In this document: positions 1-37,000 of the stretch, one piece after another
Layout: each line of letters starts with the position of its first letter
How positions within the stretch are numbered: the stretch's first letter is position 1
NCBI RefSeq assembly: GCF_900196725.1
Contig: NZ_FZMP01000174.1
Location: forward strand, 1 to 37,000
DNA: 37,000 bases
Source: Candidatus Methanoperedens nitratireducens
GTDB lineage: Archaea > Halobacteriota > Methanosarcinia > Methanosarcinales > Methanoperedenaceae
Direction of reading: 5' to 3'
Translations under genes and position numbers: made by a program
Notes under the pieces: generated by a model
The model's database searches: none
The model's input: only the letters and a program-made list of their open reading frames with translations
What the model was told of the DNA's origin: nothing

Positions 1-297
1 CCTATAAGCAGGGGTAAAGTTGGGTAAATCATAGATGACCGCTTTACGTTGACCTTCTATCCAGACCCCTGATAAGCTCAAAAGCTGCAACACCCTTATC
101 AGGGCAGTAAAAGCACCTGCAATGAAAATATACAACCAGTTTCTCATCAGGAATCTGTTATCCAGGAAAACCCTGGCTTTTAATACATTCATATCAACCC
201 GCTTCCAGACCAGCCATATTTTCAAAACAAAATATAAACCTGCAAATGCAACGATAACTGAACATATCACTAATATGACATCTACTATTCTGTCCAT
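1..297 (-). CDS. Hypothetical integral membrane protein, cut by the window edge
   Basis: An open frame on the minus strand begins with ATG at 297 and runs 99 codons to the left edge without a stop, so the C-terminus is missing. The protein begins MDRIVDVILVICSVIVAFAG. It has two clear hydrophobic segments, about residues 6-28 and 53-73, joined by a basic, soluble loop (KIWLVWKR...RVFLDNRF). This looks like a small archaeal multi-pass membrane protein. I do not recognise the family. It is transcribed away from thi4, so the roughly 100 bp between them should hold divergent promoters. A plus-strand frame across 122-361 is less convincing: it lacks a ribosome-binding site and its product is not protein-like. 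Confidence 0.6.
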   Translation of the reverse strand, partial: MDRIVDVILVICSVIVAFAGLYFVLKIWLVWKRVDMNVLKARVFLDNRFLMRNWLYIFIAGAFTALIRVLQLLSLSGVWIEGQRKAVIYDLPNFTPAYR

Positions 298-370
298 GCT
301 AGTGCAATATAATCGTTCTATTAAATATTTTACTCATTTTAGTTTCACGAAAAGTTTATAGTGAGCCGAA

Positions 371-388
371 ACCCTATTAATGTAGGGT
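371..388 (+). promoter_or_regulatory. Hairpin covering the thi4 ribosome-binding site
   Basis: A perfect 6-bp inverted repeat, ACCCTA-TTAATG-TAGGGT, lies just upstream of the thi4 ATG at 395. Its right arm contains the purine-rich ribosome-binding sequence (GGGTGA). An A/T-rich TATA-like stretch (AAAAGTTTATA) lies about 10-20 bp further up. The repeat could be a transcription-factor operator or an RNA stem that hides the ribosome-binding site. Which one cannot be told from sequence alone. Confidence 0.4.
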
Positions 389-394
389 GAAACT

Positions 395-1222
395 ATGACA
401 AATATCAATGAGATACAGGTCACAAAAACGATAGTTAATGAATTCCTTGATGATTTTATACAGAATATTCTTGACAGTGATGTAGTCGTTGTGGGCTCAG
501 GACCATGCGGAGTTGCAGCGGCAAAGTACGCAGCAGAGCTCGGACATAAGACCGTGATGATAGAAAGGAACATCTACGGCGGTGGAGGTATGTGGCAGGG
601 TGGCTATCTTATGCCCAAAAATACTGTCGCTGCTCCTGCCAACAAGATACTGCAAGAGTGCGGCGTAAATCTCAAGGATGCTGGAAATGGGCTTTATGTT
701 TGCGATTCTTTTGAGATGGTCTCAAAGATGCTTGCAAGCGCATGTGATGCAGGTGTTAAATTGCTTAACTCTACGAACGTGGAAGATATAATACTCAAGG
801 AAGACCATGTTGAAGGCGTGGTTATCCAGTGGTATCCGGTACAACAAATGCCCAAGTTCATTACATGCATGGACCCGATAGCGATAAGGTCAAAGGTCGT
901 AATAGATGCCACAGGACACGATTCATTCCTTGTAAAACGCCTGGTCGATCAAAGGGATATTATCGGTGTTAAAAAACCAATTCCGGGATGCGGCTCTCTC
1001 TGGGTCGATGAGGCAGAGAAACAGACCGTGGAACTTACACATGAGATATATCCCGGTCTGATCGTGGCAGGAATGTCTGCTACCTCAACATACGGCGCGC
1101 CGCGCATGGGACCTATCTTCGGCGGCATGCTCCTTGCAGGAAAGAAAGCGGCTGAGCTTGCACATGAGAAGATTATGGGAATAAAAGTGGAGAACGTGGG
1201 CAAATTGAGAGTTCCTGCTTAA
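395..1222 (+). CDS. thi4: Thi4-family ADP-thiazole synthase (thiamine biosynthesis)
   Basis: This 275-residue protein makes the thiazole half of thiamine from NAD, glycine and a sulfur source. It has an N-terminal dinucleotide-binding motif (VVVGSGPCGVAAAKYA, residues 31-46), the glycine-rich YGGGGMWQGG segment (61-70), the ATGHD block (172-176) and the C-terminal GAPRMGPIFGGMLLAGKKAA block (234-253) typical of Thi4/MJ0601 proteins. Cys158 lies in TCMDP. By alignment from memory with yeast and plant Thi4 (SCMDP) this is the sulfur-donor cysteine of the single-turnover enzymes. Many anaerobic archaeal homologues have histidine there and use free sulfide. Length is normal. The ATG follows GGGTGA at good spacing. 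Function call is strong; the sulfur mechanism is inference. Confidence 0.93.
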   Translation: MTNINEIQVTKTIVNEFLDDFIQNILDSDVVVVGSGPCGVAAAKYAAELGHKTVMIERNIYGGGGMWQGGYLMPKNTVAAPANKILQECGVNLKDAGNGLYVCDSFEMVSKMLASACDAGVKLLNSTNVEDIILKEDHVEGVVIQWYPVQQMPKFITCMDPIAIRSKVVIDATGHDSFLVKRLVDQRDIIGVKKPIPGCGSLWVDEAEKQTVELTHEIYPGLIVAGMSATSTYGAPRMGPIFGGMLLAGKKAAELAHEKIMGIKVENVGKLRVPA

Positions 1223-1294
1223 CCCAATTTTTTAATTTTATTCCATCCATATCTTTTTATAGTATTGGAATAACGTTCTTAGTGGAGGTCAACA

Positions 1295-1522
1295 ATGCAA
1301 GGAATGATGGACGGTTATAGCATGGGCGCTGGCTGGTGGATACTTGGGTTGGTTTTCTGGATACTGGTAATCATCGGGCTTGTGTTGCTCATTAAATATC
1401 TCTGGGAAGGCGGCGCAGCAAAGAGGGAGCCGGAGTCTGCTCTTGAACTCCTGAAGAAAAGGTATGCAAGAGGAGAGATAAGTAAAGAAGAGTTTGAAGA
1501 GAAAAAGAAAGACCTGCTATGA
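1295..1522 (+). CDS. Small membrane protein with C-terminal SHOCT domain
   Basis: This 75-residue protein starts after a good ribosome-binding site (GGAGGT, 8 bases before ATG). Residues 12-37 form one hydrophobic helix (WWILGLVFWILVIIGLVLLI). The C-terminal 30 residues (ALELLKKRYARGEISKEEFE, then EKKKDLL) match the SHOCT short C-terminal domain, which is common on small bacterial and archaeal membrane proteins and is thought to mediate oligomerisation. A methionine- and glycine-rich start (MQGMMDGYSMGAG) precedes the helix. A TATA-like TTTTTATAG lies about 40 bp upstream, so it is probably transcribed alone. The biological role is unknown. Confidence 0.85.
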   Translation: MQGMMDGYSMGAGWWILGLVFWILVIIGLVLLIKYLWEGGAAKREPESALELLKKRYARGEISKEEFEEKKKDLL

Positions 1523-1589
1523 AAAACCAGATAAAACGACCTCGCAGGATATTTCTTAAAACTTTGAAATAATACTTTCACACTGCGAC

Positions 1590-1600
1590 CAAAGTATATT
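1590..1600 (+). promoter_or_regulatory. TATA-like promoter of the RecJ-like gene
   Basis: The A/T-rich element GTATATTTAAC lies about 25-35 bp upstream of both candidate starts (GTG 1622, ATG 1628). That spacing fits an archaeal TATA box driving a leaderless or almost leaderless transcript, and no Shine-Dalgarno sequence is visible. Confidence 0.45.
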
Positions 1601-1627
1601 TAACCAAACAAAACCACGCAAGTGATT

Positions 1628-2995
1628 ATGACACTTCAATCAAGCGCAGAGCAGTGTGCCGCGTATATTAAAAAGCATACCTCTGCTCTCGTTGTGTCAC
1701 ATATCGATGCTGACGGTCTTACATCGGCAGCCATCATGGGAAAAGCTCTGGGAAGAGCAGGCGTTGAGTACAAGACACGTTTTGTCAAGCAGCTTGACCA
1801 GAAATCACTTACTGAGATAGCAGATCTGAATCCCGAGCTTGTGATATTCACTGACCTCGGAAGCGGGATGCTGGAAGCGATAAGCTCATTAAAGCTCAAT
1901 GCGGTCATTTCAGACCACCACCAGCCAAAGGGCACACATGAATATCACCTTAACCCGCACCTTTTCGGCATAAACGGCGCCACCGAAATAAGCGGGTCAG
2001 GCATCACATATTTTCTGGCTTCTGCGATGGGCGATAATGAAGACCTTGCCAGTCTTGCCATCGTGGGCGCTGTAGGGGATTTGCAGCATGTAAAGCACGG
2101 GCAGCTGGTCGGGACTAACAGGTCTATACTCGAAGAGGGGGTCAGGAAAGGAGTCCTGTGCTATGAGAAAGACCTGCTGCTGTTCGGCAAGCAGACGCGA
2201 CCGATCTTCAAGCTGCTGCAATACTCTTCCGACCCCTATCTGCCGGGTATAACGGGCAGCGAGGATGCCAGTATAGAGTTCCTGAAACGGATCGGCATAC
2301 GCCAGCATGGAGAGAAATGGAGGCGGTGGATCGACCTTGAGCCGTCCGAGAAGCAGCAGATAGTCTCAGCCCTCATACAGCTCTGCCTTAATTCAGGGGG
2401 CCACGCCTGCGATATCCAGCGCCTGGTGGGCGAGGTCTATACGCTATTACCGGAGCGCGAAGGCACAGAAGTAAGGGACGCCTCGGAATACTCCACTCTG
2501 CTCAATGCCACGGCACGCTACGACCACGCCGATATAGGGCTTGGGGTTTGTATGGGCGACCGTGGCAGGAGCTTTGAGGAGGCATGCACCCTGCTGAATG
2601 ACCACCGGAAGAATCTTGTTGAAGGGCTGACCCTGGTGAAAGAGATAGGGCTTGTCAAGATGGAAAATTTACAGTATTTTGATTCGGGGAATAAGATACG
2701 TGAAACCATCGTGGGTATAGTGGCTGGTATGTGCTCATCATTCGTTAATAACAAGGAGTTTCCCATAATCGCGTTCGCTGATGCTGACGGCGGAGTGAAG
2801 GTCTCATCGCGGGGGAACTACGACCTCGTAAGGAAAGGTCTTAACCTTGGCGCGGCGATAGGCGAGGCTGCAAAGGCTGTAGGCGGTACGGGGGGCGGGC
2901 ATGATATTGCGGCAGGGGCTTTTATACCGAGGGAGGCGAAGGAGGAGTTTTTGAGAGTGCTGGACAGGGTGATAGGGGGGCAGGTGAGGAGATAA
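1628..2995 (+). CDS. Archaeal RecJ-like DHH/DHHA1 phosphoesterase
   Basis: A DHH-superfamily protein of about 455 residues. Counting from the GTG at 1622, it shows motif I (VSHIDADGLTSAA, residues 25-37), an Asp-containing block (VIFTDLGSG, 74-82), the name-giving DHH (ISDHH, 96-100) and a C-terminal DHHA1-type glycine-rich block (GGTGGGHDIAAGAFIP). These are the metal-binding residues of RecJ-like nucleases. Archaeal members include the GINS-associated nuclease (GAN) and other RecJ homologues that act in replication, repair or RNA decay; which one this is cannot be decided here. ATG 1628 is preferred because translation from 1622 only adds Met-Ile. The 3' end is slightly more G-rich than the start, but the frame is intact. 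Confidence 0.9.
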   Translation: MTLQSSAEQCAAYIKKHTSALVVSHIDADGLTSAAIMGKALGRAGVEYKTRFVKQLDQKSLTEIADLNPELVIFTDLGSGMLEAISSLKLNAVISDHHQPKGTHEYHLNPHLFGINGATEISGSGITYFLASAMGDNEDLASLAIVGAVGDLQHVKHGQLVGTNRSILEEGVRKGVLCYEKDLLLFGKQTRPIFKLLQYSSDPYLPGITGSEDASIEFLKRIGIRQHGEKWRRWIDLEPSEKQQIVSALIQLCLNSGGHACDIQRLVGEVYTLLPEREGTEVRDASEYSTLLNATARYDHADIGLGVCMGDRGRSFEEACTLLNDHRKNLVEGLTLVKEIGLVKMENLQYFDSGNKIRETIVGIVAGMCSSFVNNKEFPIIAFADADGGVKVSSRGNYDLVRKGLNLGAAIGEAAKAVGGTGGGHDIAAGAFIPREAKEEFLRVLDRVIGGQVRR

Positions 2996-3070
2996 GGCTT
3001 GATGGTGTTAACTTAAGGTCATTATTGAACAACCTTTCTGAGTTTTGTCAGAGAGATAAGCTATATAAAA

Positions 3071-3150
3071 CACCGCAAAGAGCGCAAATAACGCTAAGAA
3101 CGCAAAGGACTGCAATAGAAACTCTTTGCGAACTTGCGTTCTTTACGGTG
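3071..3150. repeat. 80-bp imperfect inverted repeat (CACCGCAAAG type)
   Basis: The left end reads CACCGCAAAGAGCGCAAA. The right end read backwards reads CACCGTAAAGAACGCAAG. The interior repeats the words CGCAAAG and AACGCAAA. The unit therefore folds into a long imperfect stem. Similar CACCGC...GCGGTG ends bound a second, shorter element at 4695-4746, which suggests a dispersed non-coding repeat family of REP or MITE type. Confidence 0.6.
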
Positions 3151-3266
3151 AGCGCCCATGGTTGCCTGATATGCTGCCCAACATTAATATTATGTTAACA
3201 GCATCCGCATACGCAACCGAAAGATATATTACTGAGAGAATTAAAAGTCTACTATAGGGGTAATTA

Positions 3267-3296
3267 CAGCACGATACAAAAAATTTACTCGTGCTG
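3267..3296 (+). promoter_or_regulatory. Inverted repeat upstream of the EB_dh-like heme protein
   Basis: Perfect 8-bp arms CAGCACGA and TCGTGCTG are separated by 14 A/T-rich bases and end 25 bp before the ATG at 3322. A purine-rich ribosome-binding site (GAAGGGG) follows. The repeat could be an operator or a leader hairpin. Confidence 0.45.
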
Positions 3297-3321
3297 CAAT
3301 AATTTCTTAGAAGGGGTCGAT

Positions 3322-4443
3322 ATGAAAAGAGTTAATAGAAGAGTTACTACAATAGCTAATAAATTCTTAATACTAGGATTTATAGCGTTATTGTCATTTA
3401 GTATAGGAGTGGGAGCAGCTGAGACGCTTACATCTGTAAATGTGTCAACAGCACCAGTCATTGATGGCATACCGGAATCAATATGGGACCAGGCAAATCC
3501 GATATCAATTAATGTATCTGGCGGATTTAACAATTCATCTACGACAGTCATATTGAAGAGTATTTATACAAATGATTCCGTATATTTCCTGGCGCAGTGG
3601 GCAGATCCAACACAGAGTCTCAGGCGTGAGCCCTGGGTTAAACAGCCAAACGGCTCATGGATACAACTTAAGGATCCGAACGATACGGGCGGGGATAATA
3701 ACCAATACTATGAAGATAAGTTTGCCCAGATATGGAACATAAACACATCTGCATTCGAGGCTTCAGGTTGTTTTGCCCTGTGCCATGCAGGAGAAGCGGG
3801 AAAACCATACGGTAACAAATATACTCCAAATACCAGTGAAACTGCAGATCTCTGGCACATGAAAATCGTGCGGACAAACCCGACCGGGTATATAGATGAC
3901 CAATACGTGGACTCAACGAGATATAACGTGACAAGCGCTCCTGAAGCTGGAAGGAAAAGCGATCCGGGACTTGTGCCTTACTACACCAATGGTCTAAATG
4001 CATCAACGAAAACGCCTAATTTCACCTCGGCAGATCAGCCAGCCCAGATAAATAAAACATACTGGATACTTGACGACCTGAAACAGCCCTTCAATGATAC
4101 CTACGCAGCCAACGATGAGATTGCAGCTATTATCGCAAGACCGCCTACAGACGATAGGGCAGATATCCGGGGCAAGGCAGTTTATACGGACGGCAACTGG
4201 ACGATGGAATACGGCAGAAAACTCACTACAGGCAGCCAGTATGATGTCCAGTTCTCAGACCTGCAAAAGGAATATACCTTCGGTACAGCTATCTTCGATA
4301 ATGCGCAGGTAAGACACAGCTATGCGAGCGGAGTAAGCAAGCTTGTTTTCACCGAAGCTACAACACCGGCAGCGACAACCGTTGCGCCGACACCGACAGA
4401 GGCGCCTGGCGTAACTGTAACTGTATCACAACCATATCCATAA
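3322..4443 (+). CDS. Secreted ethylbenzene-dehydrogenase-type (EB_dh) heme-binding protein
   Basis: A 373-residue exported protein. Residues 1-32 form a Sec signal peptide (basic start, then FLILGFIALLSFSIGVGAAE). The mature part starts like EB_dh/cytochrome c-552-type heme domains (APVIDGIPESIWDQANPI) and contains the typical strand VYFLAQWADP and the segment DLWHMKI. EB_dh domains are the heme-b gamma subunits of ethylbenzene and DMSO-reductase-family dehydrogenases, or stand-alone electron carriers. Unusually for a plain heme-b protein there is a C-FAL-C-H motif (C150, C154, H155), a CX3CH variant of the c-type heme site. The tail is Thr/Pro-rich (about 350-373) without a membrane anchor. 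No molybdopterin catalytic subunit is nearby, so an electron-carrier role is inferred. Confidence 0.8.
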   Translation: MKRVNRRVTTIANKFLILGFIALLSFSIGVGAAETLTSVNVSTAPVIDGIPESIWDQANPISINVSGGFNNSSTTVILKSIYTNDSVYFLAQWADPTQSLRREPWVKQPNGSWIQLKDPNDTGGDNNQYYEDKFAQIWNINTSAFEASGCFALCHAGEAGKPYGNKYTPNTSETADLWHMKIVRTNPTGYIDDQYVDSTRYNVTSAPEAGRKSDPGLVPYYTNGLNASTKTPNFTSADQPAQINKTYWILDDLKQPFNDTYAANDEIAAIIARPPTDDRADIRGKAVYTDGNWTMEYGRKLTTGSQYDVQFSDLQKEYTFGTAIFDNAQVRHSYASGVSKLVFTEATTPAATTVAPTPTEAPGVTVTVSQPYP

Positions 4444-4508
4444 AAACTGCAACTGCAAAGTATCAGCATATCAACTGCAACCATATTGCCGATAAGAACA
4501 ATTAGTTT

Positions 4509-4540
4509 AAAGGGCGAATGTAAGTTCGTCCTTTTTTATT
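4509..4540 (+). terminator. Hairpin and T-tract terminator after the EB_dh-like gene
   Basis: AAAGGGCGAA pairs with TTCGTCCTTT around a 6-base loop with one wobble pair, and the stem runs into a T-rich tract. It lies about 65 bp after the stop codon at 4443. Confidence 0.6.
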
Positions 4541-4694
4541 TTATATCAAGCTATCTGAGTATGAATATATTTACTTAATTGAGTTCACAGGCACAAGCTG
4601 CCCTGCTTTTCTATATCATATCAACGCCAGAATCAGCAATGTCGTTATTGATTCGTGTTAGTTTCCAGCTACCTGTTAGGGAAGATGAGGCTCT

Positions 4695-4746
4695 CACCGC
4701 GAAAAACATAAAGTTGGCAAAGATTATCTCTCTACACTTTGCGGTG
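4695..4746. repeat. Shorter CACCGC/GCGGTG inverted-repeat element
   Basis: The element starts CACCGCGAAA and ends CTTTGCGGTG, so its termini are inverted copies of each other (CACCGCRAA). They match the ends of the 80-bp element at 3071-3150. The interior differs. Confidence 0.45.
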
Positions 4747-4763
4747 TTTTGTAACAGGTTCAG

Positions 4764-4797
4764 CTAATCCTCCGAGGTTAGCGGACGTTAGGATTAG
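4764..4797 (+). promoter_or_regulatory. Inverted repeat abutting the amt promoter
   Basis: Perfect 8-bp arms CTAATCCT and AGGATTAG are separated by 18 bases, and a TATA-like element begins 5 bp later. This is a plausible operator. It is not the GGAA-N6-TTCC consensus of the archaeal nitrogen regulator NrpR. Confidence 0.45.
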
Positions 4798-4848
4798 TTA
4801 AACTTATATAATAGTTACCTAACAGTAGGTATCCGTGTACCTTCAGAG

Positions 4849-6171
4849 GTGGCAAAATTGGATACGAAAATATCTATAAAATATTTTAAATATATTTTTC
4901 TCGCAGCGATTCTTCTTTCAGCATCAGCAAGTGCCGTGTACGCGGCAGAGGCACCGCAGATAGATAAAGCCGATACTGCCTGGGTTCTTGCAAGTACCGC
5001 GCTCGTCATGATCATGATCCCCGGCCTGGGCATGTTCTACGGCGGCATGGTGCGGAAGAAAAATGCTCTCTCGACCATGATACTGAGCTTTGCTATCCTG
5101 GCGCTGATAAGCGTTCAGTGGGTGCTTTTTGGCTACAGCCTTGCCTTCGGGCATGATATAGGAGGCGTGATTGGAGATCTCCGCTGGGTTGGGCTCAGCG
5201 GCGTAGGTCAGCAGCCGGATGCTGACTACGCAGCCACCATCCCGGCGTTAGCGTTCATGATATTCCAGGCGATGTTTGCCATAATCGCGGTCGCGCTCAT
5301 CACGGGTGCTTTCGTTGAGCGCATAAAGTTCAGCGCTGTCCTCATATTCTCTCTGCTCTGGGCAACTCTTGTATACGACCCCATAGCTCACTGGGTATGG
5401 GGCACAGGTGGATGGCTTCGCAACATGGGTGTACTTGATTTCGCGGGCGGCGCAGTCGTGCACATAAGTGCCGGAGTATCGGCACTTGCAGTCGCTCTGG
5501 TAATAGGCGCCCGCAAGGGGTTCGGGAAACATCCCATGGAGCCGCATAACATACCTATAACTGTCCTGGGCGCAGCACTCCTCTGGTTCGGCTGGTTCGG
5601 ATTCAATGCGGGGAGCGCCATCACAAGCGGCGGGCTTGCTGCAAACGCATTCGTAGTAACGAATACTGCCGGGGGCACGGCTGCACTTGTATGGATACTG
5701 CTGAGCTGGTATTACAAAAAACCGAGCGCCCTGGGCATAGCCACTGGAGCAGTGGTCGGTCTGGCAGCAGTTACGCCAGCCTCCGGCTTCGTCACACCTA
5801 TGGCAGCGGTAGTGATAGGTGCTGTAGCCGCGGTAATCTGCTATTATGCAATGCTCTTCCGCATGAAGCGCAACGTAGATGAGTCACTCGATGTCTGGGC
5901 ATGCCACGGTATAGGCGGGACATGGGGGATCATTGCAGCAGGCATATTCGCAACCGTTTTAGTAAACCCGGCAGGCTCAGGACTGGTAGATGGTAATGCA
6001 GGGCAGGTCGTAACACAGTTGATAGCAGTCGTAGCTACTTCGGTATATGCTTTCGTGGTGACTTTTGTTCTTGCCAAGATCATTGATGCAACAATGGGAC
6101 TGCGTGTCAGGGATGATGAGGAAGCAGTAGGACTCGACCTTTCACAGCATGCAGAGAGGGCTTATTCATAA
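4849..6171 (+). CDS. amt: Ammonium transporter (Amt/MEP/Rh family)
   Basis: A 440-residue polytopic membrane protein that conducts ammonium across the cytoplasmic membrane. An N-terminal hydrophobic segment ending SASAVYAAEAP looks like a cleavable signal peptide, followed by about eleven transmembrane helices. Family hallmarks are GLGMFYGGMVRKKN (59-72), GAFVERIKF (153-161), the first pore histidine in DFAGGAVVHISAGVSAL (H205) and the second in ACHGIGGTWG (H353). GTG 4849 lacks a good ribosome-binding site. TTG 4858 is preceded by GAGGTGG and may be the true start. The usual partner gene glnK is not next to it: a hairpin follows and then the CCA enzyme. Expression may depend on the inverted repeat upstream. 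Confidence 0.95.
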   Translation: MAKLDTKISIKYFKYIFLAAILLSASASAVYAAEAPQIDKADTAWVLASTALVMIMIPGLGMFYGGMVRKKNALSTMILSFAILALISVQWVLFGYSLAFGHDIGGVIGDLRWVGLSGVGQQPDADYAATIPALAFMIFQAMFAIIAVALITGAFVERIKFSAVLIFSLLWATLVYDPIAHWVWGTGGWLRNMGVLDFAGGAVVHISAGVSALAVALVIGARKGFGKHPMEPHNIPITVLGAALLWFGWFGFNAGSAITSGGLAANAFVVTNTAGGTAALVWILLSWYYKKPSALGIATGAVVGLAAVTPASGFVTPMAAVVIGAVAAVICYYAMLFRMKRNVDESLDVWACHGIGGTWGIIAAGIFATVLVNPAGSGLVDGNAGQVVTQLIAVVATSVYAFVVTFVLAKIIDATMGLRVRDDEEAVGLDLSQHAERAYS

Positions 6172-6194
6172 TGCCGGGATGTTTTCCTGGCATT
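6170..6194 (+). terminator. Hairpin at the amt stop codon
   Basis: AATGCCGGGA pairs with TTCCTGGCATT around a short loop, immediately at the amt stop. There is no T-tract behind it, so it may work as a weak terminator or as 3' end protection. Confidence 0.4.
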
Positions 6195-6327
6195 TAACAA
6201 CTGGCTGCCGGTAAAACGGAGACTATCCGCTAATTCAATGTATATTTCATAACTTAAAGAATTTCCCAACGAAAGCAATAAAATAATACTTTAAGATGTA
6301 GCATTTACATTAAGCTATTAGTTAACC

Positions 6328-7680
6328 ATGAAAAACATAGACAGAATTAGCACCTCAATCCTCTCCCGCATCAAACCCGGCGATGCAGAAAAGCAAAAGC
6401 TCCGGGCTCTCGCGCAGAGTATGATCTCCCGGATCAACGCTATCGGCAAAGCTGAGGGACTGAACATCAAAGGGGTACTTGTGGGCTCATCCGCGCGCGG
6501 CACATGGCTTGCGGGAGAACACGACCTTGATATTTTCATCATGTTCCCGGCAGATGCAACGCGGGAGTATCTGGAAGAAAAAGGGCTGTACGTTGCGCGC
6601 AAAATTGCCGAAGGGGCGCAGAGCTATGATGAGAGGTATGCCGAGCATCCCTACATCAACGCCATCTTCGATGGTTTTGAGGTTGACCTTGTCCCCGCCT
6701 TTGGCGTACAGAGCGCGGCTGAGATAAAATCCGCTGTGGATAGGACACCTTTCCATAACAGCTATGTCCTGTCCAGGATCAAGGGACTTGAGGATGAAGT
6801 TCTGCTGCTCAAACAGTTCATGAGAGGCATCGGGGTTTACGGCTCGGAATTGAAAACTCTCGGTTTTTCAGGGTATCTTGTAGAACTGCTGGTAATTAAT
6901 TACGGCTCGTTCGTGGAAGTCCTTAAAGCCGCATGCCAGTGGAAAACGGGTATGACCATTGACCTGGAAAAGCACGGCAGCGTCGTTCATAAAGACCCCC
7001 TAATCGCCGTTGACCCCACAGACCCTGCGCGCAATGTAGCGGCTGTGCTGTCCATTGATAACCTGAGCATTTTCATTGACAAAGCCTGCGAATTCCTGGA
7101 AGCTCCTTCTGAAAAGTTCTTCAGCGTGGCGGTTTATGAAACTCTTGATGATGAGGGTTTTAAGAGCACAATGGGCGCGAGGGGGACATCGCTGATAGCC
7201 GTGGAGTTTGAAGCCCCGGACGTAGTCGAGGATGTATTGTATCCGCAGCTTCATAAAATGGAAGAATCAATACACGAGGCGCTGGAAAGAAATGATTTTC
7301 GCGTATATAACAGCGGCGTATGGGCGGATGAAAAAGCCGTAGTATTGTTCGAACTTGAATCTTCAAAGCTTCCACAGGTCAAAAAACACGCAGGTCCGCA
7401 GGTATGGCTGGGCGAGCATGCCCGCGCATTCAAATCCAAATACAAGGACTCGGATACCTTTTCCAAAGTGTATATCAAGAACGGGAAGTATATGGTCGAG
7501 ATTCCAAGGAAATATAACGAGGCAAAGAAGCTCCTGGGGTCAGATGTCCCAAAATGCAGCCTTGGGAAACATGTAGCTTTAAGTATTAAAAAAGGGTATC
7601 ATATCCTGGAAAACGACGAAATATTAAATATCAGAGATGATGAGTTCAGAAGAGCTCTCAGGAGATTTTTCGAAAAATAG
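6328..7680 (+). CDS. cca: CCA-adding tRNA nucleotidyltransferase, archaeal class I
   Basis: A 450-residue protein that adds or repairs the 3' CCA end of tRNAs. The polymerase-beta-type head shows GSSARGTWLAGEHDLDIFI (residues 53-71) with metal-binding Asp66 and Asp68, and the third Asp in VDLVPAFG (D120). The all-helical middle and C-terminal tail (LGKHVALSIKKGYHIL) fit archaeal CCA enzymes, and the length is normal. It starts with ATG after an A/T-rich region without a clear Shine-Dalgarno sequence. The next gene begins only a few bases after the stop, so the two are probably co-transcribed. Confidence 0.95.
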   Translation: MKNIDRISTSILSRIKPGDAEKQKLRALAQSMISRINAIGKAEGLNIKGVLVGSSARGTWLAGEHDLDIFIMFPADATREYLEEKGLYVARKIAEGAQSYDERYAEHPYINAIFDGFEVDLVPAFGVQSAAEIKSAVDRTPFHNSYVLSRIKGLEDEVLLLKQFMRGIGVYGSELKTLGFSGYLVELLVINYGSFVEVLKAACQWKTGMTIDLEKHGSVVHKDPLIAVDPTDPARNVAAVLSIDNLSIFIDKACEFLEAPSEKFFSVAVYETLDDEGFKSTMGARGTSLIAVEFEAPDVVEDVLYPQLHKMEESIHEALERNDFRVYNSGVWADEKAVVLFELESSKLPQVKKHAGPQVWLGEHARAFKSKYKDSDTFSKVYIKNGKYMVEIPRKYNEAKKLLGSDVPKCSLGKHVALSIKKGYHILENDEILNIRDDEFRRALRRFFEK

Positions 7681-7684
7681 AACA

Positions 7685-8866
7685 ATGCAGAGAAAAGAAA
7701 TGATCATGAAATATATACCTTTAATCCTTATCTTTTTATTTTTTGCAGTCCTCGGATGCATCAGCTCATCTCCATATAAAGATGTCGCGCCTTCAGAACT
7801 GACATCGAACCCCGCGTCTTTTGAGGGTAAAGGGGTCTGCATCAGCGGGAATTTTGAGAATAACAGCATCTCCGGCATCCTGATCGGAGGGGAAAATTTT
7901 ACAGCTAACTATACAAACGGGACTCTTGCGAACGTATGCGGTACATACAGAGCCGGCAGGATAGAGGCGGATTTTGTAAATTCGACGCTGTCTATATCCA
8001 CCGATGGGGATGTTTACCATTCGAATGAAACATTGAAAGCGCATGTGGATTTTAACTCCCCGAACAGCGGCAAAGGGCAAGTCCAGGTGTCGGGAGTAAG
8101 GAACGCATTCAATAGGGCATTAATAAACGAAACAAGGAACGCCAATATCGAAAAAGGCTATAACGGATTTGATTTTGAGTTCACGACCCCGTCGTGTGAG
8201 GAATGCTCTGCGCTTTCACCGGGCGTATATGCAGTCAACGCAACGGTGGATATCGGTGGCAGGACTTTTGAAGCCTACAAAAGAATAACGCTTGAAAGGA
8301 TTGCCTCAAACGCTTCTGATATACAGGGCGGACAGGGCGGCAATTTACAGGTTAATAATACAAAAAATGATTCGAATACTTACAATCCGCAGCCGGGTAA
8401 TAACGCATCCGCAGGCTCGGTGACCGTCGAGTACTTTTATATCCCCGGCTGCCAGAAATGTGAAAAAGCCACGCCTGTTATTGAGAATTTAATGAGTTCC
8501 TACGGCGGCAGGGTGAACTTTATAAAATACAATGCCAACGAAGAGGGGCGTGAGCTGGCTTTAAAGTACCAGATTCCAGGGACGCCTGCCGTGGTCATCA
8601 ACAAAGGGAAGCTGATCTCATATAACGATTATAACGGAGATACCGCAAAACTCGAAAAGCTTTTAAAAGACTCTATTAATAATGTCCCTGCATCGTCATC
8701 ATCTACCGGAATGGTGGAGAAAAAAATCACCCTTCAGTTCCTTCAGTCCTTGCAGTGGGCTTCCTTGCAGGATTTAATCCCTGCCTTCTTGCGATTCTGG
8801 CATTCATCGCATCAGTTACGCTTGCGACTACAGGCAGAAGACGCAATGTGCTTCTTATCGTGCTGA
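7685..8866 (+). CDS. Thioredoxin-domain lipoprotein (possibly the front half of a thioredoxin-CcdA protein)
   Basis: The protein starts 4 bases after cca. Starts at 7685, 7700 and 7706 are possible. All give a lipoprotein signal (IPLILIFLFFAVLGC) with lipobox cysteine in VLGC, so it should be anchored outside the membrane. A beta-rich domain follows (SNPASFEGKGVCISGNF...), then an Ig-like stretch with a CEEC pair, a Gln/Asn-rich linker, and a thioredoxin fold starting VTVEYFYIPGCQKC. The redox CxxC is encoded at 8450-8461, and the cis-proline is in QIPGTPAVV. The last 45 or so residues after SSTGMVEKK look like an out-of-frame read of the next gene. The real C-terminus is therefore uncertain: an A7 run at 8720-8726 could link this frame to the CcdA frame. 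Confidence 0.8.
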   Translation: MQRKEMIMKYIPLILIFLFFAVLGCISSSPYKDVAPSELTSNPASFEGKGVCISGNFENNSISGILIGGENFTANYTNGTLANVCGTYRAGRIEADFVNSTLSISTDGDVYHSNETLKAHVDFNSPNSGKGQVQVSGVRNAFNRALINETRNANIEKGYNGFDFEFTTPSCEECSALSPGVYAVNATVDIGGRTFEAYKRITLERIASNASDIQGGQGGNLQVNNTKNDSNTYNPQPGNNASAGSVTVEYFYIPGCQKCEKATPVIENLMSSYGGRVNFIKYNANEEGRELALKYQIPGTPAVVINKGKLISYNDYNGDTAKLEKLLKDSINNVPASSSSTGMVEKKITLQFLQSLQWASLQDLIPAFLRFWHSSHQLRLRLQAEDAMCFLSC

Positions 8867-9402
8867 TGTTCAGCCTTGGTATTTTCGTAACATACCTGAT
8901 AGTCGGGATCGGGCTTCTTCGAATCATTGAGCAGTCATCATCGCTGCAGGCGACTATCAGGAATATCCTTGTAGTTCTGATAAGCCTTCTGGGAATATGG
9001 CATGTATACGACGCCTGGCATCTGCGGAAGAATACTGAATCATCCTTTTATACCCCGAAAGCTTTCATCCGCCTCACAGAGAGCGTGACAAAGAATGTAA
9101 GCCTTCCGGCGGCGTTCTTTATCGGGGCTCTTTTCTCTCTCATAAAAGCCCCTTGCGTAGGCGCGGTTTATTTCGTCATCCTTGACATGGTAAGACAGGG
9201 CCAGGGCGCGGGAATAATGTATCTTGCAGCCTACAACCTTGGCGTTGTGCTTCCTGTGCTTATACTGGGCGCAGCTATTGCTTTCGGACTTAACCCTGAA
9301 AAGGTGGAGAATTTCAGGAAAGAAAGAAGATCAGCGCTTCGCCTGATTACAGGGGTGACGCTGCTCGTTATTGCTGTTCTCATGTACGCAGGAATAATTT
9401 AA
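8755..9402 (+). CDS. CcdA/DsbD-type transmembrane thiol-disulfide transporter
   Basis: This frame encodes a six-helix protein of the CcdA (DsbD transmembrane) family, which moves electrons from cytoplasmic thioredoxin to extracytoplasmic thiols. The paired cysteines are present: one in helix 1 (AGFNPCLL, C10) and one in helix 4 (IKAPCVGAVYF, C134). The only in-frame start after the upstream stop at 8680 is GTG 8755. It has no ribosome-binding site and cuts into the first helix; the frame upstream encodes a fitting lead-in (PSVPSVLAVGFLAG). The natural protein may therefore be fused to the thioredoxin-domain lipoprotein through the A7 run at 8720-8726. Its stop overlaps the stop of the convergent DsbA-like gene. 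Confidence 0.85.
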   Translation: MGFLAGFNPCLLAILAFIASVTLATTGRRRNVLLIVLMFSLGIFVTYLIVGIGLLRIIEQSSSLQATIRNILVVLISLLGIWHVYDAWHLRKNTESSFYTPKAFIRLTESVTKNVSLPAAFFIGALFSLIKAPCVGAVYFVILDMVRQGQGAGIMYLAAYNLGVVLPVLILGAAIAFGLNPEKVENFRKERRSALRLITGVTLLVIAVLMYAGII

Positions 9403-10100
9403 CTCAGGAGTGAACTTATAATCGTATCCAGGTTCTTCGCCATCGCATCCATATCTTCATTTGTCATGGAAGGGTTGACTTTCAGGTTTCCGTTAATGAT
9501 TATTGTAGGCGTCTCATCCACCTGGAAGGATTCGGCAAGATTGATATTTGCTCCGGCCTCATCTTTCGCATCGCCGTTATTCAACGCTTTAACGAAATCA
9601 TCGCCAAGTCCCACGCTTTTTCCAATATCCCCAAGTACTATTACACTTGTCAGGTCTTTTTTATCAACGAACAATGCCTTGAAAAGAGCATCTTTCATTT
9701 CCTCGCCTTTACCCATTCTCTGCGCGAGGATATATGTCTCTATACTTTTTTCGAACCCTTTGTCCTGTGGGACTGTTCTCCATAGCATCGGCTTGTAGGT
9801 AATCTCCAGCTTGTCACCATACTTTTGTTTTAAAGCTTGTATCTGCGGGTTGAGCGAATAACAATGACCACAATTGAATTTCATGAATTCGGTTATTTTA
9901 ACTTTTCCGGGTTCATAAGTGCTCGGCTTGTTGAGCTGGGCGAACTTGCCGGAAGCTGGAAGTTTTTCCTGTGGTCTATCTGGAGAACTGGCAAAGAAAT
10001 ACACACCCAGCACCGCTATAATCAGTACTGCCAGCCCTGCATATATTAAAGTCCGGTTCGATTTTTTCACCGGCTGGACACGCTTCTTTTTTGCCATCAA
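9399..10100 (-). CDS. DsbA-like membrane-anchored thiol-disulfide oxidoreductase
   Basis: A 233-residue protein with a basic cytoplasmic start (MAKKKRVQPVKKSNR), one transmembrane anchor (residues 17-37) and an external thioredoxin_4/DsbA fold. The active site is FNCGHCYSL (C77, C80) and the cis-proline block is ETPTIIINGNL near residue 206. Such proteins form or isomerise disulfides in exported proteins. It converges with the CcdA-like gene, with stop codons overlapping, so the thiol-redox genes are neighbours but not one operon. Likely clients are the secreted heme and cysteine-rich proteins of this window, which is inference. Confidence 0.9.
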   Translation of the reverse strand: MMAKKKRVQPVKKSNRTLIYAGLAVLIIAVLGVYFFASSPDRPQEKLPASGKFAQLNKPSTYEPGKVKITEFMKFNCGHCYSLNPQIQALKQKYGDKLEITYKPMLWRTVPQDKGFEKSIETYILAQRMGKGEEMKDALFKALFVDKKDLTSVIVLGDIGKSVGLGDDFVKALNNGDAKDEAGANINLAESFQVDETPTIIINGNLKVNPSMTNEDMDAMAKNLDTIISSLLS

Positions 10101-10123
10101 CTGGCATATTGGGTTTGCCAGTT
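10099..10123 (-). promoter_or_regulatory. Inverted repeat at the start of the DsbA-like gene
   Basis: Perfect 7-bp arms AACTGGC and GCCAGTT, 11 bases apart, lie immediately upstream of the minus-strand start at 10100. A TATA-like ATTATAAC sits at the outer edge. It may be an operator or a leader hairpin. Confidence 0.35.
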
Positions 10124-10150
10124 ATAATCGTTTCGATTTTTGCGGCGAAT

Positions 10151-10190
10151 AAAAAAAGAACGGCTGCACCGGTGCGACGGTACCTGCCGT
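10151..10190 (-). terminator. Terminator of the cytochrome peroxidase gene
   Basis: On the minus strand ACGGC...GCCGT arms enclose the palindrome GCACCGGTGC and are followed by a run of seven T. The element lies about 30 bp past the stop at 10219. Confidence 0.6.
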
Positions 10191-10218
10191 GAAATTTGAC
10201 GAAGTTCTTGAAATGACC

Positions 10219-11796
10219 TCAGGTATCCGAACTTGAAAGCGACTTCAGGTATTCGACTAAATCCGTCTTCTCCATATCAGTTAGACCAAGCCCAAAGTGG
10301 TTGTTGTAGTGATTTACCACGTCCATCAGAGTGGCAAAGCGCCCATCGTGGTAGAAACGACCTTTGTTCTCAGACTTCATGAACAGACCGTTCTCGCGCA
10401 CGAATACGCCCGCGAGGTTCATGGTCTTATAGACTCCATCTGGCGACCTGTCTGCCTGGAAGCTATCGATGCCTATCTCCTCAGGCGTGTGCAGGTTCCA
10501 GCCAGGCTCGGTCCATAGCGGCTCTACATGACAGTTGTTGCACTGTGCCTTTCCGCTGAAGAGTTCATCTCCGCGTTCAGCCGCATCCTCATTAAAGTCT
10601 ACACCAGGTTGCGGTTTTGGTGATGGAATGGCAAGCTGGTAGAAATGAAGCGCCGGAAGTTTCGAGGTGATCAGATCCTCATCAGGATCAGTTTGTATAT
10701 GTCCGAATTTATTAGCAGCAGCTATAGGGAACTTTGAGGCATCATCCAGCCGGGGATCAAAGAAAGTTCCTTTTCCATGCATTTCAAGATTGGCTACAAA
10801 GGCGTTCCAGTAGGGTACAGAACCCCATGCGCCGGTCCATGTATGCTGGTTGAAACCTGCAAGACCGAAAGCGTTTGGGAGCAATGTAGCACCCGACACA
10901 TTCGTCCCGGTTACAACGCCATCTGTTACCTGTTGAGGATTAAATGCTTTGCCATCTAAGAATAGTTCGGCATCGAACTTCCCCGGTCCCCAACTGTTAA
11001 GTACCGTTCGCACAGTGGGTTCGGGAACGCCCAGAAGATTGGCTACCGGAGTCAGGTCAGGGGAAAGGTTTACAATTGCCCCTACGTTCAGATCGTGGTT
11101 TGCCCAGCCATCCAGCCTGTGACCGATACCGGGAGCCAGTGAGTCATCAACTGTGGAATGACATAAAGCGCACGTAATACCCACCGATTTAAGGGAACCG
11201 TCATCATTAAAGGAGCCATTAACACCTACTACCGCGTTAAGCTTAAGAAGCGCAAGCGTAGTAGCCGGGTCATCCAGATTGACTTTACCCTGTTTAAGTT
11301 CTCCGATAAGGTTCTCTGGAAGCGCATCTACATCAACTTTTAATCCCACAGCAAGTGCGGTATTCGGGCTGACGCCTGGTCCCACGCCTCCAAACGTTTC
11401 ACCTTCGACTCCCTGATGAAGCTTGAGCGTGCTGCCCCAGAAAGCTTCATCGCCAAAGGTATCGAAACGGAAAATCTGCCTCCCTTGCTTCAAAAGCTCC
11501 TGAGAATTGTCGTTGATTATTCTATCGAATTCGCCGCCCGGTGTAGTTACAGGTTCGGGCCGGCTTACTTTTTCTTTAGTTTGATTTGTTACTTCTTTAA
11601 TCTGACCTACAGATTCGTTTATACAATCTTTAATCTGGTCTGCGGGCTTCTTTGTGCAATCTTCAATCTTGCCTGCATCAACCAGGGCTGTACCTGTTGC
11701 TACTGGCTGGGCAGAAAAGACAGATAATGCAGAACCTGCTGCTACCATCATTCCACCTATTACCAGTACTACTAAAATAATATTTAGTTTTCTCAT
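10219..11796 (-). CDS. Secreted di-heme cytochrome c peroxidase-like protein
   Basis: A 525-residue exported protein with a Sec signal (MRKLNIILVVLVIGGMMVAA). It has two c-type heme sites, CALCH (C209-H213) and CNNCH (C419-H423), matching the CcpA/MauG family, whose members reduce hydrogen peroxide or carry out heme-based oxidations. The C-terminal block GRFYHDGRFATLMDVVNHYN and the ending LTDMEKTDLVEYLKSLSS are typical of this family. An extra linker (residues 40-90) between signal and catalytic part contains a repeated pattern (GKIEDCTKKPADQIKDCINE) with two additional cysteines. A short relative of this N-terminal region is encoded just upstream. Likely role: peroxide detoxification or surface electron transfer. 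Confidence 0.9.
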   Translation of the reverse strand: MRKLNIILVVLVIGGMMVAAGSALSVFSAQPVATGTALVDAGKIEDCTKKPADQIKDCINESVGQIKEVTNQTKEKVSRPEPVTTPGGEFDRIINDNSQELLKQGRQIFRFDTFGDEAFWGSTLKLHQGVEGETFGGVGPGVSPNTALAVGLKVDVDALPENLIGELKQGKVNLDDPATTLALLKLNAVVGVNGSFNDDGSLKSVGITCALCHSTVDDSLAPGIGHRLDGWANHDLNVGAIVNLSPDLTPVANLLGVPEPTVRTVLNSWGPGKFDAELFLDGKAFNPQQVTDGVVTGTNVSGATLLPNAFGLAGFNQHTWTGAWGSVPYWNAFVANLEMHGKGTFFDPRLDDASKFPIAAANKFGHIQTDPDEDLITSKLPALHFYQLAIPSPKPQPGVDFNEDAAERGDELFSGKAQCNNCHVEPLWTEPGWNLHTPEEIGIDSFQADRSPDGVYKTMNLAGVFVRENGLFMKSENKGRFYHDGRFATLMDVVNHYNNHFGLGLTDMEKTDLVEYLKSLSSSDT

Positions 11797-11967
11797 ATTA
11801 TTTCCCCACTGTCGTTGAATAAAGTTCTATCTAGCACAAAAGTTATAGTACAGGTAAAAATCCATACCATCCCGCCACTGAGAATCCACAGATATTAACC
11901 CCACTAGACTTTTGTCTCACCTGTTACGTATATATCAATTAATTTCAAGATCGAATTCAGAGTCTCA

Positions 11968-12210
11968 TTATGGAATTATGAACCCAATGGTATTCTCCGG
12001 CGGGCTTATACGTTTACCAACCATGCTTATCGATGTGTTTACGTGTTCTTCCCCCCGGTTAAGAGGCTTAGTTATATTGTCTTCGATTTGACCTATTTTA
12101 GGAGTATCTTCTGCGATTTTCTTGACAGGAAGAATTGAAAATGCTGGCCCTGTCACTGCCATAATACTCACTAAAACTAACACAATTAAAGCAGTGCTTG
12201 AGTTCCTCAT
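11968..12210 (-). CDS. Small exported protein resembling the peroxidase N-terminus (possible duplicate remnant)
   Basis: An 80-residue product with a signal peptide (LIVLVLVSIMAVTGPAFS) and no heme motif. It resembles the first 90 residues of the neighbouring peroxidase: same MR start and signal, GQIEDNITKP against GKIEDCTKKP, and GKRISPPENT against EKVSRPEPVT. The bases before the ATG are also alike (AGTGG, A-rich, ATGAG). It is either a truncated tandem copy whose catalytic part has been lost or a small exported accessory protein. No peroxidase-like sequence was recognised between 11797 and 11967. Confidence 0.5.
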   Translation of the reverse strand: MRNSSTALIVLVLVSIMAVTGPAFSILPVKKIAEDTPKIGQIEDNITKPLNRGEEHVNTSISMVGKRISPPENTIGFIIP

Positions 12211-12406
12211 ACTGTTTTACCACTCTCCTTAATGTTTACAATCACCTATGAGGCACTGGAATCCTTAGTTATAGATCATAATGTCTGTAACCCCATAAAG
12301 ACCACATATCGGCATTATAATCAGATTCTTATGCCTTACGTTACATTATGCTTACATAGCTTTAAGCTTTACCCATCATTAATTATTTTGGGTGCAAAGA
12401 ACGTAA

Positions 12407-13300
12407 TCACCCTATAATCTCCGCTCCCTTTCCTATTGTTGTAATGAATGCCTCGCTTTTGACCCGGCTTTCTGTAAAAGCAGTCACCATTGCATGAGCT
12501 ATTTTTTTTCTCTTGTCCATTTCGCATACTGCAAGCATGGTCGGTCCTGAACCGCTTATCGTTATCCCCGCTGCACCTGCTTCAAGCGCGCTTTCTTTGA
12601 CCCGGTCATATCCGGTAATTAGCCATGAGCGTTTTTCCTCGATCACCCTGTTCTCCATACTTTCCCCTATGAGCTTTATATCTCCTTTCATCATGCCGAC
12701 AACCATGGAAGCAGCGCTTCCGATGTTGAAAGAGAGATCTCCAAGAGACAGTCCTTTTGGCAGTATTGCCCGCGCCGCCCGTGTACTCACGATTATATTC
12801 GGATGAACTGCAACGATTCCGATGTTCTCGGGCTTGATAGAGATCACTTTATTTTTACGCACTATCACAAAACCCCCAAGGATGGCAGGAGCTACATTAT
12901 CCGCGTGCGCAACCCCGGATGCTATCTTCTCTCCTTCTGCTGCGATCCGGACAAGCTCTTCGCCGGGAAGCCCGAGAGAGAACATCTCGTTCAGCGCGAA
13001 CGCCACGCCTGCCGCAGGTGCTGCGCTGCTTCCGAGACCGCTTGAAAGAGGAATGCCTCTATGTATTATGATTTTGACGGGTCTGTTGAGAATGGAGGCT
13101 ACAACTCCAGCCGTGTTCCTTTGAGGATCCGTGGGAATGAATTCCGAACCTCTTCCGATAACTTTTATCTCAAGCTTATCACTTTTTTCAACTTCTATTA
13201 TGTCGGCAGGGGCTTCCAAAGCAATGCCGAATACATCAAAACCCGCGCCGAGGTTCGCAGAAGTCGCCGGGACCCTGACCTTAAGGATGTCAATTCCCAT
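12407..13300 (-). CDS. thrB: Homoserine kinase
   Basis: A 297-residue GHMP-family kinase that phosphorylates L-homoserine on the way to threonine. It shows the family start KVRVPATSANLGAGFDVFGI (residues 7-26), the ATP-binding loop PLSSGLGSSAAPAAG (about 85-99) and the C-terminal GITISGSGPTMLAV block. Its ATG overlaps by one base the TAA of the adenosine-specific kinase gene (TAATG), so translation is probably coupled. Gene order and overlap indicate a two-gene operon. Confidence 0.95.
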   Translation of the reverse strand: MGIDILKVRVPATSANLGAGFDVFGIALEAPADIIEVEKSDKLEIKVIGRGSEFIPTDPQRNTAGVVASILNRPVKIIIHRGIPLSSGLGSSAAPAAGVAFALNEMFSLGLPGEELVRIAAEGEKIASGVAHADNVAPAILGGFVIVRKNKVISIKPENIGIVAVHPNIIVSTRAARAILPKGLSLGDLSFNIGSAASMVVGMMKGDIKLIGESMENRVIEEKRSWLITGYDRVKESALEAGAAGITISGSGPTMLAVCEMDKRKKIAHAMVTAFTESRVKSEAFITTIGKGAEIIG

Positions 13301-13781
13301 TATCTCTTATACCCGATGGTCCGCAGGAATGCTCTCCTGTCCTGTACATCCTTTGCGCCCTCGATACCCTTCGGGCTTTCTCCATCTACTACGCCGAGTA
13401 TTCCCCTGCCCTGCCCGGTCTGCGCGATGATAACCTCAACAGGATTGGCAGTAGCGCAGTAGATACTGCAAACTTCCTGAAGGTTCTTTATCGCGTTCAG
13501 CACATTTATCGGATAGGCGTTCCTCATGAATATAATGAAGCTGTGCCCGCATCCGAGAGCCAGCGCATTATCTTGCGCAGCTTTTTCCAGTTCTTCATCA
13601 TTGCCCTCGCTCCTGACAAGGCACTTCCCGGAAGCTTCGCAGAAGCCAGCCCGAATTTTATTCCCGGAACCGAGCTTATAAGAGCTTCGTACAGGTCCTC
13701 CGCGCTTTTGATGAAATGCGTCTGACCGAGTATCAGGTTCGTTTCCGGCGGCGAATCGATTTTTACAGGGATTAATTCCAT
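13300..13781 (-). pseudogene. Adenosine-specific kinase (PF04008) with a one-base frameshift
   Basis: Two minus-strand frames together encode a full-length protein of about 160 residues. The front ([20 protein letters not shown]...GIKFGLA) starts at ATG 13781 behind an excellent ribosome-binding site (GGGGAGGT). The back ([20 protein letters not shown]...[20 protein letters not shown]...) lies in the other frame. Adding one base between 13644 and 13645 restores [14 protein letters not shown] without a gap. This is a conserved archaeal family described as adenosine-specific kinase, possibly in modified nucleoside metabolism. The rest of both frames looks well conserved, so a sequencing deletion is at least as likely as a real mutation. 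It is coupled to thrB. Confidence 0.85.
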
Positions 13782-13811
13782 ACGTACCTCCCCTTTTAAG
13801 ATAGATTTTTT

Positions 13812-13826
13812 GGTATTTATATACAA
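13812..13826 (-). promoter_or_regulatory. TATA-like promoter of the adenosine kinase-thrB operon
   Basis: On the minus strand TTGTATATAAATACC lies about 30-45 bp before the ATG at 13781. That is the expected spacing for an archaeal promoter with a short leader containing the ribosome-binding site. Confidence 0.5.
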
Positions 13827-13850
13827 CTACTGTGTATCATGTAATTGACG

Positions 13851-14225
13851 TTACTTAATTTCCTTGTCATTTGAGTCGGCAAGCTTTTTCCAGAATCTTA
13901 TAAACTTATCGCAGCAGTCTTCTTTCTTAATGTCGACCGAAAGCTCACCGTCTTTAAAACTCACCGTAGCTTCACGGACAATACAGCGATAGTACTTCTC
14001 CTCGTTACCCGCGTAACTTATAACCGTCTTGACATGCTGAATCAACCCGGATTTCTCAAGAAGTTTAAGTCTCCTGTACACCGTTGATAGAGGTGTGTTA
14101 AGCTCACTGCTCAATTCGAGGGCTGAGTGCTCCTTTTTTGTGGTCAGATTTAGTATCTCTCTTATGCACTTATCTGCCAGATATTCAATAATCGCATCTG
14201 CGTTTTTCGTCGTTTTTGTGTCCAT
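13851..14225 (-). CDS. Winged-helix (ArsR-like) transcriptional regulator
   Basis: A 124-residue DNA-binding protein. Residues 14-67 form a winged helix with the pattern ADKCIREILNLTTKKEHSAL, then ELSSELNTPLSTVYRRLKLL, then EKSGLIQHVKT. The second half (YYRCIVREATVSFKDGELSV) is a beta-rich sensor or dimer part, and CC lies near residues 104-105 (KEDCCDKF). It is transcribed divergently from the multicopper oxidase genes across a 0.5-kb gap that carries an inverted repeat, so it is a candidate regulator of them. The effector is unknown; the cysteines could bind metal. Confidence 0.8.
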   Translation of the reverse strand: MDTKTTKNADAIIEYLADKCIREILNLTTKKEHSALELSSELNTPLSTVYRRLKLLEKSGLIQHVKTVISYAGNEEKYYRCIVREATVSFKDGELSVDIKKEDCCDKFIRFWKKLADSNDKEIK

Positions 14226-14746
14226 TCTGATGCACTAACTAGCTTTTTTTCAAAGCGATTAGAAATGCAGTAAATCCAAATAAGTCAAATATCTCGTCAA
14301 ACCTCCACATCTCTTACATTGTTATAAAAAAAAATGTCAATCACAACAGAACTCATGATAAAATGATTGACACCAAGAATAATGTCTCTCAACATGTTTT
14401 TCACCGAAAGTAGAAGCTTATTAGCAATATTCATTATAGCTGGATATAAACCTTCCGATTAAACACTCACAAATATTTTATGCCGGGTACAAGAAAAGCT
14501 GTAACACTATAATCATAACGCTCATCGTCAATGTTTGGAGATGGCTATTGTGGTATATATATTGCTTCGTATATACATGACGGTGGAGTTAGTGATGAAT
14601 TCTTAAAAAGCAATAGAAGAGAATTCAAAATTGTTAGTGCTCACATTAAAAGGAGTGAAAAAAGAAGTGTGCGTACCTGGAAATAACATTAGCAGTAGCT
14701 ATCTATAAAAAAAAATTAGCAGAGAAAATGGACAGGAGTGGAAACT
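14226..14746. other. Divergent promoter region between regulator and multicopper oxidase genes
   Basis: No convincing gene in this 521-bp A/T-rich stretch. It has several T- and A-runs, an inverted repeat (14553-14576), GAATTC repeated at 14597 and 14619, and a possible 17-codon leader starting GTG at about 14660 after AAAAGGA. A minus-strand frame entering from the right is a shadow of the oxidase gene. Confidence 0.5.
14553..14576. promoter_or_regulatory. Inverted repeat in the regulator-oxidase gap
   Basis: Arms GTATATA and TATATAC are separated by 10 bases, midway between the divergent genes and about 170 bp before the oxidase ATG. It could be an operator for the winged-helix regulator, although A/T alternation can also arise by chance. 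Confidence 0.35.
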
Positions 14747-16165
14747 ATGAAAATGAACAGACGAAATTTTGTTAAATACGGCATCGGAGTAGGGGCAGCT
14801 TTGGTCATTGGAAGCCGGATTCCCGGATTTCAGATAAATGAAGCCCTTGCCGCGGTACAGACGTTGAACATCACCATTACAGACGCGCTTAAGAATATGG
14901 TGACCCATAACACCATAAACCCCGCCCAATGTTATTTCTGGATTTACAAAATGAGCGCGGATGGTACAGATATCCCTGCTGAAGTTCCCGGGCCCAATAT
15001 CTTTACCACCCAGGGAGATACTGTCTCGATCAGCATAAAGAATGATCTGGATGAGCCTCACGCGTTTTCCATCCCCGGTATATTTGACAGCGGTCCGATC
15101 GCTCCGGGTAAAACACTGGTGACGTCGTTTACAGCCCTGAAATCGGGCGCTTTCCTGTACTATGATAACCTGAACGCGCCTGTTAACCGTGTGATGGGCC
15201 TCCACGGCGCCTTCATCGTCATGCCCAGAGAGCCGGTTTTGGGGCATAAATTTACCCCCTACGACAATCCAACGCCAGGGGTACAGCAACTGTTTGACGA
15301 CTTCGGCAGCAGCGCCCACTATCCCGGCCTCGCCTGGCAAGAGGGTGATCTGGATCCGGACAGCTTTGCTCCGCCATTTCGGCAATACATATGGCTCCTG
15401 CACCAGGCAAGCCCGAATCTGTTTGCCGAAGTGGGGAATTATACGCCTGGTGAGAATTACCCTGCAGCCCAGTTTATGCAAAAGTTCTTAAGGGATCCGT
15501 TCGATGCGGTTAAGCCGACTACCAATGCCATACCCCAGTACTTCACCATCAACGGCCAGTCAGGGCATTTCTCGCATAATAAGCCCTTCATCTGCCCGAA
15601 CCTCCGCGCGGGTGAACCCTGCGTTATCCACGTTTTGAATGCCGGGCTGTGGACCCATTCCATGCACCTCCACGCCAACCACTTCTACGTGACCAGCAAA
15701 AACGGCGTGGTCTCGAACAATCCCATATGGATAGACGTCTACAACATAGAACCTATGGACATGGTTGATTACACAGTGCCCTACATGAGACCGCCGGATG
15801 TTGGCAACGTCAGGGGGATCGGGATGCCGGATACACCGCTTACCAGTCTCAAAGGCAAGCCGGTCTGGCCGCCATGGGAGGAGATTGGCATGTTTATGCC
15901 GAAACTAGGGACCCTGGCTGACCCGCTGAATCCGGACTCGGTTGAGATTTCGGTGCAGCTTTCGCCCCTTTGCTATCCCATGCACGACCATTCCGAGCCG
16001 AGCCAGACCTCTCAGGGCGGCAACTATAACCTCGGCATGATCTCAGGGATGAATTTCACAGGAGACCGGAACGTGCTGGACGCGCTGGGGGGACCCACGA
16101 CCTTCCCGAACGCCCCGAATGTTTTTGGTCCGGAAAAAACAGGGCCTGCTGCAGGACCGGAGTAG
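14747..16165 (+). CDS. Tat-exported multicopper-oxidase-like protein A
   Basis: A protein of 472 residues from ATG 14747, chosen because CAGGAGTGG precedes it at good spacing. The N-terminus carries a twin-arginine signal (NRRNFVKYGIGVGAALVIG), implying folded, cofactor-loaded export. Cupredoxin features are PAEVPGPNIFTTQGDTVSIS in the first half, HSMHLHANHF (H304, H307, H309, H312) and CYPMHDHSEPSQTSQGGNYN (C409, H413, H415). The HDH motif stands where classical enzymes have HCH, so no type-1 copper cysteine is visible at that site. Such proteins usually work with a domain carrying HxHG and HCH, which the next gene supplies. The gap to that gene is 12 bases, indicating an operon. Confidence 0.85.
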   Translation: MKMNRRNFVKYGIGVGAALVIGSRIPGFQINEALAAVQTLNITITDALKNMVTHNTINPAQCYFWIYKMSADGTDIPAEVPGPNIFTTQGDTVSISIKNDLDEPHAFSIPGIFDSGPIAPGKTLVTSFTALKSGAFLYYDNLNAPVNRVMGLHGAFIVMPREPVLGHKFTPYDNPTPGVQQLFDDFGSSAHYPGLAWQEGDLDPDSFAPPFRQYIWLLHQASPNLFAEVGNYTPGENYPAAQFMQKFLRDPFDAVKPTTNAIPQYFTINGQSGHFSHNKPFICPNLRAGEPCVIHVLNAGLWTHSMHLHANHFYVTSKNGVVSNNPIWIDVYNIEPMDMVDYTVPYMRPPDVGNVRGIGMPDTPLTSLKGKPVWPPWEEIGMFMPKLGTLADPLNPDSVEISVQLSPLCYPMHDHSEPSQTSQGGNYNLGMISGMNFTGDRNVLDALGGPTTFPNAPNVFGPEKTGPAAGPE

Positions 16166-16177
16166 GAGGGATATAAT

Positions 16178-17890
16178 ATGTCAATTACAACACCAGCCTA
16201 TACAATCCTCCGTAAGTCAGTTGACGGGGATGAAGGGGAATGGGTCAAGATGTTCGACCCGCCCAAAGAAAGCCCTGCCACGCCCGAACGCCTGGCGCCG
16301 ACCAATCCCGTGCCTGAAGTTATGGCGGCTGCCGGTTTTCAGAAAAAGCCCGGTAAACTCCATACGGTCAAGCGAGAGCTGCTAAAAAACTTTAACATCG
16401 ATACATGGGATAAAAAGAAAAAATTGAAGGTTTTTTCCATCGCGGATGGTGAAAATCCTGCTGCCTCAGGCGGAACATGGCCGGGGGCAACGATTCGCGT
16501 ACCCCGCGGGGCAGTCTTCCATTGCAAAACCAGTGGACAGTCGCCTCCACCGCACACCATTCACTGGCACGGTCTTGAGCCTTCGCCCATCAACGATGGT
16601 GTGGGGCACTGCTCAATGGAGATAGGCGACTATACCTATCAGCTCCAGCCAAACTTCATAGGCACCTATTTCGACCACTGCCACCGCAACACAGTCCAGC
16701 ACTTTGAATTCGGGCTATACGAGCTGTTCCTGATAGATCCGCCGGATGCTTTCTTTGCTTCCATTGCGGCAACAAACCCTGATGGCACCGTCCGTCTTAA
16801 GAACACTATCCCGATAGGAGCCTGTAGAGATGGAAAGAGAAGAACTGCTGCGAACGTCGCTGAAGTCCTGCTTCCGGATGAGAGTGTTGCGGATTATTCT
16901 GCAATGTTTCCCGGGTTCAACTCCAAGCCGATTGATTCTCCGGACCCCTTAGGTCAGTATCCTGCCAATCCACATGCCATGACAGTTCCTTACAACGTGG
17001 AAGCCCTATGGGTCTTAGATGACCGCGACTCTGTCTGGAGCGAACTGGCTTCTAACGCAAAAGCCACATACCCGCGTCACGGCACCGATCCAGGACACAA
17101 CGACCATTTCCATAACAATGCTGATGAACTTGCCGATCCCGACGATTTCTTTGCTTTCAACGACTTTAACGCAGATTACTGGTTTGTCACGGGCGTTCCG
17201 GTACCGGCATATAAGGGAGGCACAGCTCCCATCCCATCAGATCTGGTCATCCCGCCGGCGTTGAACAGCGGCGTCTCCGGGTCGCAGGTCTCGATCACTG
17301 CTAATCTGGGCGAGACGATCCTTGTCCGGTGCCTTGATGCTGCTTACAACTGCACCACCATCAGGTTCCCGCTGGATGTAGTGATCATCGCCTGGGACGG
17401 ACGCGCTTTGGGAGTGCCGCCTTTCGGGAAGTACAATAAGGCATATCTCGTTCCTGCCGGTGACCCCATTCATATCAGTGTAGCCCGGCGCTTTGATGCG
17501 CTGATCAATGCCCCAATGACTCCCATTGACTCCTTCGCCACGGTGGACTTCATCGATACCCGCGGTCAAGTCCCGGGCGAAACCGAGAGCGTCCTTGTGA
17601 CCGCCCGGATCCCCATTCATATAGGGGATTTCGGCTGGATATCTGGGACGGTAACAACCAGGGGCAAGGACAGTGCCCCGCTTGCAGGAGTCAAAATGAC
17701 CCTGACCGGCCCTGCAGACAGGACAGTGTGGACGGATGCCTGGGGTAACTACATCATTCCAAGACTGGCAGATGGCATCTATACGGTTACACCTTCTCTT
17801 GACGGTTATGAATTTGCACCGCCAAGCAAAAATGTAGCCTATCTCAACAAAAATGTGAGTGGAGTAAATTTCGTAGGGAATAAAATATGA
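16178..17890 (+). CDS. Multicopper-oxidase-like protein B with C-terminal carboxypeptidase-regulatory-like domain
   Basis: A 570-residue protein starting at ATG after GGAGGG. It has no signal peptide of its own. The first cupredoxin part holds HTIHWHGLEP (H126, H129, H131), NDGVGHCSMEIG and DHCHRNTVQHFEFGLYE (H167, C168, H169, H175, L180). These fit type-1 and trinuclear copper ligands with a non-coordinating axial leucine. The middle is a long second beta-rich part. Residues from about 485 (GWISGTVTTRGKDSAPLAGV...) form a carboxypeptidase-regulatory/PEGA-like beta domain often used for surface contacts. Copper motifs here complement those in protein A, so the pair may assemble as one split oxidase, with B carried out by A's Tat signal. 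That model is inference. Confidence 0.85.
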   Translation: MSITTPAYTILRKSVDGDEGEWVKMFDPPKESPATPERLAPTNPVPEVMAAAGFQKKPGKLHTVKRELLKNFNIDTWDKKKKLKVFSIADGENPAASGGTWPGATIRVPRGAVFHCKTSGQSPPPHTIHWHGLEPSPINDGVGHCSMEIGDYTYQLQPNFIGTYFDHCHRNTVQHFEFGLYELFLIDPPDAFFASIAATNPDGTVRLKNTIPIGACRDGKRRTAANVAEVLLPDESVADYSAMFPGFNSKPIDSPDPLGQYPANPHAMTVPYNVEALWVLDDRDSVWSELASNAKATYPRHGTDPGHNDHFHNNADELADPDDFFAFNDFNADYWFVTGVPVPAYKGGTAPIPSDLVIPPALNSGVSGSQVSITANLGETILVRCLDAAYNCTTIRFPLDVVIIAWDGRALGVPPFGKYNKAYLVPAGDPIHISVARRFDALINAPMTPIDSFATVDFIDTRGQVPGETESVLVTARIPIHIGDFGWISGTVTTRGKDSAPLAGVKMTLTGPADRTVWTDAWGNYIIPRLADGIYTVTPSLDGYEFAPPSKNVAYLNKNVSGVNFVGNKI

Positions 17891-17900
17891 ACAAATCCGT

Positions 17901-17932
17901 AGGGGAAAGCCTTGGCCTTCCCTGATTTTTTT
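17901..17932 (+). terminator. Terminator after the multicopper oxidase pair
   Basis: AGGGGAAAGCC and GGCCTTCCCT form an imperfect stem with a two-base loop, followed by GA and seven T. It lies directly after the stop codon at 17890. Confidence 0.7.
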
Positions 17933-18042
17933 GTATGATATGAATTGAATGGGGTCAATACGAGAGCTTCAAATCACCCTTGATAGACCACTTCTTCACT
18001 TTGTATTCGATCCCATTTTAAGTTATCTGAATAGAAATTTAA

Positions 18043-21000
18043 ATGGAGTGCATGAAAAACATGGGAATAAATATATCACGGAAAGGTTCTGAATCAATAG
18101 TAGAAAAAAATACAGCCCGTAAATCATCCGCGAAGTTAAGAGAATTTACAAGTTTTTTCTTGCTTTTTATCGTCGCAGGAATGATTTTTGGAAGCACGAT
18201 AACGATAAGTTCGGCAGTATCGCCGGTCGATGTGTGTGTCGCCGGCGGTGCAGAGAGAACGATACACTACGATGTAGCAGCCATCGACGTCAACTTACCA
18301 GTCAACGGCTGGGGAGATTTCAACCCCCAGGCTATGATGTATGCCCTCGATGACGCGCTCATAATTCCAAATGTATTCACGCTGCCCAATGTGACGCAAA
18401 TAGAGGACCCGAATTTCAAGCTCTACGACACGACTGACATGAGCGTGCCAGACAAGATGCAGCCACTTGTGCTAAGAGCAAACAAGGGCGACTGCGTTGA
18501 AGTAAAACTGACAAACAGGCTCGATACGATCAATGATACAATCCAGGCCCCGTTTACTTCGGCAAGCGGAGCTGCGAGTCCCATAAATGCTCTTAATGAT
18601 CAGAGAAAGGTGGGCATGCAGATCAGTGGTCTGGCAGTTGATCCTGCAACATCGGATGGCGCAAACATAGGCTTTAACCCGGATACAACGGTTGCACCCG
18701 GAGCTTCTGTAACCTACAGATGGTTTGCCAACAGGACTGGAAGCTTCATGTTCCGTGACTTCTCAAACGCGCAGTTCCCGCAGGATACGATTAACAAAGG
18801 ACTCTACGGGATGGTCGTGGTCGAAGAAGAGGGCTCGGTGTGGTTTGACTCAATATCCGGCAGAAACTTCCTGAAGATGAAGCCCGGTAAGCAGAACAGT
18901 ATTGACATCAATGACCTTGAGCAGCAGGGAACGGATGAGATTGGTTTGCCCAGGTACCTTGGCGTAGGTGCAAGCATATTCGCGGTCGTCCACCAGCTTC
19001 CAGGAAGACCGCTTCCAAAGGGAGCGATGCTGTATGAGAACGTGAGCGGGAACGACTATAGGAGCTATGTGATGATTATGCAGGACGAGATGGAAGGCAT
19101 AGTCGGACCTGTTGAATGGAACAATGACGGCAGTATAAAGAAATTCGGTACGCCCTTTTTCCCTGCCACGGGACTGGCTGATTCGACCCTGCTTTTGAAC
19201 TACAAGTCAGAGCCTCTCAGAAACAGGATGGCTGCATGGTTGAGGCACAGGGGTATTATACCAACGCCAAACTCAGCGCCTGTTACAGGCACGCCTCAGA
19301 CGGTTATTCTGCCCGATGGCAAGACGATCCTGCCCGGCGATGACTTCTGCAATGGTGGAGACTTCACGGTGGAAAATATGAACTACAAGTTCTTCCCATG
19401 CGAGGGAGAGGAATCCCACCTGCAATCATGGCCGTTCGGAGACCCGGCACCGGCACTTCCCAGAGCATACTGGGGAGACCCGGTAGTATTTTACGCAGCC
19501 ACTGCATCAACACATGAAACACATACATACCACCAGCATACCCACAGGTGGTTCCATGACCCTGACCAGGCGAATATCAGCCTTCTGCCGCTGCCTGAAA
19601 ACCCGACCCAGAAGAGTAGCAGGCTTGATGTGCAGGGAATAGGGCCCGGCGAGGTATTCAAGATAGTGCTGGAGCAGGGAGCAGGCTCGCAGCTAGGGAC
19701 AGCAGGCGACTCGATCATGCACTGCCATCTCTACCCGCACTTCGCAGGTGGCTTATGGAGCGCTTTCAGGGTGTTTGACAAGCTGAGAGTAAACTTCACT
19801 GACCCAACGAACATCAATTCTAACATGCAGGATAGCACACCACTGTTATATCCGGATGGAACCCAGGAAGCGGTTCTTGTACCTCTGCCAGCCAAGGAGG
19901 CGCTTGTTGGCGGTATTACCGGTCCACGAATAGCGCCGGCAGCTCCAAGGGGCATGCCTAACCGCACAGCCGGATTACCGACCGCTGCTCAGCCGGGCTA
20001 TCCCAACTTCGTGGCGGGCAAGTTCGGGCAGAAGGCTCTTCAGCCGCCAATGTTCGTAATAAATCTGACCGATGGTACTCCTGCAGGAGACAGGGCAGTG
20101 CCCACACAGCTTGAGACAGACGCTTCATACGATGGCATCAGACCGGGTGTCACTCTTGTTGACCCGTGCAAAGGTCCGAATGGCGAGTTTGTGCGCCCCG
20201 GTAACCCCACTCTAAAGCCTGACAGGATATATGAGCCGTTCGCAATCCAGGTGCCCTTGCTCCTGAACGCCAAAGGCGGGTTCTTCAATCCTGAACAAAG
20301 AGCATACGTCGAGAAAGAGCAAGTAGCCGAGGTGAGAAAAGACCCGAGCAAACTCAAGCCGTACTCCTTCAGGGCAAACATAGGAGACTGTGTTGAGGTG
20401 CACGGCACAAATGCGCTTCAGCCGGACCCCCAGACGCCTACCCTGGGAGTGAACGACGGCATATTCCACGGCAGCACCATCACGACCGAGGTCTCAAACC
20501 ATGTTCACATAATAAGGTTTGACCAGCTCGGCTCAGACGGCACCTCTGTCAACTGGAACTATGACATAAGCCAGAGGGCAGGCGAAACAGGAGCCTACAG
20601 ATGGTTCGTGGACATCAATGGGAGAACGATGTTCAGCCATGACCACCAGTTCCCGACCAGCCACCAGCAGGGCGGTCTGTGGTCTGCCTTCATCAATGAG
20701 CCCATGAATTCCACCTACTTCAAGCCCGATGGAACGAATCTAGGGCCTACCATGAGTGCATCGACCTACAGCCTCACAAACAAGACGTATCTGATTAACC
20801 AGACTAAGGGTGTAGGGACATCGGCAAACATCCAGGTAGCACCCCTGACCACAACTAACAAGAAAGGGGGAATAAGCGGCGGCGGCTTCCAGGGTTTCAG
20901 GGAGTTCGTGGTGCATTACGGCGACTTCACGCCAGCATTCGTGGCTGACCCTGCGACACTTAAGGCAGCATTTGCAGAATTGGGTCAGGGCACAGGTAAG

Positions 21001-23118
21001 CTTAATGAGAATCCATTCAGGCAGGATCTAGCCGTTTTCAACCCTGCTTTGAGGACAATGCCCTACAACCCGCCCTTCTTCCCGGATGACTTCGGGGCAG
21101 ACCAGGGCATTACGACGCTTAACTACAGGGTTGAGCCATTCCAGGCAAGGATGGACCTGACAAGCCCGAACGCGACTCAGAGAGAGCCGGCCTATGTCTT
21201 CAGCTCAAGAGTATGGGGCGACCCGGAGACAGAGGTGTTCAGGGCGTACTTCGGAGACCCGGTAGTGGTACGCCTGATGGACGGAGCGCATGAGGAGCAC
21301 CATGTCTTTGAGCTGCACGGTCATCGCTGGCTGCATCAGCCTTCTGATCCTGACAGCTTCCTTACAGACAACCAGGCATCCAATATCGGTGAGTGGTTCA
21401 ACTACGAACTGCAAGGAAATAAGGACAGGATAGTCCCCGGGCAGTTTGACAAGGAAACAAGTTTCATCATTGCCGGTCTGCCAGGTGACTACCTCTTTGG
21501 CTCATCTCCAACGTCTGACCTCTGGAACGGCGACTGGGGAATCTTCAGGGTAGAGAACGGCTTCACGCCAACGCTGAAGGTGCTGCCGGGCCAGCCGCAG
21601 CCTCTGCCCATTCCTGAATTGAAACTGCTGGGTCACAACACAGATCCGGGAGCATCGGTTCCGAAAATCAATTCGGCTGACGCAGCTGCGAACATGGCAT
21701 GCCCCTCGGGTGCACCTCGCAGGATATACAGCGTAGTAGCTATCCAGGCGCTCATGGAGTACAACAGCAAGTATGGAGAAAGTGATCCCTTTTCCCTGAT
21801 GTACGTTTTGGAAGGGGACGACGTGCGGATAGCGAATGGATTAAAGAAGGATCTGGAACCTCTTGTGATACGTGCAAACCAGGGCGACTGCATTGTTGTC
21901 ACATTGAAGAATAAACTGCCGGATCTGACGGCTCTTACCGCCGGCAAGTCTGTTAAATTCCCGGATAGTACCCTTTCGACAACATCGCTTGACCCGAAAA
22001 CGCAGCAGCACACTGGAGATGCACAGATGCCTGCAATAGTAACAGGACTGCCGATAGGCGGTACACGCGATCCTCAAGCACAGTTCGTATTCGCGAAGTG
22101 GCCCATGGGAAGGCGCGTAAGCCTGCACCCGCACCTTGTCAAAGAGACGGCAGCCTATGGCGATGGAGCTACAGTTGGCTTCATGCGAGACCAGACAATA
22201 GGTCCGGGAGAGAGCGTCAACTACTTCTGGTATGCAGACAAGGAGCTTGGCGCAACGCTGCTTGACGACTACGGAGACCTGAGGAGCCACAGGCACCACG
22301 GTCTGTTCGGTGCTCTCATCATCGAGCCCAGCGGGTCAAAATACCTTGATCCCAAAGACCTGTCAAAGGAGATTAAGAGCGGGACAAGCGCTGTGATACA
22401 GTTACCGAACGGCAGGCAGTTCAGGGAGTTCGTGCCGCTCTTCGCGGATGGGCTCAACCTGAGGCAGAACGGCGTCCTGATTCCAGATATCCTCGGACCC
22501 TTTGACCCTGAAGAAGTACAGCACCAGCCGTGCTCGCCGCCAGGTGCAAGATGCGGTGATGTGGAGGATCAGGGAGAGTATGGTATAAACTACAGGACAG
22601 AGAGGCTCATGAATAGAGTACCTCTGGTTCTTGGTCCCCTCGGCGTGCCAGGTGAGGAACTCTTCAGCCCGGATGCATTCAAGGCATTCAGTTCTAAGGC
22701 CGCCCCGAACGGCTTCGGCGACCCTGATACACCTGTCTTTGAGGCATTCCTTGGAGACCCGATAGTGTTCCGGCCCCTGAGGCCCGCGGACGTGGCAAGG
22801 GTCCGTGCCATAGGAATCACTGGACACGTCTGGCAGCATGAGCCAAAAGACCAGGGCACAAACATCGTGAATGTAGAGGGAAGCTTCGGTGTAGGCAAGT
22901 CCTTTAACTTCTGGCCCATAGGCGGAGCAGGAGGAGAGCAGAAGCAACCCGGCGACTACATGTACAATGACAGAATAAACAGCCCGGACGACACCGGTCT
23001 GCCTGGAGGGTCATGGGGACTGTTAAGGGTGCGTCCTGTTGCAGGAGCACCTGCAACCACAATCAAGCAACTGACCAGACCTGCAACAGCGGCAGACCTG
23101 CCGCAGATCGGACCATAG
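18043..23118 (+). CDS. Giant six-cupredoxin multicopper-oxidase-like protein
   Basis: A 1,691-residue exported protein. The signal segment (FFLLFIVAGMIFGSTITISS) ends near residue 60. Three repeats of about 550 residues each contain two cupredoxin domains. An 'a' domain has (V/F/I)RANxGDC(V/I)xV, and a 'b' domain has GDPVVFxxx. Visible ligands: domain 2 HETHTYHQHTHRW (H491-H501) and MHCHLYPHFAGGLW (H560, C561, H562, H566, L571); domain 3 NHVH (H820, H822) and HDHQFPTSH (H866, H868, H874, Cys replaced by Asp); domain 4 HEEHHVFELHGH (H1083-H1094) without an HCH block; domain 5 LHPHLVK (H1362, H1364) and SHRHHG (H1416-H1419); domain 6 GHVWQHE (H1595) only. Domain 1 shows no ligands. The layout recalls ceruloplasmin, MnxG-like manganese oxidases and Geobacter OmpB-type proteins, but it is longer. 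Starts at 18043, 18052 and 18061 are possible. Confidence 0.88.
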   Translation: MECMKNMGINISRKGSESIVEKNTARKSSAKLREFTSFFLLFIVAGMIFGSTITISSAVSPVDVCVAGGAERTIHYDVAAIDVNLPVNGWGDFNPQAMMYALDDALIIPNVFTLPNVTQIEDPNFKLYDTTDMSVPDKMQPLVLRANKGDCVEVKLTNRLDTINDTIQAPFTSASGAASPINALNDQRKVGMQISGLAVDPATSDGANIGFNPDTTVAPGASVTYRWFANRTGSFMFRDFSNAQFPQDTINKGLYGMVVVEEEGSVWFDSISGRNFLKMKPGKQNSIDINDLEQQGTDEIGLPRYLGVGASIFAVVHQLPGRPLPKGAMLYENVSGNDYRSYVMIMQDEMEGIVGPVEWNNDGSIKKFGTPFFPATGLADSTLLLNYKSEPLRNRMAAWLRHRGIIPTPNSAPVTGTPQTVILPDGKTILPGDDFCNGGDFTVENMNYKFFPCEGEESHLQSWPFGDPAPALPRAYWGDPVVFYAATASTHETHTYHQHTHRWFHDPDQANISLLPLPENPTQKSSRLDVQGIGPGEVFKIVLEQGAGSQLGTAGDSIMHCHLYPHFAGGLWSAFRVFDKLRVNFTDPTNINSNMQDSTPLLYPDGTQEAVLVPLPAKEALVGGITGPRIAPAAPRGMPNRTAGLPTAAQPGYPNFVAGKFGQKALQPPMFVINLTDGTPAGDRAVPTQLETDASYDGIRPGVTLVDPCKGPNGEFVRPGNPTLKPDRIYEPFAIQVPLLLNAKGGFFNPEQRAYVEKEQVAEVRKDPSKLKPYSFRANIGDCVEVHGTNALQPDPQTPTLGVNDGIFHGSTITTEVSNHVHIIRFDQLGSDGTSVNWNYDISQRAGETGAYRWFVDINGRTMFSHDHQFPTSHQQGGLWSAFINEPMNSTYFKPDGTNLGPTMSASTYSLTNKTYLINQTKGVGTSANIQVAPLTTTNKKGGISGGGFQGFREFVVHYGDFTPAFVADPATLKAAFAELGQGTGKLNENPFRQDLAVFNPALRTMPYNPPFFPDDFGADQGITTLNYRVEPFQARMDLTSPNATQREPAYVFSSRVWGDPETEVFRAYFGDPVVVRLMDGAHEEHHVFELHGHRWLHQPSDPDSFLTDNQASNIGEWFNYELQGNKDRIVPGQFDKETSFIIAGLPGDYLFGSSPTSDLWNGDWGIFRVENGFTPTLKVLPGQPQPLPIPELKLLGHNTDPGASVPKINSADAAANMACPSGAPRRIYSVVAIQALMEYNSKYGESDPFSLMYVLEGDDVRIANGLKKDLEPLVIRANQGDCIVVTLKNKLPDLTALTAGKSVKFPDSTLSTTSLDPKTQQHTGDAQMPAIVTGLPIGGTRDPQAQFVFAKWPMGRRVSLHPHLVKETAAYGDGATVGFMRDQTIGPGESVNYFWYADKELGATLLDDYGDLRSHRHHGLFGALIIEPSGSKYLDPKDLSKEIKSGTSAVIQLPNGRQFREFVPLFADGLNLRQNGVLIPDILGPFDPEEVQHQPCSPPGARCGDVEDQGEYGINYRTERLMNRVPLVLGPLGVPGEELFSPDAFKAFSSKAAPNGFGDPDTPVFEAFLGDPIVFRPLRPADVARVRAIGITGHVWQHEPKDQGTNIVNVEGSFGVGKSFNFWPIGGAGGEQKQPGDYMYNDRINSPDDTGLPGGSWGLLRVRPVAGAPATTIKQLTRPATAADLPQIGP

Positions 23119-23128
23119 ACATAGATAG

Positions 23129-23163
23129 ACAGGGCCTTCCTGGCCCTGTAATCCATTTTTTTA
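23129..23163 (+). terminator. Strong hairpin and T-tract between giant oxidase and propeller gene
   Basis: Perfect 8-bp arms ACAGGGCC and GGCCCTGT around TTCCT are followed by a T-run ending 13 bases before the next ATG. It may act as a partial terminator that lowers downstream expression. Confidence 0.75.
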
Positions 23164-23175
23164 AAGAGTGGTAAA

Positions 23176-25062
23176 ATGGTAACAGGTCAAAGAAAATATA
23201 AAGATAATAAAGTAGAAAGCAAAATCGCAGTTGGGGGAAAACGTAAACAGCGCATAAAGCTATCTATCGTTATTCCAATCATAGCTCTAGCTATCCTGTC
23301 GGCACTGATATTCATCAACGGCAGAGGTACATCATCGGGTGAGATAGCAGTAGAGTTCACAGCGCAGCTCTTAGAAGGTGATAACAGCAGCACGCAGGGA
23401 GAAAACACTCTTGTGGCAAGAAAAGAAGCGCTTCTCACGTTCAGGCTCAAAGACAACAAGACCGGGCAGCTTGTCTATGGTCTTAGCCCTGAGATCGGCT
23501 TCTACCCGGACGAAAATGTAGAGATAAGCCTTGCAAAAGTCCAGCTCTTTGTACTCAACAGCGAGAGAGGAACAATCGAAGTGCTGGACACCTTTGGGGG
23601 TTATGACCCAAGACCAGCATCGGTAAAAGGCATGGGGACTATGACCTCAAAGGTCATCAGGCTTAAAGGCTCGCCCAACCAGAAAGTCACAGACATGGTG
23701 GCAGGCAGGTACGGTGATTACCTCTATATCACCCTTCCAGGAGAAAATCAGGTAGCGATTGTGAACACAATGACCCATGAAGTGCTCAAATATATCGATG
23801 CCGGCTCTATGCCAAGCAGGATGTTCCTTCAGCCCCGGAGCAAGTTCCTCTGGGTCAGTAACGAAGGGTTCGGGGGTGGCGTCGGCATAATAGACACTGT
23901 GAACAACACCCTGGCAAAAACCATAGAGACCGGAAAAGGTTATCATCAGGTAGCATTTTCTCCTGAGTTTGCCTATGTAACTAACAGCTATTACAATACG
24001 GTTTCGGTGATCCGCCTCAGCGACCTTGCAAAGCTTGAGGACATAAAAGTCCGGGAGACGCCTTACGGGATCGATTACTCAAATGCAAGCGGCGAAGTTT
24101 ATGTCACAAATGTCCTTTCGGGGACGGTTACTGTGATAGATGCATCAACCCGTAGCATCAAAAAGCATATTCCATTGAGCATGGGTATAGAGCTAATTAA
24201 ATTCTCGCCTGATGGGCGCAGGGGAGTTGTCCTTGATAAGCATGCCAACACCGCCTATATAATCGATGCAGCAACAAGCAGCATAATCAAGACCGTGAAA
24301 ACAGGAGAAGCACCCGGTGCTGTGGGCTTTATTGAAGAATACGCCCTCGTGCGCAACACCTACAGCAATGATGTGACATATATCAGCATGGATAACCCCG
24401 ATGTATCAAATAATGAGCTTGTAGGAGGCGCGCCCCCCCTGAACGTAACACTGCGCAGCCTTCAGACCACCCCGTATGGCGATGAGGTGGTAATAACAAG
24501 TCCTGAAGATACCAGGATATACTTCATGCACAAGATGAACGGCGAGCCGATGGTCATGAATTCTGCCACCGTGGAATACGGCTCAAACGCAGTAGCTATT
24601 GTCGAAAATAAACTGCATGAAACGAGCCCGGGCACATACCAGCAGTACATCATACTTGACAGGGAAGGTTCATACGACGTAGAATTCAGGTCCGGAAAAA
24701 TCAATGCTACTTTCAAAATAGAAGTACTGCCTGACCGGACAACAGGGTTCCAGACTGCTGCGCTCTTCAATAAGACCTTCATAACAGGTGGAACATCAAC
24801 ACTTCAGTACCGGATAACGAGTAGAAAAACAGGGCTTTCTGAAGAAAACCTCACCGACCTGATATTTGTTGTTATCAAACCGGGCAAGGGAGCATGGACA
24901 AAACGATTACCTTCAAGGCATATCGGCAACGGTACGTATGAGGCAAAAATAGCTTTTCCTGAGGAAGGCGAATACATTGTCACTCTGGCTTCGGGCACGC
25001 TGAGCAGCAGGGGATACGAGACAGCGTACGATTACGTTAAGGTTAAAAATGCGACTACGTGA
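23176..25062 (+). CDS. Membrane-anchored YVTN-type beta-propeller protein
   Basis: A 628-residue protein with a basic cytoplasmic start, one transmembrane anchor (about residues 29-48, IKLSIVIPIIALAILSALIF) and an external part. Residues 55-135 look like an Ig/YtkA-like beta domain. From about 165 to 420 a propeller carries repeated YVTN/YNCE blades (YLYITLPGENQVAIVNTMTH, FLWVSNEGFGGGVGIIDTV, YVTNSYYNTVSVIRL, VYVTNVLSGTVTVIDASTR). Two more beta domains follow (about 450-620). Propellers of this type bind partners or small molecules at the surface, and no catalytic residues are obvious. Its position behind the giant oxidase suggests a scaffold or partner. The stop overlaps the GTG of a heme-motif mini-ORF. 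Confidence 0.88.
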   Translation: MVTGQRKYKDNKVESKIAVGGKRKQRIKLSIVIPIIALAILSALIFINGRGTSSGEIAVEFTAQLLEGDNSSTQGENTLVARKEALLTFRLKDNKTGQLVYGLSPEIGFYPDENVEISLAKVQLFVLNSERGTIEVLDTFGGYDPRPASVKGMGTMTSKVIRLKGSPNQKVTDMVAGRYGDYLYITLPGENQVAIVNTMTHEVLKYIDAGSMPSRMFLQPRSKFLWVSNEGFGGGVGIIDTVNNTLAKTIETGKGYHQVAFSPEFAYVTNSYYNTVSVIRLSDLAKLEDIKVRETPYGIDYSNASGEVYVTNVLSGTVTVIDASTRSIKKHIPLSMGIELIKFSPDGRRGVVLDKHANTAYIIDAATSSIIKTVKTGEAPGAVGFIEEYALVRNTYSNDVTYISMDNPDVSNNELVGGAPPLNVTLRSLQTTPYGDEVVITSPEDTRIYFMHKMNGEPMVMNSATVEYGSNAVAIVENKLHETSPGTYQQYIILDREGSYDVEFRSGKINATFKIEVLPDRTTGFQTAALFNKTFITGGTSTLQYRITSRKTGLSEENLTDLIFVVIKPGKGAWTKRLPSRHIGNGTYEAKIAFPEEGEYIVTLASGTLSSRGYETAYDYVKVKNATT

Positions 25063-25148
25063 ACATATACTATTGTAATGGCTGTCATGTCGATGGACCG
25101 CATGCATGCGGTTCTGAGGAACATGAAATTAATATGAAAGGAGTGTAA
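25059..25148 (+). CDS. Mini-ORF with a c-type heme motif, overlapping the propeller stop
   Basis: A GTG at 25059 overlaps the propeller's TGA, and the frame runs 29 codons to TAA at 25146-25148. The product reads IYYCNGCHVDGPHACGSEEH in its core and contains a perfect CxxCH heme-attachment motif plus a third cysteine and further histidines. It has no signal peptide or transmembrane segment, so it could only receive heme if joined to the propeller by a -1 frameshift, which would append it to the external C-terminus. It could also be the end of a decayed cytochrome gene or a chance frame. Low confidence as a stand-alone gene. Confidence 0.3.
   Translation: MNIYYCNGCHVDGPHACGSEEHEINMKGV
25097..25112. 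promoter_or_regulatory. Perfect 16-bp palindrome
   Basis: ACCGCATGCATGCGGT is a perfect palindrome inside the mini-ORF, about 115 bp before the next gene. Without a spacer it is more like a protein-binding site than an RNA hairpin. There is no T-tract behind it. Confidence 0.4.
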
Positions 25149-25226
25149 AATAAACGAAAAGGTGTTAGAAAAATAAAACCAAATGAGGTTAAAGAATTTA
25201 GAAAAGAAAAGAGAGGAATGAATAAT

Positions 25227-26606
25227 ATGAATAAGAAAAAAACAACTAAAATATTAGCTGCATATATAACCGTATTTATGGTGACTGCGGCATTTGTAAT
25301 GCCAGCATCAGTGGCTCAGCCGCAAAATGCTGCAACCCCATTCACAGCGGGTCCCGTGAACCCCAAAAACGGCGGCGCCCTGTGGGTACAAGACTCGAAC
25401 GGGCTGACGCTGCAATTATGCCTGGATCCCTCCCTATGTTTCTTTGATCCAGTGGTTCCTGGAAACCTTTACTCTGAGAGGATCGGCTTCGGGCCTGAGG
25501 CGTTCTGGTGGCTCGGTGAGTCCAGTATAAAGAACAAAGGATTTTCTGCTCTCTTAGTGATGGCAACCGAGTTTGCCTGGGCTACCGAGGAGCCCGCCCC
25601 AGGGGACCAGTTTCCCTTCACTCGCCTGCGCTTCCGCCTGGATCCTCCGGCAGACGGTACATACACCATCACTCATCCATACGGCGTGGACGTTTTTGAG
25701 GGGACCAAGGGTGTACGCATCTTCGTAAGCCACGACATACCGTTTACGGCTCCAGGCCAGAATCAGGGCAAGATCGGGCCGTTCCTGACCAGGGTGTATG
25801 TGCCGCCTGATGGCCCTGCCCCGGGATTCATCTCCAAAGGCTTTGATGATGTCGGCCCTGTCACTGGCAGCCCCTTAGGTACTAACTACTTCGAAGTGAG
25901 GGCAGTGGATCCGAAAGGTCTCCCCACCATCGACCTGGATAATAACATCAACGGTGTGCAAAGTGTTGTAAGGACAAATGACTTCTCTGTCATGGGCCAG
26001 ATAGCGACCCGCCATGGTGTGCAGGTAAACAGGGCGGATTACGACTTGGATCCCCTGGACCCGGGCATCGCGGTGTTCGCCTCAACGTCGAATTCGACTC
26101 CCCTGGAGACCATCAATGTGAGCGGAGCCGGTCTTACACCAACCGCGATGGCGGCAGGTCCTTCAGATCCAACCGGGGTCTGGAAGAGATACTTTACTTT
26201 CATCGTGAACAACGTTCCTCCCCCGTCAATCAACGTAACAAATACGTTGGATCCCGCAGAGGACCCGGCATGTCTGACAGGTGACGCTTTTGGTCCGTCA
26301 TGTGAGAGCACAGTGGTATACCCCTTGATTGATAGGGTGACCATCACGAAAGCTTACTTCTACAGGAGTACAGGGGAGTTGGAGATATTAGCGTCTTCAA
26401 CCGACCCCGGCGCCACGCTGACGGCATTCGCAGATGATGGGACAGAGCTAGACGTCCTGACAGGTGGGAGTCTTAAGATATTTAATGTCGCCGTACCTCC
26501 GGCTTACGTCACAGTTAAATCCTCTTTCAGAGGTGCGGACACAGAACCAGTCGAAGTGGGCTTCTGCGAACTTGCGGGTAGTAGCAATGTGTGTTTGCGG
26601 AAATAA
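25227..26606 (+). CDS. Secreted protein of unknown function with three cysteine pairs
   Basis: A protein of 459 residues from ATG 25227. This start is chosen because GAGAGGA lies about 10 bases before it; ATG 25218 is too close to that site. A Sec signal (ILAAYITVFMVTAAFVMPAS) precedes AQPQ. The mature start PVNPKNGGALWVQDSNGLTL is followed by the pair LCLDPSLC. Two more pairs occur near the end (CLTGDAFGPSC and CELAGSSNVC), suggesting disulfides. No catalytic motif is seen, and the fold looks beta-rich. I do not recognise a named family. It follows the propeller gene and ends at its own terminator, so it is probably part of the same surface system. Confidence 0.8.
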   Translation: MNKKKTTKILAAYITVFMVTAAFVMPASVAQPQNAATPFTAGPVNPKNGGALWVQDSNGLTLQLCLDPSLCFFDPVVPGNLYSERIGFGPEAFWWLGESSIKNKGFSALLVMATEFAWATEEPAPGDQFPFTRLRFRLDPPADGTYTITHPYGVDVFEGTKGVRIFVSHDIPFTAPGQNQGKIGPFLTRVYVPPDGPAPGFISKGFDDVGPVTGSPLGTNYFEVRAVDPKGLPTIDLDNNINGVQSVVRTNDFSVMGQIATRHGVQVNRADYDLDPLDPGIAVFASTSNSTPLETINVSGAGLTPTAMAAGPSDPTGVWKRYFTFIVNNVPPPSINVTNTLDPAEDPACLTGDAFGPSCESTVVYPLIDRVTITKAYFYRSTGELEILASSTDPGATLTAFADDGTELDVLTGGSLKIFNVAVPPAYVTVKSSFRGADTEPVEVGFCELAGSSNVCLRK

Positions 26607-26622
26607 AATTTGAACGAAAAAA

Positions 26623-26650
26623 GTGGCGATTTAATCGCCACTATATTTTA
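26623..26650 (+). terminator. Terminator after the cysteine-paired secreted protein
   Basis: Perfect 8-bp arms GTGGCGAT and ATCGCCAC around TTA, preceded by an A-run and followed by TATATTTTATT. Confidence 0.75.
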
Positions 26651-27337
26651 TTCTTATATTTCATCTACGTGCCTGACAACTCAGCTAAGAGCAAAGGTGT
26701 ATGGCGGCTGACGTTCAACAGCGCTGCGAAGACTGTAGGCAGCCCGTTTTTACTTGCACCGACCGCAGGCTTGGGGGGAACAGACCAACAGCTACAGCGC
26801 TTGATTCTAGCGGCAACCTCTACGTAGGGTTTTAAGACCGGCAATATCGTCAAGATCACGAACCCGACCGGGAACTCACAGACGGTGGCTACATTTGGCC
26901 AATCTTTTGACGGTCGAGGCATCTCCGGTCTTGCCTTTGCAGGCTCAGACCTGTATCTGGCAGAGAAAGCGGCAGTTACCAGGATAACAGGGGGAGGGAA
27001 TGCAGTCCCGACATTCATCGATGCGCTTGCGCCGACTGCAATCGTCTCGGATGGCGTAAACTGGATATTCGTTGCTGACACGCCGATAGCTAACACCAAT
27101 ATCCTGAGATACGGTCTCAGTCCTAATACCCGGGATATCTATGCTAACATTGGCGTGTTGCCGGATGGTACAACAAAGCCATTCCAGTTCGTCTCGGGTC
27201 TTGCGGTTGATTCAATGGCAAACCTGTACATAGGCGATGAATACTGTCAAAACCTGAGAGGCAAGGACCGACCTGCCGGGGCAATACGATCCCGTGATAC
27301 CGGGATTGTAAAAACCCGACTGCTGCAACAAATATGA
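26651..27337 (+). pseudogene. Broken NHL/SMP-30-like beta-propeller remnant
   Basis: Propeller-like sequence begins abruptly behind the terminator (YVPDNSAKSKGVWRLTFNSA) without a start codon or signal peptide. It continues in another frame (ALDSSGNLYVGF), then in a third (KTGNIVKITNPTGNSQTVAT, SGLAFAGSDLYLAEKAAVTR, GLAVDSMANLYIGDE). One missing base near 26791 and a frame change in the T-run at 26830-26833 join the pieces. The 5' part is missing, so this is probably a truncated gene, although the internal frameshifts could be sequence errors. Function before decay: a secreted propeller like others found near such oxidases. Confidence 0.7.
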
Positions 27338-27358
27338 CGGAAAAAATCAGAGATCAGG

Positions 27359-27379
27359 TGTCGGTATAACCTGCCGACA
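27359..27379. promoter_or_regulatory. Inverted repeat before bioY
   Basis: Arms TGTCGG and CCGACA are 9 bases apart, just before the bioY-like sequence. It could be the terminator stem of the upstream remnant or an operator. It does not resemble the BirA-type site found before bioB. Confidence 0.25.
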
Positions 27380-27394
27380 TCGTAATATTTTTTA

Positions 27395-28637
<1,243 letters not shown>

Positions 28638-29794
28638 CTATATGTCGAATTTTTCCTTGATTATCCGAATTGCGTCCAGGGAATCATTTATATCCTGTTC
28701 GCTGTGCGTTGCCATAAGGGAAGTCCTGATTCTTCCCCTGCCTTCGGGGACAGTGGGGGGGCGTATCCCCTGCGCGAAAATCCCAAGCCTTTCAAGCTCA
28801 GCGGCAGCTTCCATTGTTGTCTTCGCGTCCCCGGTCATGACAGGTATAATCTGGGTTTCACTGTTGATTGTTATTCCTATGTCTGTAAGACCTTTCTTAT
28901 AAAGGGCAACGTTCTGCCAGAGCTTTTTCGCAGGTTTCTCTTTCTCGATGATATCTATTGCAGCTTTTGCCGCCGCAACCGAAGGCGGTGAGAGTGCTGT
29001 TGTAAAAATAAAAGATCGCGCCCTGTTACGCAGATAATCTATCAGTTCATCGCTTCCTGCCACATACCCCCCTGTACTCGCAAGGGCTTTACTCAGGGTT
29101 CCCATGTTTATATCCACATCCACATTAAAATAATCAGCAGTGCCCGTGCAGTGCTGTCCAAGAACACCTGTAGCATGAGCATCGTCTACCATGACCATTG
29201 CATCGTATCTTTCGCCAAGCTCAACAATCTCAGGCAGTGGCGCTATGTCGCCGTCCATGCTGAAGATGCCATCCGTGATGATGAGTTTTTTGGGATGTTT
29301 CGACGCGCGCAGTATTTTTTCTATGCACGATACATCCCTGTGCGGATAGACTTTCACTCCCGCGCGACTCAGGCTACAGGCATCGATTATGCTTGCGTGG
29401 TTCAGTTCATCGCTGATAATAAGGTCGCCTTTGTTCATTACCGCGGATATTATCCCGATATTTGCCATGTATCCCGTGCTGAATACCAGGGCATCCTCAG
29501 TACCCTTGAATTTAGCTATTTTTTCTTCCAGGCTATTATACAGGTCAGTGTTCCCGGTAGTGAGCCTTGCCCCCCAGCCCCTGAACCATACTTTTCTATA
29601 GCTTTGATTGCTGCTTTTTTTACCTCAGGGTGAGCGGTTAAACCCAGATAATTGTTGGAGGAGAGAAGTATGAGTTCCCTTCCGTCTTTTATTATCTTTG
29701 GCGTCTGTGCGCTCTCGATTGTATTAAGCCTGCGATATAATCCTTTATTTTTAATATCTGCGAGTTCTTCTGTCAGCCAGTTCATCTTATTCAT
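28638..29794 (-). pseudogene. bioF: 8-amino-7-oxononanoate synthase with a one-base frameshift
   Basis: BioF is the PLP enzyme that condenses pimeloyl-CoA with alanine. The N-terminal frame (MNKMNWLTEELADIKNKGLY...LILLSSNNYLGLTAHPEVKK) stops after YGSGAGG. The continuation (RLTTGNTDLYNSLEEKIAKF...) lies in the next frame, followed by VMVDDAHATGVLGQH and the PLP lysine in NMGTLSKALASTGGYV. A single missing base at the C6 run (29570-29575, G6 on the coding strand) restores the full protein of about 385 residues. The rest of the operon is intact, so a homopolymer sequencing error is likely. The ATG overlaps the bioU stop (ATGA). A start inside the second half would not give an active enzyme. Confidence 0.9.
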
Positions 29795-30810
29795 AGCACG
29801 AATCTTGGCATTATCTCCGCTGAACCGAAAACGCCGTATATGCCGCGTGCATGGAACTCAAGCCCTGCTTTCATCCAGCCGAGGGCGGGACCAACAACAT
29901 TTGCCGCCATAGTGGTCTCATCCCCGAGTATGAACCTGTGGCTTGAAACGGCACCGTCAAACGTCCTTCCGGTAAGAGTCATGGTGGTGCTTACGGGTTT
30001 TCTAGGATTCCTTGTATCTACTACGCCTCCTACTTTTACTTTTTCGCAGGACACGATTCCTGCCTTCTCAAGCAGCACATCGTCTGCATGTTCCATATTA
30101 TGGAGATGGAGAATGCCATTTCTATTATCAAGTTCTTCCTTGATCTCAGCACAGGTCATGTTTGCCGCTTTCTCAAGGTTAAAGCCTTCAAGATGTGCAA
30201 TATCCTCTCGTATTGTTGCGCGGTACGATTCCCAGTTTGCTACACCAACGCCGAAGTTGATATCTACACCTATCACTTCCATAAAAGAATTGGCTGCAAT
30301 CGCGGCGGCGCATGTGAGCAATCCTGGCGTGGCTCCGGCGCCTGTGATATATGTAATTCCCGCATCATTTAACATATTGTCCAGTCCAAAAATCATCTCA
30401 ACAGCCTGCGAACGTTTGAGAGCATCCACCATCACGCCGTTATAGCCCTGCCCGGCGAACCCTGACACTATATCAGGAATAAACCTGTTCGTGAGGTTTG
30501 GAAGAGCAATAAAAATGCCGTCAAAGTTTTCCGAACTTTTTATTATTTCGCTTATGGCATCATCTGTCCTCTTACCAATATCACCCGGTTTTTTATTCTC
30601 AAGAAGCTCTGGATCGATGCCGTCAATATCGATCACGTATCCGGTTTTATCTGCTATGGCTGCAAGTTTCATCTCTTTTTTCTTTGCAATTATTTTTGCT
30701 GCTGCCATCCCAAGACCGCCTGCGCCAAGAACTGCGATACTTGCTGCATGATTGTTCGTGGGGTCTCTATTTGTTGATTTTCTCATTTCCAGTACCTGTC
30801 GGTGTTTCAT
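29791..30810 (-). CDS. bioU: BioU-like DAPA-forming enzyme (saccharopine-dehydrogenase-like)
   Basis: A 339-residue Rossmann protein starting at ATG behind GGAGG. It has a dinucleotide-binding loop (IAVLGAGGLGMAAAKIIAKK, residues 25-44), GIFIALPNLTNRF (98-110), VMVDALKRSQAV (126-137) and GATPGLLTCAAAIAAN. It lies between bioW and bioF in a biotin operon that lacks bioA. BioU, known from cyanobacteria (Slr0355), is an NAD(P)H-dependent, saccharopine-dehydrogenase-like protein. It converts the BioF product to DAPA by giving up the amino group of its own lysine in a single turnover. Lys132 is a candidate for that residue. Assignment rests on fold type, length and context, since I cannot align it here. 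A general homoserine-dehydrogenase-like enzyme is the alternative. Confidence 0.72.
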   Translation of the reverse strand: MKHRQVLEMRKSTNRDPTNNHAASIAVLGAGGLGMAAAKIIAKKKEMKLAAIADKTGYVIDIDGIDPELLENKKPGDIGKRTDDAISEIIKSSENFDGIFIALPNLTNRFIPDIVSGFAGQGYNGVMVDALKRSQAVEMIFGLDNMLNDAGITYITGAGATPGLLTCAAAIAANSFMEVIGVDINFGVGVANWESYRATIREDIAHLEGFNLEKAANMTCAEIKEELDNRNGILHLHNMEHADDVLLEKAGIVSCEKVKVGGVVDTRNPRKPVSTTMTLTGRTFDGAVSSHRFILGDETTMAANVVGPALGWMKAGLEFHARGIYGVFGSAEIMPRFVL

Positions 30811-30823
30811 TTATTGTCCTCCA

Positions 30824-31603
30824 TTACGGTTTATCCAGGGAAATCTCCCTCAGCCCGCAGAACTTATTTACTAATAGCGGGGTATTTTCCATTTCATGAA
30901 TGTAATTATCAAGGTCTATGTTGTCCACGAAAAAGACCCTTCCACCGCGGGGGTCTCCTTTTTGTTTTAGATGCGGGATGCGTACATATCCCAGCTTCTT
31001 TGAGGCAACATAGCCTGCTGTATAAGAGGGGTCATCAGACCAGCAAAGTTCCGCGATAGTCCCTTTCACCGAAGAGACTTTAGTGGCAAGAACAAGCGCC
31101 TCGCTTATATAGGTGTAATATGGTATCAGTCCTGCATCAACAATCGCACGCTCAAGTTCGATGGAGCATCCTTTTGTGATATCCATGCGAGAGACCCTGA
31201 TGCCGCGATGTTTATCCGGCTCAAGGCGGTTTCCCTGCATACCCATGATAATCGCCCCCCTCATATTCTCTCCATCGGCAGGGCCTTTCTCCAAGAGAAG
31301 GATCGCTTTTTCTATGCACAAAAGCGGCAATCCAAGAGTAAGAAGCAGTCCTTTTGCAAGAGCTTTGCCCTCTTTCGCGTTCTCAACATGGGTTAAAATC
31401 AGCGGGAGCGATGTTACGTTTTTGATAGGGGTTTTTAAAGCTTCAACGGATATATTTATAAAATCAGGTTTCCCTTTTTCATGAGATAGCGCCCGTTCTG
31501 CAAGTGCTGATACGGTTGTTGATATTCCTTTCGTTTCGACAATCCGCTCAGCCCCGGAGATATGCTTTTTGTCTCTCTCTGCCCTCATCCGTACGCTATA
31601 CAT
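30824..31603 (-). CDS. bioW: 6-carboxyhexanoate-CoA ligase (pimeloyl-CoA synthetase)
   Basis: A 259-residue enzyme that activates pimelate to pimeloyl-CoA with ATP. It shows the BioW start MYSVRMRAERDKKHISGAER (residues 1-20), the central GNRLEPDKHRGIRVSRMDIT block and the C-terminal KGDPRGGRVFFVDNIDLDNY block. Length is normal. Its ATG lies 8 bases inside the end of bioB, so translation is coupled. Having BioW means the pathway starts from free pimelate rather than from the BioC/BioH route. The source of pimelate is not encoded here. Confidence 0.93.
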   Translation of the reverse strand: MYSVRMRAERDKKHISGAERIVETKGISTTVSALAERALSHEKGKPDFINISVEALKTPIKNVTSLPLILTHVENAKEGKALAKGLLLTLGLPLLCIEKAILLLEKGPADGENMRGAIIMGMQGNRLEPDKHRGIRVSRMDITKGCSIELERAIVDAGLIPYYTYISEALVLATKVSSVKGTIAELCWSDDPSYTAGYVASKKLGYVRIPHLKQKGDPRGGRVFFVDNIDLDNYIHEMENTPLLVNKFCGLREISLDKP

Positions 31604-32570
31604 GGACTCCTCCCGGAATAAGTCCTAAATCCCGTATCATCCGTATATCTTCCCCGGGAGCTCTGCCCTGAGTTGTAAGATAGTTCCCGAGCAGCAACCC
31701 GTTGGCACCTGCAAGAAGGCAGAGGCATTGCACGTCTCTTAAATTCTTCTCTCTCCCGCCTGCGAGCCGTATATTTTTATCCGGAAGGATCAGGCGGAAA
31801 ACAGCTATGGTTTTTAGCACTTCCAGCGGACTTACCGGTTTCACACCGGAAATAGGTGTGCCTTTTATGGGGTCCAGGATATTAATCGGTATTGAGTCTA
31901 CATCCAGTTCCCTGAGAGTGAAAGCAAGCTCCACGCGGTCTCTTATGGATTCGCCCATTCCGATTATCCCGCCGCAGCATACTTCAAGACCTGCATCCCT
32001 TGCGATTTGTACGGTTCTTATTTTTTCAGCGTACGAGTGTGTGGTGCATATTTTCCTGAAAAAACCTTCTGAAGTCTCAAGATTGTGATGTATCCTTGTG
32101 GCGCCCGCTTTTTTGAGCGCTTCTGCACTCTCTTTCGTGAGCATTCCCAGGGAAATGCAGATGGACAGCGCGGTTTCTTTTCTGATTTTCCGTATCGAGC
32201 TAAGTATCCTGTTAAAATCCTCGCCATCCGCTTCTTTCCCGCTTGTAACAATGCAGAATCTTGCTGCGCCTTCTTCCTGCATCATAAGAGCCATGTTAAG
32301 AAGCTCTTCCTCATCCAGAAGAGGGTAAGGGGTTATATCAGTATCGTTATGCACAGACTGGGCGCAGAATTTGCAATCCTCCGGGCACATGCCACACTTT
32401 GCGTTCACAATCGAGCAGAGGTCAACCCGGTCTCCCAGCCTTGCGCGAACCCTGTTCGCAAGCGAAAAAAGCTCTATGCATTCACAGCCTTCCAGTTCCA
32501 TGAGTGCTATTGCTTCTGGATAGCTTATGGGGGTACGGTTTTCGAGTTTTGACCGGATGTTTTCAAGCAT
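31596..32570 (-). CDS. bioB: Biotin synthase
   Basis: A 324-residue radical-SAM enzyme that inserts sulfur into dethiobiotin. The SAM cluster motif is CPEDCKFCAQS (C62, C66, C69). NLETSEGFF and the later blocks GGIIGMGESIRDRVELAFTL and SIPINILDPIKGTP are typical of BioB, as is RLAGGREKNLRDVQCLCLLA near the end with its conserved arginine. It is the first gene of the minus-strand biotin operon, and a BirA-type palindrome lies directly before its ATG. Confidence 0.96.
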   Translation of the reverse strand: MLENIRSKLENRTPISYPEAIALMELEGCECIELFSLANRVRARLGDRVDLCSIVNAKCGMCPEDCKFCAQSVHNDTDITPYPLLDEEELLNMALMMQEEGAARFCIVTSGKEADGEDFNRILSSIRKIRKETALSICISLGMLTKESAEALKKAGATRIHHNLETSEGFFRKICTTHSYAEKIRTVQIARDAGLEVCCGGIIGMGESIRDRVELAFTLRELDVDSIPINILDPIKGTPISGVKPVSPLEVLKTIAVFRLILPDKNIRLAGGREKNLRDVQCLCLLAGANGLLLGNYLTTQGRAPGEDIRMIRDLGLIPGGVHV

Positions 32571-32580
32571 AAAATTAACG

Positions 32581-32613
32581 ATTGTAAACTTTTTGTTCGA
32601 AATGGTTTACAAT
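32581..32613 (-). promoter_or_regulatory. BirA-type biotin operator
   Basis: ATTGTAAAC and GTTTACAAT form perfect 9-bp inverted arms 15 bases apart, 11 bp upstream of the bioB start. They match the well-known BirA box (TTGTAAACC, spacer, GGTTTACAA) closely. The operon is therefore probably repressed by a biotin-protein ligase with a DNA-binding domain when biotin is plentiful. The regulator gene itself is not in this window. Confidence 0.8.
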
Positions 32614-32728
32614 GCATTAAAATTTACGCTTTGCGCTTTAATCCGAATTTTGCCTGATAAAAACTTTAAACGTTGAGAGATTAAAGTGGATAGCTTATCA
32701 AAGTCAGATCGTTTAACAAAATCCAAAT

Positions 32729-33220
32729 ATGATCCAAATCGCCGACGCCTCATTATTCATAACCGGAAAAAGACTTGAAGGTAGCGTCGTAACCGTTCCC
32801 TCGGTTGTTGAAGAACTAAAGGACGAGAGTGCCCGTACAACCATGGAATTGATGGACGTAAGGGTCGAACCTCCGCTTCAAAGTCTGAAAAAGGAGGTCA
32901 GGTTAAAAGCCGGGGTCACAAGGGACAGCGAAGAGCTTTCGGGGACGGATATCGATATCCTCGCAAAGGCGCTGGAGTACTCAAGGCGCGAGGAGACTAT
33001 CCTTGTCACGGACGATTTTGCTATCCAGAATACCGCTATCCAGCTTGGTATCAGGGTAATGCCGGCAGCGCAGAGGAAGATAAAAGATGTTCTTCTCTGG
33101 CAGAAGCAGTGTATCGGATGCAAAAGACGGTTCCCGGAGGGGGATGTTTGCCCTGTGTGCGGCACACAGATGAAAAAAGTGAGGAAAGGTAAAATAACAA
33201 GCGTTAAGCGACTCGGTTAA
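32729..33220 (+). CDS. nob1: Nob1-type PIN endonuclease with zinc ribbon
   Basis: A 163-residue archaeal Nob1, which cuts the 3' end of precursor 16S rRNA during small-subunit maturation. The PIN domain has the acidic residues D6 (ADAS), E29 (VVEELKD), D74 (SGTDIDILAKA) and D95/D96 (VTDDF). The zinc ribbon is CIGCKRRFPEGDVCPVCG (C128, C131, C141, C144). Length is as expected. It starts with ATG about 30 bp after A/T-rich sequence, without a Shine-Dalgarno site, so it may be leaderless. It is divergent from bioB. Confidence 0.93.
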   Translation: MIQIADASLFITGKRLEGSVVTVPSVVEELKDESARTTMELMDVRVEPPLQSLKKEVRLKAGVTRDSEELSGTDIDILAKALEYSRREETILVTDDFAIQNTAIQLGIRVMPAAQRKIKDVLLWQKQCIGCKRRFPEGDVCPVCGTQMKKVRKGKITSVKRLG

Positions 33221-33418
33221 GTATAAATACTAACAATTATAAATCGTACTTGTCTAAAAATAGACCAGTTGTGCTAAAAATCGCAAACGTTTTGAATAAT
33301 TCATGTTAATCGGGGAGTGGGACTTTACTGATGAGGAACAAACAATCCTCTCAATCCAAATAATCGTTGAAAAAAAATTATATTATGAATCACTAATCAA
33401 AAGAGGGAGTGATATAAA

Positions 33419-33549
33419 ATGCCAGGAATGGAAGAAAGAGGAACAGAGAACGAACTCAAAAGGGGGGAGAGTGGCGAAACCGCTTTGGGCAAATGATGGA
33501 ACAGGAGGGCTATCGCTTGACCCGGAAGAAACCGGAGACTGTCAGGTAA
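33419..33549 (+). other. Possible small ORF or ORFs between nob1 and the 62-residue gene
   Basis: ATG 33419, after GAGGGAG, encodes a 25-residue peptide (MPGMEERGTENELKRGESGE...) that stops at 33494-33496. An overlapping frame (MMEQEGYRLTRKKPETVR) runs from 33493 to 33549. One extra base near 33493 would join them into a 43-residue basic protein. The region sits just before a ribosome-binding site. Evidence is weak, and the longer frame 33303-33575 is less convincing. Confidence 0.25.
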
Positions 33550-33565
33550 ACGGAGGAGATGAACG

Positions 33566-33754
33566 ATGCAAATGAGGTCAATGAACGAAGTTGTTCTATG
33601 GATGGAAAACTGCGTACCTGAGCGACTTGTACCAAACACCGTAATGTTGTGCATCAGGAACATGTTCATACTTGAGAATATGCGGGATTTTCTTTATGAT
33701 GAATATACTGCGATCATAAAAAGCAGCGGAGATGCGGGGATTATTAGATTGTAA
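33566..33754 (+). CDS. Small hypothetical protein, 62 residues
   Basis: ATG 33566 lies 7 bases after a strong ribosome-binding site (GGAGGAG), which is the main reason to accept it. The product begins MQMRSMNEVVLWMENCVPER and contains NTVMLCIRNMFILENMRDFL. It is methionine-rich and probably helical, with two cysteines. No signal peptide or known domain is seen. It may form a small transcription unit with the short frames just upstream. Confidence 0.5.
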   Translation: MQMRSMNEVVLWMENCVPERLVPNTVMLCIRNMFILENMRDFLYDEYTAIIKSSGDAGIIRL

Positions 33755-33769
33755 GCCGGGAATAACAAA

Positions 33770-33841
33770 ATGAAATACAAGCACTGTCCTGACTGTATTA
33801 GACCTGTATGCCAGAGCATTTTACTTTGCATGGCTGCATGA
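33770..33841 (+). other. Very short cysteine-containing ORF
   Basis: ATG 33770 starts a 23-residue frame (MKYKHCPDCIRPVCQSILLC...) with a CPDC and two more cysteines, reminiscent of a zinc-ribbon half. There is no clear ribosome-binding site, and it ends 38 bp before the convergent methyltransferase. It may be a gene fragment. Confidence 0.2.
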
Positions 33842-33878
33842 ATTATAGGAAAAAGATATTAAGCGGGTCTTTTCATAT

Positions 33879-34523
33879 TCAGAACTTCCATGCAAGGGTC
33901 AACCCGTCGCGAACCGGGAGCATGACTGCTTCCACGCGCTTATCGTTAGATACATGCCTGTTAAACTCTACGATCGCTCTATCTGTTTCATCTTCAGGAT
34001 CAAGAACGCCGCCGCCCCACAGCACGTTGTCAGCTACCAGTAAGCCGCCGGAGCGGGTTTTAGGCACGCATGACTCCCAGTAATTAACGTAATTCCCCTT
34101 GTCTGCATCTATGAACACCATATCGAATGGTCCCTTAATTGTTTTGAGCGTTTCAAGCGCATGACCGAGCCTCAATTCAATTTTCTTACCGTGAGGGCTG
34201 CGGCTCCAGTACTTTTTTGCTATCTCTGTTACCTGCGGATCTATATCACATGTGATGAGTTCTCCATCCTCAGGGAGTGCTTCTGCCATAACGAGCGAGC
34301 TATACCCTGTAAATGTTCCTAATTCAAGAACCCGCTTTGCCCCAAGAAGGCGGACAAGTGTCCGCAGAAATGCGCCTTCAAGATGTCCAACCTGCATCTC
34401 AGGGAATGCTGTTCCGGCATATGTCTCAGCCACAAGTTCACGCAGAAGGGGCGATTCCGGGGCTGTGTTCTCCCTACAGTAAAGTTCAATTTTCTCCGGT
34501 ACAATCCTCATGCTATTATTCAT
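33879..34523 (-). CDS. SAM-dependent O-methyltransferase (family 3, catechol/caffeoyl-CoA type)
   Basis: A 214-residue class I methyltransferase. It has the SAM-binding motif RVLELGTFTGYSSLVMAEAL (residues 64-83), the acidic LITCDIDPQ (88-96) and the metal- and substrate-binding FDMVFIDADKGNYVNYWE block (132-149). VADNVLWGGGVLDPEDET follows, with Asp/Asn ligands typical of the metal-dependent family. The natural substrate of archaeal members is mostly unknown. It is transcribed divergently from the NADH dehydrogenase and looks monocistronic. Confidence 0.9.
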   Translation of the reverse strand: MNNSMRIVPEKIELYCRENTAPESPLLRELVAETYAGTAFPEMQVGHLEGAFLRTLVRLLGAKRVLELGTFTGYSSLVMAEALPEDGELITCDIDPQVTEIAKKYWSRSPHGKKIELRLGHALETLKTIKGPFDMVFIDADKGNYVNYWESCVPKTRSGGLLVADNVLWGGGVLDPEDETDRAIVEFNRHVSNDKRVEAVMLPVRDGLTLAWKF

Positions 34524-34604
34524 ATAACTGGACGTAGCTAAATAAATAGCTAAAAGGTGGTATAATGTTATAGAGAGGCGTAAGCCGAAAGGATAGCAAA
34601 GGGG

Positions 34605-34613
34605 TTATAAAAG
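34605..34613 (+). promoter_or_regulatory. TATA box and BRE of the NADH dehydrogenase gene
   Basis: TTATAAAAG preceded by the purine-rich AAAGGGG is a close match to an archaeal BRE/TATA promoter. Transcription would start about 25 bp later, just before ATG 34642, giving an almost leaderless message. Confidence 0.6.
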
Positions 34614-34641
34614 ACCTGAAAATTATAAACCGGTACTTTGA

Positions 34642-35970
34642 ATGGGGCAGAAAATGGGGTTTTATAAAAGAGATAAAATACGTAACTACAGTAGAGAAAA
34701 TGAACGCCATAGAGTAGTGATCGTAGGCGCAGGTTTTGGAGGACTGTGGGCGATAAAAACCCTTACCCGCTACCCTGTAGATATCTGTCTAATAGACCAG
34801 AATAATTATCATACTTTCTTTCCCCTGTTGTACCAGGTCGCAGCAGCAGAGCTGGAACCTGAAGATATAGCCTATCCTGTTAGAAGTATTGTTCGCGGGT
34901 TTCCAAATGTTCGCTTTTTGCTTGCAAAAGTAAATAAAATTGATCTGAAAGCACAGATCATAGAAACAGATGTTCGTACTGTGCATTATGATTTCCTGAT
35001 TCTTGCCATAGGAAGTGTAACTCACTTTTTCAACATCAAAGGAGCCAAATACGTATACCCTCTTAAAACTCTTGAACAGGCAATAGATATTCGCAATCAA
35101 ATCCTGACCTGTTTTGAAAAAGCAGCATATGAGCCTGATGAGGAACGCCAGAAAAGTTTGCTGACCTTTGTTATTGTAGGGGGCGGCTCAACCGGGGTAG
35201 AGTTTGCAGGCGCCCTTGCTGAATTGACCTATGGTCATATGAGAAGGGATTACAGGAACCTGGATTTCGGAAAAGTCAGGGTAATACTCCTGGAAGCAGC
35301 GGGAAAACTACTTCCAAACCTGCCGGACCGTCTTGGTAATTATGCCCGTGAGAGGCTTAACAGGGTAAAGGTGGAGGTCCGCTTTAATTCAAAGGTCAGT
35401 GAAGTCGGACCCGGCGAAGTGAAACTTACTGATGGCTCTGTGATCAGGACTTATACCACTGTATGGACAGCGGGAGTAAGAGGTGAGCCTGCACTGAATA
35501 GCTGGGGACTGCCTTTAGCTCCGAACGGGAAAGTGGCTGTTCTGAATACACTTCAAATTCCCGGTTATCCCAATGCATATGTAGCAGGAGACCTTGCGTA
35601 CCTGGAGGAAGGTGGACGCCCACTACCTATGGTTGCACCCGTTGCGCTCCAGCAGGGAGTAGCAGCAGGAGAGAACATCGTTCGCCAGATCTCCGGTAAA
35701 CCTCCGGCATCGTTCCATTATAACGACCAGGGCATTATGGCGGTTATCGGGCGAAGGGCAGCAGTAGCCTATCTGTTTAACCGCTTCGGTTTCACAGGAT
35801 TCCCTGCCTGGATCATCTGGCTGGGGGTACACCTGTTCAGACTTATCGGTTTCAGGAACAGGCTCCTGGTCTTGACGAACTGGGCATGGGATTATATTTA
35901 CTATGAGCGTGTCGTGCGCCTTATATTACCTGCTAAACCGCCATCAGAAAAACATAAGGAAGAATCTTGA
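34642..35970 (+). CDS. ndh: Type II NADH dehydrogenase (NDH-2 family flavoprotein)
   Basis: A 442-residue FAD enzyme that passes electrons from NAD(P)H to a quinone-like carrier without pumping ions. The FAD-binding loop is RVVIVGAGFGGLWAIKTLTR (about residues 24-43), and the NAD-binding loop is FVIVGGGSTGVEFAGALAEL (about 175-194). The redox-site region DQNNYHTFFPLLYQVAA and the block AYVAGDLAYLEEG are typical, and an amphipathic or hydrophobic C-terminal stretch (residues 390-435) serves membrane contact. Starts at 34642 and 34654 are both possible. In methanogen relatives the electron acceptor would be menaquinone or methanophenazine, which is inference. Confidence 0.92.
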   Translation: MGQKMGFYKRDKIRNYSRENERHRVVIVGAGFGGLWAIKTLTRYPVDICLIDQNNYHTFFPLLYQVAAAELEPEDIAYPVRSIVRGFPNVRFLLAKVNKIDLKAQIIETDVRTVHYDFLILAIGSVTHFFNIKGAKYVYPLKTLEQAIDIRNQILTCFEKAAYEPDEERQKSLLTFVIVGGGSTGVEFAGALAELTYGHMRRDYRNLDFGKVRVILLEAAGKLLPNLPDRLGNYARERLNRVKVEVRFNSKVSEVGPGEVKLTDGSVIRTYTTVWTAGVRGEPALNSWGLPLAPNGKVAVLNTLQIPGYPNAYVAGDLAYLEEGGRPLPMVAPVALQQGVAAGENIVRQISGKPPASFHYNDQGIMAVIGRRAAVAYLFNRFGFTGFPAWIIWLGVHLFRLIGFRNRLLVLTNWAWDYIYYERVVRLILPAKPPSEKHKEES

Positions 35971-35980
35971 AAAGGATGTA

Positions 35981-36055
35981 GTGGTAAAGATATCCATCAT
36001 TGATGAATTAAAAAAGAGTAATTTCAAGGAGTGGTTCGAGGTGGGGAGCAGGTAA
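35981..36055 (+). other. Short frame after ndh, possibly a gene fragment
   Basis: GTG 35981, four bases after GAAAAGGA, opens a 24-residue frame (KISIIDELKKSNFKEWFEVG in its core) ending at TAA 36053-36055. It may be a small peptide gene or the relic of a larger one. It is too short to judge. Confidence 0.2.
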
Positions 36056-36173
36056 GGACCATTGCCACAGTTGAATCATTTATCTTTAACTCTTAACTAT
36101 CTAGTGATTTTTATATTTCAATTCAGGAAGAATTTGGGTATAATACTGGGAAACCATTAATATCACAATTATC

Positions 36174-36434
36174 ATGAATAACAATGTCGTACACCAGGTG
36201 GGAAAAATGCTAGAAACTCCTGAAGAAAGAATAAAATTGTTAAGAGCTGGTTTCACAGGTGAAACAATCGAGAGACTTTATATTGAGATTAACAATTTCA
36301 AAATAGTTCATACTCCGCCCCTTGTTGGATTGGTTGAGCTCGATAGCCTGCAGAATAAGAAGACCTGCATAAACTGTGAAATAGCAGTCGAGTGTGAGCA
36401 ATCTTTTTATGAAGAAGGAACTCCTCTTTGTTAA
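36174..36434 (+). CDS. Hypothetical 86-residue protein with a C-terminal cysteine cluster
   Basis: ATG 36174 follows A/T-rich sequence with several TATA-like stretches but no Shine-Dalgarno site. The front (VGKMLETPEERIKLLRAGFT, GETIERLYIEINNFKI) looks like a real helical domain. The end has CINCEIAVEC and a terminal cysteine, which could hold a metal. Composition and length suggest a genuine archaeal small protein of unknown role. Confidence 0.6.
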   Translation: MNNNVVHQVGKMLETPEERIKLLRAGFTGETIERLYIEINNFKIVHTPPLVGLVELDSLQNKKTCINCEIAVECEQSFYEEGTPLC

Positions 36435-36483
36435 AACTCAATTCATTTCAATTTGAGTTTTTAAGCAGACGTCTTGGTCCCTA

Positions 36484-36729
36484 TCATGTGAAGTATTGCA
36501 CACTAAATAAGATAATGCCTTGATTTTTTTCTTCAGCGCACTTATAAATTAAGCATCGGCTGTTTAACTCGTTTTCCTTTACACATCCGGGACAAATCCT
36601 ATTAATAAAATGCTGACATATTTCGCAGGCAATACCACATCTAGCAATAGCGATTCCTGTTTTTTTCCACCATCCATTTTTCCTCTGGGTCTTTTTTAAT
36701 CGATTTACATTAATCAATACCTTCGCCAC
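36484..36729 (-). CDS. Small cysteine-rich protein resembling DUF3795
   Basis: A minus-strand frame of 81 residues starting at ATG 36729. After a basic start it has IARCGIACEICQHFINRICP-GCVKENELNSRC and KCAEE. The spacing of cysteines (CG..CEIC, CPGC, C, C) resembles DUF3795-type metal-binding proteins. The start is A/T-rich with no clear ribosome-binding site, and the gene lies next to an insertion sequence, so it may be truncated. Confidence 0.5.
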   Translation of the reverse strand: MAKVLINVNRLKKTQRKNGWWKKTGIAIARCGIACEICQHFINRICPGCVKENELNSRCLIYKCAEEKNQGIILFSVQYFT

Positions 36730-36761
36730 ATCACTATATCTATAAGATAAGATGAATAATT

Positions 36762-37000
36762 CTGGGATATACCACTTGTCCTACCGATATATCCCAGGAA
36801 CTTGTATGTTCAACATTATTTCACGTCTTCAATGTTTAAAAACCTGTCTGAGTTCAACGGCTATATCTCAGTTGAATGTCATCGTGACAGCGCTATTAGC
36901 CATGACCGGTCAAGTTACCATGCCTGGTATTTCCCGTTGGGCAGGAGAAGGTGGAAGTTATCGTACTGTTCAACGATTCTTCAACACTCCTGTTGCATGG
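36762..37000 (+). mobile_element. Left part of an insertion sequence, cut by the window edge
   Basis: CTGGGATATA (36762-36771) and TATATCCCAG (36788-36797) form a perfect 10-bp hairpin immediately before a transposase start. The hairpin probably belongs to the end or promoter of the element. The right end lies outside the window, so target-site duplication cannot be checked. Confidence 0.6.
36806..37000 (+). CDS. Transposase N-terminus (IS4/IS701-like), partial
   Basis: ATG 36806 opens a frame of 65 codons that runs off the edge. The product starts MFNIISRLQCLKTCLSSTAI and contains VTALLAMTGQVTMPGISRWA and GGSYRTVQRFFNTPVAW. This matches the N-terminal region of IS4/IS701-type DDE transposases common in Methanosarcinales. 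The catalytic residues would lie beyond the window. Confidence 0.8.
   Translation, partial: MFNIISRLQCLKTCLSSTAISQLNVIVTALLAMTGQVTMPGISRWAGEGGSYRTVQRFFNTPVAW

Follow-up and report, generated by a model that had tools for sequence, protein, structure and literature searches.

Some bacteria use giant copper enzymes of the MnxG kind to convert manganese in solution to a solid mineral form. Archaea of the genus Methanoperedens are known for reducing Mn(IV), not for producing it. In the operon description given in PMC11409713, the mnxG operon of P. putida GB-1 comprises mnxG, a YVTN propeller gene, two SCO1 genes, a gene for a cytochrome c-domain protein and SurA. The Bacillus Mnx complex consists of MnxE, MnxF and a MnxG of 1227 aa (PDB 9bxa), and MnxG-like six-domain proteins have already been described in haloarchaea (PMC3600357). 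Two-domain multicopper oxidases, such as PDB 2zwn, carry the type-1 copper and one trinuclear half-site in one domain and the other half-site in the second, on one polypeptide. The locus reported here shares with P. putida GB-1 a MnxG-family oxidase gene directly followed by a YVTN propeller gene, a likeness of gene order as given in PMC11409713; it differs in its archaeal host and in that SCO, cytochrome and SurA genes were not seen.

The window, i.e. the whole stretch analysed, comprises 37,000 nt of Candidatus Methanoperedens nitratireducens (GCF_900196725.1, contig NZ_FZMP01000174.1, positions 1-37,000, forward strand). It holds a block of about 13.6 kb with five intact plus-strand genes (14738-26606; Table 1), of which three encode multicopper-oxidase proteins, one a YVTN/YncE propeller and one the protein p462, and which form two modules: mnxG with propY, and mcoA with mcoB and p462. 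A divergent winged-helix regulator at the head of the locus had been predicted and was found there.

Table 1. Coordinates (window positions) of the block and its features.
Feature	Position	Strand	Description	Basis
Insertion	13823..27398		Between the adenosine-specific-kinase gene and bioY	Homology loss vs G005
Regulator	13851..14225	-	Winged-helix (ArsR/HTH_20-like), 124 aa	
mcoA	14738..16165	+	475 aa; Tat motif, two cupredoxin-like halves	
mcoB	16178..17890	+	570 aa; extra CarboxypepD_reg domain	
mnxG	18043..23118	+	MnxG-family multicopper oxidase, 1691 aa	Homology to 9bxa, copper motifs
propY	23176..25062	+	628 aa; YVTN/YncE propeller between an N-terminal hydrophobic anchor (by eye) and a YtkA-like C-terminal domain	
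p462	25218..26606	+	Probably exported; its six cysteines form three closely spaced pairs	
Second propeller-like gene	26665..27337	+	Frame-shifted fragment (by eye); longest ORF 26885-27337	

The block is one unit in the genome, since relative G007 has the same neighbours without it (BioD and the adenosine-specific-kinase gene lie 153 bp apart at its place) and homology with the near relative G005 breaks off at both ends, at window positions 13822 and 27399. The peroxidase, DsbA and CcdA genes, which the original prediction had noted next door, were rejected as parts of the system: they occur in the same order in G007, where the block is missing. As for mobile-element ends, no inverted repeat was found in 13700-14800, a single hairpin (26617-26647) was found in 26550-27500, and the window contains no words from the contig ends of G005, which are IS-like. 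Base composition was considered as a sign of foreign origin, but the GC3 of mnxG and mcoA (0.60-0.64) touches the range of the core genes (0.42-0.60) and is therefore not decisive. Rfam and tRNA scans gave no matches. Assembly indels are likely, because several genes in or near the block look frame-shifted, including those for adenosine kinase, BioY, BioF and thioredoxin/CcdA. Terminators had been proposed to divide the locus into units; terminator-like hairpins are present at 23129 and 26622, but the total of 17 does not exceed that of shuffled sequences (13.5, sd 4.2).

The predicted giant oxidase was confirmed as a member of the MnxG family. Its best match among solved structures is 9bxa (E 3e-145), with homology along the length of the six-domain MnxG: residues 194-273, 452-893, 1005-1292 and 1353-1664 each align significantly on their own, and residues 79-160 weakly. 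The type-1 and trinuclear motifs of domains 2 and 3 (HxxHxH, HCHxxxH, HxH and HxH; residues 491-499, 560-566, 820-822 and 866-868) are all kept, as in the Bacillus complex, and the full set is present in 17 of 18 family rows. By analogy, the window MnxG presumably has six domains, with a trinuclear cluster between domains 2 and 3. On NCBIfam model NF041487 it reaches 241 bits, below the curated cut-off of 3100, and on this sequence comparison it is classed as MnxG-family rather than as an equivalog; four relatives also fall below the cut-off (M. nitroreducens, G014, 1625; Indioceanicola 1410; Sphingobium 667; Priestia 333). Unlike Bacillus MnxG it has an N-terminal leader, and BLAST and phmmer found no relatives of MnxE/MnxF in the window or near mnxG of M. 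nitroreducens and G024, the queries being two small genes before Priestia mnxG whose identity as MnxE/F is taken from their position. In the tree it falls outside the MnxG clade of the propeller-carrying bacterial rows, and the haloarchaeal proteins, although also archaeal members of the family, form a separate clade. Phages gave no MnxG match.

The neighbouring propY is homologous to the propeller gene that adjoins bacterial mnxG. In Sphingobium the homologue directly follows mnxG, in Roseomonas it lies one gene further away, in both cases followed by SCO and cytochrome c genes, and in Indioceanicola an mnxG-propY tandem is followed by two SCO-like genes; a search of the available haloarchaeal mnxG loci with the propY profile gave no relative. 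Within the genus the tandem occurs in three of 31 genomes, those of the window, M. nitroreducens and G024, while the other 28, some of them incomplete, gave no match. At these three archaeal loci no SCO chaperone was found by motif scan, nor were SCO1/SenC and cytochrome c genes found downstream. Among the three archaea, identity is 66-67% for propY and just 37% for MnxG, and the tree assigns their MnxG proteins to separate clades (AU p 5e-68). The oxidase has probably been swapped beside a retained partner, an exchange which would show which part of the mnxG operon stays constant. Of the propellers originally predicted, only propY is intact; the longest ORF of the second, fragmentary one had no Pfam, NCBIfam or plasmid match. 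An assignment of propY as an L-NosZ lactonase-type N2O reductase was rejected (55.6 bits against the NF052460 cut-off of 700). The propY structure model has a good propeller core, a mean pLDDT overall of just 55.7 and YVTN/YncE propellers as top Foldseek matches, which adds little beyond the sequence.

The split oxidase of the original prediction acquired a clearer form. McoA is a paralog of McoB; both are two-domain oxidases, and the active-site half that one keeps is missing from the other. The first half of McoA has no copper ligands and its second half has one trinuclear half-site (HxxHxHxNH and HxH). In McoB the first half has the motifs for the type-1 copper and for the remaining trinuclear half-site (HTIHWHG and HCHx5HxxxG), and the second half is ligand-free. 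The layout of a two-domain oxidase is thus present, but over two paralogous chains encoded by separate genes. In comparison with 2zwn, the first half of McoB matches domain 1, while McoA matches both domains weakly, domain 2 through its ligand-bearing half. Complementary motif loss was seen in all five mcoAB pairs (three from one strain) and the Tat motif in four of the five McoA proteins; the window McoA has HDH where the other four carry HCH. No signal peptide was seen by eye in McoB. Because the two active-site halves are complementary, McoA and McoB probably form one heteromer, and the pair looks like a clear example of duplicated enzymes that have each lost what the other retains, with an oxidase that requires both chains as the outcome. 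Read-through into a single gene was considered, as the two share a frame with a single TAG between them, and was rejected: directly after the mcoA stop lies a Shine-Dalgarno-like AGGAGG of mcoB's own, seven bases before its ATG, and in Indioceanicola, too, each pair is encoded by separate genes.

The disulfide-rich protein that had been predicted corresponds, by its cysteine pattern, to p462. It has no family match, and its structure predicted without an alignment (mean pLDDT 37.9) was too low in confidence for use. Homologues adjoin oxidase or cytochrome genes: among 72,556 plasmid records three carry one, beside mcoAB, beside an MCO and SCO pair, and beside a CXXCH gene on an mnxG-bearing plasmid. 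In Arthrobacter, mcoA, mcoB and p462 stand together (the p462 homologue being a BLASTP match that phmmer did not return), with genes for an Nramp transporter and a metal-dependent regulator adjacent. All five block genes have relatives on a single Indioceanicola plasmid, spread over about 190 kb, and the M. nitroreducens and G024 loci have mnxG-propY alone, without the second module. The neighbourhood comparison thus gave a divided answer to the claim of a single surface redox system with this exact set: the genes of each module recur together, but the two modules also occur apart. This separation, the fragmented second propeller and a genome contamination of 5.18% would all fit accessory oxidases acquired independently, partly decaying and adjacent by chance in a metagenome contig. 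We consider such a chance assembly improbable, given the recurrence of mcoAB-p462 in Arthrobacter and the relatives of all five genes on the Indioceanicola plasmid; contamination is an unlikely source of the block because synteny with other genomes of the genus holds on either side of it, and close relatives of propY and of the regulator occur in the genus.

We hold with about even confidence that this Methanoperedens acquired the block, between two housekeeping gene sets, as an island of surface copper oxidases in which the core of an mnxG operon is combined with a two-chain oxidase. Its most likely function, as far as sequence can indicate, would be an O2-dependent oxidation, at the cell surface, of Mn(II) or alternatively of Fe(II) or Cu(I). 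MnxG would take single electrons from the metal ion (Mn(II) likeliest) via its type-1 copper and reduce O2 at the trinuclear cluster, with PropY as its membrane-anchored propeller partner. McoA would bring the Tat signal and one trinuclear half-site. McoB, probably co-exported with it, would supply the remaining half-site together with the type-1 copper, and p462 may be a surface partner. The original prediction of one surface redox system, possibly for metal oxidation, is thus partly supported, the giant oxidase belonging to the manganese-oxidase family and having its usual propeller partner. Methanoperedens is known as an anaerobe, so that the O2 needed by the oxidases would be rare, which counts against the island reading, as do the missing SCO and MnxE/MnxF, the 241 of 3100 bits, the presence in three of 31 genomes, the HDH of McoA and the copper-resistance neighbours of some MnxG relatives. 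The last of these fit a different role, less probable though worth weighing, in which the oxidases would shield an anaerobe by burning trace O2 and oxidising surface Cu(I) or Fe(II), without forming any mineral. Some plasmid relatives of MnxG do lie near copper-resistance or metal-efflux genes (CopC/CopD in Rubrobacter, CopC in Priestia, a metal ATPase in Hymenobacter, CusA/CzcA in Microvirga), and McoA and McoB match CueO/CopA models, though far under the cut-offs (34 of 525 bits and less). However, the oxidase family and the partner gene both point to the manganese-oxidase operon, the block has no recognised copper transporter or chaperone, and the neighbouring peroxidase gene is present in G007 without the block.

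Genomes of the genus hold multiple copies of the family to which the regulator belongs, and five of eight paralogs examined (34 found) lie within 1 kb of a gene with at least three CXXCH, i.e. a multiheme cytochrome gene. Because the family often adjoins such genes, the regulator would probably tie the island to the cell's extracellular electron-transfer genes, so that both are switched together. The same association, and the Mn(IV) and Fe(III) reduction reported for Methanoperedens species in PMC8280799, would suit a flow in the reverse direction, in which surface copper proteins take up electrons released by methane oxidation from multiheme cytochromes and hand them on to Mn(IV) or Fe(III). 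We regard this as improbable: the full O2-reducing trinuclear motif sets of MnxG and, jointly, of McoA and McoB would be unneeded by a mere relay, the block genes hold no in-frame CXXCH, and 28 of 31 genomes of the genus, some of them incomplete, gave no match. The heme peptide of the original prediction was likewise dropped as a block member; the window has 10 CXXCH sites against 2.5 expected from shuffles, but those inside the block are never in frame in the five genes, and the site at 25074 lies in a stretch of some 28 codons with GTG as its only possible start and no counterpart in two relatives.

If the preferred reading of an O2-dependent surface oxidase is right, Mn(II) oxidation would close the manganese cycle within one methanotroph and give trace oxygen a use, and such oxidation by these archaea is directly testable, given that M. 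nitroreducens and two relatives have the mnxG-propeller pair. A bolder extension, which we think unlikely, is that the archaeon makes its own mineral acceptor: at an oxic edge MnxG would spend O2, removing a toxic gas, on converting Mn(II) into a Mn(III/IV) mineral on the cell, later respired with methane via multiheme cytochromes, and the second oxidase would represent a new type, its active site shared between two chains. The CC pair remarked on in the regulator is not common to the eight paralogs aligned, the invariant cysteine of the family being that of a YYRC motif.

The copper-oxidase block of the window, composed of a divergent winged-helix regulator and the genes mcoA, mcoB, mnxG, propY and p462, is an insertion between old flanks. 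In a relative lacking the block (G007), the gene order (BioW, dehydrogenase-like gene, BioF, BioD, adenosine-specific kinase, homoserine kinase, di-heme peroxidase, DsbA and thioredoxin/CcdA) matches that of the window, and BioD and the kinase are only 153 bp apart at the site where the block lies in the window. In G005, the nearest relative judged by homoserine kinase (91%) and without an mnxG match in the search of relatives' genomes, homology to the window reaches position 13822 on one side and 27399 on the other. These two comparisons set the limits of the block and place the peroxidase and Dsb genes outside it. The original prediction of a surface redox gene set holds in outline, but without its heme component, the second propeller as an intact gene and the redox genes alongside; the peroxidase and CcdA/DsbA-like genes, which it noted next door, belong to the order shared with G007. 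BioY adjoins BioD in three of the seven relatives' BioD loci examined (G005, G001 and G026) and is thus also regarded as old flank. Flank genes were named by Pfam/NCBIfam where these were run, the remaining names being presumed by eye. Several conserved genes look frame-shifted, which points to assembly indels rather than decay (genome of 3.52 Mb in 250 contigs; completeness 100, contamination 5.18). Two contigs of G005 (end of L055, start of L056) stop at the block site in what by eye resembles insertion-element sequence, so that insertions may have recurred here. Further away, an ethylbenzene dehydrogenase (PF09459) match was seen at 3322-4443, just upstream of an ammonium transporter.

Extent of the inserted block and genes of frame-shifted appearance in the window
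Feature	Window coordinates	Remark
Block	13,823-27,398	extent set by homology limits with G005
Thioredoxin/CcdA fusion	7637-9402	looks frame-shifted
Adenosine-specific kinase	13280-13826	looks frame-shifted
Second propeller	26665-27337	looks frame-shifted
BioY	27390-27927	looks frame-shifted
BioF	28638-29794	looks frame-shifted

The 1691-aa product of mnxG matched the MnxG structure 9bxa (E 3.1e-145), with four stretches significant alone and a weak fifth, and NF041487 at 241 bits. All four trinuclear and type-1 motifs were present in 17 of the 18 rows of the family alignment, window included, the exception being Pseudonocardia with two motifs missing. Within the genus, mnxG was found in three of 31 genomes, namely the window's, M. 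nitroreducens (G014) and a Methanoperedens MAG (G024), and the same three were the only ones among 99 relatives. A wider search of 392 phylum genomes, with a loose first step, matched five but did not return G014 and G024; the four matches outside the window group in the tree with haloarchaeal rows or, for G400, probably come from Halalkalicoccus. Haloarchaeal MnxG-like proteins are already on record in the available text of PMC3600357. The MnxG of G024 (L016, 8679-14102) carries an extra C-terminal domain, by eye resembling SdrD/SpaA-like repeats, that is absent from G014 and the window.

The partner gene propY encodes a propeller (YNCE, TIGR02276) with a YtkA-like end. It was detected in two of 34 relatives (profile A1), and shares 66-67% identity by whole-alignment count (65% by BLASTP) with the gene following mnxG in G014 and G024. 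In both genomes (L015 and L016) mnxG-propY adjoins polyhydroxyalkanoate-synthesis-like genes, which we take to be thiolase, reductase and PhaC/PhaE-like genes. Thirty plasmid records matched MnxG, of which 12 loci were examined, and a downstream propeller gene of 590-616 aa was present in three: directly after mnxG in Indioceanicola and Sphingobium, and one small gene later in Roseomonas. SCO follows the propeller gene in all three, with a cytochrome c as well in Sphingobium and Roseomonas. The other nine loci gave no match to the propY profile (gene tables were also checked for the seven annotated ones); in Priestia a propeller lactonase gene lies about 4.7 kb after mnxG. By itself the propY profile detected, among these plasmid loci, the Indioceanicola propeller only, and a profile-profile comparison of the three bacterial with the three archaeal propellers gave 96.7% probability (E 3.5e-10, 493 columns). 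For Pseudomonas putida GB-1, the accessible part of PMC11409713 gives the order mnxG, YVTN beta-propeller, SCO1, SCO1, cytochrome c-domain protein and SurA. As far as this source goes, the archaeal loci resemble that operon in the propeller right after mnxG, but differ in that a motif scan found no SCO in them; MnxE/F relatives were not found at the archaeal mnxG loci either.

The oxidase and its partner appear to differ in history. Indioceanicola MnxG is sister to those of G014 and G024 (support 100/100), all three lying with Sphingobium and Roseomonas in a clade of propeller-carrying rows (100/100). The window MnxG stands apart from them: a long branch joins it to Nonomuraea (86/89), and it is part of no starred set. 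Forcing the three archaeal rows together cost 219 log-likelihood units (p-AU 4.7e-68), for a group chosen after seeing the tree, in a tree with long branches and odd residue composition in 10 of 18 rows, including the window and G014. Identity of the window MnxG by BLASTP was 31.7% to Priestia and 27.8% to G014, and by whole-alignment count 37% to both G014 and G024. The simplest reading is that the mature oxidase was replaced in place, beside a kept propY. The first 51 residues of the window MnxG aligned with the leader of G024 at a score of 59 (0 of 1000 shuffles), compared with 16-31 for the other 16 rows (G014: 31, 108 of 1000 shuffles). This is only suggestive of in-place replacement, because hydrophobic leaders look alike and G014 lacks the match.

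The second module comprises mcoA, mcoB and p462. In Indioceanicola the two chains can be matched to one another over 212-243 aa (24%, E 3e-8 to 2e-9), and McoA and McoB are therefore paralogs. Five pairs were compared: the window's, three from one Indioceanicola strain (L048, L051 and L093) and one from Arthrobacter (L049). In all five, McoA carries HxxHxHxNH together with HxH-x-E-x-SQT (its HxH being HDH in the window and HCH in the other four) but no HCHx5H, whereas McoB carries HTIHWHG together with HCHx5HxxxG but not the McoA set. A Tat motif was judged present in four of five McoA, the fifth, from Arthrobacter, matching the pattern but without a hydrophobic stretch, and in none of five McoB, of which the Arthrobacter model starts inside the domain. 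A phmmer comparison with the two-domain oxidase 2zwn placed the first half of McoB on domain 1 and McoA, weakly, on both domains, its ligand-bearing half on domain 2. By eye, the Arthrobacter McoA frame seems to continue into a McoB-like N-terminus, so that the two may form one chain there. The McoB profile matched 56 of 392 phylum genomes (E 1e-12), end to end only in the window; the other matches cover about 90-165 positions round the copper site, which is what two-domain oxidases in general would give. The McoA query matched three of 34 relatives, over its whole length only in the window.

The six-cysteine protein p462 had no match in Pfam or NCBIfam and, outside the window's genome, none among 34 relatives or 392 phylum genomes. 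Three of 72,556 plasmid records matched: Arthrobacter, where the homolog follows mcoB (BLASTP E 4e-24; missed by phmmer, so that homology rests on BLAST), Skermanella, where it follows an oxidase and a SCO gene, and Indioceanicola plasmid 1, where it lies tail to tail with a CXXCH-bearing gene. The latter plasmid also carries mnxG-propY and two mcoAB pairs, all within about 887-1073 kb.

In multicopper oxidases, a T1 site together with a trinuclear site implies that a metal or organic donor is oxidised by an outer-sphere route while O2 is reduced. For the window oxidase, its MnxG family and its propeller partner gene favour Mn(II) as the probable substrate, and the same evidence supports the predicted surface metal redox role. 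The Nramp transporter adjoining the Arthrobacter mcoAB pair is a further hint of Mn(II). Methanoperedens might benefit through the removal of O2, a supply of Mn(III/IV) or defence against metals. Mn(IV)-reducing Methanoperedens species are on record (PMC8280799 and PMC10386581, accessible parts), and the available text of the latter places Baikal moxA and mnxG mainly in MAGs of Methylomirabilota, Nitrospirota and Gammaproteobacteria. No description of a Methanoperedens MnxG was found in the accessible portions of the literature searched, with subscription papers and preprints outside its scope; the M. nitroreducens gene may already be named multicopper oxidase in its annotation. A strict search found no paper on a two-domain multicopper oxidase heterodimer with twin-arginine.

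Multicopy Methanoperedens winged-helix regulators were seen adjoining multiheme cytochrome genes at five paralog loci (L085-L089), one with 29 CXXCH. The regulator of the block had 34 further matches at E 1e-10, and one or more were present in 20 of 31 genus genomes, a count that takes in its own genome. Eight of the 34 were examined, picked from the best matches and own-genome paralogs rather than at random. An ORF with 3-29 CXXCH lay within 1 kb in five of these eight, two of which (L086 and L087) look orthologous, against one of 146 background genes from ten loci; for one or more CXXCH the counts were 6/8 and 19/146. Extracellular electron transfer may in general be switched by this family.
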